Below are positions 1 to 64,000 of a stretch of 64,000 nucleotides of DNA, in pieces (position 1 is the first letter of the stretch; each line of letters starts with the position of its first letter). The notes beneath the pieces are model-generated. The model had not been told where the DNA came from and searched no databases. It worked only from the letters and a program-made list of their open reading frames with translations. Origin of the DNA: an uncultured Spartobacteria bacterium. GTDB taxonomy: Bacteria > Verrucomicrobiota > Verrucomicrobiia > Chthoniobacterales > Chthoniobacteraceae. Made by a program: the position numbers and the translations under genes. Location: assembly GCA_903901425.1 (NCBI GenBank), contig CAIURC010000012.1:1-64000 (forward strand). Reading direction: 5' to 3'.

Positions 1-30
1 CGGGGGTGAAGGTGCTGGGGCCCGTGAGAA

Positions 31-48
31 AACAGGCAATCGCCTGTT
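31..48. other. Perfect 7-bp stem-loop
   Basis: AACAGGC at 31-37 and GCCTGTT at 42-48 pair perfectly around a 4-base loop. Read on the minus strand, the stem is followed by TTCTC, so it could be a weak terminator for minus-strand transcription. It may equally be part of the repeat cluster in this region. Confidence 0.4.
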
Positions 49-52
49 CCCA

Positions 53-82
53 GTAGGTCCTGGGAGTCCCCGGTAGGTCCTG
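53..82. repeat. Spaced direct repeat GTAGGTCCTG
   Basis: The 10-mer GTAGGTCCTG occurs at 53-62 and again at 73-82 with a 10-base spacer, so the repeat period is 20 bases. No function can be assigned. It lies next to the 31-48 hairpin and is probably part of the same intergenic repeat cluster. Confidence 0.5.
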
Positions 83-168
83 AGGGGGGGGTGGGGGGGA
101 CAGAGAGTAGGCCCGGAGTTTTTCCGGGAAAAGTCAGTTGGCGGTCGCCGACTGAAGAAGAATTGGAC

Positions 169-189
169 GAGGCGAACGGGGTTCGCCTC
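169..189. other. Perfect 9-bp hairpin
   Basis: Arms GAGGCGAAC (169-177) and GTTCGCCTC (181-189) pair perfectly around the loop GGG. On the plus strand TTTGTG follows closely, which is only a short T tract, so terminator function is possible but unproven. A second perfect 6-bp stem (112-117 with 123-128) lies just upstream. Confidence 0.45.
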
Positions 190-421
190 TTTGTGCTGCC
201 CGGATTTCTGCCCGGCAATTGGCTGAGCCGCGCCCGCGAGGACTGAAAAGGCTTCGAGCGTGAGTTTTCGGCCCCTTTTTCGCGTATTCCCGCGTGAAAC
301 CACGCTTCACGATGGGGCGAGGCCGTCTCAAGACAACGGACTCCAAAGCGGTAATCCAAAAGTGCAAAAGTGCGCAAAAAGGCTCCGCAGGGTCGTTGCT
401 GAGCAAGCCTTTTCAAAACCG

Positions 422-683
422 GGGGTCTGTCCCCAACACCCAAGTTGTGGGCGAGACGCGGGGTCTGTCCCCACAAACCGGATTGAGTCTTTGAATCCTG
501 CTGGATTGCCGCTGCTGGGACTGCGGCGGGGTCCGCCGGAGTCTGTCCCGGGTCTGTCCCCGTTTTCAGAGGGACTTGGCGTTTCTGACCGGGGGCCAGA
601 TCAGAACCTTTCAGAACCTTTCTCAGAACCTTTCAAAACGGGGACAGACCCGGGAAAATCAGCCCAAAACGGGGACAGACCCG
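422..683. repeat. GGGGTCTGTCCCC element, five dispersed copies in two orientations
   Basis: Full copies of GGGGTCTGTCCCC lie at 422-434 and 460-472, and a near copy at 550-561 is preceded by another partial one. The reverse complement form, GGGGACAGACCCG, lies at 640-652 and 671-683. Each copy can form a small GGGG/CCCC stem with a 5-base loop. Between the two orientations sit three copies of CAGAACCTTTC-like sequence (about 600-635). Such elements resemble REP-type repeats moved by IS200/RAYT-like transposases in other bacteria; that link is inference, since no such transposase is in the window. Confidence 0.6.
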
Positions 684-696
684 GGGAAATCAGCCG
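635..696. repeat. Tandem duplication of a 31-bp unit
   Basis: Two adjacent 31-base units (635-665 and 666-696) differ at only two positions. Each starts with AAAAC, contains GGGGACAGACCC and ends with ATCAGCC plus one base. This is a recent-looking local duplication within the repeat cluster. Confidence 0.75.
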
Positions 697-849
697 AACT
701 GCGTGGGACGGTCGGGCGCAAGAAACGGAGAATGGCCGGGGGGGCAGAGACGCATCCGGTGAGGAAAGCTCCCTCAATCCGGATCTGCCGGACCTGACGG
801 GTAGCAACGCGGCGCCTGGCAGGGTGTGTTGTAGTCAGGACACAAGGTA

Positions 850-884
850 CTGCATGCAGCAGTGTTGGTTTCAATCCATGGATT
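850..884. terminator. Palindromes just downstream of the LESRIAPA gene
   Basis: CTGCATGCAG at 850-859 and the 12-base perfect palindrome AATCCATGGATT at 873-884 lie within 40 bases of the stop codon of the minus-strand gene that ends at 890. They could act as 3'-end structure for the minus-strand surface-protein operon. There is no U-tract, so a classical intrinsic terminator is not shown. Confidence 0.3.
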
Positions 885-889
885 CCAGA

Positions 890-3007
890 TCAGGTGCCGA
901 CATTGATTTCCTTCAGGAGAACTTCGGAGCCTGTGGCGGTGGAGAGCGTGAGATTGGCTGGCAGGAGGGTCGAGGAGCGGATTTTGAGTGCGAGCCCCGA
1001 GAGCTTCAGGCCACCGATGCTGGAGGCTAGGAATCCGAAGCTGTCACCGGCAGCGGAGGTGCCGATGACTTGGCCGCCAATGGTGATGGCAGCGATTTTG
1101 GAGACGATGTTGGTCCGGTTGACGTAGCCGGTGCCTGCGGTGGCGATGGTGTCGTCGTTGGTTCCATATTTTCCATCGGCACCTGCAGAGATTCCTGCAA
1201 CCAAATTGGAGGCCACCCAGTCATGGGAGACCGTGACTGGACCGATCTGTGCATCGGGATGGACTGCGGAGTTGTTTGAATCCAGCCCAGCCGCAATCAA
1301 GGAGTTCCGGACGGAACCCAAAACAGAGACCTTTCCAATGGCAACGTTAGTCTTGGCGTTGAGTGCGAGTTTGGCATCTGGAATGCCACCTGCGGAAATA
1401 ATGGCATTGTTGGTGGCAGAACCGCGGACATCGCCGAGAACGGTGACAGCGCCGATGGTTTCCTCGGCATGAACAAAGCCGGACTGGGTGAGGGTGGGTG
1501 CGCTGAAAACAATGGAGAGGCCGGTTCCCGTGGTTCCAGTGAATGGGGCGGCAAGCGTGATCTGGTTCGGTCCATCGACGGAGAGAATCTTGGAGGTAAA
1601 CCCGCCGATGGTAACGCGGAGGCCTGCCTTGAGGGTGCCAGTTGCGGCCAGAGCAACGGTGGTGCTCTGGTTGGTCAAATCGCCGTTCAGCGTCTGGTCC
1701 GGCGCGGCCGCCTTGTTCAGGCCAGCAATCAAGGAGCCGGAAATCTGAAGACTGGAGATGTTGAGGGCCTTGATGTAGCCGGAGGCGTCAATGGAGAAGG
1801 TGGAGTTGGCTCCGAGGCCTTTGCCAATCAGCGAACCACCAATCTTCGTGGTGCCGAGGTTGGCATCCGCCTTTATGCCGCCGGAAGCGTCTCCGTCACC
1901 GCCCAAAAGCGAACCGCCGATCGAGACGGAGGTGATTGCGTCATCAGCACTCACGGTGCCGCTTCGGGTTCCGTCTCCGCCAACCAGGTCCCGGGCGATC
2001 GTCACCGGGCCGATGCTTTTGCCGGACTCGATCCGTCCGGAGGAATTGCCGTCGCCCCCGAGGACGCTGCCCAGGATGGTGACCCTGGAGATGCCAGCAG
2101 TGGTGGTGGTTGAGCCCCCCGCAGAAATAAACCCGGATTCGTTGCCGTCTCCACCCTCCAGGTTCTGGTTGATTTTGATGCTGCCAATGGTGGTGGCGGC
2201 TTGAATGGAGCCAGAGGAGGTGCCGTCTCCGCCCAGAACGGATCCGGCAACGGTAAGGGAGGCGATGGATGCTCCAGACCGGATCCGGCCCGAATCATTT
2301 CCATCATCCCCAAAAATAGATCCGCCGAGGGTCACGGCCCCCATGGCGCCATCGCACTGGATTTTTCCGGAATCGTTGGCGCTGCTACCGACAAGAGAGC
2401 CTCCGATGAAGACGGAAGTGATCTTGGCTGGGGTGGTGACATCTCCGGCGACGAGAATGGACGCCACGTTGACGTCATGGAGGATTTTGACCGGTCCCAG
2501 GTGGCCAGCGATGTTGGAAAAGATGTTGTAAGTGGCCGGGTCAGCCCCCGGGCCGTAAAGTGCGCCAAAAACTCCGAGGGAACTGGCAGTGAGGCTGCCC
2601 AGTCCCGGCGTTGCGAAGTTGGCGTCTCCGGCGTCGATCTGTCCGAGGTCCCCATCCACGGTCACTCCTTTGAGGTCAACCCCAGAGGCCTCGATGTAGC
2701 CGACATTCACCAAGCCATCGCCCAGTCCATTCGAACCTGGCGCAGCGACAATGGAGATTACCGCCCCGGCGGCCGAAGGTTTACCATCGGCCGCAGTCAG
2801 ATCCAGACGCGAAAGCTTGCCGTCGGTGAATGTGAGAAAATCATCGAGATTGGTTGAGCTAAAAAGCGGAACACTGGAGGAAAGGGTGACTGTGTCGCCG
2901 TCCACATCCGTATACCGGACCGTCTTGGAATTGACAAAAACTCCGGCGGGCGCGATTCGGGATTCGAGGGATTCAGGGCCGGAGCGAGGGAGGAAGGAGG
3001 TGCGCAT
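890..3007 (-). CDS. LESRIAPA-motif beta-repeat surface protein, paralogue 1
   Basis: Encodes 705 residues. The N-terminus carries ESLESRIAPA at about residues 12-21, a variant of the LEPR-XLL motif found on very large exported proteins of Verrucomicrobiota and Planctomycetota. No ordinary hydrophobic signal peptide is obvious. The middle (about residues 190-400) consists of roughly eight repeats of about 26 residues of the type GSxxGGDGxxSGxIxxG, likely a stacked beta-structure. Near the C-terminus is an acidic stretch, DGKYGTNDD, that looks calcium-binding, followed by a region strongly conserved with the neighbour at 3055-5154 (YVNRxN, IGGQ, GFxAS). The neighbour ends only 47 bases upstream and the giant repeat gene is beyond it, so the three may be co-transcribed. 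Extracellular or cell-surface location is inferred; the precise function is unknown. Confidence 0.75.
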   Translation of the reverse strand: MRTSFLPRSGPESLESRIAPAGVFVNSKTVRYTDVDGDTVTLSSSVPLFSSTNLDDFLTFTDGKLSRLDLTAADGKPSAAGAVISIVAAPGSNGLGDGLVNVGYIEASGVDLKGVTVDGDLGQIDAGDANFATPGLGSLTASSLGVFGALYGPGADPATYNIFSNIAGHLGPVKILHDVNVASILVAGDVTTPAKITSVFIGGSLVGSSANDSGKIQCDGAMGAVTLGGSIFGDDGNDSGRIRSGASIASLTVAGSVLGGDGTSSGSIQAATTIGSIKINQNLEGGDGNESGFISAGGSTTTTAGISRVTILGSVLGGDGNSSGRIESGKSIGPVTIARDLVGGDGTRSGTVSADDAITSVSIGGSLLGGDGDASGGIKADANLGTTKIGGSLIGKGLGANSTFSIDASGYIKALNISSLQISGSLIAGLNKAAAPDQTLNGDLTNQSTTVALAATGTLKAGLRVTIGGFTSKILSVDGPNQITLAAPFTGTTGTGLSIVFSAPTLTQSGFVHAEETIGAVTVLGDVRGSATNNAIISAGGIPDAKLALNAKTNVAIGKVSVLGSVRNSLIAAGLDSNNSAVHPDAQIGPVTVSHDWVASNLVAGISAGADGKYGTNDDTIATAGTGYVNRTNIVSKIAAITIGGQVIGTSAAGDSFGFLASSIGGLKLSGLALKIRSSTLLPANLTLSTATGSEVLLKEINVGT

Positions 3008-3054
3008 GGGAGAGGAATAACCGGGGTGGGAGGATTAATAAAGATTTGATTGGC

Positions 3055-5154
3055 TTACAGCGTCGGAAGAATTTCCCGGAGACTGACATCCGAGCCTGTG
3101 CTCGGCGAAAGCGTGAGGGCGTCGGGAACGGAGGTGTTGGTGAGTCGGAGGGGGACTCCTGCGACTCTGAGGCTGCCGATTTTGGATGCCACGAATCCGT
3201 ACAGATCAGAGTTGGACGACGGGGTGGGGCTGCCGAGGATCTGGCCGCCGACCCGGATGGAAGCGATCTGGGAGATGAGGTTGGAGCGGTTGACGTAGTT
3301 GACGCTGGGCGTGGCCACGGAATCGTCGGAGTTTCCGTAGAGGAAGTCTGGGCCGGGGGCGATGCCGGCCACCATGTTGGAACAGACCCAGTTACGGTTG
3401 ACCTGAACGGCGCCGATCTGGGCATCGGGATTGAGCGCGGTGCCTGAATCATCCAACCCCGCTCCGATGAGGGAGTGAGAGACGGAGCCGGCAACGAACA
3501 GTTTGCCGAGGGCGACACTGGATCGTGCTCGAAGAGGGAGTTCGTCCTGAGGAATACCTTTGGCGACGAAGAGAACCTGCTGGGTGGGGTTGCCCCGGAG
3601 GTCCCCGTAGACCGCAACGGAGCCGAACGTTTTTCTGGCGTAAATGAGCCCGGATTTGGAGAGGGACGGAGAGGAGAAGGAGACATTCTGGGTGCCAGCG
3701 GTTGTCCCGGGAAATGGATCTTCGAGGGTCACAGAGTCCAGGGAATCCACGGAGAGGATCTTGGAGGTGAACGCTCCGGAAACCACTTTGAACCCGGGTC
3801 GGAGGGTGGAGGTGTCCGCGAGGCCTGAAAGGGTGGCTGAGCTTGGGGTGAAAAGACCCGTTGTGGCGACTGAAGCTGCCGGGATTTTGTTTTCACCTGC
3901 AACGATGGAACCAAAAATGGCGAGTGACCCGAAATGGTCTGCCTTGAGGTAGCCGGAGGTGTCGATCGAGGCGGAGGCATTTGCGCCGATGTTTGCCCCC
4001 ACGATGCTTCCCAAGACCCGGGTGTTTTTCAGGTTGCCACTGGCCCGGACGCCGCCGGAATCGTCGCCTTTCCCGCCCAGAATGGAGCCGCCGATTCGGA
4101 GCACGTCGATGTCGTCGCCGGAATCGAGGGTGCCGCTGGCGTCTCCGGAGCCGCCTTCGAGGTTGCCGCCGATGCTCAGCACGTCGATGTCGTCCCCACT
4201 GGCGATTCGGCCTGAGAAATCGCCGGAACCGCCGGAAACGTTGCCGACGACGATCAGGGATTTGGCCTTGAACCCGAACTGGATGGAGCCGGAATTTGCG
4301 CCCTGTCCTCCGACCAGATCTTGTCGGAGACGCGTGCTGCCGAGGTGGGTGCCCACTTGGATGGAGCCGCTGGATTCACCGGTGCCTCCGAGGATGCTGC
4401 CTCGCACGAACAGGCTGCCCATGGAGCCGCCCGCGGAGATTCTGCCGGAGCGATCGCCTTCGCCCCCCAGAATGGAACCCCCGACTGCCACGGATCCAAT
4501 GGAACCGTCGGTCTGGATTTTACCGGTATCGGGATCACTGGAGCCAACCAGAGAGCCTCCAATCGAAACGCGCGAAATGAGAGCGGGGCGGAGAGAGTCG
4601 CCGGTGGCGATGATGGAAGCCCCGCGCATGTCAGTGAGGATTTTCACAGGGCCGACGCTTCCCCGGAAATCCGAGGAAAAGTTTTCAGAGCCCGGATCGC
4701 CGTAGCGGGCTCCGAAAACGCCGAGCGAGCGGACGGTCAGCGCCCCGAGAGCTGGGGTGCGGAGGATGGCGTCACCCGCGTCGATCTGGCCGAGGTCACC
4801 GTCCACGGCCACGGCGCGGAGATCAACCCCGGTGGCGTTGATGTACCCGATATTGACCAGGCCGTCGCCCTGACCACCCCGTGGGGTTTTGGACTGGATG
4901 GAGAGTGAGGTTCCGGAAGCGGAGCGGTTTCCGGGGGCTGTGGTGAGGTCTATCTCCGCCAAGATCCCGTCTGAGAACGTGAAGAAGGAGTTCAGGTTGT
5001 CAGACCTGAAGATGGGGACACTGGACGAAACCACAACGATGTCCCCGTCCAAGTCCGTGTAGGTCACCGTCCTTGAGTTGACAAAAGAAGCAGCGGGCGC
5101 GATCCGGGGCTCCAAACGTTCGGGTGAGACGTGGTGGGGCGACGAAAAGGGCAT
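3055..5154 (-). CDS. LEPRIAPA-motif beta-repeat surface protein, paralogue 2
   Basis: Encodes 699 residues and is clearly a tandem paralogue of the protein at 890-3007. ERLEPRIAPA lies near residues 11-20, followed by the same NSRTVTYTDLDGD-type segment, then repeats of the GSILGGxGDxSGxI type, an acidic PDFLYGNSDD segment, and the shared C-terminal region ending in SLREILPTL. The start at 5154 is an ATG (MPFSS) and lies 31 bases downstream of the stop of the giant gene, which suggests one transcript. The motif L-E-P-R is intact here while the other copy has L-E-S-R. Family knowledge supports a secreted or surface structural role; neither a ligand nor an enzymatic activity can be read from the sequence. 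Confidence 0.75.
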   Translation of the reverse strand: MPFSSPHHVSPERLEPRIAPAASFVNSRTVTYTDLDGDIVVVSSSVPIFRSDNLNSFFTFSDGILAEIDLTTAPGNRSASGTSLSIQSKTPRGGQGDGLVNIGYINATGVDLRAVAVDGDLGQIDAGDAILRTPALGALTVRSLGVFGARYGDPGSENFSSDFRGSVGPVKILTDMRGASIIATGDSLRPALISRVSIGGSLVGSSDPDTGKIQTDGSIGSVAVGGSILGGEGDRSGRISAGGSMGSLFVRGSILGGTGESSGSIQVGTHLGSTRLRQDLVGGQGANSGSIQFGFKAKSLIVVGNVSGGSGDFSGRIASGDDIDVLSIGGNLEGGSGDASGTLDSGDDIDVLRIGGSILGGKGDDSGGVRASGNLKNTRVLGSIVGANIGANASASIDTSGYLKADHFGSLAIFGSIVAGENKIPAASVATTGLFTPSSATLSGLADTSTLRPGFKVVSGAFTSKILSVDSLDSVTLEDPFPGTTAGTQNVSFSSPSLSKSGLIYARKTFGSVAVYGDLRGNPTQQVLFVAKGIPQDELPLRARSSVALGKLFVAGSVSHSLIGAGLDDSGTALNPDAQIGAVQVNRNWVCSNMVAGIAPGPDFLYGNSDDSVATPSVNYVNRSNLISQIASIRVGGQILGSPTPSSNSDLYGFVASKIGSLRVAGVPLRLTNTSVPDALTLSPSTGSDVSLREILPTL

Positions 5155-5185
5155 CGCTCAACCCTAACACGAACCGTTTTCTATA

Positions 5186-8100
5186 TCACCCCTTTTGTTC
5201 CTTGGATGCCGGGCGCCTGCAGGCACGGCGGAGCCTTTTCCGTTCCCGGAACCCGAGGAGGCCAAGGAGGAGGGATCCCGCCGCCCAAGAGCCGGGTTCC
5301 GGGATGGGCACCAGTTCGAGCCGTGACCCAAACTGGATCTGGCCAGCGGTTCCAAGAAACGTCTGGCCCGCATCGGAGAAGAACCGGATTTGAGTGAACT
5401 GAGCGGGGGAAAGTCCGGTGGAGGCGCCTGAGAATAGAAACCGGTCCTGAGCGGGGTCGCCGGTATCGGGAATGGGGGTGCGGTAGACGGATCCGGACCA
5501 GTTGTAGACGTCGAGAAAGGCGGAGCCGAGGGAGATGCTGGAAAATGTGAGGGTGTTGCCGGAACCGGAGCCGAAATCGAGTATGGAGTTGGCCTGAAGG
5601 GTCAGCGTGCCGACGGTTTCCGAGGCGTTGTTGAGACCTGCGGTGAACCCGAACCTGCCCGTGCCGGTAGCAGACCCGAGGGAAAGTGCAGCGGAGTCAG
5701 AGATGCGGTCGCGGGTTCCCGCAAGGAGCAGGGAGCCGCCCGAATGCACGGAGAGTGAGGGCGTATTGTTGACGGAGCCCTCGATCATCACATCGCCTCC
5801 GAGCACTTGCAGAAGGGAGCTGGGGCCTTGATTGCCGTTCAGAAAGGCAATGCCGGAGTCTTCCTTGGAAAGGGCCGCGATGTTGAGGTCGCTGCTAATC
5901 GCTGTCTGTCCGATGCCCGACAGAGTGAGTGTTGCCGAAGAGCCGGACACGGGTTGCAGGCTGGAGAGAGTTAGCCTTCCCGCATCAGACTGGATCCGGG
6001 AATCGGCGCTGAGCGTGACCGGACCGGCAAACGTGTTGGATCCGGAAAGGTTCCGGAGTGCGCCGGAACCTCCCGGCCCGGAGCCTGCGAGGGTGAGCGA
6101 TTCCAGCGGGATCTGGACGTCTTTGCTGAGGATCAGAGCTGCGCCGGGAGCCACCTCGGTGCCTCCCAGCGGGCTGCCGAGTGCTTGAGAGGAGGAAACC
6201 AGCAGGGAGCCCGAGGTAACGAGGGTCTGGCCGGTGAAACTGTTGTTTCCGCCGAGTTCAAGAGTGCCCGCACCGGTCTTCCGGAGGGGCGCGCCGCCAT
6301 TGAGTTCAGCAAGGTTTCGGAGAGAGCCTGAAAGGAACTGGAGTTGGGTGACGGGCGCGCTGGCAGAGCCGATGGGGGTTCCATTCAGGTCCAGGGAACC
6401 GCCGTCCAGGCTGAGGAGGCTGGTGGAAGTGCCTGAACCCGCGCCTCCGGCCCGGATGCCGGTGCCCTGGATGGAAACGGTGCCGCCGGAAATGAGGAGT
6501 GAACCGGAGGCGTTGCCTGACCCGGCAGGCTTCGAGGCGAGCAGAAGCCCGCCGGCCCCGACGGAGAGGGAGCCGCCGCCGATTTTGAGTGTGCCGGAGC
6601 CCGAGCCGGCGCCGGAGGCATTGGATCCGATGAGGACGGAGGTGGCGTCGATGGCGCCGCGGTCGAACTCGAGGAGACCTGTGCCTGAGCCGGTGCCGGC
6701 ACGGGGGCCTTCGCCGATTCTCAGGGCGCCGAGTAGTGCGTCAATGGAGCCGGCACTGCGTCCGGCGCCTTCGGTGAGCAGGACCTGGCCGGTGAGAGTA
6801 GTGGTGGTGTTGGGGTTGTCCTGGGTACCGATGGAAAAGTCGGTGCGGGCGTTGAGTCCGGCAGTGCCGCGGAGAAGGAGGGTGGGATTGGAGAGGCCGG
6901 CCTTGAATTGGAGGGTGCCGGAAGCTTTGTCGGTGCCGATGGCAAGACCGGTGGCGCCGACGAACAGGGAGTTGGACTGGCCAAGTTCGAGCGTGGCGGT
7001 TGTTCCTCCAGCGCCGTTCTGGCTGCGACCGACAAAGAGGCCCGATGCGGCTGTGATCTGGTTGGCCGTAGCCAGAGTCAGTTTGGAATTCAGAGTGAGG
7101 TTGGAGTTGCCCTCGCCCACCGCGAACCGGGCGACGGAAGCGGTCAGGCTGGCTAGGCCGCTGAAGTCGACCTGATGCGTTCCTGTCGCCCCTGCCGCGC
7201 TGGAAAACCCGTTCAACAGGAAGTTCGCGCTGGGGTGGCTCACCACCAGGTTGCCGCCCGGGGTCGGAAACTGGAGCCGGGATGTGGCGTTGCTGGACCC
7301 CATAAATGCGCTGAAGCCTGCGGGCCCGGAAACGGTGAGGGTGGATCCGTTGGCCAGCAGGATTTGTGCGTCCGCGCCGGCACTTGAAACCGCGGCCTGA
7401 AGGCCGCCCACGGTCTGGCTGGTTCCGCCGGTGTCGAGGGTCACGGTCCGTGCGCCGGTGGCTGAACTGCCGAGGATCACGGTGCCGTTGGGTGAGAATA
7501 CCTGGGCGTTTCCGGCCCGGAGTGTGCCGCCAACCACGGTGAAGTTTCCGAAGTTGGCGTTGGCGCGGTTGAGCGTCAGCGTGCCGAGGCCCGACTTGGT
7601 CAGATGCAGGAGCGAACCCAGCGAGTCCGCCAGCGGGAAATCAAAAGAAAGAGAAGTGTTGGAGCTGACATCCGACACGGAGCTGCCGCCGAGTACCAGC
7701 GTGGCTGCAGCGGCGTTGGAGTTGGTGAGAAATCCTGTGCCCGAAAGAAACGCGGGGCTGGCGAGGGTGAGTCCGTTGAGGTCGAGGGCGCTGCCGGTCG
7801 CCAGATTCACCCGGGTCGGAAGGGAGGTGGCGCTCGTGAGGCGGAGATTCCCCTCCGCGACCTGCACGCCGAATCCGGCGGAAAGGCTGGAGCCGAGAGT
7901 CAGCGTGCCGGGACCGGTTTTCAGGATGGCATCTCCGGGAGCAGAGCTGGTGAGGGCGCCGGAAAGCGCGCCTGTGACGGCCGGGCTGGAGACATGGATC
8001 GTCCGCGTGGTGTTCCCGAGTTGGACAGGGCCGCTCAGGGTGAGGCTGTTGCCGGCAGTAACGCCGCTGAAACTAAAGTTCCCGTTTACGGTGACAGGAT

Positions 8101-11100
8101 TGGCGATGGTCCGTGCGGTGCCATCGCTCAGAAGTGCGGTGCCGTCCTCGACGGTGAGCGTTCCGGTGCCGACGGGGCCTGCGGTCACAGTGCCTGTGGT
8201 GGAGGTAGAGTTTGCGCCCACGATGAGGCTGCCTGCGGAGAGCCTGAGTCCGGTTTGAAAGGTGCTGGCTCCGCGCAGGGTGAGGGATCCCGGGCCGGAC
8301 TTGGTGAGCATGCCTGCGGCGGCTGTGATGGGCGCCTGAATGTCGAGGCCGTGGGTGGAGATGCCGCTGGTGTGGATGACGGCGTCTGGGTGCGCGAACT
8401 GGAGGCCGGTGCGTGTGGCCTCCCCCGTGGAGAGGAGCGGGGTGGTGGCAAGGGAGTCGTTGGAGGCAGTAATGGCGTCCGCGGCGGTGAGGACGAGCGT
8501 GCTGACGGTGCCCGTGCCCGTGGGGGTGCCAAAGCTCAGCGTGGGGTTGGCGTTTCCGCCGGAGTTGGAGAACGAAAGCCTTGCGAGGCTCTGGGTGACA
8601 CTCGTGTTGTAGTTGGTGAGTGTCAGGGAGCCGCCGGCATGGATGGCGACCGAGCTGGAGGCGGCGATCTGTCCGGGATTAAGTGAGCCGAGGGTGACGG
8701 CGGTGTTTTCGATGGTCAGGTTGCCGGGGATGAGCACCTCGCCGGCATCGCCGTTCAGGGTGACGGTGCCGCCCAGAAAAAAGGTGGGGCCGGAGTATGT
8801 GTTGGAGCCGCCCACGGGATTGAGGGTGAGGTTGCCGCCGCCGCCTTTCACGAGGCCGGAGGAACCGCTGAGGACGGTGAGGAGGGAGAGGGGTTGCTGG
8901 TTCACCCAGATATAGAGCAGGCCGTTGTCGGGGCCGGAAAGGGTGGAGGTGGCGTCGGTGCCGGTGATGGAGGCGCCGGCGGCGCTGTTGGTGATCAAAC
9001 CCACATTCAGGGCGAGGGATGCGCCGCTGCCCAGTGTGATGGTTTGTGCGCTGCTGGCCGCGAGTCGGAGGGAGTTGACCGACCGGCTGGAGGCGAGTGT
9101 GCGAGTGGTGGTGGTGTCGGAGATGTTGTGGGTGGGCAGCACGGCGCCGCTGATGTCCGTGCCGTCAAATGCCGGGGCGGCGATCCCCTGCACGGTGGAG
9201 CCCATGACCATGACGCCGATGCCGTCCCGGTAGGTGGCGAACGAGTTTCCATCCGCAACGGCCCAGCCCCCGATGAGGTTGTTGGAAAGTCGGGCTTGAG
9301 AGAACGGGGTGCTGTCGAGGTTGCGGACAAAGATCCTGCTGGCGCGGCTGAGGCCCTGACCACCCAGAGTTTCGACGTTGTAAGCGTTGCCGCTCACCGA
9401 GCCGGCCCAGCCCTGAAAGGAGAGCATGGAGTGCGGGGTGCTCCGGACAAGGTCATTCACGGTGATGGTGACCGTGGAGCCCGCGTTGATCAGGGGAGTG
9501 GCTGCGAGGGTGTTGGACCCGCCGAGCACGGTGAGCGAACCCAGTTCCGTGGTGACATCCGCTGAGCCTGTGCCGACTGTCTGGATCAAGCTCCCCCGGA
9601 TCTGGACAGGCGCGGTGGCGGAAATCCGTTGCAGGTTTGGGGTTCCGGCCGGGTTCAACCCGTTGGAATCCAGAACCAGCGAGCCGCCAAACACGGAGAC
9701 ACTCGACGACTGGAGCAGGGAGCCGGAGTCCCGGAGTTGGAGGGCGCCTCCGCGGATGACGGTGGGTCCGATGTAAGTCTGTGGGGCGGTGAGGAGCGTG
9801 GTGTTGTTTCCGGCGCGGGTGAATCCGAGGTTGCCCCCGAGAACGCCCGCAAATGTGCCGCCGCCTGTGCTGGTGAAAACAGCGTAGGCGCCAGAGTTCC
9901 GGATGAACCCGCCGGCCCCTGGGAGCGGATTGGCCCCGGCGTTGTTCTGGAGGGAAGCCACGGCTTGGTCTCTGCCCATCAGATCGAGGACAGTGGAAGC
10001 GCCGTTGATCTGGAGGGCGGTTAGTGTGGGAACGGTGGGGCCGGGAACCACGGCCAGAGTGTTTTCAGAGCCCGAGTTGAGTTCGAGTGTGCCGCCGTTC
10101 AGCGTGGTGGCGCCGGTGTAAAGGGCGCGCTGGTTGAGTCGGAACGTCCCAGAACCGGACTTGTTCCAGCCGCCGGTACTGCCGATGCCGAGATACCCGT
10201 TGAGGGTTAGGGAGGCGTTGCCAAGGACATGGGTGTACCCGGTGTTTCCAGAGGCAGTGGTGAGTGAACCCAAGTCCAACGTTGCGCTGGTGTCGTCCAG
10301 CGCCAGCACCGCGGCGGCATCGCTCAAACGGAGTCCAAGCAGTCCGGAACCGCCTCCGAACCGCCCGAAGAATGCCGGGTCGAGTCCGGAGGCGATGTTC
10401 ACGGTGCCGGAAAGGGTGAGGCTGTTGGCCTGAGTGGCTGCGGAAAGGATGGCGGAGGTTGAGCCAACGCTGGCGTTGACGTTGTCGCCCCAGAGCGCCG
10501 GCGACGTTTCGGTTTCTGCCAGAGCCAGCGGCCGCCAGAAGCTTGTGCTGGAATCGCGGACCAGAAATCCGGTGCCCAGACCGGTGGGGCTGGCGTCTCC
10601 GAGGAGATCGGGCCGGATGGGGAGGGTTTTGGATCCGTTGAGTCCTGTGCCCTGGTTGGCCGGGAGGTTGGGGGTGGCAATGGAGAGCGTGGCGCGGCCC
10701 AAACCGGCTTCGGCGGAAATCCCCCGGAAGAGCCCGGCCGAGGAGTTGCCGGCGGTAGTCAGGGTTGCGATGGAAAGCGAGGTGGCCGCATGTGGAAGGA
10801 GCGTCACGGTGCCGGCCCCGTTCTGGAAGGTGAGGACGGAAGCCTGTTCTGAGACGGACCCCGCTGCGCCGTCTGTGAGCCGAAGTTCACCGCCCTGCAG
10901 GGTGAGCGAGCCTGTGTCCCGGAGACCGAGCCGGTTGTCCAGAGGGGATACGGTGTTGTCCAGAAGCAGTGTGCCGCCGCTGTTGATGACGAACGCGCCT
11001 GAAAGTGCGCCGGCTGAGGGTGTGGCCGGGGTGCCTTGGAACCATGCGCCGGCTCCGGAGAACGCGAGGGTGCCCGCATGGACCGAGACGGTGCCGGTGG

Positions 11101-14100
11101 ACGCTGTTGCGCTGGATTGCGGACTTGAAAGGGTCAGGGTGCCTGAGCCGACCTTGGCGAGCGAAACACCACCGGGGAGGGCGTCGTTGAACCGCCTGAA
11201 CTGGCCTGAAAAGACCGAGTCGGCGTTGTTGAATCCGATGCTGAGCGTGCCGGCGCCGCGGTCGGAAAACACATCGCCGGATCCGGCGAGCCCGCCAAGC
11301 GTCGTGGAGTAGCCGGCTAGATTCAGGATTGTGTTGGTACCCAGATCAAGCGTGGAAAAGCGGGAGCCCGCATTCTGCGAGCCGAGTGCGATGCCGCCCG
11401 CGGCGACGGTGAGTGGACCCGTGAAAATCTGGGGGGCGGAGAGTTGGAGCAGTCCGTCCCCGGCCTTCAGAAATCCAGCCGGTGAGCCGACAACGCCCTG
11501 GAGGTGGAAGGTCGGTACCAGCGGGGCAACTGACCGGCCATCGACGAGGATGGGATGGATGGTGAGCGTTTTCTGGCTGTCACCGAACTGGACACGGCCG
11601 GCGATTCCGGCGGAGGTGGCGGCGCCGAGTTGGGTGGTGAAGCTGGGATTGGAACTGGAGGCGGTGATGCCCGCGTTGCCGATGGTGAGAACGCCGGGGG
11701 CGCCAGGGCCGCTCTCGGGCAGGAGTCCGAAGGTGTTGACGAGCGGGGTGGCGAAGCCGCCGCCGGCATTGTCGAAAACGAGGCCCTCGAGGGTGTTGTC
11801 TCCGTGGAGATTGAGCGTGGCGTTTCCGATCAGCGAGACCACATTGGACGCCGCAATCTGGCCCGGCCGGTTCAGCATGGTGACGGTGGCCGGCCCGTAA
11901 ATCTGGAGGCCGCGCCGGGAATCCGCGGCGGCGGGGATGGTGACGCCGGGTCCGTCCAGCACGAGGGTGCCGAGGCTGACCACCGTGCCGCCTGTGTAGG
12001 AGTTGGCTGGGGACGCCCAGGTCATCACACTGGCACCCGTGTCGCCCGAAGATTTGACGACCCGGACGGAGCCGCCTGGGCCGTTGTCGGTGAGGTTTGC
12101 CGAGATCCGGACTGTGCGGTTCACGCCTCCGTAGTTGGCGTGGATGAGGTAGAAATCAGCGGGAACACCGGGCGCGCCTGCGGTGAGGGAACCGTTGGCG
12201 ATCTGGAGGGAGGTGTTGTTGGTGGACTGGGCAAACAGGATCCCGCCGGCCTCGGAACGGAGTGTAAATCCGCCGAGATCCAAAAGGCTGTTGGCGGTTG
12301 GGGAGGCGAATGTGAGCGTGTTGAGTACGGTGTTGCCGCCAAGAAGGGTGGTGCCTGAGACGGCCGACCGAATGTTTTCCGTGGATGCAGGGAAAGCGTT
12401 CAGTGGTGTAGAGCTGCTTCCCGCAAAGCCCTGCCCGTTGATGGGGCCAACGCCGAATCCGGGCTGATAGGAGGCGAATTCGCGGTCCACAAAGGCCCAG
12501 GGACCAATCAGGTTCTGCCGAAGCACGGGCGTTGAGCCTGCGGTGAGGGTGCCATTGATCCGGGTGAAAAATGTCCGGGCGCGGCTTCCGATGAGGCCTT
12601 TGCTGCCCTGGTCGTTGAAGCGGACCAGAGCGGTAGAACCTACCGGCCGGGACAAGTCGGCAAACGTGACGTCCAGAGAGTTGACGCCCGTGCCCGGGGT
12701 GGCGGCGAACACGTTGTTTTGTCCGGCCACCAGCGAAAGCGGCCCTGCATTTTCCCGTGAATCCATTTGGGGCCGGCCTACGAACTGGAGCGTTCCCGCC
12801 AGGAGCGAGACGGGAACCGAGTCTGGGAGGCGATCCTCGAACACGGTGGTGCCGTCGTTGCGGAAGAGGATCGTGGCGTGTTGGACGGAGACGGGACCGG
12901 TTCCCGAGATGCGCCCGGCATCCGTGAATGTGGTTGTCCCGCCGTTGAACAGGGAGCCGTCGGTGTGGGCGAGGGCGTTGGTGAACGTCAGGGCCCCGTC
13001 CCCGGTGCGTGCAAAGAACAGCGGGCCGGAGGAAGTTCCGGCGAAGGTCCGGGAAGCGGTGTCGTTGTTCAAAACCAGGGTTGCCGGCCCCGAACTGGAG
13101 GTGATGAGGCCGCCGGTGACAACGCTGTCAGAGAAGAGCCCTGAGGTGAACTGGATGTTCCCGTTCAAATCCAGAGTGCCCCCGTTCAGCGCAAGGTAGT
13201 TGTTGGCCGGAAGTGTGTTGGTGCCTCCTTGCAGACGGAGCGTGCCCTGGTTGAGGACATACTGCCCGGTCAACGTGTTCGCACTCATGCCAGACAGGAA
13301 CGGTATCGCGGACGCGGGCGTCGCAAGCGTGAGCGTGCCTGACCCGGCTTTCACCAGAGAAATGTTGCCCGCCCGGGTCCCGTTCCCACCATGGAGCAGG
13401 CTGGAGACCGTCAGATCGCCCAGAGTCCAGAAATTGAGGACGCCCTGTCCGGCCGGCTGGCTGAGAATGCCGCCGGAGATCGAAGATGCGCCGTTTCGCA
13501 CCAGGATGCCGCCGCTGGAGTTGGTAAGTGCGAGTCGGGTGCCGAGTCCGAGCTGTGCGCCGGACTCGAGTGTGAGCGAGTTGACGGTGAGATTGGCGGC
13601 GCCGGCACTGGTGAAGCCGGAGTTCAGGAGCAGATTGCTGTTGGATGAGGCGACATTGGGCGCCTCGTATTCGGAGGCTGCCAGAGGCCGGAGCCCGAAT
13701 GCACCGGTCTGGCCAGAGACCCCATCGGACGTTGCAAAGGAGACGCCGGAACCGGACTCTGTCCGGTCCACGAGGGCCCATGGCAGAATCCCCTTGTTGC
13801 GGCTGCCGACCGGGCCGGACTGGCCTGTGTAGGCAAACCCGGCGTCGGTTCCGGCAATCGAGGCAACACCGGGACCCGCGGTTGAGCCGAGTTGCGAACC
13901 TCGGAAAAGGACGGAGGCACCCGTGGCTCCGGCATTCGAGTACGCAGCGTTGTTGGCGGAGGCAAAGGCGGCTGCAGTCGCGCCCATGCTGAAGAGGAGC
14001 GCGGCGGGTTGCGTGGGATCGGCTTGGACCGTCACCACAGTGTAGCCGCGGGTGAACAGCGGGTTGGAGATGGTTTCCGAGGTCGGCCCTGAAGAACCGC

Positions 14101-17100
14101 CCCGGAGCAGGAAATGGCCGCCGCGGAATTGAACCGAGCTGGCACCGAGCCGGTTGGTGACAGTGGTTGAGGAGTTGTCCAGCTCCAGAGTTGCGCCTTG
14201 GAAAAGCTGGAATCCAGAAAAGGACGGCGCCACAGCCGGAGGCGGTGGCGGGGTGATCGTGAGCGCTCCCTCTCCGGAGAGAAGGAGGCGGCCGGCGTTG
14301 ATTTTGAACGAATCGCCGGCGAGGGGAAGGACGCTGACGTTTTCGATCTGGAGCGAACCCGAGCCGAATTTTTCAGCGCGGTTCCATGCAGGTGCGGCGC
14401 CTGCGGACAGGGGAGTGCCGGTGATCCGGATGTTGCCGGCGCCTGTAAAAAAGAGGGCGCGCGGGGTGGCGCTCCCCATCTGGAGGCCGCCGGAGAGGGT
14501 GAGAGTGCCGCTGGTGGATCCGATGGCTGCATCGCCGAGGGTGGTGATGGGACCCGACCAAGTGTTGTCGCCCGAGACGTTCTCGAGCTGGCCGCCAAAC
14601 TGGATGCCGCCCAGCGGGAGACTGGCGGTGCCCGAGTTGAGCACAAGCGGGTTGGCGACCGAAACGCCGCCGTCGAGTTGGACGGCCGCCTGCTGGCTGG
14701 ATGCGACCTGAACCGTGCCGGTTCCGAATGCGGCATTGTGGAGGGCACGGACGGCGCCGCCGTTCACGGTGAGTGTGCCGGACCACGTCGAATTGTCGGC
14801 GGCGAGGCTCAGGATCCCGGTGTCGTTTTTTGCGAGGCTGGCGCTGGAGTCGCCGGAGAACGCAAAGGGCGAATTGAGCCGGAGCACGCTTCCGGAGACG
14901 ACCTCGATTGCGCGGGTATTGGCGGTGTTGGCGAGGACAAACGAGCGGGCGGTCTCGAAGCTCGAGGTGGCGCGGAAAGCGGACGTGCCGGCCGAGGGCG
15001 CCAAAAGGACTGGGTTGGCGGCGTTGCCGAGGGCGGCATCGGAATCGGCGGCAAGAACGCCGCGTGTGATTTGAATGGGGCCGTTGAACGTGTTGAGGGG
15101 GTTCGCAAGGACGAGCGTGCCTGCGCCCGTCTTGACCAGAGAGCTTGCGCCAGAAAGCCGGCCAGTGAGGGTGAGTCCCTGGACCACGTTTGAGGCGGAT
15201 GCGTTTGCGACAGAGAACGTGGGCGAAGCTGCAAGCGCAATATTGTCGGAGAGCCTGAGCCCGAATCCGTTGTTGTTGACCAGAGTCAGACCGTTGGCCA
15301 GAGCCGGTGTGGAGAGGGAAGCTGGTGCAAGAGTCTTGTTGGCTGCGGTTGCGAAATACGAGGTGGCGCCTGCCCGGTCCACGGTGAGGGTGAGCAGCGC
15401 ATCTGATGGCGCAGCCCAGGAGAGGTTCCCCAGCGGAAGGATCTGGGGTGCACCTGTGCCGTCCCCGTCGTGCAGCAGGGAGAAGGTCGGGGCCGATGTG
15501 AGGCCCGAAATCTGGACCGGAACTGCGGGGTTGAGCTGGGTGAAATTGAACGCCGAAAGATTGCCTGGCCCGGACACCCGGAGGGATCCCGGACCGGAGC
15601 CGAATCCGAGCGCGGTGATCGACTCGATACCGGAGAGTGTTCCCCTGAGCGCCAGACTGACCGAGGGGTTGGGCAGAAGAATCTGGGTGCCGGTGGTCTG
15701 CAGGTTTTGGAACGTCACGGTTCCAGTCAGTTGCAGCGTGGCTGGCGACAGGCCGGTGGATTCGATGAGCGGGTCCGCTGCGAACACCACCGGATTGAGA
15801 AGGACGCGGCTGGCATTGTTCACCAGGAGCCGGGTGTTTGGGGCAAACGCCGCGGTCCCTGTGCCGAGCGGACCGGACAACAGGCCGGCACTGAGCGAGG
15901 TGGCGGTGTCGCGGCCGAGGACAAGACCGCCCTCAAGCACTTGCACGCCGTTCGTAAAGGTGTTTGCGCCGGAAAGCAGAAGCAGGCCTGTGCCAGTCTT
16001 GGTCAGGCTGGAGTTGGATGCGTTTGGGGCGGATGCGAGCGTGGAGGCCAGATGGAGGGAGGGCGCGAACTCGTTGAATACGGCGCCCGAGGCCTGGAGA
16101 CTCACGGGAGCCGTGAACACCGGGGTGGCGCCGTTGGGGAGCAGGAGGGTGCCGCCGGAGACGGTTGCAACAAAGAGCGGGTTTTGGGAGACGGCGCTCA
16201 GAGGGGCGACGCCGGTGAGTGTGAGCGTGGTGCCGGATCCCAGAGAGACGGTTGGGCTGGCGTCCCCGCCCCGGTTGTTGAACTGGAGCGAGTCCAGGGA
16301 ATGCGCGGTGTTTGCCGCCAGATTGAGCACGGCCCGTCCATTGAGGAGCACGGCGGATCCTGGGGCAATGGCGTTGGACGCCTGGACGTTCACGGTGGCT
16401 GCCGTGAAGTTTGCGCCCCCGTTGAGGGTGAGAAGGCCTGCAGGCAGGACGGAGGCGCCGGCGATGGCGGGCGAAAGCTGGAGGGTGCCTTGGTTCACCA
16501 CGGTCCCGCCTGAGAACGAGTTGGCGGCGGTCAGGACCAGGGTGTTGGCGCCGGATTTGATCAGTTGGACCCGGTTTCCCGAGCCATTGTCAGCAATCTG
16601 CGCGTGTACGGTGAGGGTGCTTTGGTTCCCGTAAACGACGAGTTCCCTGAGGCCGGAGGATTCGGCCCCGCCTGCGGTGAGCACGCCCGGGACAGCGGGT
16701 GAACCGAGGCTAGATGGGGCGTTGTTATCGCTTCTGAGGAGGCCGCCGAGCTCCAGGTTGAGCGTGTCGCCTGCGTTGGCGAACGCCACATCGTTCTGGA
16801 ACGCTCCAGCCAGACGGAGTACGGCGGCGCTGGTGGTCCCGGAGGGAAGCGTGGTGACAGAGGGTGCCGTGGCAGGGATCTGCGTGAGTCTGCCCGGTCC
16901 AAACACGGCATCGTACGGCACATAACCGCCCTGACCCACGGTTCCAATGCCCGTGGCCGGATTGAACGCAGCGTAATCGGTGGAGTTGACGATTGCCCAA
17001 GCCCCGAGGAACCCGTTCTGCGTCGTGGGCGGGTTCTGGAGTAGAATCCGGGAGCTGTTTCCGGCCAGGCCGACGTTGGATCCGAGGATGTTGAGGGTGG

Positions 17101-20100
17101 TTCCCGGAGACCGGTCGAGTCGGGCGAGGGAGAGTTCGGTGGACCAGAAGGCACCGCCGCCGGCTGCTGCGACAAGAGTGTTGGCGCCTTCGGCCAGAGT
17201 GACGGGGCCGAGGGTTTCGCGGGAGGCGCTGTTGAACCGCCCATTGAGCCGGAGATCAGCGCCCCTGAGCGTGACCGGGGCCGTATCGGGCAGGCGGTTG
17301 TCGTTCTGGGTGAAAAGTCCGGCGTTGTTCTGGAGCTGGAGCCGGCCGTATTGGATCGAAATGGAAGAGGTCCGGAGCAGCGCGGCATCGTCCCTGAGGT
17401 CCAGCGAACCGCCGAGGACGGTGGTGCTGCCGCCGTACGAATGGGGGCTTTCAAACGTGGTGGTGTTCTGGCCCGGTGTCCGGACAAAATGCACGGCATC
17501 TCCGGAGATGGACCCGGCGAAAACAGCCTCGGCGTTTCCTGCGAGGAGCGTGCCGGTTCCGGTGGAACTGGTGATCCGGCCGGCGGTTCCTGGCAGAAGT
17601 CCGGGCGAGGAAAGTCCCGCGAATTGTTGGAGGGTGCCGTTGAGATCGAGCGTGGCGCCCGCGTCTAGAACGAGTCCGGAGGTGCCGGGGAAGAGCGTGG
17701 AGTTCCCGGCACCGAGGCGGAGGGTGCCGTCGAGGATCGATGTCGGGGCGTTGAGGAACTGTTTTCCCGAGAGGAGGAGGGTGCCTGGGAGCGCCTTGGA
17801 GAGGGAGTTTCCGGCGACCATGGAACCCGCGATCTCAAGAGTGGTTTGTGCGCCGACTTGGAAAATCCCATGGGCGCCGAGGTGGAGTTGGGGGGCGGTG
17901 ATACGGTGGGCGGTTCCTCCAGACGCAAGCACGGCCCCTGAGGCGAGCGTGAGCACCGGGGTATCGCCCGTCACCGAAACCTCGAGCGGGGTCGAGGCTG
18001 TCAGGGCCAGGGCGTTGACCGTGCGCCCGTTGGAAAACTGCAGGTTCGAGAACTGCGTGCCCAGCTTGAGCGTGTCTGTCCGGAGCGCAGAATTCACGTC
18101 CGTGAGAGACGCGTAGGCGTTGAATGGGACCACACCCAGCGCGGGGTCGTATCCTGCGAAATCTGTTTCCCCAATCAGAATGCGGGGCGAAATTCCTTGG
18201 GCGGAGGTTGGGGGCGTTGAGCCAAGCAAAACGCGGGCTCTGGAGCCGAGTTCGGCAATTCCAGAGAGATCCAGAAGTGAACCGGCAGTTGGAAAATCTG
18301 AGGAGGTGAACGAGAGGGCGCCGGAATCTGGGAGGAGGATTCTGCCGAGTCCTGTGCCGACCCGGAGATGGCCGAGGGCGATGGGGGTTTCGGGTGCGGG
18401 ATTGAGCGCGGAGAATGTGCCGCCTTGGAGGGTTAGGGCGCGGCCTTCGAGCCGGTTGGGGGCTGTGGCATCCAGTTGAAAAATGCCGCCCGAGTTCAGG
18501 ACAAGCCCGGTGCCGGGTGCGGAGGAGAGAGACCGGAGACCGCCCTCGATGCCAGTGAGGAGAACGGTGCCGCGGTTGACAGTGAGGGAGCCTGAAAATG
18601 TGTTGTCGCCCGAGAGGGTGAGGCGGCCAGAGCCGGAGAATACGAGATTGCCCGGGGCCGTGCCGCCGTTCTGGATACTACCGGAGATCCGCGTGTCTCC
18701 CGGTCCTGCGAGGGTCAAGGTCCGGGCGCTGTTGTTTTCCGAGAGGTTGACTGCGACGGGAGCGGAGAGGAGGAGGGAGGCGGGTTGCGCGATCTGATTG
18801 AACAGGAGCCGGTTGCCGCCTGAGTTGGTGAGGGTGGCAGCCAGTTCGATGCTCTGGCTGCCTTCAAACACGGCCGGGGAACCCGAAAGCTGCACGGGGG
18901 TCAGGATGGCGCTTGCACCGAGCAGAGGCGTGGTGGCGGACACGGTGCCGCCTGCCAGCGTGAACAGGGAGGACGCACCGAGCGGGTTCGAGCCCGGATC
19001 CTTGCTGAGGATGAGCGCACCCTGAGAGAGGGTTGTGGGGCCAGTGTAGGTGCTGGCGGGCCCGGACAGCGTGAGGGAAGCTGCCACCGCCACATCCAGC
19101 CCGATCCGTCCCCCGGGATTCGGGTTCTCGGTGATGGAACCGTTCCAGACCGTGGTTCCGTACCCTCGGACAAACAGGGTCTGGGGGGCAGCGGGCGCGG
19201 TGGACGACTCCAGATTTTGGAAGTTGCCTTGGATGGTGAGCGCGGCCCCGTTCTCCAGATTGTTGCTGAGGATCCAGGAGTTTGGGCCCGCAGTTTTGCG
19301 GAGCGCAACGCCGTCGGTGCCGGCGAGGGTGATTGGGTTCTGCCCGGCAAACACTGCGGTGGAGCCGTTGCCCTCGACCACGGCCCGGACAGTGAGCGGG
19401 CCGCCGTAGCCGAAGATGCTTCCGTTGTTCAGGCTGAGGATGGGGCTGGAGCCGATGCCCGCCTCGGTCAGTCCGAGCGTTCCCGAAAACACCCGGATTG
19501 GTCCGGTGAACTGGTTGGGGGACTGCGGATTCAGGATCCAGGTGCCGCCCTCGGTTTTGTTAATTCCGAGCCGGGCCGGGTTGGTTGCGGCGGAACTGTC
19601 GGTGAGCAGGGACCGGACGGTGTTGTTGTCGACGTTCGAGCCGCGCAGTTCCAAGAAGAGTGTCCGGAGCGAAGCGTCGCGCTGTGTGGTGTTGGAGAAC
19701 GCACCGGCCAGTTCCAGAGGTCCGCTGCCCGAGGCGTCGATGCGCCATGTCCGGTCCGCTGTCCCGAGGTTCCCCTCCAGACTCAAGGGCCTGGTCGCCG
19801 ATTCGCCGGGTCCCACGTAAAGCAGCGCATTCAGGTCCCCGGAGTTCCTTGAAAGAACCAAGGAACCGCCGCTGGCCCCGAGCGAACTGGCGGTTGTGCC
19901 GGAGGCGTTGCCGATGGAACTCACCACCAGCGTGCCGTCCTGAATCGTGGTGTTTCCGGTGTACCGGTTTGCGCCGCCCAAAGTCAGAACGCCGGCCCCG
20001 TTTTTGGTGATCCCCGAGGAAACGGAGCCGTCACTGAGGATGCCGGAAAGAATTCCAGCCGTTACCATGGTGCCGGTGTTGAAGTTGGGCTGGACGGTGA

Positions 20101-23100
20101 GGGTCCGAGTGGCGGCGTTGAGCGCGAGATCGTTGAGCAATTCCGTCTCGCCCAGTGCGGTTCCTGAGCCGAGCACGAGGGCGCCCGGGTTGAAAGTGGG
20201 AGTGCCCCAGGAGAGACCGGCCGAGCCGAGTCGGACCCGAAGTCTGTCCGGGGTGGCTGCGGCAAAGCCGGAAGAGCCGGAGGGGATTTGAACCTGTCCG
20301 GGAGCGGTGCCGGGTTCCCGAGAAAACAAACCGGCAGATTCAAGAACGCCACCCTGCAGCGAAAGCAGGCTGTTGGTTGGAAGCCCCACGCCGTCGAGGG
20401 CGCGGAGTGCGCCCCCGGAAACCGTGGTGGTTCCGGAGTAGGTGTTGGGGGTGGCGGGTTGAAGGATCCAGAGCCCGGAATCGGCCTTGGTCAGGCCGGT
20501 GGTGGAACCGTCCAGCGGATTGTTGGTGAGGAGCGGTCGGAACACGTTGTCTCCGGCAGACGAGCCGCCCAGCGTCAGGGTTTTTGAGCCCGGCGTGAGG
20601 AAAACGAGCGGGCTGGTGTTGGCAAACACCAGACTGGCATGGTTCGCTCCCGAGCCCGCCGTCGCTGATTCGTTCCCAAATGTTCCGGACGACTGGATTC
20701 CCGCGTTGCCTGCGAGAGAAAAGAGGCGGTTCGTCGAAACAGAGGGCGTTTGCGAGGTTTGATAGATGCCGCCGCCCGTGGCTCCAGCCCCCGTGTACAG
20801 AAGCGTGCCGTTGTTGAACACCAGGTTTTCCGGGGCGCTGCTCGAGGCTCCGATGCCGGACGGTGCGCCGCCATCGGCAAGACGGGTCACCGCAAGAGTG
20901 CCGCCGTTGAGCACCGTTCCACCGGTGTAGCTTTGCATGCCCACCACGGCCTGAGTGCCCGTCCCGTTTTTTACGATGTGCAGCGACTGGGTTCCGTCCG
21001 CGAGTGTTCCGCCGAAAGTGCTGCTGGCTGTCGTCACGCCCGGTTGCCCGATCCAGAGCGCCGCACCGGACTCCGGATGAAGGTTCGTCACGGTCCCGGC
21101 TCCGGAGAGGGTTCCCGTGACCACGGTGGGAAGGCTGGGGCCACCCGGGAAAACGGGGAGGCGGGAGCCGGCGCCGTTGAGATCGAGCACGGCATTCTGA
21201 CGGACCACGGTGGTGTTGGCCGGGTTGGAGATCGCGCCCAGAGTGGCTGCCGCACCGGACAGGCGCAGGGTGCCTTGGTTCACGGTGGTGTTGCCGGTGT
21301 AGGCGTTTGGGCCGGACAACACCAGCAGACCATCGCCCGTTTTTGTGAGGCTGGATCCGCCTGAACCGATGGGTGAAGAAACCGTCAGTGCCTGCGCCGG
21401 GCTGCTCCCGTTGGTGGTGATCACCAGCTCCTGCCCCGCAGTACCCACAGAAAAAGGGCCGGTGATGGAGGCTGGACCAAATGAGTTGTCGAAAAGGAGG
21501 CCCCCGGGGCTCGAAGAAAAACTCAGCGCGCCCCCCAGAGTCATGGTCTGCGCGCCTGCCAGTTTGAGCGATTGCACGGTCTGCGCCGCCGTGGTGACGG
21601 TGTCCCCCGTCAAAAGGGAATGCGCCGCCGCACCGCTGCCCGGCAGGCCGGGCGTGTACCCGGTAAAGCCAACGATCCGCGTGCCGTCCAGTGCCGCCCA
21701 GTCCGTTCCCCGGAAAGTGGCGTAGCCTGGCAACACTCCCGAATTGGGCGGAGTCGAGAACTGGATGGAACCCGAGCCGGGCTGGAAATCGAGGGTGGCA
21801 CCAGGGGAACGAGCCGCGAGGCCGAGGAAGTTCAGCGTGCCGGTGCCATCGGCGATGCGGAGCACACCGTGGCCAGCCAGTGCAGAGAGCCTGCCGAACG
21901 ACGCAGAGTCCGCCGTTCCTGAGGTCCATTCCAGGATCCCGCCGGCGAGGCCCCGGCGCGTGACCGGATCCGAATCGAAAATCACCGGAGTGGTTGGGCC
22001 CACCACCGATCCGGACCGGATTCTGAGCGTGCCTGCGGTGAGGGTGAGTGTTCCGGCAAAATTCGGAGCCGGGGTGAATGAAAGGGACTCGGCATCTGGC
22101 ACTGCGCCCACAGTTTTTGAGGCCCCAGTGGCACTGGCGAGGGTGACGGAGTTGGGGCCGGAAATGGAACGGATGAACCAGCCCTCCTCTGCAGGCAGGC
22201 TTGTACTGACCACGCGCTGGCCTGGGACGAGTCCAGCAGTGCTTGGAAGCGTCAGCACCGGATTGGCCGTGCCGGTGCTGGCAGCTGTGGTGGACTGAAT
22301 CCCCTCCATGCCGGATGCCCGGTGGACTTCGGCGGCGCCTGCAGGCGCCAGCGCCGTACGGTTCTGGCTGAGCACCAGAGTCTTGCCGTCCACAATCTGC
22401 GAGATGAGCGTTCCTGCCGGGATCCCAGGCCCGGAGATGGGCTGTCCCACAACCAAGCCCGCAGTCCCATCTTCCACAGGGAGTGTGACCAGCGTGGAGT
22501 CCGTTTCGCCAGCGGCGTCCAAAGAAATTGTCGTCGGCGCGCCCATTCCGGATGCCGGCTCCGCCAGTTCCCAAGTCCCGGTTCCAAACTTGACCAGGCT
22601 CGTGAGGGACCCGGAGTTGGGAATCAGCCCGGCGATCTGGTTCGCCACGGAGCCAAGGGCATCCCCGCCCAGGTGCAGGGTTTTTGTGCCGGGATTGGAA
22701 GCGGCGAAGTTGGAGGAGATCCGGAGTGGCCCGGGACTGGAGCCGGACTGCTGTGCGAGCAGGTAGGCGTTGGAGCCCGAGAGGTCGAGGGTGTTCCGGT
22801 TCCAGTCCTCGCCTTCGCCGGTTCCTGAGGCGCCCAGGAATGCGAGCGCACCGCCGTTCAACTGAATCCGGCTTGAGCCGAAGATTTCTCCCGTCCGGAC
22901 CTCGGTGGTGCCATCGTTCAGAATGAGCCTGCCCGAGAGCGTGGATGGCGCCCCAGAAACGGCTTGGGAAAACGTCAGGGTTCCGCTTCCCGTCTTTTGA
23001 AAGAGATGCAAGCTGCCGGTGGCTTGGATCTTGCCAGTGACCAGCGTGTCGCCCGCAGACTGCAGGGTAAACGTGCGGGGTTCGGATCTGTCCCGCGTCC

Positions 23101-24613
23101 CCCAGAGGTCTCCAGACAGACTGAGCAGACCCGAGCCCGAGTTTTGGAGGGTGGAAAACCCGTTCTGGCCGCCGCCGAGGATACCGTTCTGGCCGGAAAA
23201 CGCCGCCGACCATCCGTTCCGCGAGTTGAACGTGAACGTCGAGTTGGCAAAAAAGGAGAGCTGTCCAAACTGCACGGTCTGGTTCTGGAGCAGGGCGCCG
23301 ATCCCGAGCGGTCCCTCCAGAGAGTGGTCCAAAAAAAGCGCGCCAGCGGTGCTGTTCCGGACAAACAGGTTTTTCGCCGCAAACGCGTTGGGATTGTCGG
23401 TCCGGACCTCCAGAGTGCCTCCCAGAAAATCAATGGCCTGCGGACCGCTGTTTATCCCAAGTACGCTTCCGGTGGATACGCGGACGGTGCCGGAATCGAT
23501 CCGGATGCTTTGCGCGAAATTGTTTGCCGGATTCTGCAGCCAAAGCGTCGAAGAAACTAGGTTGCCCGACTTGATGAACCGGTCCGCGGCCGACTCAGAG
23601 CCCGTGACTTGTCCTGAAACCACCCAGTTGCCGTTTCCCATCAGCACCTGAGCCCCGCCCGAGCCAAGAAAGAGCGGGCCGCTCACCTGCGTGGTGCCGT
23701 ACACCGAGATGGCCCGGGTCTCCACGCTCCCAGACGAGGAAAGCGCGATCCCGCCAGAAAGGGTGTTGTATCCGAGGCTCACCAGCGCCCCGCTGCCGTT
23801 GGCAGCACCCGGGCCGCGGCCGGAGGCCGTGATGGAGCGGGTAAAGTTCATGCCGGGGCCAGAGACCGAGCTGAGGTTGCCGGCCAGAAGCAGTGCGCCC
23901 CCTGAAAACCCCGGGTTGCCCGAGTTCGCCACGCCAGAGATCGAAACCGGGCTCAGTTCGGGTCCAATCTGGCCCGGGTTTTCCACAACAAGCGTTCCGG
24001 ACTGGATGAGCAGCGGGCCGGTTGCAGAAAATTCGGTCAGACGCAGCGTGCCGTCTCCAGTCTTGGTCAGACCCTGAGAGCCAGTCACCGGACTTTGGAG
24101 GATGGCTTGGTTTGTTCCAAACCCGGTGTTTTGGACTGCAATGAGCGGAGGGAGCGCGGTGTCTGTGGCAGTCAGCGAAAGTGACCCCCCGGTGAGCGTG
24201 GTGCTGGGACTCCGGAAAGTCAGGCCGCCGGCTGAGAGTGGCCCTTCCAGCGCCGCCACCCCGGAGGTCCCGGCAAAAACTGCAGTGTCCCCGGGAGTCC
24301 AGGCTGCCAATTCTTCCCCGTTCCACCAGGCAGGGGTGGTTGAATTCCAGACGCCGGAACCCCCTGTGCCGGAAGGGTTTCCGGCATGGAAACCGTTGGG
24401 AGCAAACTCCACGGAAGCCGCTTTTGCCTTGCTGGCTCCCACGCAAAACGCCCCCGCGACCGTCACTGCCGAGGAGAAAAAATGGAGGGACGACCGGATT
24501 TTGCGCTTCCGGCTAGGTTTCCGGCCGGGGCGCAGCGAAAGCGCGGCCCCCAGGGCCCGGCGGATCCCGCTCGGGTTCTGGAAAATTGGACGCGATTTCT
24601 TTTTTTCTGGCAT
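5186..24613 (-). CDS. Giant autotransporter-type beta-strand repeat protein with PEP-CTERM anchor
   Basis: One uninterrupted frame for about 6,475 residues. I start it at the ATG at 24613 (MPEKKKSRP); a TTG 30 bases upstream is possible but less likely. Residues 1-67 form an extended signal region: basic stretches, then a hydrophobic segment and KAKAA as a likely cleavage site. The body is made of passenger-associated transport repeats of the type LTKTGDGTLxL...TxxNxGTLxL, dozens of copies, expected to form a very long beta-helix. Several larger modules contain a G(P/A/G)WAxV...FAxY signature (near residues 960, 2140, 2540, 3610, 4045, 5120). The C-terminus, PIPEPGSW, then a hydrophobic helix and RERKRLRR, is a PEP-CTERM exosortase signal with a rather long tail. 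There is no C-terminal beta-barrel, so secretion by autotransport is unlikely. No exosortase gene is in the window. Confidence 0.9.
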   Translation of the reverse strand: MPEKKKSRPIFQNPSGIRRALGAALSLRPGRKPSRKRKIRSSLHFFSSAVTVAGAFCVGASKAKAASVEFAPNGFHAGNPSGTGGSGVWNSTTPAWWNGEELAAWTPGDTAVFAGTSGVAALEGPLSAGGLTFRSPSTTLTGGSLSLTATDTALPPLIAVQNTGFGTNQAILQSPVTGSQGLTKTGDGTLRLTEFSATGPLLIQSGTLVVENPGQIGPELSPVSISGVANSGNPGFSGGALLLAGNLSSVSGPGMNFTRSITASGRGPGAANGSGALVSLGYNTLSGGIALSSSGSVETRAISVYGTTQVSGPLFLGSGGAQVLMGNGNWVVSGQVTGSESAADRFIKSGNLVSSTLWLQNPANNFAQSIRIDSGTVRVSTGSVLGINSGPQAIDFLGGTLEVRTDNPNAFAAKNLFVRNSTAGALFLDHSLEGPLGIGALLQNQTVQFGQLSFFANSTFTFNSRNGWSAAFSGQNGILGGGQNGFSTLQNSGSGLLSLSGDLWGTRDRSEPRTFTLQSAGDTLVTGKIQATGSLHLFQKTGSGTLTFSQAVSGAPSTLSGRLILNDGTTEVRTGEIFGSSRIQLNGGALAFLGASGTGEGEDWNRNTLDLSGSNAYLLAQQSGSSPGPLRISSNFAASNPGTKTLHLGGDALGSVANQIAGLIPNSGSLTSLVKFGTGTWELAEPASGMGAPTTISLDAAGETDSTLVTLPVEDGTAGLVVGQPISGPGIPAGTLISQIVDGKTLVLSQNRTALAPAGAAEVHRASGMEGIQSTTAASTGTANPVLTLPSTAGLVPGQRVVSTSLPAEEGWFIRSISGPNSVTLASATGASKTVGAVPDAESLSFTPAPNFAGTLTLTAGTLRIRSGSVVGPTTPVIFDSDPVTRRGLAGGILEWTSGTADSASFGRLSALAGHGVLRIADGTGTLNFLGLAARSPGATLDFQPGSGSIQFSTPPNSGVLPGYATFRGTDWAALDGTRIVGFTGYTPGLPGSGAAAHSLLTGDTVTTAAQTVQSLKLAGAQTMTLGGALSFSSSPGGLLFDNSFGPASITGPFSVGTAGQELVITTNGSSPAQALTVSSPIGSGGSSLTKTGDGLLVLSGPNAYTGNTTVNQGTLRLSGAAATLGAISNPANTTVVRQNAVLDLNGAGSRLPVFPGGPSLPTVVTGTLSGAGTVTNLHPESGAALWIGQPGVTTASSTFGGTLADGTQSLHIVKNGTGTQAVVGMQSYTGGTVLNGGTLAVTRLADGGAPSGIGASSSAPENLVFNNGTLLYTGAGATGGGIYQTSQTPSVSTNRLFSLAGNAGIQSSGTFGNESATAGSGANHASLVFANTSPLVFLTPGSKTLTLGGSSAGDNVFRPLLTNNPLDGSTTGLTKADSGLWILQPATPNTYSGTTTVSGGALRALDGVGLPTNSLLSLQGGVLESAGLFSREPGTAPGQVQIPSGSSGFAAATPDRLRVRLGSAGLSWGTPTFNPGALVLGSGTALGETELLNDLALNAATRTLTVQPNFNTGTMVTAGILSGILSDGSVSSGITKNGAGVLTLGGANRYTGNTTIQDGTLVVSSIGNASGTTASSLGASGGSLVLSRNSGDLNALLYVGPGESATRPLSLEGNLGTADRTWRIDASGSGPLELAGAFSNTTQRDASLRTLFLELRGSNVDNNTVRSLLTDSSAATNPARLGINKTEGGTWILNPQSPNQFTGPIRVFSGTLGLTEAGIGSSPILSLNNGSIFGYGGPLTVRAVVEGNGSTAVFAGQNPITLAGTDGVALRKTAGPNSWILSNNLENGAALTIQGNFQNLESSTAPAAPQTLFVRGYGTTVWNGSITENPNPGGRIGLDVAVAASLTLSGPASTYTGPTTLSQGALILSKDPGSNPLGASSLFTLAGGTVSATTPLLGASAILTPVQLSGSPAVFEGSQSIELAATLTNSGGNRLLFNQIAQPASLLLSAPVAVNLSENNSARTLTLAGPGDTRISGSIQNGGTAPGNLVFSGSGRLTLSGDNTFSGSLTVNRGTVLLTGIEGGLRSLSSAPGTGLVLNSGGIFQLDATAPNRLEGRALTLQGGTFSALNPAPETPIALGHLRVGTGLGRILLPDSGALSFTSSDFPTAGSLLDLSGIAELGSRARVLLGSTPPTSAQGISPRILIGETDFAGYDPALGVVPFNAYASLTDVNSALRTDTLKLGTQFSNLQFSNGRTVNALALTASTPLEVSVTGDTPVLTLASGAVLASGGTAHRITAPQLHLGAHGIFQVGAQTTLEIAGSMVAGNSLSKALPGTLLLSGKQFLNAPTSILDGTLRLGAGNSTLFPGTSGLVLDAGATLDLNGTLQQFAGLSSPGLLPGTAGRITSSTGTGTLLAGNAEAVFAGSISGDAVHFVRTPGQNTTTFESPHSYGGSTTVLGGSLDLRDDAALLRTSSISIQYGRLQLQNNAGLFTQNDNRLPDTAPVTLRGADLRLNGRFNSASRETLGPVTLAEGANTLVAAAGGGAFWSTELSLARLDRSPGTTLNILGSNVGLAGNSSRILLQNPPTTQNGFLGAWAIVNSTDYAAFNPATGIGTVGQGGYVPYDAVFGPGRLTQIPATAPSVTTLPSGTTSAAVLRLAGAFQNDVAFANAGDTLNLELGGLLRSDNNAPSSLGSPAVPGVLTAGGAESSGLRELVVYGNQSTLTVHAQIADNGSGNRVQLIKSGANTLVLTAANSFSGGTVVNQGTLQLSPAIAGASVLPAGLLTLNGGANFTAATVNVQASNAIAPGSAVLLNGRAVLNLAANTAHSLDSLQFNNRGGDASPTVSLGSGTTLTLTGVAPLSAVSQNPLFVATVSGGTLLLPNGATPVFTAPVSLQASGAVFNEFAPSLHLASTLASAPNASNSSLTKTGTGLLLLSGANTFTNGVQVLEGGLVLGRDTATSLSAGLLSGPLGTGTAAFAPNTRLLVNNASRVLLNPVVFAADPLIESTGLSPATLQLTGTVTFQNLQTTGTQILLPNPSVSLALRGTLSGIESITALGFGSGPGSLRVSGPGNLSAFNFTQLNPAVPVQISGLTSAPTFSLLHDGDGTGAPQILPLGNLSWAAPSDALLTLTVDRAGATSYFATAANKTLAPASLSTPALANGLTLVNNNGFGLRLSDNIALAASPTFSVANASASNVVQGLTLTGRLSGASSLVKTGAGTLVLANPLNTFNGPIQITRGVLAADSDAALGNAANPVLLAPSAGTSAFRATSSFETARSFVLANTANTRAIEVVSGSVLRLNSPFAFSGDSSASLAKNDTGILSLAADNSTWSGTLTVNGGAVRALHNAAFGTGTVQVASSQQAAVQLDGGVSVANPLVLNSGTASLPLGGIQFGGQLENVSGDNTWSGPITTLGDAAIGSTSGTLTLSGGLQMGSATPRALFFTGAGNIRITGTPLSAGAAPAWNRAEKFGSGSLQIENVSVLPLAGDSFKINAGRLLLSGEGALTITPPPPPAVAPSFSGFQLFQGATLELDNSSTTVTNRLGASSVQFRGGHFLLRGGSSGPTSETISNPLFTRGYTVVTVQADPTQPAALLFSMGATAAAFASANNAAYSNAGATGASVLFRGSQLGSTAGPGVASIAGTDAGFAYTGQSGPVGSRNKGILPWALVDRTESGSGVSFATSDGVSGQTGAFGLRPLAASEYEAPNVASSNSNLLLNSGFTSAGAANLTVNSLTLESGAQLGLGTRLALTNSSGGILVRNGASSISGGILSQPAGQGVLNFWTLGDLTVSSLLHGGNGTRAGNISLVKAGSGTLTLATPASAIPFLSGMSANTLTGQYVLNQGTLRLQGGTNTLPANNYLALNGGTLDLNGNIQFTSGLFSDSVVTGGLITSSSGPATLVLNNDTASRTFAGTSSGPLFFARTGDGALTFTNALAHTDGSLFNGGTTTFTDAGRISGTGPVSVQHATILFRNDGTTVFEDRLPDSVPVSLLAGTLQFVGRPQMDSRENAGPLSLVAGQNNVFAATPGTGVNSLDVTFADLSRPVGSTALVRFNDQGSKGLIGSRARTFFTRINGTLTAGSTPVLRQNLIGPWAFVDREFASYQPGFGVGPINGQGFAGSSSTPLNAFPASTENIRSAVSGTTLLGGNTVLNTLTFASPTANSLLDLGGFTLRSEAGGILFAQSTNNTSLQIANGSLTAGAPGVPADFYLIHANYGGVNRTVRISANLTDNGPGGSVRVVKSSGDTGASVMTWASPANSYTGGTVVSLGTLVLDGPGVTIPAAADSRRGLQIYGPATVTMLNRPGQIAASNVVSLIGNATLNLHGDNTLEGLVFDNAGGGFATPLVNTFGLLPESGPGAPGVLTIGNAGITASSSNPSFTTQLGAATSAGIAGRVQFGDSQKTLTIHPILVDGRSVAPLVPTFHLQGVVGSPAGFLKAGDGLLQLSAPQIFTGPLTVAAGGIALGSQNAGSRFSTLDLGTNTILNLAGYSTTLGGLAGSGDVFSDRGAGTLSIGFNNADSVFSGQFRRFNDALPGGVSLAKVGSGTLTLSSPQSSATASTGTVSVHAGTLAFSGAGAWFQGTPATPSAGALSGAFVINSGGTLLLDNTVSPLDNRLGLRDTGSLTLQGGELRLTDGAAGSVSEQASVLTFQNGAGTVTLLPHAATSLSIATLTTAGNSSAGLFRGISAEAGLGRATLSIATPNLPANQGTGLNGSKTLPIRPDLLGDASPTGLGTGFLVRDSSTSFWRPLALAETETSPALWGDNVNASVGSTSAILSAATQANSLTLSGTVNIASGLDPAFFGRFGGGSGLLGLRLSDAAAVLALDDTSATLDLGSLTTASGNTGYTHVLGNASLTLNGYLGIGSTGGWNKSGSGTFRLNQRALYTGATTLNGGTLELNSGSENTLAVVPGPTVPTLTALQINGASTVLDLMGRDQAVASLQNNAGANPLPGAGGFIRNSGAYAVFTSTGGGTFAGVLGGNLGFTRAGNNTTLLTAPQTYIGPTVIRGGALQLRDSGSLLQSSSVSVFGGSLVLDSNGLNPAGTPNLQRISATAPVQIRGSLIQTVGTGSADVTTELGSLTVLGGSNTLAATPLINAGSTVTITVNDLVRSTPHSMLSFQGWAGSVSGNAYNVETLGGQGLSRASRIFVRNLDSTPFSQARLSNNLIGGWAVADGNSFATYRDGIGVMVMGSTVQGIAAPAFDGTDISGAVLPTHNISDTTTTRTLASSRSVNSLRLAASSAQTITLGSGASLALNVGLITNSAAGASITGTDATSTLSGPDNGLLYIWVNQQPLSLLTVLSGSSGLVKGGGGNLTLNPVGGSNTYSGPTFFLGGTVTLNGDAGEVLIPGNLTIENTAVTLGSLNPGQIAASSSVAIHAGGSLTLTNYNTSVTQSLARLSFSNSGGNANPTLSFGTPTGTGTVSTLVLTAADAITASNDSLATTPLLSTGEATRTGLQFAHPDAVIHTSGISTHGLDIQAPITAAAGMLTKSGPGSLTLRGASTFQTGLRLSAGSLIVGANSTSTTGTVTAGPVGTGTLTVEDGTALLSDGTARTIANPVTVNGNFSFSGVTAGNSLTLSGPVQLGNTTRTIHVSSPAVTGALSGALTSSAPGDAILKTGPGTLTLGSSLSAGFGVQVAEGNLRLTSATSLPTRVNLATGSALDLNGLTLASPAFLSGTGFLTNSNAAAATLVLGGSSVSDVSSNTSLSFDFPLADSLGSLLHLTKSGLGTLTLNRANANFGNFTVVGGTLRAGNAQVFSPNGTVILGSSATGARTVTLDTGGTSQTVGGLQAAVSSAGADAQILLANGSTLTVSGPAGFSAFMGSSNATSRLQFPTPGGNLVVSHPSANFLLNGFSSAAGATGTHQVDFSGLASLTASVARFAVGEGNSNLTLNSKLTLATANQITAASGLFVGRSQNGAGGTTATLELGQSNSLFVGATGLAIGTDKASGTLQFKAGLSNPTLLLRGTAGLNARTDFSIGTQDNPNTTTTLTGQVLLTEGAGRSAGSIDALLGALRIGEGPRAGTGSGTGLLEFDRGAIDATSVLIGSNASGAGSGSGTLKIGGGSLSVGAGGLLLASKPAGSGNASGSLLISGGTVSIQGTGIRAGGAGSGTSTSLLSLDGGSLDLNGTPIGSASAPVTQLQFLSGSLRNLAELNGGAPLRKTGAGTLELGGNNSFTGQTLVTSGSLLVSSSQALGSPLGGTEVAPGAALILSKDVQIPLESLTLAGSGPGGSGALRNLSGSNTFAGPVTLSADSRIQSDAGRLTLSSLQPVSGSSATLTLSGIGQTAISSDLNIAALSKEDSGIAFLNGNQGPSSLLQVLGGDVMIEGSVNNTPSLSVHSGGSLLLAGTRDRISDSAALSLGSATGTGRFGFTAGLNNASETVGTLTLQANSILDFGSGSGNTLTFSSISLGSAFLDVYNWSGSVYRTPIPDTGDPAQDRFLFSGASTGLSPAQFTQIRFFSDAGQTFLGTAGQIQFGSRLELVPIPEPGSWAAGSLLLGLLGFRERKRLRRACRRPASKEQKG

Positions 24614-24779
24614 GGAGTAAGCTAAGTAATGAAATTTGGGCAAAAAATGCAGGCATGCCCAGCGTGAGGATGACTCAAGGAAGGACCCCAGTACGAGGTT
24701 TTTCTTAGAACCCCACGCGCGCCCTGTTAAATGCCAGTTTGCAGGGTTGCGCGCCGGCTTCGAGTCGCCCGGGTTTCGT

Positions 24780-26627
24780 TTAGGGCGCTGGCCACCGGCT
24801 CAGCATCCACGCGCTCCACAGAAACAGTCGCTCGTCCACCCGGCCCTGGAGATGCGCCTGCAGCTTTTCTTCCACCAATTCCGGCCTGACTGGCCCCGGC
24901 AGCGGCCCCGGATTGAATCGGCCGGATCGGATCCAGCGGCCGATGGGCATTCCGAATCCCTTTTTTGGCCGATTCAGGATGTCCGCCGGCACCAGCGGGC
25001 TCAGCGCCTTTTTCAGGATCCACTTGGTGCACCCGTTTCGGAGTTTGAGGGAATGGGGGATTTTGCGGGCGAGGTTGGCGACTTCGATGTCCAGAAACGG
25101 CGATCTGGCTTCGAGCGAGTTGAGCATGCTGGCGCGGTCCACCTTGGCCAGGATGCCGTCCTGCAGGTAAAGCCGGGTCCACCAGTTCAGGGAGCGGTCC
25201 ACAGGATGACCGCTGGGGGATTGTTCCCATGCCGTGAGCGACTCGCTGTAGAGTTCCTCAGGGGCAAGCCGGGAGCCGAACACTGCGTCCAGATCCGCCG
25301 GTGTCAGAGGACTCATCCACACGGGGTTCCAGAACGGGGGGGGATGGCTGAGACCGGCCAGAGTCCGTTTGAGTTTGAAATCCAAGCTCAGGTTCCGATG
25401 CGAAACCGGCAGTTTGCCCACCAGCGCACGGACCGCCGCGTGGACCGGGGCCGGAATCCAACGCTGGTAAAGCATGGCAGGACCCAGGGCACGGAACGGG
25501 TCGTAGCCGGCAAACAGCTCGTCGCCGCCGTCGCCCCCGAGTGCCACGGTGACAGTCTGCCGTGCGAACCGGCAGAGCAGATAGGTCGGAAGCAGGGAGC
25601 TGTCTCCGATGGGTTCGTCCAGCCGCGAAACAATCTCCGGAAGCAGGCTGGAGGACCGCTCAAGATCCAGAATTTCCTCATGGTGCTCGGAACCCAAGTG
25701 CCGTGCCATGCGGCGTGCATGGGTGCTTTCGTCGAAGCTCGGGTCGGTGAATCCAACGCTGAACGTGTGGATCCGCGGGAGATGGCGAGCGGCCAGCGCG
25801 GCCACAGCGGAGGAATCAAGGCCGCCACTCAGGAACACTCCCAGCGGCACATCGGACATGAGCCGGCGGCGGACGGCATTTTCGAGCGTGGCCCGGAGTT
25901 CTTCGCACAGGGCTTCAAGCCGGCCGGGTTCAGCGAGGCCGGGGTCCGGCTCAAGGGTGAACTGCCAGTAGGGCCGGATTGCCAGGTTCTGGCTGTCCAG
26001 ATCCAAGGAGAAGGAATGGCCGCCCGGCAGTTTCCGGACCCCTTCCAGCAGGGTGAATGGCGCGGGGACGTAGCCGTATGCGAAGTATTTCCGCAGGGCG
26101 AGAGTGGAGAGCGATCCCGGGCACGCCGGATGCGCCCGAAGGGCAGACAGTTCGCTGGCGAATCCGAACTGGTCGCCTCGGTGGAAGTAGAAAAACGGCT
26201 TTTTCCCAAACCGGTCCCGGCTCCCGAAAAGGCGTCGCCGTTCCCGGTCAAACAGGACAAATGCCCACATCCCGTTGAGGCGTTCCACAAAGGAATCGCC
26301 CCACTGCCGGTAGGCATGCAGCAGTACCTCGGTGTCGGAATGATCCGTCTGGAATTCCGCGCCGAGCCGGACCAGGTCGGCGCGCAGTTCCGCATGGTTA
26401 TAGATCTCCCCGTTGAACACCACGCCGAGCCCGCCGTCCGGGGTCCACATGGGCTGGGCGCCCCCGCTCAAATCCACAATCGAAAGCCGTCGGTGGCCCA
26501 GCGCCACGCGGGCGGCAGGGTCAGACCAGTGGCCCGCGGCATCCGGGCCACGGTGGGAAAGCAGCCCGGTCATCCGTTCCAGGAGCTCTGGGTCATGGTG
26601 GCCCGTGAAGCCCGCAATCCCGCACAT
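24780..26627 (-). CDS. asnB: Asparagine synthase (glutamine-hydrolysing) type amidotransferase
   Basis: Encodes 615 residues, the normal length for class II AsnB proteins. The start MCGIAGF puts the catalytic Cys at residue 2, as needed for the N-terminal Ntn glutaminase domain (HRGPDAAG and FNGEIYNH follow). The C-terminal synthetase domain has the PP-loop SGGLDSS at residues 267-273. It starts 3 bases after the stop of the family 2 glycosyltransferase, so the two are co-transcribed. Family members transfer amide nitrogen from glutamine to an ATP-activated carboxylate; many such genes sit in polysaccharide loci rather than serving asparagine supply. The glycosyltransferase partner and the adjacent PEP-CTERM gene make a role in an exopolysaccharide or exosortase-linked locus plausible, but that is inference. 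Confidence 0.9.
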   Translation of the reverse strand: MCGIAGFTGHHDPELLERMTGLLSHRGPDAAGHWSDPAARVALGHRRLSIVDLSGGAQPMWTPDGGLGVVFNGEIYNHAELRADLVRLGAEFQTDHSDTEVLLHAYRQWGDSFVERLNGMWAFVLFDRERRRLFGSRDRFGKKPFFYFHRGDQFGFASELSALRAHPACPGSLSTLALRKYFAYGYVPAPFTLLEGVRKLPGGHSFSLDLDSQNLAIRPYWQFTLEPDPGLAEPGRLEALCEELRATLENAVRRRLMSDVPLGVFLSGGLDSSAVAALAARHLPRIHTFSVGFTDPSFDESTHARRMARHLGSEHHEEILDLERSSSLLPEIVSRLDEPIGDSSLLPTYLLCRFARQTVTVALGGDGGDELFAGYDPFRALGPAMLYQRWIPAPVHAAVRALVGKLPVSHRNLSLDFKLKRTLAGLSHPPPFWNPVWMSPLTPADLDAVFGSRLAPEELYSESLTAWEQSPSGHPVDRSLNWWTRLYLQDGILAKVDRASMLNSLEARSPFLDIEVANLARKIPHSLKLRNGCTKWILKKALSPLVPADILNRPKKGFGMPIGRWIRSGRFNPGPLPGPVRPELVEEKLQAHLQGRVDERLFLWSAWMLSRWPAP

Positions 26628-26630
26628 GGT

Positions 26631-27578
26631 TTAGGAAACGTCCAGGTTGCGGGTGGCGCGGATCAGATAGGCCCGCTTGCCCTGGCTCTCAAAAAACGTC
26701 CGCATGATCATCTCGGCAAGGAGCCCCATCAAGATGCACATGACCCCGGTCACCGCCGTCAGCACGGCCAGAAGCAGCAGCGGGTTCTGGATGAACGGCT
26801 CGTTCCACACGTATTTCCGGTAAACGGCTGAAACGCCGCTCACCGCGCCAATCAGCCAGGAACACAGCCCCACCGCTCCAAACAGGTACATCGGCTTCTG
26901 CTGGAACCGGTCCAGAAACTTCACCGTGATCAGGTCCGCAAGCACCTTCAGCACCCGCTCGAGACCGTACTTGGACTGTCCGCTGGTCCGCGGGTAATGC
27001 CGGACTTCCACCTCCGAGATCCGCGCCCCGTGCCAGTGCGCGTAGATGGGAAGGAACCGATGCATTTCGCCGTAAAGCCGGACCCCGGCCAGGACGTCCC
27101 GCCGGTACGCCTTCAGCGAGCAGCCGAAGTCGTGGAGTTCCACCCCGCTGACAAACGAGATCAGCCGGTTGGCAAGGATGCTGGGAAGATTCCTTTGCAG
27201 CGCACTGTCTTTGCGGTCTTTGCGCCAGCCGCTCACCACGTCGTACCCTTCCTCCAGTCGGGCCAGCATCAGCGGGATGTCCCCGGGATCGTTCTGCAGA
27301 TCCCCGTCCATGGGAATAATGATGTCTCCCCCGGCATGGTCGAATCCGGCCATCATCGCGGCGGTCTGCCCAAAGTTGCGCCGGAAATGCACCACCTTCA
27401 CCGCCGGATCCGAGGCCGCCAGACCGTCCAAAAGATGTTCGCTGCCGTCGGTGGACCCATCGTTCACGAGGATCAGTTCCCAGGGCTGACCCAGCTCCGT
27501 CATGGATTCCTTCACCCGCGCATAAAGCCGGGGCAGGTTTCCCGCCTCGTTATGAATGGGGATCGTGATCGAAATCAT
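26631..27578 (-). CDS. Family 2 glycosyltransferase, polyprenyl-phosphate type
   Basis: Encodes 315 residues. The N-terminal GT-A domain shows the nucleotide-sugar site (TIPIHNEAGN at 5-14, VNDGSTDG near 38) and the metal-binding MDGDLQNDP near residue 90. The C-terminal third has two hydrophobic helices separated by a short loop, as in GtrB/DPM1/ArnC-type enzymes that load a sugar onto undecaprenyl or dolichyl phosphate at the inner membrane. It is the first gene of the minus-strand block and is followed after 3 bases by the asparagine synthase-like gene. The sugar and acceptor cannot be deduced. Confidence 0.88.
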   Translation of the reverse strand: MISITIPIHNEAGNLPRLYARVKESMTELGQPWELILVNDGSTDGSEHLLDGLAASDPAVKVVHFRRNFGQTAAMMAGFDHAGGDIIIPMDGDLQNDPGDIPLMLARLEEGYDVVSGWRKDRKDSALQRNLPSILANRLISFVSGVELHDFGCSLKAYRRDVLAGVRLYGEMHRFLPIYAHWHGARISEVEVRHYPRTSGQSKYGLERVLKVLADLITVKFLDRFQQKPMYLFGAVGLCSWLIGAVSGVSAVYRKYVWNEPFIQNPLLLLAVLTAVTGVMCILMGLLAEMIMRTFFESQGKRAYLIRATRNLDVS

Positions 27579-27852
27579 CTGCGCGGGCGGACCCTATCCT
27601 CCGCCGATGCCGGGTGGAAAGTTGAAAACGCCCCCCGATTGACAGGGGTTTGGGGTTGATTCCCGGATGCCCCCCGGCATTCCCCCGGCAGAATGGCCGG
27701 ATCCCGTGCAGGGCACCCCGCCTGACGGCCCTGTCCCCCCGAGGCCACCCAATGCCGCCCGCCTCCCACTCCAGTTGGGGAAGCTGGGTCCGGAAGAGCA
27801 TTGGGAGCAATGCAGGCACGCAAGTTGCTGAAATTATCAATCGTAAGGAACC

Positions 27853-28380
27853 ATGCCCCCAGCATTTCCCCAGTCTTCCGGGCATCCCCTCGGGGTGTCC
27901 CGCGGTTTTCATCTGGTCCATCGGACCCGACGTTGTGCCGGCATCCTGCTCATGGAAGCCATGGTGGCTGCGGCCATCCTCGGGTTGGTGGCCGTGGGCG
28001 CCACACACGCCCTTCTGACGGCCAACCGACTCGCGGCTTCTTCTCGGGTGTGGACATCCGCACGCGCCGTGGTCCAGCGGAACCTGGACACGGCCCTCAC
28101 CATCACGTTCACCCAGACATCGGTCCCACCGATTCTGGCGTTCACTTCCGGGGCCGGTGAAGTGTGGGATGACGATGGCGGCTCAGACAACACGGTTCAG
28201 ATTGCGGTTCAGGATGGCCCCGGCCTGGTGGTCGCGTCCGGCGTCCTGACCCGGACAGTGACTGCGGTGGCGAATCCCGACAACGCCGACATCCGGCGGG
28301 TCACCTTCTGGTTGGACTATCAGTACCGGGGCCGGCCGGTCTCCCTTTCGATGACCACCATGCGGAGCGTGGATGACTAA
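27853..28380 (+). CDS. Prepilin-like protein (PilV/GspI-like minor pseudopilin)
   Basis: Encodes 175 residues. A long leader of about 30 residues ends in a class III signal, CAG then ILLMEAMVAAAILGLV, with Glu at position +5 of the mature helix as in substrates of prepilin peptidase. The rest is a small beta-rich domain without a recognised family match. The ATG at 27853 is preceded by AAGGA, although the spacing is short. The downstream prepilin-like gene overlaps its end by 8 bases, so the genes form an operon. A minor pseudopilin of a type II secretion or type IV pilus system is the likely role. The window has no assembly ATPase, platform protein or prepilin peptidase. Confidence 0.75.
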   Translation: MPPAFPQSSGHPLGVSRGFHLVHRTRRCAGILLMEAMVAAAILGLVAVGATHALLTANRLAASSRVWTSARAVVQRNLDTALTITFTQTSVPPILAFTSGAGEVWDDDGGSDNTVQIAVQDGPGLVVASGVLTRTVTAVANPDNADIRRVTFWLDYQYRGRPVSLSMTTMRSVDD

Positions 28381-29266
28381 AATGCGCGCTTTTCCCAAAA
28401 ACCAGTCCGGTGCGCTGCTGGTGGAGGTCCTGATCTCCATGGCGGTGGCAGCGGTCATTGCCGGGATTGGGTATTCTTTCCTGAGGAGTGCGACGGTTTT
28501 GTTCTCCAAAAACATGTCGATTGTTCATTCCCATGCCGAGCTGCGCAGCGCTCTGGACCGTTTATCCAACAACATTCAGCAAACAAACAGTCTCCCGGTT
28601 CTGATTAACGCCAACGGTTCACCGAGCACAGCCCCGGCAGCGGGCCTTTTCTACGACCGTTTTTTGGGAGCCCCCTACGTCATCACGAATTCCAGCGGCA
28701 CCGGTCTCTCGGCAGCAACCACAACCCTCACCCTCACCCGTTCCACTGCCGCACTGGCATCCCCGCCGGTCCCGGTTGCCGGGGATGCACTACTCATCGA
28801 CGACCCGAATGGCACCGTCCGGGCATTGGTCAACTCCAGCACAGCCGGACCAGCCAATGCGTCGCTGCTCCAGACCCTCAGCCTCACCCTGTCGGCTCCG
28901 CTCGGAAAAGCGGTGATTTGGTCCGCCCCCGAAATCCGCACCGCGAAACTGGTTCACCGGGAAGCCTTTCTTGTGGTTCCCGCGGGCAACAAGGCGGAGC
29001 TGAGGTTTTTCAAAAACTTCGAGCCGGTTCCAAATCTGACGCAGCCGGCGAGTTACAGTGTGGTCTCCAACCAACTCAGCACGGCACCTGGCGAAACAAC
29101 GCCGTTTTCGATCGACACGATCGGCGCGGACAAGATTGTCCGCGCAAATCTGTGTGCGAGGTCAACCGACTACAACCTCTGGCTCTCAAACAAACAGGGG
29201 AACAATTTTAACACCTACGTCCGTCTGAACGCTTCCCTCGCGCCGCGGCTCCGGCCCAGACAATAA
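28373..29266 (+). CDS. Prepilin-like protein (PilW/GspJ-like)
   Basis: Encodes 297 residues (or 294 from the in-frame ATG at 28382). A short basic leader ends in NQSG, followed by ALLVEVLISMAVAAVIAG with Glu at +5, a clear type III signal sequence. The remainder is a beta-rich periplasmic domain with GspJ/PilW-like proportions. It overlaps the upstream prepilin gene by 8 bases and is followed by another prepilin-like gene whose likely start is 75 bases further on. Its place as the second of three such genes matches the order of minor pseudopilins in secretion and pilus operons. Family assignment beyond prepilin-like is tentative. Confidence 0.75.
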   Translation: MTKMRAFPKNQSGALLVEVLISMAVAAVIAGIGYSFLRSATVLFSKNMSIVHSHAELRSALDRLSNNIQQTNSLPVLINANGSPSTAPAAGLFYDRFLGAPYVITNSSGTGLSAATTTLTLTRSTAALASPPVPVAGDALLIDDPNGTVRALVNSSTAGPANASLLQTLSLTLSAPLGKAVIWSAPEIRTAKLVHREAFLVVPAGNKAELRFFKNFEPVPNLTQPASYSVVSNQLSTAPGETTPFSIDTIGADKIVRANLCARSTDYNLWLSNKQGNNFNTYVRLNASLAPRLRPRQ

Positions 29267-29341
29267 GCGCCGCCCATGGTCACCGCCCAAATCCCAGAGC
29301 CTGCTGCCGGCCGCATTAAACGCCGTTGCTCCTCCGTCCCA

Positions 29342-31156
29342 ATGCGAAGGGAGAGGGGCAGCGCCCTGCTTGCCACGCTGCTGGGGGTTCTGATTGTCTC
29401 CTCGCTGGTTGGACTCACCCTGGTTTCCACCAACGCAGTCAGCCGGCTCAGCAGCCGGGCAAGGGACTACGCCGCCACGCAGCGTGCCGCGGAAGCCGCC
29501 ATCGAGTACGGGTACGCCCTCTGGAAACGCAGGATCTTTGTTGCAAACGGGGCTATCTCCACGGACACGGCCAGGGCTGGACTTACGGGTCCGGCGATCG
29601 CGGGCTACACCTACGAGTCGGCTGCGAACAACGGGCCTCTGAGCATCTCGGCAACCGACCAGTACGGGGCTCCCATGGCAAATCCCGCAAGCGCCCCGGC
29701 CAGAGTTCCTGTCAGTCTGCTGGATTATCCCGGATGGCGGGGATTCGCCTCCAGCTACGTGGCGAGTGCCAAGGTCAAGTCAATCGGCCCTGCGGGCACC
29801 GAGGAAGTGGTCGGGATCCGGCGCCAGTTCCAGTACGTCGAGGTGCCCATCTTTCAGATGATGTTTTTCTTTCAGGACAACATGGAGTTTTACAAGCCGG
29901 CCACGATGATTGTCGGCGGTCTCGTTCACACCAATTCCAACCTCTGGGCCAGTTCTTCCTCTGCTGGGACGCTCACCTTCAGCGGCAACGTGTCTCATTC
30001 CGGCACCTATTCCCAGACTCAGGATCCGCCTTTCGCCAGCGCCTGGAGCGGTTGGTCCCCGAACGCCCAGATCCCGCCCACCTTTCCGAACGGACAATCC
30101 AGTCAGGTCACGCAGGTGCCGGCGGCTTACCCGATGGGAGTCAGCCTCGGGTCGGTGTTCAACACCACCGACACCAACCCCAACAACGACGGGTACCGCG
30201 AAATCATCGAGCAACCCGTGGCAGGGTTCCCGGATCCTCAGGAAATCGCGTCCCGCCGAATTTTCCACAAGGCCGGTGTGGTGTTGTCGATCAACGGGAG
30301 CACGGCCACGGTCACGGCCCAGAACGGCACGAGCATTCCGCAGGGCCAGATCTCCCAGATCCAAAGTGCGTTTACCAACAAGAAAGCGATGTATGATCAG
30401 CGGGAGGGGAAAATGGTGGATGTCGCCACGATCGACGTCTCCAAGCTGACCACCGTGTTCAATACCGGCGGCGTCACCGGATTCAACGGCGTCCTGTATA
30501 TCGTCGACAACACGCCCGTGACCACGGGCGGACCGATTCCTTCGCCGAACCCCAAGACCATCCGGCTCCAAAAGGGCGGCGTGCTTCCCAACAACGGCCT
30601 GACCATTGCGAGCCAGAACCCTGTCTACATCCAAGGCGATTACAACACCGGTACGACCAACTCCCCGACGAGCGTTCCGGCGAATGCCACCGGCAACCCC
30701 GCCAACAACGACAGCCCCACCGTTTCTGGTTACACCCGGAAACCTTCCGCCGTCCTTGCAGACGCCGTCGTCTTTCTTTCCAACGCATGGAACGATGCGA
30801 ACGCCGCCAGCGCCCTGAACAGTCGCAACGCAAGCAACACCACCTACAACACCGCCGTCATGGCGGGATTCATGCCCTCGGGGTATAAGCCCCCCTCGGG
30901 GGCCCAGTACGGGTACTCCGGTGGCGCCAACAATTTCCCACGGTTTCTTGAGAACTGGTCCGGTGACAGTTGCACCTACTACGGGTCCATGGTCGAACTG
31001 TTTCAAAGCAAGACATTCACGGGCGCCTGGGACACGGGAAACATCTATTCGCCACCGGCGCGTCGCTGGAACTACGACACCAATTTCTCCACCACGTCCC
31101 CCCCGGGCGGACTGAACGCCGTCGTCTACACCCGCGGGTCCTGGTCCAAGTTCTAG
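29342..31156 (+). CDS. PilX/GspK-like large pilin-type protein
   Basis: From the ATG at 29342 this is 604 residues; the frame extends up to 29276 but the extra N-terminus looks unrelated. MRRERGSALLATLLGVLIVSS is a pilin-type N-terminal segment that lacks the Glu at +5. That is the usual state of GspK, and PilX-like proteins are also related. About 180 residues of helical and beta stem follow, then a large Gly/Asn/Ser-rich region (VGGLVHTNSN and later parts) that resembles verrucomicrobial proteins of unknown function. In type II systems GspK is the tip protein and the only one without Glu5, so this may be the tip of the complex made by the two genes before it. That is inference from motif and gene order. 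Confidence 0.65.
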   Translation: MRRERGSALLATLLGVLIVSSLVGLTLVSTNAVSRLSSRARDYAATQRAAEAAIEYGYALWKRRIFVANGAISTDTARAGLTGPAIAGYTYESAANNGPLSISATDQYGAPMANPASAPARVPVSLLDYPGWRGFASSYVASAKVKSIGPAGTEEVVGIRRQFQYVEVPIFQMMFFFQDNMEFYKPATMIVGGLVHTNSNLWASSSSAGTLTFSGNVSHSGTYSQTQDPPFASAWSGWSPNAQIPPTFPNGQSSQVTQVPAAYPMGVSLGSVFNTTDTNPNNDGYREIIEQPVAGFPDPQEIASRRIFHKAGVVLSINGSTATVTAQNGTSIPQGQISQIQSAFTNKKAMYDQREGKMVDVATIDVSKLTTVFNTGGVTGFNGVLYIVDNTPVTTGGPIPSPNPKTIRLQKGGVLPNNGLTIASQNPVYIQGDYNTGTTNSPTSVPANATGNPANNDSPTVSGYTRKPSAVLADAVVFLSNAWNDANAASALNSRNASNTTYNTAVMAGFMPSGYKPPSGAQYGYSGGANNFPRFLENWSGDSCTYYGSMVELFQSKTFTGAWDTGNIYSPPARRWNYDTNFSTTSPPGGLNAVVYTRGSWSKF

Positions 31157-31167
31157 TTCTCTGCCCC

Positions 31168-31755
31168 ATGAAAACACGCGTTCCATTCCTGCTGTTCCTC
31201 GGCGCCGTTCAGGCTTCCGCTCTGGATCTCACCCCGCGGTTTGTCACGACGCTGTCCGATGGCGTTTCCATCCGCAGACCGTTCTTTGCCGATGGCGCAC
31301 GGAAGTATGCGCTCACCCTGAACATGGAGACAGCACTCGAACCCTATGAGGATGGGGCGCTGTTCCGTTTTGTTACACTCCGGGAAGCCTCCATGCGCCT
31401 ACGCCCGTCTCCGTTCCGTGTCGAAACCAAGTTCAGGCCGGAATCCCTCAATCTCTACCGGGAGACCGCTCGAAAGCTGTTGCCACCCACCTCCACCCAA
31501 GTCGAACTCGAGGCCGTGGTGGAAAACCCTATGCCCATCAATGGATGGGAAAGCCTCCGGTTCGTGTTCAAACACAGAACCCACACCGGCGAGTGGGGCG
31601 AGAGCATCACTTTCCTGAATATCACCCCGGAGAAACAGGTGATTGTTCAAGTGCATGCACCGGCACCGGATTTTGCCCAAGCCTCCGAAAGGGCATGGGA
31701 TATCCTCCGCCGGTGGCACGAACTGGATTCCCTCAAGCCTCCCGGCGGCAGTTGA
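31168..31755 (+). CDS. Secreted protein of unknown function linked to the pilin genes
   Basis: Encodes 195 residues from the ATG at 31168, 12 bases after the stop of the PilX-like gene, so probably the last gene of that operon. The first 18 residues (MKTRVPFLLFLGAVQASA) form a signal peptide with an A-x-A cleavage site. The mature part is rich in beta-strand-type sequence and has no domain I recognise. A longer frame starting at 30970 overlaps the upstream gene and was not used. Confidence 0.65.
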   Translation: MKTRVPFLLFLGAVQASALDLTPRFVTTLSDGVSIRRPFFADGARKYALTLNMETALEPYEDGALFRFVTLREASMRLRPSPFRVETKFRPESLNLYRETARKLLPPTSTQVELEAVVENPMPINGWESLRFVFKHRTHTGEWGESITFLNITPEKQVIVQVHAPAPDFAQASERAWDILRRWHELDSLKPPGGS

Positions 31756-31762
31756 GTCGAAC

Positions 31763-31780
31763 TGCGGCACAGATGCCGCG
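31763..31780. terminator. Hairpin between convergent genes
   Basis: GCGGCA (31764-31769) and TGCCGC (31774-31779) pair perfectly around CAGA, and the flanking T and G can add a wobble pair. It lies 8 bases after the stop of the secreted protein gene and before the end of the convergent flavoprotein gene. No T-run follows, so efficiency as a terminator is uncertain. Confidence 0.4.
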
Positions 31781-31809
31781 GGAAAGGGCATGCCTCCCCG
31801 CAGGGCGCG

Positions 31810-33060
31810 TCAGACCAGTGGTGCGCCGTACGGAAGGGAGTCCGGCACCGGCGCAAACTCGCTGATCCAGTCCCAGAGCTGCGAGTAGTCGCGGTTCAAG
31901 TCTCCAGAAAGGCAGTCCGTGATGAGGTCCTTGGCCTCAGGATGACGCATCACGATGTCTTTGAACGAAAAGCCCGGGTTGTAAAATGCGTACACGAGTT
32001 TGCGCATGTTCTCTACGCCTTCCCGCATCTGGCGGCCGTACTCCGCAAACCGACTGGGCGAAACGTCTCCCGCCTCCAAGGCTTGGTCCAGCATTTCACC
32101 CGCGAGCACCCCGCTCTTGAGGGCCAGCATCACCCCGCTGCTGAACACCGGGTCCAGAAAGGCGAAGGCGTCCCCCACCAGCAACAGGCCCGGTGCCGCA
32201 CAGTAGCGGGAATGCCGGCTGTACTCGCTCGTCACCCAGAACTCGCCCGTACAACGCCCGTCTGCCAGGTTCTCACGGATCCACGCGTTCTCGGCAATCT
32301 CCCGCTCAAACATCGCGCGCGGGTCCTTCACTCCGTCCCGGGTCAGGTACTTGCCCTCCGCCACAATCCCGACGCTGATCCGGTCGTCATGCAGCGGGAT
32401 GTGCCAGAACCACCCCTTTTCCGGCAGAAACGCGATGGTGGTCGTGCCCTCGTCAATGCCTTTCTGGCGCCGGGCCCCCTCGTAGTACGTCCAGATCGCG
32501 ATCTTGTTCAGGTACGGGTCGTTCATCCGCCACCCGGCGTTCCGGGAGGCAAACGCTTCCTTGCCCGAGGCGTCCACCGTCATCCTCGCCCGCACCGTGT
32601 AGCGGCGGCCGGATTTTTCCGCAACCTCCACGCCCACCACGGTTTCGCCCTCCTTGATCAGGCCGGTCACGCTCGAGTTTTCACGGACTTCGGCGCCGCG
32701 TTCCCGGGCATGATCGAGCAGCATCTGGTCGAACTCGGCCCGGGTCACCTGCCACGTCTGGGCAACGGTTTCCTTGTCGTACCGGGTGAAAAAATAGAAC
32801 GGCTGGGACCGGTGCCCGTCCGGCTGGACAAACGACACGCTGTATTTCTTGGTGAACTGCGAGGCGCGCATCTTGGGGATCATCCCGAGGCGCTGCAGCG
32901 GTCCGAACGTGAACGGGATCAGCGACTCGCCAACGTGGTACCGCGGGAACTGTTCGCGTTCCAAAACCAGCACGCGGCGTCCGGCCTCGGCAAGGATGGC
33001 GGCGGTGCTTGCGCCGGCGGGACCGGCTCCAATGATAACGGCGTCGTATTCGGGTGTCAT
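31810..33060 (-). CDS. Halogenase-like FAD-dependent oxidoreductase
   Basis: Encodes 416 residues of the flavin-dependent halogenase/geranylgeranyl-reductase-like family. Seen: the FAD-binding GAGPAG (residues 11-16), FPRYHVGESLIP near 39-49, the WxWxIP motif as WFWHIP at 217-222, and the second FAD contact GDAFAFLDPVFSSG. A lysine at 72 lies where halogenases of the KxGxxF type keep their catalytic lysine. WxWxIP and a lysine are necessary but not sufficient for halogenation, and many relatives are monooxygenases or reductases. Its ATG overlaps the TGA of the antiporter gene (ATGA), so the two are translationally coupled. A second homologue lies at 43353-44654. The substrate is unknown. Confidence 0.75.
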   Translation of the reverse strand: MTPEYDAVIIGAGPAGASTAAILAEAGRRVLVLEREQFPRYHVGESLIPFTFGPLQRLGMIPKMRASQFTKKYSVSFVQPDGHRSQPFYFFTRYDKETVAQTWQVTRAEFDQMLLDHARERGAEVRENSSVTGLIKEGETVVGVEVAEKSGRRYTVRARMTVDASGKEAFASRNAGWRMNDPYLNKIAIWTYYEGARRQKGIDEGTTTIAFLPEKGWFWHIPLHDDRISVGIVAEGKYLTRDGVKDPRAMFEREIAENAWIRENLADGRCTGEFWVTSEYSRHSRYCAAPGLLLVGDAFAFLDPVFSSGVMLALKSGVLAGEMLDQALEAGDVSPSRFAEYGRQMREGVENMRKLVYAFYNPGFSFKDIVMRHPEAKDLITDCLSGDLNRDYSQLWDWISEFAPVPDSLPYGAPLV

Positions 33061-34325
33061 GGGGTGTTGGGGGTTGGAGATTGTGAGCCGACCAGACGTT
33101 CAAAAAGAGGCGAAGCCATGAGGGTGGTGACCACCGCCATGATCACCAAGACCGCAAACAGGCCTTCCGAAATGATCCCGCGCTGGAGGCCGATGTTGAT
33201 GATGATGAGTTCCATCAAGCCCCGTGCATTCATCAAAACCCCAATCCCGAGCGCCTCCCGGTTCGGCAACCCCGATGCGCGTGCCGCCAGCCAGCAGGCC
33301 ACCCCCTTGCCGAGCACCGCGGCCACCAGCACGGCTCCGCACATCAGCCAGAGGAACGTGCTGTTCAAAAGCCCAATCCGGGTGTTCAGGCCTGAGTAGG
33401 TGAAAAACAGCGGGAGCAACAGCGCCACTGTCAGCGGCTGGATCCGCGCAATCAATTCGCGGCTCATGACTGTCCGGGGCATCGCCGCCCCCATCACAAA
33501 CGCGCCAAACACCGCGTGCAACCCGATCAGGTCAGTAAACCAGGCACCGAGTGACATCAGCGCCAGCCCCACCACCAAACCCGCCTCCGAGAGCGCCCCT
33601 CCGGCACAGAGTCGGGCCTCGAGACGGGCCAGGATCGGACGGACCGCCCCAAGTGCCACGGCCACATATGCCAGGCCGCCCCCCACGTTCCGAAGCGCGT
33701 TTTCCCAGTGCGCATCAAAGCTGGCCAGCACCACCGCCAGAAGGCACCACGCCGTGGCGTCGTCAATCGCCCCGGCCCCAATCGCCACCGTCCCCATCGT
33801 CGTCCCGTTCAGCCCCTTGAAATGGATGATCCGCGCCAGCATCGGGAACGCCGTGATACACATCGACGCACCCAAAAACAGCATCGCTTCCATCAAAGAC
33901 GTCTTGGCCGGAAACAGATGCGTGTGTTCGTGAAAAACCCAGCCCAGCCCCGCTCCCAGCACAAACGGCGCGACCATGCCCGCCATCGACACCGCCAGCG
34001 ATGTCCGGAAATTTGCCCGGATCACATCCGTCCGGAACTCGAGTCCGACCACGAACATGTAAAGGGCCAGACCCAGTTGGGAGGCCGGGAACAAGTAACT
34101 CTGGGTGTCACGCAGACTCTGCGCCTTGTCCCATGGAAAAAGCGTTGCCTGAATTTCCGGGAACAGCATTCCAAACAGGGAGGGGCCCAGCAGAACGCCG
34201 GCGATCATTTCAGCAACCACTTGGGGTTGACCAAACCGGGCCGCCACCGTGCCCACCACCCGGCAAAAAAGCAGGATGACGGCGAGTTGCAGGAAGAAGT
34301 GGATGGCGAGCTGCAGGTTATTCAT
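33057..34325 (-). CDS. Kef/NhaA2-type cation:proton antiporter (CPA2 family)
   Basis: Encodes 422 residues with about 12 hydrophobic segments and no C-terminal TrkA/RCK domain. Typical Na+/H+ exchanger-domain features are GQPQVVAEMIAGVLLGPSLFG near 31-51, the GLALYMFVVGLE segment in the first half, and a GAIDDATAW segment with the two adjacent Asp residues expected in the ion-binding site of electrogenic members. It acts in the inner membrane in exchange of Na+ or K+ for protons; the ion is not determined. It overlaps the flavoprotein gene by 4 bases and is divergent from a LysR-type regulator 115 bases away, which may control it. Confidence 0.88.
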   Translation of the reverse strand: MNNLQLAIHFFLQLAVILLFCRVVGTVAARFGQPQVVAEMIAGVLLGPSLFGMLFPEIQATLFPWDKAQSLRDTQSYLFPASQLGLALYMFVVGLEFRTDVIRANFRTSLAVSMAGMVAPFVLGAGLGWVFHEHTHLFPAKTSLMEAMLFLGASMCITAFPMLARIIHFKGLNGTTMGTVAIGAGAIDDATAWCLLAVVLASFDAHWENALRNVGGGLAYVAVALGAVRPILARLEARLCAGGALSEAGLVVGLALMSLGAWFTDLIGLHAVFGAFVMGAAMPRTVMSRELIARIQPLTVALLLPLFFTYSGLNTRIGLLNSTFLWLMCGAVLVAAVLGKGVACWLAARASGLPNREALGIGVLMNARGLMELIIINIGLQRGIISEGLFAVLVIMAVVTTLMASPLFERLVGSQSPTPNTP

Positions 34326-34404
34326 TGGGGTCAGAGTCCGCCCATACGGGGTCTATGAGGCCGGAGAGTAGCCGGGAACCGCTTGTAACGGAAATAGACT
34401 CTGG

Positions 34405-34433
34405 ATATTGTTCTTATGCCTTCCCGGTATAAA
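34405..34433 (+). promoter_or_regulatory. Candidate LysR-type operator and promoter in the lysR/antiporter divergent gap
   Basis: ATA-N7-TAT at 34405-34417 fits the loose LysR-type binding core. TATAAA at 34428-34433 could be a -10 box, with ATATTG at 34405-34410 as a weak -35 at a 17-base spacing. If so, transcription would start at or next to the ATG at 34441, giving a leaderless messenger. The position between lysR and the divergent antiporter gene suits autoregulation plus control of the antiporter. Both matches are short and could be chance. Confidence 0.3.
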
Positions 34434-34440
34434 GAATCCC

Positions 34441-35373
34441 ATGGACCTCAGGCATCTCCGTTATTTTCAGGCCGTGGCCGAGGAACTCAGTTTCTCCAAG
34501 GCGGCCCTCCGGCTCCGGATCGCCCAGCCCGCCCTGAGCCGGGCAGTCAAGGAACTGGAGGAAGATCTTGGGGTTCAACTCCTTGAACGCACCCGGAGCC
34601 GGGTCCGGCGGACTGAGGCTGGCACAGTCCTGCTGAGGGAGGCGGGGTTGTTGATGGAACGCTGGGAGGAGTCCATCCGCCGGGTGAAACGGACTGCGGC
34701 CGGGGAGGAAGGGGAGCTACGGCTTGGCTACATTGGACCGCCCACGCAGCCGTTTCTGGGCCGGTTGCTGGGGGAGTACCGGAAACGTTTTCCCCGGGTC
34801 AGTTTGCATCTCGAAGAACGGACTCCGGAACGGGTCTGGGAGATGGTTGCGCGCGGCCGGTTTTCCGCGGGCCTGACCCGGCCGGTGCGGTTTGGCGAGG
34901 AGCAGGGGATGCGGATGGTGATTCTGCGCGAGGAAAGATTGGGCATAGTCTGTCGGAAACGGGATCCGGTTTTGCGGGGTTCCAAGGAGCTGGGGTGGGC
35001 TGAGTTGGAATCGCATCCTCTGATTGTGCTGGCTCGGCGGGAGGGGGTCGGGTTGCACGACGCGGTTCTGGCGGGATGCCGGGCAGCCGGTTTTGCGCCG
35101 CGCCTGGCGCACACCCCGAGCCTGGTCGGGGCGGTGATGAGTTATGTGGAAGCCGGGGCCGGCTGGGGCGTGGTGGTGGACAGCGTGGTTCCCGTCCAGG
35201 GCGACTTGCGGTTTGTGCCACTCACCCCCGCGGCCACCGTCCCGCTGGCGCTGGTCTGGCAGGAAGACGATCGCAGCCCTGCGGTGGAACGGTTCCGGGA
35301 TCTGGTTTTAGAATGGAAAGAGGAAGGTCGGCTTTGGGCTGGAGCCGGCTCCAGCGGGGCCACTGGGTGTTAG
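34441..35373 (+). CDS. LysR-family transcriptional regulator
   Basis: From the ATG at 34441 (MDLRHLRYFQAVAEELSF) 310 residues follow; an upstream start at 34408 adds 11 residues that are not part of the family. Residues 1-60 are the winged helix-turn-helix (FSKAALRLRIAQPALSRAVK). Residues from about 90 onward form the periplasmic-binding-like effector domain beginning GELRLGYIG. It is divergent from the antiporter/flavoprotein pair, the usual layout for a LysR protein and its target. The inducer is unknown. Confidence 0.9.
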   Translation: MDLRHLRYFQAVAEELSFSKAALRLRIAQPALSRAVKELEEDLGVQLLERTRSRVRRTEAGTVLLREAGLLMERWEESIRRVKRTAAGEEGELRLGYIGPPTQPFLGRLLGEYRKRFPRVSLHLEERTPERVWEMVARGRFSAGLTRPVRFGEEQGMRMVILREERLGIVCRKRDPVLRGSKELGWAELESHPLIVLARREGVGLHDAVLAGCRAAGFAPRLAHTPSLVGAVMSYVEAGAGWGVVVDSVVPVQGDLRFVPLTPAATVPLALVWQEDDRSPAVERFRDLVLEWKEEGRLWAGAGSSGATGC

Positions 35374-35439
35374 GGGGATCCTTTGCGAAAACACCAAACG
35401 ATGGATGCGGGTAGCGTTTCTCCGTCCTGGAGGATGGAT

Positions 35440-36135
35440 TCATCGAGGTCCATGCTTTTTCCTTTCGGTGCGGATGCGGTGCAACCGCTCAGTGAAGCCG
35501 CCTTCCTCTGTGAAGGCCGCCACCTGAGCTTGGATCTGCCGATCCAGCAGCGCGCAAGCCACTCCGATGAGGATCAGCGCGGCGTTCGCCGCGATCTCCG
35601 GGTAAGTGGACTTTATGGACGATATGGACTTTATGGACCGGGGGCTCGGCTGCAGCGATCCATTGAGTCCATTGAGTCCATTGAGTCCATTGAGTCCATT
35701 GAGTCCATTGAGTCCATTGAGTCCATTGAGTCCATTGTGCTGATGCACCTCTCTCACCCAATGTGCCACGGCGTCAGCCGTGGTGCAGCGGCGGGCCACC
35801 AGGGCCTTTCGGCGGGGGTCGGCGTCTGGCCAGAGGGGCAGGTTGCGTTGGCGCAGGAAGTCCTCATAATCCAGCCGAAGTTCTTCGAGGCTGGCGCGAG
35901 CCACATTCGTGAGCTTTAGCTCAAACTTCTTCGAGGTGCCGCTTGCCTGGCTGGCCTCGGCGATGTTCTGCACCCCGCTGCGGGCCGCCTGCACCATCTG
36001 GTCGTGGGTCCGGCTTTTCGGATCGATATAGCGGTGGCAGAACCGCACAGTGACATCGTAGCAAAGCTGGGCCAGTTGGAAGCTTCTGAGATTTCGGTAG
36101 CCGCCGTGCTTTGGGAGGAGCGGCTCGGGGTCCAT
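35440..36135 (-). CDS. Four-helix-bundle suffix-domain protein with a (NGL)n insertion
   Basis: I start at the ATG at 36135 (MDPEPLLPKHGGYRNLRSFQLA), giving 231 residues; the frame stays open 78 codons further upstream through another repeat array. The N-terminal part (QMVQAARSGVQNIAEASQASG, KLTNVARASLEEL) is the four-helix-bundle family related to 23S rRNA intervening-sequence proteins, of the kind with a conserved C-terminal suffix (ANAALILIGVACALLDRQ, EEGGFTERLHRIR). Between the bundle and the suffix sits a block of eight NGL tripeptides and an SIKSISSIK block, both encoded by 9-bp repeats. Biochemical function is unknown; related proteins may bind nucleic acid. Length changes by repeat slippage would stay in frame. 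Confidence 0.75.
   Translation of the reverse strand: MDPEPLLPKHGGYRNLRSFQLAQLCYDVTVRFCHRYIDPKSRTHDQMVQAARSGVQNIAEASQASGTSKKFELKLTNVARASLEELRLDYEDFLRQRNLPLWPDADPRRKALVARRCTTADAVAHWVREVHQHNGLNGLNGLNGLNGLNGLNGLNGLNGSLQPSPRSIKSISSIKSTYPEIAANAALILIGVACALLDRQIQAQVAAFTEEGGFTERLHRIRTERKKHGPR
35606..35738. repeat. Two 9-bp minisatellites with a shared GTCCAT core, opposite orientations
   Basis: Plus-strand ATGGAC or a close variant recurs exactly every 9 bases from 35606 to 35638 (four units). After a 19-base gap an imperfect unit at 35658-35666 and eight units of GTCCATTGA run from 35667 to 35738, the last ending in T. The shared core is GTCCAT/ATGGAC, and its orientation flips between the two blocks. 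Both lie inside the four-helix-bundle gene and are read as (NGL)8 and SIKSISSIKST. The 9-base period keeps the frame whatever the copy number. Confidence 0.85.
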
Positions 36136-36158
36136 GGCGATGAGTTGTCGCCGGGCGA

Positions 36159-36231
36159 GTCCATATTGTCCATCGGGTCCATCCCGTCCATGGACTTGAT
36201 GGACTTGATGGACTTGATGGACCTCATGGAC
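36159..36231. repeat. Inverted 9-bp GTCCAT arrays meeting at a palindrome
   Basis: Three plus-strand GTCCATnnn units start at 36159, 36168 and 36177. They meet the palindrome GTCCATGGAC at 36186-36195, after which TTGATGGAC repeats three times (36196-36222) with one diverged unit to 36231. The array has the same core and period as those at 35606-35738. It lies in the divergent gap between the four-helix-bundle gene and the sigma-factor gene, just upstream of the chosen start of the former, and is still in frame with it. Confidence 0.8.
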
Positions 36232-36344
36232 GGCCGCACCGGCGCCCTTGGCACTCCCCTCACCATGGAGGCTTCCGGAAGGATTGGTGGAAAATATTTC
36301 TCTTTTTTTGTCCAAACCCGGTCGTCTCCGGCAGAGAAGAAGAG

Positions 36345-36890
36345 ATGGATCCCATGAACTCCAATGCACCCGTTCAGCCGTTGACGCAGGAGCAATTCAT
36401 GCGGCTCTTTCTCGAAACCGAACGGGAACTCCTCCGGTATGTGATGGCGCTGATCCCAAACCCAAGTGACGCCCGGGATGTAGTCCAAGAAACCGCCGTG
36501 GCGCTTTGGCGGGCCGTTGAAAAGTACGATCCCTCGAGGCCGTTTGGGCCATGGGCCTGCCGGTTTGCCTTGAATGAAGCCCGGCTTCATCTTCGCTCGG
36601 AAGCCCGGCGCCGGGTGCAGCTCGAAGAGGACGTCGCCGAACTTCTGGATGCGCGCCGGGTGGAGCTCGCGAAGCCTCTGGATACACGGCGTGAACATCT
36701 TCGGGACTGTCTGGAACGGCTCCCGGAGGATCAGCGCGAGCTGGTGCGCGACTACTATTTCAACGACGAAAAAATAGAGCACCTCGCCACTCGCATCGGG
36801 CGTGGCACGGAGGCGGTATACAAATCCCTGCAGCGCATCCGGCAGACGCTCCACCACTGCATCGAGCGCAAAATCCACGCGCAGACATGA
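36345..36890 (+). CDS. Sigma-70 family RNA polymerase sigma factor (Rhodopirellula/Verrucomicrobium type)
   Basis: Encodes 181 residues, the size of an ECF-like factor. Region 2 is at about 18-95 (FLETERELLRYVMALIP, ARDVVQETAVALWRAVEKYD). Region 4 is at about 120-175 (LPEDQRELVRDYYF then a helix-turn-helix with EHLATRIGRGTEAVYKSLQ). The proportions match the group of small sigma factors common in Planctomycetota and Verrucomicrobiota. The TGA overlaps the ATG of the next gene, which encodes a membrane protein with a short cytosolic N-terminus, the usual partner arrangement. It probably directs RNA polymerase to its own operon and other genes; the recognised promoter is not known. Confidence 0.85.
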   Translation: MDPMNSNAPVQPLTQEQFMRLFLETERELLRYVMALIPNPSDARDVVQETAVALWRAVEKYDPSRPFGPWACRFALNEARLHLRSEARRRVQLEEDVAELLDARRVELAKPLDTRREHLRDCLERLPEDQRELVRDYYFNDEKIEHLATRIGRGTEAVYKSLQRIRQTLHHCIERKIHAQT

Positions 36891-37831
36891 ACATCCCGCG
36901 GCACGAACTTATCCCACTGATTCACGGATTCCTCGACGGAACGCTCGACCCCGAGCAGGCGGCCTCCCTCAACGCCCAGCTCCGCGCAGATTCCGAAGCC
37001 CGCGACCTCTATCTCCAACTGACGGATACCCACTCCTGCCTCGCCGTCGACGAAGGTCTCTGGATCCATCGAAGCACAGGATCCCCTCACGCTGAAACCG
37101 ATCTCACACGGGCACGGCGATTTTCCCAAAAAACGCTGCCCCTGACAGCGGCCGCAGCCGGCGTGATCCTTGGGATCCTGTGCAGTTCCATGGTATTCGC
37201 TTACGTGGCTCCGGCCCGCCACCGAGCCAGAAACATTTTTGCCGAGGGTTTCGAATCCGCACCCCAAAAAACAACTCCGGGCATTCCGCGCAGCCCAGGG
37301 ACGTGGTCTGGGGACGAGGCGGGAGTTTCAGTGTCCACACGTGCGGTGCAGCCGCACAGTGGCCAGCGGATGCTCCAGTTCTTGAGTGCCACGCACCCGA
37401 ACGAAAACTCTCCCCGAAGTCTCTGGGGGGACATCTATCGGGTCATCGATCTTTCTACACTCGCTGATTCAGGAAAACGCGCGGTCCGGGTTTCCGCGTG
37501 GTTCGCGCAAGGACCGAAGGCAGACGACCGCAAGTTTTCGTGCAGCGTCCATGCGATTCTTTTGGAGAAAGAGCTCAACGCCCTGCCGGAACGTGCGGAC
37601 ATTGCCGAACTCCTCCGTCACAGTGCCGCCTCGGCCTCGAGAAAAGTTGCGTTGTCTTCTGGAGGCACATGGAAGGAGGTCGCTGTGGATGTTCCTCTGT
37701 CGCCCCAAACGCGGTACCTCGTCCTCCACCTCGCTATTGCGCAGGATCAGCCCCAACTCAGTTCCGGGTCTGTGAACTTCCCCGGCCACTTTGTGGACGA
37801 TGTTCAGGTCTCGATTCTGGACGGCCTCTGA
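36887..37831 (+). CDS. Anti-sigma-like membrane protein
   Basis: Encodes 314 residues; the ATG overlaps the sigma-factor stop (ATGA), so the two should be made in fixed ratio. Residues 1-80 are cytosolic and contain a short helical segment (LIHGFLDGTLDPEQAASLNAQ) like the N-terminus of FecR-type and zinc-free anti-sigma proteins. Residues 83-107 form one transmembrane helix. Residues 108-314 are periplasmic and look like a beta-sandwich (carbohydrate-binding-like), of a kind seen in verrucomicrobial FecR-like proteins. Anti-sigma function is inferred from coupling and topology. The operon continues with the DUF1552 gene after 36 bases. Confidence 0.7.
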   Translation: MNIPRHELIPLIHGFLDGTLDPEQAASLNAQLRADSEARDLYLQLTDTHSCLAVDEGLWIHRSTGSPHAETDLTRARRFSQKTLPLTAAAAGVILGILCSSMVFAYVAPARHRARNIFAEGFESAPQKTTPGIPRSPGTWSGDEAGVSVSTRAVQPHSGQRMLQFLSATHPNENSPRSLWGDIYRVIDLSTLADSGKRAVRVSAWFAQGPKADDRKFSCSVHAILLEKELNALPERADIAELLRHSAASASRKVALSSGGTWKEVAVDVPLSPQTRYLVLHLAIAQDQPQLSSGSVNFPGHFVDDVQVSILDGL

Positions 37832-37867
37832 GCGCCGTTGGCTCCGCACTTCTCCCCACCTCCCCCT

Positions 37868-39169
37868 ATGAAGAACCCCATCTCCTCCCGGCAAGGTCGC
37901 GGCCTGAGCCGCCGCAATTTTTTGCGGGAAGGCTCAGCCCTGCTCACACTCCCATTTCTTGAGGCACTCGCGCCCCGTCCTGCATGCGGGGGACCGGCGG
38001 CCATACCCCCAAAACGGATGGTCTGCATCATGACAAACACGGGGCTCATTGCGGAAAACTTTTTCCCGAAACAGACGGGGTTCAAGTACGAGCCTTCCAG
38101 GTATCTGGCCCACCTTGAACCGGTCCGCGGACGCTACTCGGTCATGAGCGGGTTGTCGCATCCGGACAACTCCGGGGGACATGTGGTGGAAAAGAGCTTC
38201 CTCACGGGCGCCCGTTTTCCTTCCTCCACAGTTTTCAAAAACAGCATCTCGGTCGATCAACTCGCCGCTGAGTCGCTCGGACATCACGCCCGGTTCCCTT
38301 ACCTGGCATTGGGCGTGAATGGTCAGCATGACGGACTCCTGTCCGTATCCAGGGACGGCGTTTTCATCCCGCCGGACCTCAGCCCCTCGACGGTGTACCG
38401 CAAGCTCTTCACCCCGGACACTCCGGAGGAAAGCCAACAGCGGATCCGCGAGATCAGCCAGCGCGCGAGAACCCTGGATTTTGTAAATGAAAAGGCGAGG
38501 CGGCTCTCCAAACAACTTGGGGCGGAGGATCGTGCCCGGCTCGACCAGTATCTCACGTCGGTCCGGGATTTGGAGCAGCGGTTGGAACAGGTGCGGCTCT
38601 GGCAGCACCGGGAAAAGCCGCAGACAGGCGTGCAACCGCCACAGGATATCCAGGACGCCACGCAGGACACGGATCGTGCGAGGTTGATGTACGACATGGC
38701 GCTGCTCGCACTTCAGAGCGACAGCACCCGGATCATTACGCTCTATCTGAATCCCCTTGAGGTCACGGTGAAGACGCCCGGGGTGAGTGACCGCACCCAC
38801 ACGCTCACGCATCACGGCAACGAGCCGGAGAAACTGGAGCAACTCGCCAGGGTCGAGGAGGCCGGAATGAAAAATCTAGGGCGTTTTCTTCAGCAGCTCG
38901 CCGCGGTCAATGAGGGGGGGGCAAGTCTCTTGGACGACACCGCCGTGCTCTTTGGCTCCAACATGTCGAACGGGAACAATCACTCGAATGTGAACCTCCC
39001 GGTACTTCTTGCCGGCGGCCGCTTCAGACACGGACGGCACCTCCAGTTTGACCTGAAAAACAACACCCCGCTCTGTAACCTCTACCTCTCCATGCTCCAG
39101 CATATGGGGCTCGAGCACCCTGTTTTCTCCACGAGCACCGGAACACTCACGGGACTGGAGATCGCATGA
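37868..39169 (+). CDS. DUF1552 domain protein, Tat-exported
   Basis: From the ATG at 37868 this is 433 residues. The N-terminus has a twin-arginine motif (SRRNFLREG, Arg15-Arg16) followed by a hydrophobic stretch, so export by the Tat system in folded form is expected. The rest matches the DUF1552 family of periplasmic proteins (LAHLEPVRGRYSVMSGLSHPD; TDRARLMYDMALLALQSDSTRI; GSNMSNGNNHSNVNLPVLLAGG). The start of the DUF1592 gene overlaps its stop codon (ATGA). DUF1552 and DUF1592-type genes occur as a pair in many Planctomycetota and Verrucomicrobiota; the enzymatic role is undetermined. Confidence 0.9.
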   Translation: MKNPISSRQGRGLSRRNFLREGSALLTLPFLEALAPRPACGGPAAIPPKRMVCIMTNTGLIAENFFPKQTGFKYEPSRYLAHLEPVRGRYSVMSGLSHPDNSGGHVVEKSFLTGARFPSSTVFKNSISVDQLAAESLGHHARFPYLALGVNGQHDGLLSVSRDGVFIPPDLSPSTVYRKLFTPDTPEESQQRIREISQRARTLDFVNEKARRLSKQLGAEDRARLDQYLTSVRDLEQRLEQVRLWQHREKPQTGVQPPQDIQDATQDTDRARLMYDMALLALQSDSTRIITLYLNPLEVTVKTPGVSDRTHTLTHHGNEPEKLEQLARVEEAGMKNLGRFLQQLAAVNEGGASLLDDTAVLFGSNMSNGNNHSNVNLPVLLAGGRFRHGRHLQFDLKNNTPLCNLYLSMLQHMGLEHPVFSTSTGTLTGLEIA

Positions 39170-41871
39170 AAAGGGTGGCTCTGCGTCTCGCTTTTGGGTT
39201 CTTCCCGGCCGTCTCCGCACTCTTTTCTGCGGAGACCTTCAACCTTGGCAGCTATCTGGACGCCCACTGTCTGGACTGTCACGACTCGACGACGAAGAAA
39301 GGTGGGCTCGATCTCGAAGCGCTGCCGTTGCAGTTCGATGCGGAGGATCGGTTCGACGTGTGGGCCAAGGTTCACGACCGGATTGCCGCCGGTGAAATGC
39401 CTCCGAAGTCGCGCAAGAAACGGCCTTCTGAGAAGGAGAACGCGGACGCGCTCGAGCAGCTCGACGATCAGCTTCACAATGCCGATGCGGCGCGCATCGC
39501 GAAGACGGGACGAACATTGTTTCGCCGCCTCTCCGCACAGGAATACGAAAACGCGTTGCGTGACCTTCTGTATCTGCCCGGATTGCGAATCCAACATTTG
39601 CTGCCCGAAGACGAGCGTCGCCATGGGTACACCAAGATTGGCGATGCATTGAATTTTTCGAACGTCCATCTCAGCCAATTTATGGATGCCGCGGATCTGG
39701 CATTGACCAGCGCGATTGCAACGCACAGCACGCCTCCACCTGTTCTGCGCAGGCGCTTTGGTGGAGCCACCGGATCGGAATGCTGGAATTGGGTGGCACG
39801 GGGAGACGCCGTGCTTTTGAAAAACAAACAGTTCGACCCGGTTCTGCCGTTGCCGGCATCTGATCAGGATCTCTGGGGGGCGAAGGGTTCGGCGGACGTG
39901 AAAAAGCGCAACGAAGCGCTTGGAAACACACTCCGCGAGTACGATGGCGCGATCGGTTACTTTACCGGACCGATTGAACGCACGTTCAGCCTCACCCTCC
40001 AGTTCTCACCTGTCTACGCCGGAAAATACCGTATCCGGACCTCCGCATGGGGTTTCTGGTGGGATCGTGGCGCGGTGGCCGCCCCGCACCGGAACGAGTC
40101 TTTCATGCTTTCGGTGTGGCTGCCTTCGGATGGGCCTCGCTTTGCGCATTCGCCTTCGCGCCGGCTCGGGATGTTTGACGTTCCATCGCTTGAGAGCCGC
40201 ATCCATGAATACACCGGCTGGTTCGATGTGAACGAGGAACTTCTTTTTGAGATGGGGACTCCAACCGGGTATGAGCGGAATACCGGCCGCTGGGCCTCTC
40301 AAGCGCCCGGTTCCTGCGCTGCCTATTCCGGTCCCGGCATTGCACTGGATTGGTTCGAGGTCGAAGGCCCGCTCTTCGATCAATGGCCGCCGCGCAGTCA
40401 TGCCGCGATCTTTGGTGACCTGCCCATCCGGCCAATCTCAGCCGAAAGCGGGGTGGCCTCCCCGATCCGGGAGCCTGTCAGGCAGCGTTCGCGCAATGCC
40501 GGGACCCGCCCCAGCACGCGGGATCTCGCAAAGGACGAAAAAGCCCCCGTGGTGGAGACCGTCTTTTCTGAACATCCAAACGAGGATGCGGCTCGCCTGC
40601 TTGCCGCATTTCTCCCGCGCGCATTCCGTCGTCCGGTGCCTTTGGACGAGGTGCAAGGTTACGTGGAAATTGTCTCGCACGCATTGGAGGAACGAGCGTG
40701 TTTTGAGGACGCGATGAAGGAGGCATGCAAGGCGGCGCTTTGCTCGCCTGACTTCCTCTTCGTGGGAGACACCACGGGTCCCGCAACCCGTGCGCGGCGG
40801 CTCGAGGATCACGCCCTTGCCGAACGCCTTTCGCTCTGGTTTTGGAACAGCATTCCTGACGACGAACTGATCACGCTCGCAAATGAGGGCCGGCTCCATC
40901 TCCCTGAGGTGCTCAAGAATCAGGCCCGCAGGCTCCTTGCCGACCCGCGTTCCGAGCGGTTTATCGCCGATTTTACGGACCAGTGGCTGGACCTGCGCAA
41001 AATTGACACGACGCAGCCAGACACAAAGTTCTATCCAGAGGCTCGCGACCACCTCAAACACAGCATGGTGGCAGAGACCCGCGCCTATCTGCGGGAATTG
41101 ATCACGCAGAACCTGAGCGTGACGCACCTGGTGAAATCCGATTTCGCGATGCTCAACCAAAGCCTCGCCGAGCACTATGGAATCGCAGATGTGACCGGCT
41201 CTGAGGTCCGCAGGATCTCCTTGCCTCCCGAGAGTCCGCGCGGGGCCTTCCTGACTCAGGCGGCCGTCCTGAAGGTCACGGCGAATGGAACCACGACATC
41301 CCCGGTCACGCGGGGCGCATGGATCAACGAACGAATTCTCGGAACCCAGATCCCTCCGCCGCCTGCCGGCGTGCCCGGCATCGATCCTGATACCCGTGGG
41401 GCCAAAACCATCCGGGAGCAGTTGGAGAAGCATCGAGTTGATGCAAGCTGCTCAGGGTGCCATGCCAAAATCGATCCCCCAGGGTTCGCTCTTGAGAGTT
41501 TTGACGTGATCGGTGGTTTCCGGGACCGCTACCGGTCCGTTTCCGGAGGGGGTGCCCCAGCCTCCTTCCACTTCGCTTCCGGTTGGACCCCGCGCATTCT
41601 CCTGAATCAGCCTGTGGACGCATCCGGTCACCTCGCTTCGGGAGAAGCTTTCCGGGACATTTCCGAATTCCAGGCTCTGCTGGTGAGCCGGCCCGAGGCA
41701 CTGGCGGCCAACCTGGTTCGGCAGTTGCTCATGTACGGCACCGGTTCACAGCCCCACTATTCAGACCGCCGGGAAATTGCGCAGATCCTCGAACGCACCA
41801 AGGCCTGCAATTACGGTATCCGTTCCCTGATCGAATCCATCGTGCTGAGTCAACTTTTCGTGACCAAATAA
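39166..41871 (+). CDS. DUF1592/1587/1588/1585/1595 planctomycete-type cytochrome
   Basis: Encodes 901 residues with a signal peptide in the first 22. The N-terminal planctomycete cytochrome c motif has CLDCH at residues 35-39 for one covalently bound haem. The family domains then follow in the usual order: the DUF1587 segment (FRRLSAQEYENALRDLL), a carbohydrate-binding-like insert, the DUF1595/1592 part (RAFRRPVPLDEVQGYVE, LAERLSLWFWNSIPDDEL), DUF1588 with a second CSGCH at 762-766 (CHAKIDPPGFALESFD), and DUF1585 at the end (SRPEALAANLVRQLLMYGTG). It is expected in the periplasm with the DUF1552 partner. The whole operon starts with a sigma factor, which suggests extracytoplasmic control. Confidence 0.92.
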   Translation: MKRVALRLAFGFFPAVSALFSAETFNLGSYLDAHCLDCHDSTTKKGGLDLEALPLQFDAEDRFDVWAKVHDRIAAGEMPPKSRKKRPSEKENADALEQLDDQLHNADAARIAKTGRTLFRRLSAQEYENALRDLLYLPGLRIQHLLPEDERRHGYTKIGDALNFSNVHLSQFMDAADLALTSAIATHSTPPPVLRRRFGGATGSECWNWVARGDAVLLKNKQFDPVLPLPASDQDLWGAKGSADVKKRNEALGNTLREYDGAIGYFTGPIERTFSLTLQFSPVYAGKYRIRTSAWGFWWDRGAVAAPHRNESFMLSVWLPSDGPRFAHSPSRRLGMFDVPSLESRIHEYTGWFDVNEELLFEMGTPTGYERNTGRWASQAPGSCAAYSGPGIALDWFEVEGPLFDQWPPRSHAAIFGDLPIRPISAESGVASPIREPVRQRSRNAGTRPSTRDLAKDEKAPVVETVFSEHPNEDAARLLAAFLPRAFRRPVPLDEVQGYVEIVSHALEERACFEDAMKEACKAALCSPDFLFVGDTTGPATRARRLEDHALAERLSLWFWNSIPDDELITLANEGRLHLPEVLKNQARRLLADPRSERFIADFTDQWLDLRKIDTTQPDTKFYPEARDHLKHSMVAETRAYLRELITQNLSVTHLVKSDFAMLNQSLAEHYGIADVTGSEVRRISLPPESPRGAFLTQAAVLKVTANGTTTSPVTRGAWINERILGTQIPPPPAGVPGIDPDTRGAKTIREQLEKHRVDASCSGCHAKIDPPGFALESFDVIGGFRDRYRSVSGGGAPASFHFASGWTPRILLNQPVDASGHLASGEAFRDISEFQALLVSRPEALAANLVRQLLMYGTGSQPHYSDRREIAQILERTKACNYGIRSLIESIVLSQLFVTK

Positions 41872-42074
41872 CTGCCTTCAGCCTGTCCCATCGCGGCGCT
41901 CGTGGCGGGACTGCATGCCGCCGGATCATTCCAAACAGACCTGTGGTGCGCTTGGATAAACATCAAACGGAGTTTTCTCGCCGGGTGGGTGGCTGCAGGT
42001 CTTCAAGGTAGGCCATCCGAGCGAGATCAGCGGTGGCGCTTCAGGAGACGATGAAAAACCGAGGAGGAGGCAGC

Positions 42075-42458
42075 CTACTCGGAATCCTCGTCGTCGGGCC
42101 GGTTCAGGAATGAGCTGTATTCGATCTCGGCGTGACTCACTGCGTCTTTCAGGGATCGAAAATAGCCGGCGTCCTCAAATTCGTTGGCTGCGACCCAAAA
42201 GATGGGGCCGATTTTATAGATCCGCACTTCAAAGGGTTCGTCGTATGCCCCCGTTGCCTTCAGCACCTTCACGGGTTCAGGGGCAATGTCATATTGGTTG
42301 TCTGAAATAAAATCTTCCAAGAGTGAGGGGTCTTCATCCTTTGCTTCCTGAATCCACGCGGAGGCCTCTTCGCCGTAGCTTTTGCGGATCGCTTTGAGAA
42401 CCGCTTTTGTGGAGAGCAATTGGGTGATGAAATTTGTGATCGGTTCAGGGTCGTTCAT
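42075..42458 (-). CDS. Small acidic protein of unknown function
   Basis: I choose the ATG at 42458 (MNDPEPITNFITQLLSTK), giving 127 residues; an ATG at 42521 would add 21. The frame is open much further upstream, to 43049, but that part is proline-rich and overlaps the region before the acyl carrier gene, so I do not count it. The protein is acidic, soluble and apparently without a signal. It has a possible alpha/beta fold (VRIYKIGPIFWVAANEFEDAG) and a C-terminus rich in Asp and Glu. No family is recognised. It is convergent with the DUF1592 gene and divergent from the acyl-carrier operon. Confidence 0.6.
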   Translation of the reverse strand: MNDPEPITNFITQLLSTKAVLKAIRKSYGEEASAWIQEAKDEDPSLLEDFISDNQYDIAPEPVKVLKATGAYDEPFEVRIYKIGPIFWVAANEFEDAGYFRSLKDAVSHAEIEYSSFLNRPDDEDSE

Positions 42459-43047
42459 TTTGGGTTTCTGTGCGTGTTTCGCTCCTGAGATTGAGTCAAA
42501 TTTCTCAGGGAACGAGGCCATGGTACAGGAAGGGGTGGGACAAATATGGGGGCACCCCATTGGATCGGTGGCTGGGTAAGCGTTTTTCTTAAAATATGGG
42601 TCAGGAAAGTTTGGCGGGGTGGATCGTCCTGAGCCGCCGTCTGGACCCCAGAAAAAGGTTCGCGCCGGGGCGGACGCTCCGAATGGAGGGATATTCTCGG
42701 CCAAATTGGGAGTCCGTTCGAGGGCAAAGAGAGTGCCGAAGAGTGGAGGGATCCCGCTCGTTTTGGGCAAATCATCCGCATCTTTCATCTTCTGGCCGGG
42801 CGAATCCCGGTTCGAGCCGGGTGAGCGCAGGTGTCGCTGAGTTCCACCGGCCGGTTGCGATGCCGCCGCCGTTTGAAACTGCGATTCCCGGAGAGGAACG
42901 GGAATTTCACCTTTGGGCGTTGGATCGCAGTGCCGCCGGGGAGGGACGCTTTCCTGTGGAGAGGGGGCGTGCGGCTGAGCCGGTGCGGATCGGGGGAAAA
43001 AAGGGTTTTCTTCTGTGGCCAAAGCACAAAGAATTAGCCTAGCCGTC
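42459..43047. other. Intergenic stretch before the acyl-carrier operon
   Basis: No supportable gene: both strands have open frames here, but they are proline- and arginine-rich and have no recognisable domain. The region must hold the promoter of the five-gene operon starting at 43048. I see no convincing -35/-10 pair. GTG at 43015 is an alternative start for the acyl carrier gene. Confidence 0.4.
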
Positions 43048-43350
43048 ATGGAACCTGCACCTATTCAAAACGCACCGGAAGTGTCACTGGAGATTCTCAG
43101 GGAGATCCTTGTAGAGAACTGCATGGTGAAGGTGGACCCGGCTGGGATCGGGGAGGAAACCCCGCTTTTTGGGCCGGACAGCATCGGCTTGGATTCGCTG
43201 GACGCACTGCAAATGGCCGTGGCCTTGGAAAAACGGTACGGCGTGGTGCTTTCGGACTCCAACACCGCACGGGACGCTTTTCAAAGTCTTGGGGTGCTCC
43301 GGGACTGGATTTTGAGGAACCGCGTCCCGGGATCCGGGGCGAAGGGCTGA
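43048..43350 (+). CDS. Acyl carrier protein
   Basis: From the ATG at 43048 this is 100 residues; a GTG at 43015 would add 11. GLDSLDALQ contains the phosphopantetheine attachment serine (Ser50), preceded by PLFGPDSI as in carrier proteins of polyene and fatty-acid systems. It starts the five-gene operon, and the next gene begins 2 bases after its stop. It carries the growing acyl chain as a thioester for the ketosynthase and dehydratase further down the operon. It is not in the usual fabD-fabG-acpP-fabF order, so a dedicated secondary-lipid role is more likely than primary fatty acid synthesis. Confidence 0.85.
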   Translation: MEPAPIQNAPEVSLEILREILVENCMVKVDPAGIGEETPLFGPDSIGLDSLDALQMAVALEKRYGVVLSDSNTARDAFQSLGVLRDWILRNRVPGSGAKG

Positions 43351-43352
43351 GG

Positions 43353-44654
43353 ATGGACGGCGCGTTTACCCATGACGTGGCTGTGGTGGGCGGCGGGCCG
43401 GCAGGGGCCGCTGCGGGGGCATGGCTTGCCCAACGCGGGAAACGGGTGGTGATTCTGGAGCGGGAGCAGTTTCCACGGTTCAGCATCGGTGAAAGCCTGC
43501 TCCCCCATGGAAACGATCTGCTCCGCCAGATCGGGGTCTGGCAGAAGCTGGAGGCCGCTGGTTTCTTGCGGAAATTCGGCGCGGAATTTTGCACGGCAGA
43601 CAAGCGCCGGATGCGTCGGTTCTGGTTTGGGCGGAACCTTGGGCCGACCCATGAGTACAGTTTCCAGGTGGAACGCGCCAAGTTCGACCACGTCCTCCTT
43701 GAACATGCCCGGGAGTCGGGCTGCGAAGTGCTCCAACCGGCGCGGGGGGTGAGTCTGGAAACGGACCGGGACGGGGTGCGTCTGGAATACGAGAAAGCTG
43801 CTGCGGCCGGGGAGTCCGCTCCGGTGCGGGGAGTCCTCCGGGCCCGGTGGTTGCTGGATGCCAGCGGGCGCGGCGCATTTGCGGCGAACCGATTGGGGAT
43901 TCCGCGGGAAGCGACCCAGCCGACGCGGCGGGTGGCGGTTTACGGCCATTTCCGAGGGGTGTTCCGGAATGAGGGGAAAGCAGAGGGCCACATCACCATT
44001 GTGCGGTCCCGGGAGGGATGGTTCTGGATGATCCCGCTGGCAGGCGGCATCACTTCGGTGGGGTTGGTGGTGCCGGTGGGGGTGGTGTCGGAGGGGGGCG
44101 ACCCAAGGGCGGTGTTTGAGGCAGCTGTCGAGGCGGCGCCGGAGGTCCGGGACCGGATGCGGGAGGCGGAACCGGTGGGTGGGCTCCGATCTACGGGGGA
44201 TTACAGTTGGCGGCATGCCTCGTTTGCAACCGAACGGGTGGTGCTTGTCGGGGATGCCGCAGGGTTTGTAGATCCCATTTTTTCGTCCGGGGTCATGCTG
44301 GCCCTGAAGTCGGCGCTGCGCGCCTCCGAACTCCTGGTGCGCGCGTGCAGTGCGGGGCGCTGTCTGGAACCCGGAGAACGCATGGCTTACACCCGGGAGG
44401 TATCCAGCTGGATGCGCGAGTACACCCGGATGATCGGCGCGTTCTACGACCGTGCCGGGTTCGAGGTGTTCATGACGCCCTCTGAATTTTTCCAGATCCC
44501 GGCGAGCATTGGCCGGTTGGTGGGTGGGTTCGCCCGGCCGGGTCTGGCCGACCGGATGCGTCTGGAGGCGTTCTATCTGCTCTGCCGGGTGCAGAAGTTT
44601 TTGAGCCTTGTCCCCGCAATCGAGTGGTCGCGCGAGGCCCGCACGGGACACTGA
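43353..44654 (+). CDS. Halogenase-like FAD-dependent oxidoreductase in the acyl-carrier operon
   Basis: Encodes 433 residues, homologous to the flavoprotein at 31810-33060. Seen: GGGPAG (13-18), FPRFSIGESLLP near 40-51, KFGAEF with Lys74 in the KxGxxF position, WFWMIP at 223-228 (WxWxIP), and GDAAGFVDPIFSSG for FAD. These are the signatures of carrier-protein-dependent flavin halogenases and of related monooxygenases. The gene lies 2 bases after the acyl carrier gene and 3 before the exporter gene, so it very probably modifies the carrier-bound or finished product. Halogenases occur in the brominated xanthomonadin aryl-polyene cluster, which fits this setting. Halogenation itself is not proved. 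Confidence 0.78.
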   Translation: MDGAFTHDVAVVGGGPAGAAAGAWLAQRGKRVVILEREQFPRFSIGESLLPHGNDLLRQIGVWQKLEAAGFLRKFGAEFCTADKRRMRRFWFGRNLGPTHEYSFQVERAKFDHVLLEHARESGCEVLQPARGVSLETDRDGVRLEYEKAAAAGESAPVRGVLRARWLLDASGRGAFAANRLGIPREATQPTRRVAVYGHFRGVFRNEGKAEGHITIVRSREGWFWMIPLAGGITSVGLVVPVGVVSEGGDPRAVFEAAVEAAPEVRDRMREAEPVGGLRSTGDYSWRHASFATERVVLVGDAAGFVDPIFSSGVMLALKSALRASELLVRACSAGRCLEPGERMAYTREVSSWMREYTRMIGAFYDRAGFEVFMTPSEFFQIPASIGRLVGGFARPGLADRMRLEAFYLLCRVQKFLSLVPAIEWSREARTGH

Positions 44655-44657
44655 TCC

Positions 44658-47600
44658 ATGGGGCTTCTGCGTTCACGGAGCTCCGCGCTCTTTCTGGTGA
44701 TGGTTTTTGTGCTGGGCGCCTGGGCCGCGGCCACGCTCCGGTTCGACACCCAGTTCCTTCAGATCCTGCCGGGCAACCTGCCCAGCGTCCAGGGCCTCGC
44801 CGACTTCGCCAAGGCCGCTGCCGGCCGCGAAACATTCTTCGTCGTGACGGACCCTGCCCTGCCGCGTCCGGACCGGGAACGGATTTTGGGCCGGCTGCGG
44901 CCCGCCTTGGAGAAGAGCCCGCGCGTGGTGCAATTGGAGGCGCCCGGGGAGGCGTTTCTGAAGAAGCCCGGTGAAATTGCGGCATGGATGTTGGTGAATG
45001 CCGATCCGGAAGTTTTTTCAAAGGCGCTGGAGGCGCTGGATCCTAGCCGGATGAAAACGCGGCTGGCCGGTGTCCCGGAACGGCTCCGGGGCGCCTTGGA
45101 TCCTGCGGAGTTGCTCCGTGCGCAGTGGGATCCGCTGGGGGTTCTGGATTTCCAGCCGGAGAACACCGAGTCTGGTGCCGGGTTTCCTGAGGGGATGGAG
45201 GCTTCATTTTTGATTGGGCGGAATGCGCATCCGGAGGAGGGCACGGCGGGCGATTGCGCGCTTCTCGACGAGTTGGTGCGGATTGCAGGGGAGTGCCTTG
45301 GTGAGGACAACCGCAGGCATGTGCTGTTCACCGGGGACGCCATTTTCAACGCCCAGATTTCCCGCCAGACGCGCGGGGATGTGCACACGATGGTGACGGT
45401 GGGTTTGGTGCTGCTGGCGGCGGCTTTTTACTTGTTTTACCGGACCCTGGTGCCGCTGCCGTGGATCTTTTTTTTCCAGGGTGTCACGTTGCTCTGCGGC
45501 TTGGTTGCGGCCCGTCTGTTTTTCGGGCACCTGAATGTGATCAGCATCGGGTTTGGCTCAATTCTGCTGGGGGTCGGGATGGATTACCATATCTTGGTCT
45601 ACCATCATTTCGGGTCGCCCAACCGCGGGGATGCTGCGGTGTGGCGGACGCTGCGGCGGAGCATCTGGTTCAGCGCCCTCGTGACAGCGGCTTCCTTTTT
45701 TCTCCTCGGATTTTCGGGGTTCCCCGGGCTGCGCCAGATGGGACTGCTGGTGGGCACGGGCTTGCTGTCGACGGCGCTGTGCGCCACCTGGCTTTTGAGC
45801 AAGGTGCTTGCGGCCAAACCGCCGTCGGCGCCGCCAATCGTCTTTTCAGCCAGCGGCGCGTTTGCGCGCTTGCTGGGGCGGCATGGACGCGCTCTGCGCT
45901 GGGCGGTCTGCCTTGGAGGCTTGGCCTTGCTGGCGGTTCAGCCCTGGAAAAATCCGGCGGCGCTTTACAACCCAGACATGGAGACGCTGCAGCCCTCGGG
46001 GATCAGCGCATTCGAAGGGCACCGCTGGCTCCAGCAGCATGACCCGGCTGCCGACGATGCAGTGTCGCTGCTCAGGTCCGACGATGCCGCGGCACTGCGC
46101 AGCGTGGCGCGGGAATTGGACCGGGAGTTTTCCGGGAAAGGCTTGAAGCTCCGGGCCTGGGGGATTCCCGATTCTGGGAACCTTTCCACCAATCTTGGCC
46201 GGTGGCGCACCGGGATTCCTGGCGAGGTTCGCAAAGCGTTTTCGGAGAGCGAATTGGGCGAGGAATGGAGCCGGGCGACGTTCCAGTTTGTGGAGACGCT
46301 GGACGCGGCGGCCCGCGGTGAATCCGGGGCGTTTGACGGGGCCCGGGCCCTGATGCGGACGCAGTCTGGCTCGGATGAACGGGGTTTTTATGCGCTGGCG
46401 CGGGTGGGCCCGGGGGCAGCGGACACCGGTTGGCTGGACCGTGTGTCGGCATTGGACAATCGGGTCCGAGTGTTTCCAGTGAACTGGGGGCGTCTGAAGG
46501 GGGAGTTGACGGCACTGGCGCAGGGGGAGTTTGCGTGGCTGGGTTCGTTGATGCTCTGTGCGGTGGTGCTGCTGTGCTGGGTGGCGCAGCGGAGCCTGCG
46601 GCTGGTATTTTTGAACCTGCTTGCGCTGGTGCTTTCGTTGGGGATTTTCACGCTGCTCCTGCTTGTGACCCGCACCAGTCTGACACCGCTCACCGTGGTG
46701 AGTCTGCCGCTGTTGCTGGGGTTGGTGATCGATTACAGTCTCCACCTGTTGATGGCGCTGGAGGAACATCGCGGAGATCTGCCCAAGACTTTTGAGCATC
46801 TGGCTGCGCCGGTGCTCCTGACTGGACTCAGCGCCAGTGTTGGATTTGGGGCTCCGATGCTCACCAACCAGCCTGCGATGCGCAATTTCGGGCTGGTGAT
46901 GGACCTTGGGATTTTGTCGGCGGTTGCGGCGTGCTTGGTCTTTCTGCCGGCGTTTTACTCGGTTCTGCGGCCTGCCCAGGACTACCGGGAACGGCTGTTT
47001 TACCGCGCCCTCTACACCCCGATCGGCTTCAAGATCATCGTCTGGGGCTGGCGCTGGTGTGGGGGCTGGATTTGCCGTCAGGTGGCGAGGGTCATTGGGT
47101 TGGGCTACGCACTCACGCACAGGAAAACGGTCGAGGCGGTCCGGCAGAACCTAGCGCTTGTGAACCCAGCTGCGGCAGGATTCGGTGACGCCTGCGGCCT
47201 GTTTATGAACCTCGCGGAGGGATTCACCCAGTACGGGCGCCTCGCCACCCATCCCCCGGAAGAGGTCCTGAAATGGATCGGAAACGCCAGCGGACTCGAC
47301 CATCTCCGGGAGGTGCTCCGGCAGGATACCGGATGTCTGCTGGTCACGGGGCACTTCGGGTTTTTCGAATTCGGCGGATTGCTGCTTTCCCAGATGGGGT
47401 TTCCCGTCACGGCCATCACCATGCCCGAACCGTCCTCTGCGTTGACCGAGTGGCGGGCGGAATTCCGGCGCCGGTGGGGGGTGGAGACGATCGTGATCGG
47501 GAACGGATCGTTTGCAGCCCTGGACGTGGTTCGCGCCATCCACAACAAAAGGTTTGTCGCGCTGCTGGTGGACCGTCCGATGGATGCCCAGACCGTGCCG

Positions 47601-47900
47601 GTGGATCTCCCACACGGCCAGATGTTGTTTTCAACGGGGCCAGCTCTGGTTGCGCTGCTGGCCAAGTGCCCCGTGGTTCCCGTGACGATTCTTCAGGAGC
47701 CCGGCGGCCGCTTTGAAATGGTGGCCACCGGCGTGATCCAGCCCGAGTGGTTGCCCGAGGGGCGGGCGGCATCGCTCGAAAAGCTGACCCGCCAGATTGC
47801 AGCCCAGTTGCTCCCGCACTTCCAAGCGCATCCCAAACAGTGGTACCACTTCCATTCGTTGCGCCATCAAACTGCGACGCCACCCGAAAAGTCCCCATGA
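44658..47900 (+). CDS. MMPL-family exporter fused to an LpxL/HtrB-type acyltransferase
   Basis: Encodes 1,080 residues in one frame. Residues 1 to about 775 are an RND/MMPL-type exporter: a first membrane helix at about 7-25, a periplasmic loop, a helix block at about 250-390 (SIGFGSILLGVGMDYHILV), a second periplasmic loop and a second helix block at about 620-770 (LLLGLVIDYSLHLLMALEEH). The last 300 residues are a lysophospholipid acyltransferase of the LpxL/HtrB family, with the catalytic H-x4-E as HFGFFE at 899-904. In aryl-polyene clusters exporter and acyltransferase are normally separate proteins. A fusion would place acyl transfer at the exporter's cytoplasmic face. The stop overlaps the start of the dehydratase gene. 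Confidence 0.88.
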   Translation: MGLLRSRSSALFLVMVFVLGAWAAATLRFDTQFLQILPGNLPSVQGLADFAKAAAGRETFFVVTDPALPRPDRERILGRLRPALEKSPRVVQLEAPGEAFLKKPGEIAAWMLVNADPEVFSKALEALDPSRMKTRLAGVPERLRGALDPAELLRAQWDPLGVLDFQPENTESGAGFPEGMEASFLIGRNAHPEEGTAGDCALLDELVRIAGECLGEDNRRHVLFTGDAIFNAQISRQTRGDVHTMVTVGLVLLAAAFYLFYRTLVPLPWIFFFQGVTLLCGLVAARLFFGHLNVISIGFGSILLGVGMDYHILVYHHFGSPNRGDAAVWRTLRRSIWFSALVTAASFFLLGFSGFPGLRQMGLLVGTGLLSTALCATWLLSKVLAAKPPSAPPIVFSASGAFARLLGRHGRALRWAVCLGGLALLAVQPWKNPAALYNPDMETLQPSGISAFEGHRWLQQHDPAADDAVSLLRSDDAAALRSVARELDREFSGKGLKLRAWGIPDSGNLSTNLGRWRTGIPGEVRKAFSESELGEEWSRATFQFVETLDAAARGESGAFDGARALMRTQSGSDERGFYALARVGPGAADTGWLDRVSALDNRVRVFPVNWGRLKGELTALAQGEFAWLGSLMLCAVVLLCWVAQRSLRLVFLNLLALVLSLGIFTLLLLVTRTSLTPLTVVSLPLLLGLVIDYSLHLLMALEEHRGDLPKTFEHLAAPVLLTGLSASVGFGAPMLTNQPAMRNFGLVMDLGILSAVAACLVFLPAFYSVLRPAQDYRERLFYRALYTPIGFKIIVWGWRWCGGWICRQVARVIGLGYALTHRKTVEAVRQNLALVNPAAAGFGDACGLFMNLAEGFTQYGRLATHPPEEVLKWIGNASGLDHLREVLRQDTGCLLVTGHFGFFEFGGLLLSQMGFPVTAITMPEPSSALTEWRAEFRRRWGVETIVIGNGSFAALDVVRAIHNKRFVALLVDRPMDAQTVPVDLPHGQMLFSTGPALVALLAKCPVVPVTILQEPGGRFEMVATGVIQPEWLPEGRAASLEKLTRQIAAQLLPHFQAHPKQWYHFHSLRHQTATPPEKSP

Positions 47901-48343
47901 ATACCAGCCTGACTCCGCACGGTCCGGGATTCCGGTTCCTCGACGCATTTCAAAGCGACGGCCCGGCCAGCGGCACGGCCACGGTTTATTTGGATCCCGG
48001 GCATCCGGTGTTTGAAGCGCATTTCCCCGGCCGTCCGCTTTTCCCGGCGGTGCTGCTGGTGGAATGCGCGGCGCAGGGGGCCGGTGTGCTCTGGATGCAG
48101 GGCAGGGGCGATCCCGGGGAACCGCTGTTCCTTGCGGGTGTCGAACAGTTTCGGGTGTTGAGTCCGGTGTTGCCTGGAGAAACCGTGACGTCGCGGATCA
48201 CATTGACAAAGGATTTCGGGTCGATTGCGCAGTTTGAGGTGGAAAGCGCGGTAGCCGGCCGGCCAGTGGGCAAGGGGCGCCTGGTGTTGAGCCGGCAGAT
48301 CCGGGAAAATCCGCCAGCTGGACCCTCGAACACTCTCCAATGA
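47897..48343 (+). CDS. FabZ/ApeI-like 3-hydroxyacyl-ACP dehydratase
   Basis: From the ATG at 47897, which overlaps the exporter stop as ATGA, this is 148 residues; the upstream extension overlaps the exporter gene and is not used. It is a hot-dog fold dehydratase. HFPGRPLFPAVLLVE gives His42 and Glu56, the same 14-residue spacing as the catalytic His54/Glu68 of E. coli FabZ. It would remove water from the 3-hydroxyacyl-carrier intermediate to form a double bond, the step that makes a polyene when reduction is omitted. The ketosynthase gene overlaps its stop. A ketoreductase, needed to make its substrate, is not in the operon. Confidence 0.85.
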   Translation: MNTSLTPHGPGFRFLDAFQSDGPASGTATVYLDPGHPVFEAHFPGRPLFPAVLLVECAAQGAGVLWMQGRGDPGEPLFLAGVEQFRVLSPVLPGETVTSRITLTKDFGSIAQFEVESAVAGRPVGKGRLVLSRQIRENPPAGPSNTLQ

Positions 48344-49572
48344 ACACGGCGTCTTCATTCAGTTCAGAAGGTGTCAGCCGGGTTGCGGTGACCGGATACG
48401 GCTGCGTGACGGCGCTGGGTGGGGACGTCGCTTCCACATGGAGCCGGATTTTGGACGGCGAAACCGCCCGGCGTCCGTTAACGGCGATCCCGGTGGAAGG
48501 GTGCCGGGTGACTGCAGGTGCGGAGGTCGACATTTCAGCACTGCGCACGGCAAATCTTCCCGGAAGGGAACGGAGCCGGGCCTCGGTTCTGATCCAGGAG
48601 GCCGCGTTTGAGGCCTTGAGCGGGGCGGGACTGCTGGATGAGGCGGGGCGTTGCAGCCTGAAAACCGTGCAGTTCTGCGTGAGCACTTCGGCCTGTGCGA
48701 TGGAGATGGGAGAAAAGTTTGTGAGATCGATCTGGGACTCAAAGCCCGGGGGGCGTGCGGCGATGGTGGCGCAATATCAAGCCCAGCAGCAGGTTGGCGA
48801 ACTTCAGAAGCGGTTCGGGTTTGGAGGCCCGGTGATGATCGTGGCCAACGCCTGTGCGAGCGGAGCGAACGCGATCGGGCACGGCTTCGATCTGATCCGG
48901 TGCGGCATGGCCGAGATTGTTTTCGTGGCAGGGTACGACGCCCTGTGCGAGTTGGTGTTTGCGGGGTTTGACGGGCTCCAGTCGCTTGCGCCGGAGGCCT
49001 GCAGGCCGTTCGACCGGAAGCGCAACGGCCTCATGCTCGGCGAAGGGGCGGCTTTTCTGGTGCTGGAGAGCGCGGAGCACGCGCGCCGGCGCGGGGCGCG
49101 GGTGGTTGGAACCGTGGACGGGTACGGGCATTCGACAGACCTCGGGCATCTGACCCAGCCGGATCAGCAGGGAAAACCGCTGATCGAAGCCATGCAACGG
49201 GCTCTCAAGGTTGCTGGAGTGCACCCCTCAGAGATTGGGTACATCAATGCGCACGGCACCGCGACGCCCCTCAACGATCTGGCCGAGGCCCGCGCCGTGG
49301 AGCAGGTGTTTGCGGGAACCGATGCGCGGTTGAGTTCCACCAAGTCGGCTCTGGGCCACACGCTGGGCGGAGCGGGTGCCATCGAGGCGGTGCTCTGTCT
49401 GCAGGCGTTGAACACGGGTTGTTTGCCGCCCCAGATCAATCTGGTTGAACCCGAGGAACTCGTGGCGGACCGCCTTGTCCGGTTGGGTGAAACCCGGCCG
49501 CTGCGCCGGGCGCTGAGCCTAAACCTTGGGTTTGGGGGATCTGCAGCGGCGCTGGTGCTCGGGGCGCCGTGA
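48340..49572 (+). CDS. Beta-ketoacyl-ACP synthase (FabF/aryl-polyene KS type)
   Basis: Encodes 410 residues with the complete active site: Cys172 in NACASGANA, His305 in NAHGTATP, and His340 with Lys335 in KSALGHTLGG. It would condense malonyl-carrier units onto the growing chain. The start overlaps the dehydratase stop (ATGA), and this is the last gene of the operon. Aryl-polyene clusters usually carry this enzyme with a second, Cys-less chain-length factor; none is present here. A housekeeping FabF would normally sit next to fabG or acpP genes, so I favour a specialised role. Confidence 0.88.
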   Translation: MNTASSFSSEGVSRVAVTGYGCVTALGGDVASTWSRILDGETARRPLTAIPVEGCRVTAGAEVDISALRTANLPGRERSRASVLIQEAAFEALSGAGLLDEAGRCSLKTVQFCVSTSACAMEMGEKFVRSIWDSKPGGRAAMVAQYQAQQQVGELQKRFGFGGPVMIVANACASGANAIGHGFDLIRCGMAEIVFVAGYDALCELVFAGFDGLQSLAPEACRPFDRKRNGLMLGEGAAFLVLESAEHARRRGARVVGTVDGYGHSTDLGHLTQPDQQGKPLIEAMQRALKVAGVHPSEIGYINAHGTATPLNDLAEARAVEQVFAGTDARLSSTKSALGHTLGGAGAIEAVLCLQALNTGCLPPQINLVEPEELVADRLVRLGETRPLRRALSLNLGFGGSAAALVLGAP

Positions 49573-49740
49573 AGCGATCCGTGAGGTAGTGGTCGAGAGT
49601 ATGTGGCTTTCGAGGAGGGCTCGATTCCATGGGGAGGCGGGATGCGGTGGTTGGGGGGGGGCTTGGTGGGACGGGTTTTTGACCCCGAGCAGCATGGAGC
49701 CGGAAAAACGTTTTGTGTCGTGAGGTGAAGACCGGGCAGG

Positions 49741-51315
49741 ATGGGCCGAATGGATGTCCAAGAGTCTGCTCCGAAACCGGCCTGGCGGCAGGTTCTCCTT
49801 CTTTGTCTGCCTGCGTTGCTGGTGGGAGTGTGGCTGCGAGCGAGTTTCATCCTGATTGCCCCGGAAGCCTATTTCGGGACGGACAGTTCGTCCTATTTCT
49901 GGACCTCGGAACGGCTTTATACGGAGGGAAAACTGACGATGCCCGAGCGGCGTCGCTGGTTGTACCCGCTTTTCATGGTGGCGATGCGGCCATTGCCCGG
50001 CACGATCGCGCAGTCGACTGCGGTGGTGCAGCACGGGGTGGGGCTGCTTTTGGTGGTGGGCGTGGGCTGGATCACGGCGCATGCAACCAGGCACTGGAAG
50101 CTGTGGGTGCCGGTCGTGACGACGCTCGCCGCTGTCTGGCCGAGGATGCTCTGGTACGAGCACGAGGTTCTGGCGGAGAGCTTTTTTGTGGCGGCTTTTG
50201 TCTGGGCGGTGGCCTTCTTTTTCCCGAGACGAATCCCGTTGTCAGAGCGGCAGTTGTTTCTGGTCCTGCTGATGGCCGGAACGGTTGCTGCGCTCAAACC
50301 CCATGGCCGCCTGGTCTGGGCGGCGCTGCTGGCCGTGGCGGCCCTGCACGCATGGCCGCCCTGGAAATGGAGCCGAAGGATTCTCGCAACGGCCGGTGTG
50401 ACTGTGGCCCTGATTCTGAGCAGCGGTGAAAAGGATCAGGGGGCGTGGCTGCTTCTGAGTTCCGCGTTGCCTCTGGTGAATCCCGAAGGCGAGACACACC
50501 GGGAATACCGGGACCTGTTGCGGCCCCTGATCGAAGAGGCGCGCTCGGTGACTCCGTGGAAATACGGCTACATCCAGCGGGTCTACAAGGGCGACCTCAA
50601 GGCCAAGTCGCCCGAAAAGCGCCCCGGCCCTGCCTGGCGCAAACTCCGGGACAGCAAAGATTTCGCCAAGAACGCCACCGCACTTTCCCGGGAGGCAATC
50701 CTTGCGCATCCATGGGCGTTCCTTCAGATCACGCTCGGCAAGGTGCTCGTGACATTGTCCGACAATGGCGACAAGTACATCGTTCCCACGGACAACGCCT
50801 CAGACCGGACCCTTGCCCCGGACCTGTTCTGGGATCTTCAGGACGAAACGGCGCTCGGTTTTTACGGGCGGAAACCCTCGGGAATCTCGCTCTACTTTTC
50901 AGCGGACGAGGCGGGTTACCGCCAGATGGTGGCTGAACGAAGGACGCACAACGACTGGATCAGTGCGCCGTTGCTCGCGTTCAACCAGTCTTTCCGCTGG
51001 GCGATCCGGCACGGGGATGCGCGGGATCCGGGCGTCTGGTCCGAGCTTTCATGGCTGGGAGTGCTGGCCGTGTGCGGAGGTTTTGTGACGCTTCTCCGAC
51101 CATGGCGGCCCCTGTTCTGGTTTCTGGTGCTTCCCTGCGGTTTCTATCTGTTCAGTGTTTTCGCCGTGGGCGACGCCGTGAGCCGCTACCTCTTGCCCGT
51201 CGAATGGGCCGGCTACCTCCTGGCCGCAGTCTGTCTGGACGCCATTCTGACCGGGACCAGATCTCTGTGGGCCCGGTTGACCCGCCGGGGCGACCGGGCG
51301 ACGGCATCTGCGTGA
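49741..51315 (+). CDS. GT-C-type membrane glycosyltransferase-like protein
   Basis: Encodes 524 residues with about ten hydrophobic segments, starting after a short cytosolic N-terminus at about residue 15. The first periplasmic loop has APEAYFGTDSSSYF, with an acidic residue in the position used by PMT/ArnT-type enzymes. The rest shows the alternation of membrane helices typical of glycosyltransferases that use polyprenyl-phosphate sugars. The family match is weak, so the substrate is open. It begins 168 bases after the ketosynthase gene on the same strand and might belong to the same locus, perhaps glycosylating its product; that is speculation. Confidence 0.55.
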   Translation: MGRMDVQESAPKPAWRQVLLLCLPALLVGVWLRASFILIAPEAYFGTDSSSYFWTSERLYTEGKLTMPERRRWLYPLFMVAMRPLPGTIAQSTAVVQHGVGLLLVVGVGWITAHATRHWKLWVPVVTTLAAVWPRMLWYEHEVLAESFFVAAFVWAVAFFFPRRIPLSERQLFLVLLMAGTVAALKPHGRLVWAALLAVAALHAWPPWKWSRRILATAGVTVALILSSGEKDQGAWLLLSSALPLVNPEGETHREYRDLLRPLIEEARSVTPWKYGYIQRVYKGDLKAKSPEKRPGPAWRKLRDSKDFAKNATALSREAILAHPWAFLQITLGKVLVTLSDNGDKYIVPTDNASDRTLAPDLFWDLQDETALGFYGRKPSGISLYFSADEAGYRQMVAERRTHNDWISAPLLAFNQSFRWAIRHGDARDPGVWSELSWLGVLAVCGGFVTLLRPWRPLFWFLVLPCGFYLFSVFAVGDAVSRYLLPVEWAGYLLAAVCLDAILTGTRSLWARLTRRGDRATASA

Positions 51316-51357
51316 TTCCTTTGAATTCCGGCGGGTCGTGTTGCGTCTGGGGTGGTA

Positions 51358-51768
51358 ATGGTTTCCGGCATGCGCGCTTTCTGGCTCTTGATCTTGGCAC
51401 TGTTTGTGTCTGCAGTGAGTTGCATGGCAGGAACGTACGTGAGCGAGTACCAGGGCCGCCGCTTGTATGAATGGGACGGACGCTACCTTTCCCAGTACCA
51501 AGGCCGGCGGATTCTGGAGTGGGACGGCAAGTACGTTTCGCGGTACCAAGGGGGACGCTTGTTTGAGTGGGACGGCCGGTACATCAGCCAGTACCAGGGC
51601 CGGCGGATTTTGGAGATCGATGGCCTGTATGTGGCGGAGTACCAGGGCCGGCGTCTGTTTGTGTTGGATGGGAAATACGTGGCCCGGTACCAGGGCAGCC
51701 GCGTGTTTGAGCAGGAGGGCGTTCTGCCGGTGGTCCTTTTGGCGCTGATTTCCAACGGCCGGTTGTGA
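51358..51768 (+). CDS. Secreted protein of six 16-residue repeats
   Basis: About 136 residues from the ATG at 51358; a GTG at 51352 or an ATG at 51370 are alternatives. A signal peptide (MRAFWLLILALFVSAVSC) ends with AVSC, possibly a degenerate lipobox. Nearly all of the mature part is six tandem copies of a 16-residue unit of the form YxxxYQGRRLxEWDGR, rich in Tyr, Arg, Gly and Trp-Asp-Gly. This pattern suggests short beta-hairpins, as in small beta-propeller or beta-flower folds. The name and partner are unknown. It lies 42 bases after the membrane glycosyltransferase-like gene on the same strand. Confidence 0.7.
   Translation: MVSGMRAFWLLILALFVSAVSCMAGTYVSEYQGRRLYEWDGRYLSQYQGRRILEWDGKYVSRYQGGRLFEWDGRYISQYQGRRILEIDGLYVAEYQGRRLFVLDGKYVARYQGSRVFEQEGVLPVVLLALISNGRL
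51433..51720 (+). repeat. Six tandem 48-bp coding repeats
   Basis: Six consecutive 48-base units encode TYVSEYQGRRLYEWDG-like 16-mers. The units are similar but not identical at DNA level, so the array looks old and under selection for protein sequence. Units 2 and 4 share the QYQGRRILE block. Each unit ends in a D-G or E-G pair. Confidence 0.85.
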
Positions 51769-51784
51769 AGGGTTCCCGGGGGGG

Positions 51785-51857
51785 AGCCGACAGTCGGACT
51801 CGAACCGACGACCGACGGTTTACAAAACCGTTGCTCTACCAACTGAGCTATGCCGGC
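51785..51857 (-). tRNA. tRNA-Thr (anticodon UGU)
   Basis: A 73-base cloverleaf on the minus strand without an encoded CCA. The acceptor arms GCCGGCA and TGTCGGC pair (one G-T). The D arm GCTC/GAGC, an anticodon stem ACGGT/ACCGT around the loop TTTGTAA with anticodon TGT at 51822-51824, and a T arm with GGTTCGAGTCC are all present. It reads ACA codons. It is antisense to its neighbours and lies 16 bases after the six-repeat protein gene. Confidence 0.95.
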
Positions 51858-52234
51858 AGGTTTCCCAAGGACGCGCCAAACGCATAGCGCACCCGCCATG
51901 GAGAAAATCATGGCAGCAAGCGGCGGGGATGTAAACCCCCGGGACGGATAATCCTTGCCGGTAAGTCGGGTTTCCTATAGGGCACACACAGGATTCACAT
52001 TGGCTCAGGGTGCCCACCGTTGACGGGGGCGCCTGTGAAGGCGGTGCGAAGAACGACGGATCCAATTCTCAAATCGCGATTTCCAGACGGAGTGCGTGGC
52101 GGGGCGGGGTCCAGAAAGTGTTCAATGGCGTGCAGACCGGAAGGGGGTGCGTTGGGATGCGGGTTCTGTGCCGAAAATCCGGGAGGATCCAACTGAGCCG
52201 TTGTGAGCCTCCGAGAAGGAAGAAAGTAAATATC
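51858..52234. other. Intergenic stretch between tRNA-Thr and the SUV3-like helicase gene
   Basis: The region must carry the promoter of the minus-strand tRNA and of the plus-strand helicase genes. The helicase frame is open upstream from 52010, but no conserved helicase sequence precedes 52235. A palindrome CCTATAGG at 51974-51981 and TTGCCG at 51955 form at best a weak promoter. I see no other gene. Confidence 0.4.
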
Positions 52235-54358
52235 ATGCAGGGAATGTCATCGCAGCGTCGGTCCTCGTTTCAGCGTCCGGAATTTGATCAGTGGCTGCAG
52301 GATCGTCGCAGGGAGGAAGGTTTGCCGGAGGCGGTCCTGCCGGAGGGTCGGCATCTTTTTAAGAACTGGCTTTCCGAGGTGTGGCCGGCGCTCAAAGAGT
52401 TGCCCGAAGCGCGTGGGCTCGAGCTTTTCATCGAGCGGGATGTGGTCATGTTGATGTGCCAGTGCCGGGAGGAATCTGAACTGGGCGGAATCCGGGTAAC
52501 GGTCCGGTTGCACGATTTTCTCCCGATCAACCGGCCCAAAAACCCCGCCGCGTTCGCCCAGAAACTCCGATACCTGTCCGCAGAAGCGGACCGGCGCCGT
52601 CCGTTTTTGGAGGCGGAAGTCCGGACCCAGTTGCCCCGGATTGAGCAGGCGATTGCTGAGCACCGGGAGCGCCTTTCGGACGAGGACATTCGGACCGAAC
52701 TGGCCCGGTTGGACGCGGACCTGTCGACCCGCCAGTTTCCAGAACGGGTGGGCCGGATCACGCGGGAACTGGCGTTGCGCGCGGCGCGGCACCGGATGGC
52801 CGAGGGGATCGCCCTACACAGCTACCACGAGACCTTCCCGGCGGCGCGTGCCCGGGGGCGGAAACTGCTTTTTGTGGCCGGTCCGACGAATTCGGGAAAG
52901 ACGTACACGGCATTCCAGAAACTGGCGGCAGCGCGGCGCGGGGTCTATTTGGCGCCGTTGCGTTTGATGGCAGCGGAGTTCTGGGACCGGATGCAGTCAG
53001 CCGGGGTGCATTGCTCGCTGATCACCGGGGAGGAACGCGTGGTGGACCCGTTCGCGGAACACATTTCTTCGACGATTGAAATGCTGGCCACGGACGCGGA
53101 ATACGACGTGGCGGTGATCGACGAGGTCCAGATGATTTCAGACAAGGACCGCGGCTGGGCATGGACCCAGGCGATTGTGGGCGTGAACGCGGAACTGGTG
53201 GTGCTGGTGGGGTCACCGGACGCGGAGGCGGTGCTGCGGGAGATTGCAACCCGTCTGGGGGAACCGCTGGAGGTGATACGCACCGAACGGCTGTCGCCCC
53301 TGGTGGTTGCGGATGAGCCCCTGGATCCGGACGCAAATGTGGAGGCTGGCACGGCGTTTATCTCATTTAGCCGCCGGGACGTGCTTTCCTGGAAACAGAC
53401 GTTGGGCGCGACCGACTGTGCCGCAATCTACGGGGCGCTGTCGCCCGAGGTCCGGCGGGAGGAGGCGCGCCGGTTCAACCAGGGCGAGGCGCGGATTGTA
53501 TCCGCCACGGATGCCATCGGGATGGGGCTCAATCTGCCCGTGAAAACGATCGTGTTCACAACGCTCACCAAATTCGACGGCGAAAAAGAGGTGACGCTGA
53601 GCGATTCCGCGACCCGTCAGATTGCGGGCCGCGCGGGAAGGTACGGTCTGCACGAGGTCGGAGTGGTGACGGCCTTGAATCACGAGGACCTCGAGCACAT
53701 CCGCCGGGCACTGGCTGCGCCTCCGGAACCCTTGCCGCTGGTGGCGCCGATTGCGCCCCATATGAAAATGTTGGATTTTCTATCCCGCGAAACCGGGAAA
53801 CAGGATCTGCCGTCGCTGCTGGACTGTTTCAGTGCGCTCCCGGGCAACACGGATCTGTTCTGCAAAGCGGACGTGAGTTCCATGCGGGATCTGGCGGGTG
53901 AGATCGGGGATTATGATCTGCCGTTGGAGACGCAGTTTGTATTGTGCGCGTGTCCGGTGGACACGCGGAGCGGGGAGCACATCCGGCACTGGCGGGATTG
54001 GGTGGCAAACGTGGCGGAGGGTCGTCCCTCGCCGATGCCCCGGGGCCGGCGTTACGAGGCGGACAAGACCGCGGCTTCAGCCATCCAACTGCAGGACGCC
54101 GAGGTGCGTGTGAAGTTGCTGGCAGCGTACCGGTGGATGGGTCAGCGGTTGCCCGACCTTTTTCCGGAAGCAGAGAAGGCTGTGGAAGTGTCGCGCACCA
54201 TCAACCAGTTCATTTCCAATTCGTTGCGGGCCAAGATTGTGAAGCGGTGCCGCCGGTGCGGACGCGGATTGCCGGACCTGCATCGGTTCGTGATTTGTGA
54301 ACCGTGTTTCCGGGCCCGCTCGGAGCGCGGCCGTCCGGAGCGGCGCAGGCAGGAGTAA
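52235..54358 (+). CDS. SUV3-like RNA helicase with C-terminal zinc motif
   Basis: Encodes 707 residues from the ATG at 52235 (an ATG at 52244 is nearly as good). Residues 1-190 are a helical N-terminal part. The helicase core follows: GPTNSGKT at 216-223 (Walker A), DEVQM at 296-300 (DExH box) and GRAGRYG at 465-471 (motif VI). These are the signatures of SUV3, the mitochondrial degradosome helicase, and its bacterial relatives. The last 40 residues hold four Cys (672, 675, 688, 691) in a CxxC...CxxC zinc ribbon. It probably unwinds RNA for decay or processing. The next helicase gene begins 7 bases after its stop, so the pair is almost certainly co-transcribed. Confidence 0.9.
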
Positions 54359-54365
54359 ACCGGCG

Positions 54366-56864
54366 ATGTCGGAAGCCGACGATTTGCTGTTGCGGTTCCT
54401 GGAGCGGGTGGAGGGGCAGGGGCTCAAGCTCTACCCGGCTCAGGAGGAGGCGGTCCTTGCGTTGTACGAGGAACAGAACGTGATCCTCAACACGCCCACC
54501 GGCTCCGGAAAATCGCTGGTGGCTGCCGCCCTCCATTTCAAGGCGCTCGGCCAGGGGCTGCGGTCGGTGTACACCTGCCCCATCAAGGCGCTGGTAAACG
54601 AGAAATGGATGGCGCTCTGCAAGGAGTTCGGCCCGGAAAATGTCGGTCTCAGCACCGGCGACGCCACGCTGAACCGGGATGCCCCCATTCTCTGCTGCAC
54701 CGCCGAGATCCTTGCCAATCTCGCCCTCCAGCACGGAGCCAACACCCCCTTTGCCGACGTGGTCATGGACGAGTTCCATTACTACTCCGATCCCGACCGG
54801 GGCGTCGCATGGCAGGTGCCCCTGCTTGAAATGGCCAAAAGCCGGTTCCTGCTGCTCTCGGCAACCCTGGGGGACACCGCATTTTTCGAGGAAGCCCTCA
54901 CCGGTCTGAATGGGCGTCCGACGGTCACCGTGCGTGCCGGGGAACGGCCAGTGCCCTTGGAATACGAATATGCCGAAACGCCCCTCGCGCGGACCGTGGA
55001 AGGGATTTTGGAGGCAAACAGAGGGCCGGTGTATGTGGTGCATTTCACCCAGCGGGAAGCGGCGGACAGCGCCCAAGATTTTACCAGCCTGCAAGTGGCG
55101 ACCCGGGACGAGAAAGCGGCGATTGCCAAGGAGTTGGAGGGGGTGCGCTTCAACAGCCCGTACGGGGCGGAATTCAAGCGGCTCCTCCGTCACGGAATCG
55201 GTCTGCATCACGCCGGGTTGCTGCCCCGGTACCGGGTGCTGGTGGAGCGCCTTGCCCAGCGCGGCCTTTTAAAGGTGGTCTGCGGCACCGATACGCTCGG
55301 GGTCGGCGTGAATGTGCCAATCCGCACCGTCCTTTTCACGCAGTTGTTCAAGTTTAACGGCCAGAAAACCGCGATCCTCACCGCGCGCGACTTTCATCAG
55401 ATTGGCGGGCGCGCTGGACGGAAAGGGTTTGATGACCGGGGCTGGGTGGTCGCGCAGGCACCGGCCCATGCGATTGAAAATCTGGTGCTGGAGAAGAAAC
55501 AGGCCGAGGGCGGCAAGAAATTCGTCAAGCGGAAGCCGCCGGAAAAGAACTTTGTGAACTGGGACCAGAACACGTTTCAGAGGCTGATCGGTGCGCCTCC
55601 GGAACGGTTGACGAGCCAGTTCCGGGTGGGACACGGGATGTTGCTCCATGTGCTGTCGCGGCCGGGCGACGGCTGTTCCGCGATGCGCTCCCTGCTGAGG
55701 CGGTGCCATGAGCCGCCCAAATCGCGGCGGGCATTGATCCGGCGGAGCTGGCAGCTGTTCCGGGCCCTCTGGGAACGCGGGATTGTGCAGCCCGGCGTCC
55801 CAGGGGCGGGCAGCAAACTGTGCCTGAACGTGGAACTGCAGGACGCATTTTCCATGGACCAGACGTTGTCGCTGTATCTGTTGGACACGCTGGCGGCTCT
55901 GGATCCGGCTGCGGAAGGGTACGAGTGGGTGCTGCTCAGTTTGGTGGAAGCAATTGTCGAGGATCCGGAACTGATCCTGAGACGGCAGCTGGACCGGGTG
56001 AAAACCGAGGCGCTCGCCGAGATGAAACAGGACGGGCTCGATTACGAAGCCCGGATGGAGGAACTCGAAAAACTCGAGTACCCCAAGCCGGAACGGGAGT
56101 TCATCTACTCCACGTTCAACGCGTTTGCGGACCGGCACCCGTGGGTGGGCCAGGAAAACATCCGGCCCAAATCGGTGGTCCGGGAAATGTTCGAGCGGTA
56201 CCTGTCGTTTTCCGACTACGTCCACATCTACGAACTCCAGCGGGCCGAGGGGCTGCTGCTCCGGCACATTTCCGCAGTGTACAAGGTTCTCAAAAAGACC
56301 GTCCCGGAAAGCGCCCGGACAGAGCCTGTCCGGGAGATGGAACTCTATCTTCGGACCGTGATCCGGCAGATCGATTCGAGCCTGTTGGAGGAATGGGAAA
56401 AAATGCGGAACCCGTCCTACGTGGCGGTGGTGGAGGCGGAGGTGCGACCGGAGGCCCCGGCAGATCTGACCCGGGACCGTGCGCGGTTTGTGGCCGAGAT
56501 CCGGCAGGTGATTTTCGGGTGCCTGCGTGGAATTTTGGCTGGCGACTGGGAGCGTGCCGCGGAGCTTTTTCAGGACGGCAGCGACGCCGTCCAACGGCTG
56601 CGTGTGGAGTTTGAAAAATACGAAGCGGCGCGGGGCCGGTACCGTCTGGATCCCGAGGCGCGTAACTTGCGGCATACGCGGGTTTTGGAGGCGGAAGAGG
56701 TGCCCGGGGGCGCCCAGGGGTGCTGGCGGATCGAACAGACGCTGGTGGATCCGGAGGGCGAAAACGACTGGGTGGCCGAGTTCGAGGCGGACCTCGGTGC
56801 CTCCCGGGAACAGGACTCCGCGGTGCTTCGGTTTCTCCGAATCCGGCCGATGTTCGAGGGCTGA
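54366..56864 (+). CDS. Ski2-like DEAD/DEAH-box helicase with DUF3516-type C-terminus
   Basis: From the ATG at 54366 it has 832 residues; a start at 54297 would overlap the SUV3-like gene. Motifs: TPTGSGKS at 43-50 (Walker A), DEFH at 135-138, SATLGD for motif [14 protein letters not shown] for motif V, and GRAGRKG at 348-354. The second half (about 450-832) is the long alpha-helical region of helicases annotated with DUF3516, found mainly in actinobacteria and scattered other phyla. Ski2-like enzymes remodel RNA or RNA-protein complexes. It lies 7 bases downstream of the SUV3-like gene, so two RNA-type helicases are made together. Confidence 0.88.
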
Positions 56865-56904
56865 GGCGGCCCAGATCGAATGGGGCCCGAGTAACCTCTG
56901 CGCT

Positions 56905-57681
56905 CTACAACAACCGGACTGGGATACCCCGGGCGGCGAGATGTTCTTTAACCTCCGCCACGGTGTGCTGGCCAAAGTGGAAGATGCTCGCGGCGAGCAC
57001 GGCATCGGCTTTGCCTTCAAGCAGCACCTCGGCCAAGTGCTCCAGCCGGCCTGCGCCGCCACTGGCGACGACCGGAACCCCAACTTCCTCGCTGATTTTG
57101 CGGGTGATCACCAGATCGTACCCGGCCTTGGTGCCGTCGGCATCAATCGAGTTCAGCACGATTTCGCCGGCGCCGAGCGCGCAGGCGCGGACGGCCCATT
57201 CGACCGCGCAGAGGCCCGTGGGTTTGCGACCGCCATGGCTGAAGACTTCCCAGCGGTCTGGCGCCACTTTTTTGGCGTCGATGGACACCACGATGCACTG
57301 GCTGCCGAACCGGTCGGCACCGGCCGTGATCAGGTCCGGAGTGGCGAGGGCGCTGGAGTTGATGCTGACCTTGTCGGCGCCGGCGCAGAGCATGGCGTGC
57401 ATGTCTTCCGGGGTCCGGATCCCGCCTCCGACGGTGAGCGGCATGAAGCAGCACTCGGCGGTGCGACGGATTACGTCGACCATGGTGGCCCGGCCGTGGG
57501 CGCTGGCGGTGATGTCGAAGAACACCATTTCGTCGGCACCTTGCTTGTTGTAGCGGAGGGCGAGTTCGACGGGATCCCCGACGTTTTTGAGGCCGCCTTC
57601 TTCGGCGCGTCCGAACTGGACGCCGCGGGTGACGCGGCCGTCATGGACATCGAGGCAGGGGATGACGCGTTTGGTCAGCAT
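56905..57681 (-). CDS. hisF: Imidazole glycerol phosphate synthase subunit HisF
   Basis: From the ATG at 57681 ([17 protein letters not shown]) 258 residues, the normal length; the upstream frame extension is not part of the family. It is a (beta-alpha)8 barrel with the catalytic Asp11 in CLDVHDGR, Asp135 in VSIDAKK and the phosphate-binding GGGIRTPED and SGGAGRLEH loops. With HisH it makes imidazole glycerol phosphate and AICAR from PRFAR and ammonia in histidine synthesis. It stands alone, convergent with the helicase genes, without other his genes in the window. Confidence 0.95.
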
Positions 57682-57848
57682 AAATTCCGTAAATTTGTCA
57701 CGTTTTTGACTCAAAATGGCCGGGCGGAGTCCCAAATCTGCATCAGGGAGACCCCGGGGGAACGAAAAGCGTTGACTCGCCGGGGGGATATCGACGAAGG
57801 GAGAGGCCGGTCAGTCAGGGAAAAAACAATCAGCACGAGCGAACCACT

Positions 57849-59189
57849 ATGGGCAAAACTTCCGGCGATCAACCTGCAACTTCCAAGGCGGCCAATTCCA
57901 ACGGGGAAGGTCCCGACAAGGTCAAGAAAGCGGCTTTCGCACTGTCCCAGGAACCCGTTTTGGGCGAGGCGCAGAGGGTGCAGGAGCCGGCAAAGCCGGT
58001 GGAATCCCGGGTCAGTCCGGAGCCGGCCGTCGGAGCGTCGGTTGACGGGGCATGGACGGGCGGAAACGGTGGATCGGGTGTGCCGGCCTATGAGGATCTG
58101 GGTTCGTTGCCGGAGACCTACAACGTGGACACCCTGTTCCTGACTGCCCGGGATCCGCGCTGGGTGTTTAGTTACTGGGACATCGATTTTTCCAGGTATC
58201 CCGGCGTACTGCACCGGTTCAAGTCGCCCCAGTTTTTCCTGCGGTTGACCACGGGCAGCGGGCTTTTGGAAAGCACGGTGGAGATCAAGCCGGAGGCGCG
58301 GAACTGGTATGTGCCGGTGCAGCACCCGGACACGGAGTATTTTGCGGAGATGGGGTATTATGATCTGGAGGGACGCTGGATCGGGATCGTGAAATCGGGT
58401 GGGGCATGGACGCCTTCCGACACGATTGCAGGCGACACGGAAGTGCAGTTTGCAACGGTCCCCGCGCGGCTTAGCTTTGAACGGCTGCGGGAACTGGTGG
58501 CCGCGCAGATGGAGCAGGGAGAGAGTTTGCTGCAGGCGGTTTCGCGGATCGCCGGGCTCGGCACGGGAGCGACACCGGGATGGACGGAGGAACAGCGCGC
58601 GTTGCTGGCGGCGTTGCTGGGGGAAAGTTTGGTGGACCGGATGGGGCTAGGGTCGGCCGAGATCGACCAACTGCTGCGCAAACAGCTTTTGGAAAAACTC
58701 CAGAGCGAAAGCGCCAGTGAACTGGCGGCGCGTCTCATGGAAACGCTCAGGCCCGAAAGCGCGCTCTCCAGCGGGGCGTTCGCGAGCTGGACTGCCGCCG
58801 AGTTTTCACGGGAAACGCTGTCGAGCGGTATTACGAGTTGGGGTGGAGGACTCGGGGCGAGCTGGAGTGCGCAGCCGTTCAGCGTGAAACGGGAACGGAA
58901 GTTCTTCATGCACGTCAACGCCGAGATCATTTTCTACGGCGGGACCGATCCGGATGCGACCGTGTGGATTGACGGCAAGGAGATCCAGCTCCAGCCGGAC
59001 GGGACGTTCCGGTACCATTTCCTGCTGCCGGACGGGGACCATGCGGTGCCGATCGTGGCGCGTTCCCCAGACGGCGTGGAGGAACGCTCTGCAACCCTGA
59101 GTTTTGTGCGGGGAACCCAGAGGCGGGGCGAGGTGGGGGCAACGGCGCAGCCTGCCGAGCTGGAACCGTTGATCGGCAGAAAGAGCTAG
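57849..59189 (+). CDS. DUF4912 domain protein
   Basis: Encodes 446 residues. Residues 1-80 are low complexity and probably disordered. The DUF4912 domain follows from about 86 (LPETYNVDTLFLTARDPRWVFSYWDI) to about 200, ending with the substrate-binding-like segment NWYVPVQHPDTEYFAEMGYY. After a helical middle part, the C-terminal 90 residues look like a beta-sandwich (ATVWIDGKEIQLQPDGTFRY). DUF4912 occurs mostly in Verrucomicrobiota, Bacillota and cyanobacteria, often near glycogen-related genes; a sugar-related role is possible but untested. It is divergent from hisF. Confidence 0.85.
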   Translation: MGKTSGDQPATSKAANSNGEGPDKVKKAAFALSQEPVLGEAQRVQEPAKPVESRVSPEPAVGASVDGAWTGGNGGSGVPAYEDLGSLPETYNVDTLFLTARDPRWVFSYWDIDFSRYPGVLHRFKSPQFFLRLTTGSGLLESTVEIKPEARNWYVPVQHPDTEYFAEMGYYDLEGRWIGIVKSGGAWTPSDTIAGDTEVQFATVPARLSFERLRELVAAQMEQGESLLQAVSRIAGLGTGATPGWTEEQRALLAALLGESLVDRMGLGSAEIDQLLRKQLLEKLQSESASELAARLMETLRPESALSSGAFASWTAAEFSRETLSSGITSWGGGLGASWSAQPFSVKRERKFFMHVNAEIIFYGGTDPDATVWIDGKEIQLQPDGTFRYHFLLPDGDHAVPIVARSPDGVEERSATLSFVRGTQRRGEVGATAQPAELEPLIGRKS

Positions 59190-59212
59190 CGGTTTCCCGG
59201 GAAAAGGGCGAA

Positions 59213-59239
59213 GGAAGGAGAGCCGGTTCCTCCCGGCTC
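59213..59239 (+). promoter_or_regulatory. Shine-Dalgarno sequence followed by a 7-bp hairpin before the recombinase start
   Basis: GGAAGGAG at 59213-59220 is a strong SD-like sequence but lies 22 bases from the GTG at 59243. GAGCCGG (59220-59226) and CCGGCTC (59233-59239) pair perfectly between them with a 6-base loop. Folding would bring the SD close to the start codon, or the stem could block the ribosome; either would tune expression of the recombinase. Confidence 0.4.
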
Positions 59240-59242
59240 ACC

Positions 59243-60139
59243 GTGCCGACCCCGCCCCGAGATTTGTACGCGGAAAACTTCTACCAATGGCTGGAAGTGG
59301 AGCGGAACGCTTCGCCCCGGACCGTGGAGAACTATCGGCGTGCGCTGGAGGTGTTCCGGAAAAAAGACGGGCTGCCCCCGTGGCGCCAGCTCACCGCCGA
59401 CCATTTCCGGCGGCACCTGTTTGAGATGAGCAAAAGCGGCGTGGCACGTCCCACGATCCGGCTGCATTTCGCGGCATTGCGGACATTTTACAAGTTTCTC
59501 GGGCAGCGGCACGGGCTGGAAAAGAACCCGTTGAAAGAGGTGCAGTTGCCCAAGCTGCAGAAAAAGCTGCCGTTTGTACTCAACCCGCAGCAGGTGGACG
59601 AGCTACTGGGCGCGCCGTTGCGGGTCAAGAAGGCGCCACAGGCTCCGGAATGGATGCCGTTGCGGGATGCAGCCGTTTTGGAGTTGTTTTACAGCAGCGG
59701 GATGCGGATCGCGGAACTTGCCGGGCTCCGCGTGGAGCATCTGGACGTGTACAGCGAAACCGCGCGGGTGCTGGGCAAGGGGCGCAAAGAACGGCTCCTG
59801 CCCGTGGGACGTCCGGCTTTGGACGCGGTGCAGAAATACCGGCTGGCAGCCGGAGTGCATGCGGGGCCGTTGTTTGTGAACAAGATGCGGCGTCGGCTCA
59901 GCGTCCGGTCGGTCTGGCTCCTGCTCAAGCGCTACCTCGCCCACACCTCGCTGCCCCCGAACATCAGCCCGCACAAACTCCGGCACAGTTTTGCCACGCA
60001 CCTCCTGGACCACGGGGCGGACCTGAGGAGCGTCCAAGCCCTGCTCGGGCACGCCAGTCTTTCCACCACGCAGATTTACACCCATGTCACCGTGGAACGG
60101 ATGAAACAGGTGTACAACGACGCGCATCCGCGCGCCTGA
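59243..60139 (+). CDS. xerC: Tyrosine site-specific recombinase XerC/XerD
   Basis: Encodes 298 residues from a GTG; the conserved part begins at residue 8 (LYAENFYQWLEVERNASPRTVENY), so no nearby ATG fits better. Catalytic residues are all present: Arg155 (SGMRIAEL), Lys179 (GKGRKER), His244 and Arg247 (HKLRHSF), His270 (LLGHASL) and the nucleophile Tyr279 (TQIYTHV). Length and N-terminal SAM-like domain fit chromosomal Xer proteins that resolve chromosome dimers at dif, rather than phage integrases. XerC versus XerD cannot be settled from this sequence. Confidence 0.92.
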   Translation: MPTPPRDLYAENFYQWLEVERNASPRTVENYRRALEVFRKKDGLPPWRQLTADHFRRHLFEMSKSGVARPTIRLHFAALRTFYKFLGQRHGLEKNPLKEVQLPKLQKKLPFVLNPQQVDELLGAPLRVKKAPQAPEWMPLRDAAVLELFYSSGMRIAELAGLRVEHLDVYSETARVLGKGRKERLLPVGRPALDAVQKYRLAAGVHAGPLFVNKMRRRLSVRSVWLLLKRYLAHTSLPPNISPHKLRHSFATHLLDHGADLRSVQALLGHASLSTTQIYTHVTVERMKQVYNDAHPRA

Positions 60140-60141
60140 AC

Positions 60142-60229
60142 CGCCTCAGGCAGTCAAAGATCCGTTCCCGGTTGGACCCGCCAGAACCTCCCCCCGGCCC
60201 CAAGGCCGGAGGGGCTCAATCCTGAGGCG
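60142..60229. terminator. Nested inverted repeats between convergent genes
   Basis: An outer pair, CGCCTCAGG at 60142-60150 and CCTGAGGCG at 60221-60229, encloses an inner hairpin with CCGGCC (60194-60199) and GGCCGG (60204-60209) around CCAA. It lies just past the recombinase stop and before the stop of the convergent nitroreductase gene. Bidirectional termination is the simplest reading. Confidence 0.5.
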
Positions 60230-60235
60230 CCGATT

Positions 60236-60871
60236 TTAGATCCGCTGAATCACCTGGGAAACCGGGTAGCGCACTTTGGGCAGATTCGCGGTGGCGTCTT
60301 CCAACGAGCGGTAGCCGAGTGCAACCGCGCAGAGCGCACTGTAGCCGCGGAGCCCGAGGATCTCGTTGTATCCGGCCGGATCAATGCCCTCGAGCGGACA
60401 CGCGTCGATCCCGAGAAGCGCCGCGCTGGTCAGCAGGCCTCCAATCGCCAGGTACACCTGCCGCGCGGACCATGCATCCAAACCCCCGGATTCCTCAAGT
60501 TTCTGCCGGAATCCGAGCATCATCGAGCGGTAGCCTTCCAGCTTTTCCGAGGGAACTCCGCGGAGCTCGGAGGTTTTGGCAATGAGCGCATCGATGTCCG
60601 TCGAATCCAGGCGGAGCCGGCCCGCGAACACCACGAAATGGGAGGCGTCCACCACCTGACTTTGGTTCCACGAAATGGGCTGGAGTTTTGACCGGATTTC
60701 CGGCGACTCCACCACGACAAATTTCCATGGCTGGAGGCCGAAACTGGATGGAGAAAGCACAAGGGATTCCTCCAACGCTTTCCACGTTGCGTCCGGGATG
60801 CGGCGGGCGGGATCAAACTTTTTGGTGGCGTAGCGCCAGCGGAGTTGTTGGACGAGGAAATCCGGGTTCAT
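60236..60871 (-). CDS. NAD(P)H-dependent nitroreductase (NfsB-like)
   Basis: Encodes 211 residues of the FMN-dependent nitroreductase family. The N-terminal RWRYATKKFDPARRI carries the Arg/Lys that bind FMN phosphate, SSFGLQPWKFVVVES is the flavin-stacking segment, and GIDACPLEGIDPAGYNEILGL is the characteristic C-terminal part of NfsB/DrgA-type enzymes. The enzyme would reduce quinones or nitro compounds in the cytoplasm. It is divergent from the di-haem oxidoreductase gene; its start is the ATG at 60871. Confidence 0.88.
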   Translation of the reverse strand: MNPDFLVQQLRWRYATKKFDPARRIPDATWKALEESLVLSPSSFGLQPWKFVVVESPEIRSKLQPISWNQSQVVDASHFVVFAGRLRLDSTDIDALIAKTSELRGVPSEKLEGYRSMMLGFRQKLEESGGLDAWSARQVYLAIGGLLTSAALLGIDACPLEGIDPAGYNEILGLRGYSALCAVALGYRSLEDATANLPKVRYPVSQVIQRI

Positions 60872-60950
60872 GGGGCTGTATCAAAGCGGCCGCGGCGCCT
60901 GAGTACAAGAGGCTTGGATGCCCAGATTGGACCTGGGGATTTACCCTTCC

Positions 60951-61020
60951 TTCACAAAGTCGGCCCGGCGGCTGATAATGCATTTACCCCGGTGGGTTTG
61001 GATTCCATCCAGAAAAGGAG
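60951..61020 (+). promoter_or_regulatory. Sigma-70-type promoter and Shine-Dalgarno for the di-haem gene
   Basis: TTCACA at 60951-60956 and GATAAT at 60974-60979 each match the consensus at five of six positions with an ideal 17-base spacer. Transcription would begin near 60986. AAGGAG at 61015-61020 lies 7 bases before the ATG at 61028. This is the best promoter plus ribosome-binding site combination in the window and it fixes the start of the gene. Confidence 0.65.
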
Positions 61021-61027
61021 AATCCCA

Positions 61028-62281
61028 ATGAAAACCCTCTCATGTTTGGCCTCTCTCGCCGTTCTGTTTCCGGTGGGAGCCGGCGCCCAGGCGCCCCGGC
61101 CCCAGCAACCGCCTCCGCCCAATAACGCACCCCAGCCTCCCCCGCGGCCACCCGCTCCCCAGCCGCCCGGTGCCCCGGGACAGAAGCCCCCAGTGGCCGC
61201 TGCCGGTTCGCCGTTGCCTGGACTGGACCCAACGCTCATTTCGTTGTTTGCCGCAGGACGCGCGGAATTTGAGAAAGCGGAGACTGTGGATTCCGGGTTG
61301 GGACCGATTTTCAATGACAACTCCTGTGGGGCGTGTCACCGGGGCCCTGCGCTGGGCGGGGCGAGTCCGCGGTCCGTGACGCGGTTTGGCCGGATGGTGG
61401 ATGGGAAGTTTGATCCCATGGTGGAGAAAGGTGGGCCGCTCCTTCAGGACCGGGCGATTCACCCGGGTGTGCGGGAGATTGTGCCGACGGAAGCCACGCT
61501 GCAGGTGCGCCGTCAAACCACGCCGGTTTTCGGACTGGGGCTGGTGGAGGCGATTCCGGATTCGATTTTGACGCAACTGGCGGCACGGCCGGCAAAAAAT
61601 GGGGTGAAGGGGCGAGCGGCACTGGTCACCGATCCGGTCAGTGGGCAGACGCGGGTGGGCCGGTTTGGTTGGAAATCGCAGCACGCCTCGCTGAGCAGCT
61701 TTTCGGCCGATGCCTACTTGAATGAGATGGGAATCACGAACCGACTATTTCCGAATGAGAATGCGCCCAACGGCAATGGAGCGGTTCTACGGCAGGCTGA
61801 CCGGATCCTGGATCCCGAAGATGCTGCGGCAGAGAAACCGGACTTTGAGCTGGCAGCGGATTTCATGCGGCTGCTGGCGCCATTGCCAACGCTGCCCCTG
61901 AGTGCCAGCGCCCAGATCGGGCGCGGATTGTTCGAAACCGTGGGATGCGCGGACTGCCATGTGCCGGTTCTTCGGACGGGAGCGCATCCGGTGGCGGCAT
62001 TGGCGAACCAGCCGGTGGCGTTGTACTCGGACCTTCTCCTGCACGACATGGGCCCACTGGGGGACGGGATGCCGCAGGGGGCGGCTTTGGGAGCGGAAAT
62101 GCGGACTGCGCCGCTCTGGGGGCTCCGGGCGAGTGCGCCGTATCTGCATGATGGCCGTGCGGCGACTGTCGAGGACGCGATCCGTGCGCATGAGGGTCAG
62201 GGCAAGGGGGCCAAGGACCGCTATGCAGCCCTGAGTCCCGCGCAGCGGAAGGCGCTTCTGGATTTTCTCGGAACGCTCTGA
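61028..62281 (+). CDS. Di-haem oxidoreductase (DHOR/thiol oxidoreductase-like), periplasmic
   Basis: Encodes 417 residues from the ATG at 61028; a longer frame upstream overlaps the nitroreductase gene and is rejected on the RBS. Residues 1-20 form a signal peptide. Residues 22-60 are a Pro/Gln-rich linker. CGACH at 100-104 and CADCH at 307-311 bind two c-type haems, as in the family formerly called thiol oxidoreductase, distantly related to the MauG/CcpA di-haem enzymes. The C-terminal part, RTAPLWGLRASAPYLHDGRA, is the family signature. It probably takes part in periplasmic electron transfer or oxidation; the substrate is unknown. Confidence 0.88.
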   Translation: MKTLSCLASLAVLFPVGAGAQAPRPQQPPPPNNAPQPPPRPPAPQPPGAPGQKPPVAAAGSPLPGLDPTLISLFAAGRAEFEKAETVDSGLGPIFNDNSCGACHRGPALGGASPRSVTRFGRMVDGKFDPMVEKGGPLLQDRAIHPGVREIVPTEATLQVRRQTTPVFGLGLVEAIPDSILTQLAARPAKNGVKGRAALVTDPVSGQTRVGRFGWKSQHASLSSFSADAYLNEMGITNRLFPNENAPNGNGAVLRQADRILDPEDAAAEKPDFELAADFMRLLAPLPTLPLSASAQIGRGLFETVGCADCHVPVLRTGAHPVAALANQPVALYSDLLLHDMGPLGDGMPQGAALGAEMRTAPLWGLRASAPYLHDGRAATVEDAIRAHEGQGKGAKDRYAALSPAQRKALLDFLGTL

Positions 62282-62359
62282 GTGTCCGCACCGGAGGCTT
62301 CTGGCGACCAGAGGGTGGTGTGCCTGGATTGGTAAACGGAAACTACCCGTGCTTGGGGG

Positions 62360-62989
62360 TCAAAGGAGTTCGATGAGAATTTCAAGGATCGTTCCCAGTG
62401 CTTGCCAGGGCTCGGAATCAAAACCAGAGAGGTTGACCTTTGCCTGCTTGGCCAAGGCGGCTACTTGAGTGTCGATCCGTTCTTTCAGTTTCGGGCAGTA
62501 CTCGGGATGTTTTGCAAGGAGCTCGGGAATTTTCCCCTGATTGAGGATTTTGAGAGATGTGAGCAGGCCGGCATCGGCCTCGTACCCTGCACCACAGAGG
62601 TTGCGGTGCGTGCAGAATTCGAGGCCGCTCTTGAATGCCTCGAGAAAGCCATGGATCCGAGAAGCCGGTTCTGGATAGTCACACAGGTACCTGCCGAGGG
62701 TAGCCACCGCGACATAGGTCGGCACAAAAATGAAGTCCACCCGGGCATCGTGCGGCATCTGGGCATCTGTCTCGGCCACTGACCAGCTTCCGGCAACGGT
62801 TTCTCCAAAAGCTGGGCGTTGTCCACGGACGAGGGATTCGACATACGCATGCAAATCCGCAGCGGAGAGGGTGTCGCCACCTGGAACTCGGTTTGTTTCA
62901 AGGCCGGTGAGCACCTCCTGCATTTTGTTCACTGCGGTTTGGATCTGTGCCGGGTCCGGCACTGTGCAGACCGTGAATTTTTTGATCAT
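62360..62989 (-). CDS. Conserved-looking protein of unknown function
   Basis: Encodes 209 residues from the ATG at 62989 (MIKKFTVCTVPDPAQ); an upstream start at 63022 adds 11 residues. It is mostly alpha-helical, without a signal peptide or membrane helix, and begins with a short beta-strand-like segment. A cysteine-containing stretch (FCTHRNLCGAGYEAD near 140) and a C-terminal helical part are the only notable features; no domain is recognised. It is convergent with the di-haem oxidoreductase gene. Confidence 0.6.
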   Translation of the reverse strand: MIKKFTVCTVPDPAQIQTAVNKMQEVLTGLETNRVPGGDTLSAADLHAYVESLVRGQRPAFGETVAGSWSVAETDAQMPHDARVDFIFVPTYVAVATLGRYLCDYPEPASRIHGFLEAFKSGLEFCTHRNLCGAGYEADAGLLTSLKILNQGKIPELLAKHPEYCPKLKERIDTQVAALAKQAKVNLSGFDSEPWQALGTILEILIELL

Positions 62990-63167
62990 GGTGGCTGCAG
63001 TATAAACCCGAGGGTGGGACAAAAGCAGGGGGTTCCCTTCAGAAACACGAAAGTTTTTGGTTCAAGGGATGTTGCAAACCGCGTGCGTCTTGGAGGGAAA
63101 GGGTTTTGAGGCGGCGCTGTCGTCGTGGCACCGGTGAGGCAGGATTGCGGGCCGTGTGGAAAACCCG

Positions 63168-64000
63168 TCAGGGGGTGTTTCCCGGAGCGGAGAGCGGTCC
63201 ATCATGGGTTTGAGAAAAGAAATCGAAGTCGGCGTGCCCGCCTTCGGGCTGCGAGGAGTGGTTGAATGAAAAGAGACCCACCTTGGTGCCCTCGTACCAT
63301 GCCGTGCGGTATGGATGATCCAGGTCGCCCAGAGGCTCAAAACGGATTCCGTCGAGACTGTAAAACAACGTCCCCGAATAATTCCGGTGGCTGAGTTTTA
63401 GCCAGACGGCTTTCTGGAGGAGTTCCGGGCCGTTGGTGAATCCGGTCTGGCCCGCAGTGGCGGTGCCCTTGGCAAAACGGAGTCGTTTGATGCCGCGCTC
63501 CATGACCACGCCGATCCATGTGTAATCGTCTATCATCGTGCAGAGGCCTGCCCGCTGGCCTTCGATCAGACGCGAGGTGTCGAGTTTCGTGACAATCTCG
63601 GATTCTGCACCGTGGAGGCGTTGGACCACGGTGTTGTAGGCAAACAGTAGATGGTCTTCCCCGTGCTTGACCTTGGTCCGGCCAAATTGGGTGACGCCGC
63701 CCTCGGTGTTCAGGTGCCGGCCTGTGAGGCGCAGGTAACCGGGCCGCTGCGTGAGTGACCAGTGGGAATCGTCTGGATCATGGTTCCACGCCCACTGGCC
63801 GCCCAGGACCGGCTGATCAAATGGGTCGGACGGGTCGGCCGCACACAGGGGTTGCAGCGGCAGTTCAGGTTTCGGAAAAGGGGCATCCAGCGCGACCGGT
63901 TCCCCGATGCCGTCCCCGTCCTGATCCACGCCGATCTGGAGCCAGCCATCCGATGTCCAGCGGGCTGGTTGCAGAAAGAGCCGGCGACCGAACCGGGCGG
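63168..64000 (-). CDS. Glycoside hydrolase family 43-like protein, C-terminal part (5' end outside window)
   Basis: The frame is open to the window edge, so only the C-terminal 276 residues are seen. The start (GRRLFLQPARWTSDGWLQIG, then VDQDGDGIGEPV) matches the end of the catalytic five-bladed propeller and the linker of GH43 xylosidase/arabinosidase-type proteins. From about 50 residues on comes the GH43 C-terminal beta-sandwich (lectin-like) domain (GRHLNTEGGVTQFGRTKV to GHADFDFF). It would hydrolyse plant or algal polysaccharide side chains, probably outside the cytoplasm. The catalytic residues and any signal peptide lie beyond the edge. Confidence 0.75.
   Translation of the reverse strand, partial: ARFGRRLFLQPARWTSDGWLQIGVDQDGDGIGEPVALDAPFPKPELPLQPLCAADPSDPFDQPVLGGQWAWNHDPDDSHWSLTQRPGYLRLTGRHLNTEGGVTQFGRTKVKHGEDHLLFAYNTVVQRLHGAESEIVTKLDTSRLIEGQRAGLCTMIDDYTWIGVVMERGIKRLRFAKGTATAGQTGFTNGPELLQKAVWLKLSHRNYSGTLFYSLDGIRFEPLGDLDHPYRTAWYEGTKVGLFSFNHSSQPEGGHADFDFFSQTHDGPLSAPGNTP

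Follow-up and report, generated by a model that had tools for sequence, protein, structure and literature searches.

We describe, from an uncultured Spartobacteria bacterium, a real and very long exported protein of the Verrucomicrobiota, here termed the giant, which combines a passenger of the autotransporter type with a PEP-CTERM tail and lacks a translocator barrel. Exosortase-dependent sorting is the best explanation for this architecture, and we put at roughly 70% the probability that the giant is sorted by an exosortase after Sec export, as a surface or matrix β-helix protein; its cleavage, acceptor, route across the outer membrane and function we infer. Exported giants that resemble the outer portion of an autotransporter and bear an exosortase tail are a kind already known in the phylum. 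More interesting than the giant itself are close relatives that lack an exosortase and encode similar giants ending in a barrel, and it is the tracking of exosortase status by anchor type within the family that deserves follow-up.

A single open frame and its surroundings

The window, that is, the whole stretch of DNA analysed, comprises 64,000 nucleotides (positions 1 to 64,000 of contig CAIURC010000012.1), and its relevant features are collected in Table 1. A sequence-only reading had described an uninterrupted 19.4-kb frame of 6,475 residues with autotransporter-type strand repeats, an extended signal region, a PEP-CTERM tail and no C-terminal barrel; its coordinates and length were right, the strand, which it left unstated, is the minus strand, and each of these features is borne out by the evidence below.

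Opening with an ATG at 24613 and closing with a stop at 5186, the frame is a single series of 6,475 codons; the alternative start listed first, a TTG at 24643, would yield 6,485 residues. From the giant's own codon-position composition about 0.0116 stops per codon are expected, so that an unconstrained frame would stay open over the full length with a probability of about 10^-33. When the gene was divided into twelve 500-codon blocks, GC at the third codon position exceeded that at the other two in every block, and the frame is therefore no join of pieces. The product contains two cysteines and is rich in glycine, leucine, serine, alanine and threonine.

Table 1. Coordinates of the giant, its parts and the genes downstream (positions in the window)
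Feature	Position	Strand	Evidence or remark
6,475-residue exported giant, PATR β-helix passenger and PEP-CTERM tail, without barrel	5186..24613	minus	
Residues 1-65, N-terminal export signal including a long basic N-region	24419..24613	minus	read from sequence and hydropathy
Passenger module (residues 2217-2721) with homology to the barrel-ended G060 giant	16451..17965	minus	28% over 567 columns, E 8e-25
Passenger module (residues 3464-4063) with homology to the barrel-ended G060 giant	12425..14224	minus	31% over 656 columns, E 7e-33
Conserved C-terminal β domain with PEP-CTERM, about 185 residues	5213..5758	minus	also found in paralogues and, across the order, in 47 of 117 genomes
PEP-CTERM motif, short hydrophobic helix and basic cluster (PIPEPGSWAAGSLLLGLLGFRERKRLRR)	5234..5305	minus	TIGR02595, Pfam, paralogue alignment
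699-residue repeat protein, start ..PERLEPRIAPA	3055..5154	minus	31 bp after the giant
705-residue paralogue of the preceding protein, start ..PESLESRIAPA	890..3007	minus	52% identical; 47 bp gap

Neither of the two downstream LExRIAPA proteins matches a Pfam or NCBIfam model, and scans for promoters and terminators downstream of the giant gave results at chance level; the 699-residue protein is a possible co-transcribed partner. Upstream, an asparagine-synthase-like protein and a family 2 glycosyltransferase are encoded on the minus strand (24780-27578), the former having as its best NCBIfam match the XrtA/PEP-CTERM system amidotransferase, at 494.9 bits and thus below the cut-off of 816.9. 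Beyond them, on the plus strand (27853-31156), lie prepilin-like genes whose N-methylation signals are weak, as is their similarity to Verru_Chthon cassette protein C and HpsA.

N-terminal signal, passenger repeats and predicted fold

As read from sequence and hydropathy, the N-terminal signal peptide expected of an exosortase substrate is present in extended form: the basic N-region takes up about 44 residues and is followed by FFSSAVTVAGAFCVGAS..KAKA, with the hydrophobic core at residue 45. Sister giants carry a similarly long N-region ahead of the core, with weak conservation of sequence. Profile searches of the body revealed 18 PATR (PF12951) and 24 TIGR02601 β-strand repeat stretches, the passenger repeats characteristic of a Type Va autotransporter; the translocator barrel by which such a protein should end (PF03797) found no match in the giant.

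Modelled by AlphaFold2 with four aligned sequences (mean pLDDT 71), the final 354 residues are predicted to form a β-helix to residue 318 followed by a single helix at 319-343, the latter at low confidence. Foldseek returned no match to this model at E ≤ 0.001, so the fold assignment rests on a second look with a structural aligner, in which β-helix proteins ranked first and autotransporter passengers were among the best matches (pertactin, Z 14.5; EspC, Z 13.7). At the sequence level, the C-terminal 4,936 residues matched no solved structure at E 0.01.

A putative PEP-CTERM tail of divergent type

The conserved C-terminal domain ends in ELVPIPEPGSWAAGSLLLGLLGFRERKRLRR, after which there is a short further tail. 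Scored by itself, the tail falls below the curated cut-offs of both Pfam PEP-CTERM (14.3 bits against 20.7) and TIGR02595 (13.7 bits against 16). The PEP motif, hydrophobic helix and basic cluster are nonetheless all present, and the tail is assigned through its homology to those of three paralogues in the same genome (C127, C186 and C208), each of which passes the Pfam cut-off and to which the giant's tail is homologous over its full length; across the whole aligned domain, identities to the three are 55%, 52% and 35%. Its peculiarities are a weakly hydrophobic helix (17-residue Kyte-Doolittle maximum of about 1.0), GSW in the place of STW, and 17-18 residues beyond the first basic cluster. 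A PEPG ending of the same domain also occurs in another Verrucomicrobiales genome (L067, L068), and a wider contig search with the tail domain retrieved three loci only, all in one Verrucomicrobiales genome. Given the homology to paralogue tails above the cut-off and this second occurrence of PEPG, we take the tail to be most plausibly a genuine PEP-CTERM, divergent and of a local type.

Exosortases and further giants in the same genome

The sequence-only reading had proposed looking in the genome for an exosortase gene and for other PEP-CTERM proteins, and both were found. A genome-wide search detected two exosortases above the Pfam cut-off of 25.7 bits: one of 528 residues, fused to an EpsI-like C-terminal part (C34; 155.5 bits), and one of 314 residues, followed by a separate EpsI gene (C88; 141.4 bits). 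CSGVRS and downstream Arg and His residues can be read in both, and the exosortase genes and the giant lie on different contigs. Several other PEP-CTERM proteins are encoded, among them PATR proteins with frames of 9,272 codons (C186), 4,643 codons (C208) and at least 1,482 codons (C127, a lower bound, as the frame runs into the contig end). A further PATR protein, its start missing, ends in a classical autotransporter barrel (C170; 145.9 bits), the only PF03797 match of the genome; both kinds of C-terminus are thus encoded for one cell.

Just upstream of the C208 gene lies a 127-bp copy, 92% identical, of that giant's PEP-CTERM tail (L037, G000:C208:36574-36699, inside a 71-codon frame), perhaps left over from a gene that was recombined or duplicated. 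A protein upstream of the same giant, resembling an HlyD adaptor on reading of its sequence, was considered as a transport partner and rejected, since its neighbours resemble a VTC/CotH-type cluster.

Tail domain and exosortase among relatives

Of 117 genomes sampled from the order, 47 carry the tail domain and 88 an exosortase. Exosortases occur in 45 of the 47 tail-bearing and 43 of the 70 tail-less genomes (Fisher p 1.7e-5, related genomes being treated as independent); in G004 and G097 the tail was matched but no exosortase detected. The association is repeated within the family, all 40 genomes of which were searched: 15 of 15 tail-bearing genomes have an exosortase, against 11 of 25 tail-less ones (Fisher p 3e-4, kinship ignored), and none of the 14 family genomes lacking an exosortase has the tail domain.

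One sister genus, g5, contributes 12 of these 14 genomes. Ten of the twelve encode autotransporter barrels, several of which belong to PATR frames thousands of codons long, up to 20,385 codons. Taking giants of the family as frames of 4,000 codons or more (sizes in relatives being open-frame lengths, not gene models), all ten that end in a barrel, every one from a single genus, are in exosortase-less genomes, and all six that end in the tail domain are in exosortase-bearing genomes, one of the six (G131) containing an internal TGA. Mutual exclusion of barrel-ended giants and exosortases is not general, since outside the family G084 (5,390 codons) and G055 (4,490 codons) combine an exosortase with a barrel-ended giant.

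Passenger modules shared with a barrel-ended giant

The 20,385-codon PATR frame with an autotransporter barrel end occupies about 25.4-86 kb of G060:C2 (L080, L081, L086), and both passenger modules listed in Table 1 match its middle. Part of this similarity may stem from repeats, because both proteins are repeat-rich; the alignments reach well past the 30-residue PATR unit. We tentatively propose, at somewhat short of even odds, that giants of the family keep their passenger and swap their sorting device according to exosortase status, bearing a PEP-CTERM where an exosortase is present and a barrel where it is absent. If so, exosortase sorting and type V self-transport would be functionally interchangeable for the same cargo. 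We found no description of such an exchange in open-access papers.

Proposed pathway and its alternatives

On the favoured reading, exosortase sorting after export, the N-terminal signal would take the giant through Sec, and about 6,400 residues would then form an extended right-handed β-helix of the autotransporter-passenger type. The PEP-CTERM helix would retain the C-terminus in the inner membrane until one or the other exosortase cleaved at the PEP motif or close to it and passed the protein to a surface or exopolysaccharide acceptor, a hand-over that would leave no need for a barrel of its own. Its role would probably be in adhesion or matrix structure. The sequence-only reading held that anchoring must go through an exosortase: the exosortases of the genome, the co-distribution with the tail domain and the barrel-ended giants of exosortase-less relatives all favour such anchoring and support the reading in part, though not the word "must".

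The shortfall against both cut-offs, the GSW in place of STW and the additional C-terminal residues would also suit a degenerate PEP-CTERM that exosortases do not recognise, leaving the protein in the inner membrane or periplasm or releasing it. We consider this unlikely: the tail is homologous over its full length to tails that pass, its PEPG recurs in the other Verrucomicrobiales genome, and PEP, helix and basic cluster are all in place. Alternatively, since passengers of the autotransporter type normally require an outer-membrane translocator, the giant might leave through a two-partner system or another secretion pathway, its PEP-CTERM helix acting only as a retention anchor. The genome does encode at least one autotransporter barrel, so that its outer membrane is able to take such proteins, but no translocator gene adjoins the giant in the window or its counterparts in C186 and C208, and we regard this route as quite improbable. 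That the frame itself arose by misassembly or belongs to a decayed gene could be entertained for an assembly fragmented into 224 contigs; the uniform third-position GC, the absence of a stop across 19.4 kb and comparable giants in independent genomes (9,072 and 5,247 codons in G023, for example) make it scarcely credible.

Comparison with known systems

The route by which PEP-CTERM proteins pass the outer membrane has been called unclear (PMC12188702). To this question, and to that of their final location, passengers common to exosortase-sorted and barrel-carrying giants of sister genera bring a natural experiment, with similar cargo and two exit devices. The giant resembles Type Va autotransporters in its PATR and TIGR02601 passenger repeats and β-helix-like fold, and differs from them in ending, without a translocator barrel, in a membrane helix and basic tail. 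In its size it is like the huge proteins of more than 5,000 residues reported from the PVC superphylum (PMC11573180; PMC12057145); the portions of those reports drawn on here do not describe a PATR/PEP-CTERM architecture. In Akkermansia muciniphila, of the same phylum, PEP-CTERM proteins were predicted and detected by mass spectrometry alongside autotransporters, so that both sorting types are found in one genome, as here; giants or an exchange of C-termini do not figure in the part of that account on which we rely (PMC4960237). The closest comparison is with the PEP-CTERM/exosortase (EpsH) system proposed by Haft et al. in 2006, who came upon it first in Verrucomicrobium spinosum with its 65 PEP-CTERM proteins (PMC1569441). 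From that system the giant differs in its great length and in a predicted tail scoring under the curated cut-offs, and it shares with it the N-terminal signal, the tail of PEP motif, helix and basic cluster, the exosortases encoded in the genome, and an outer membrane.
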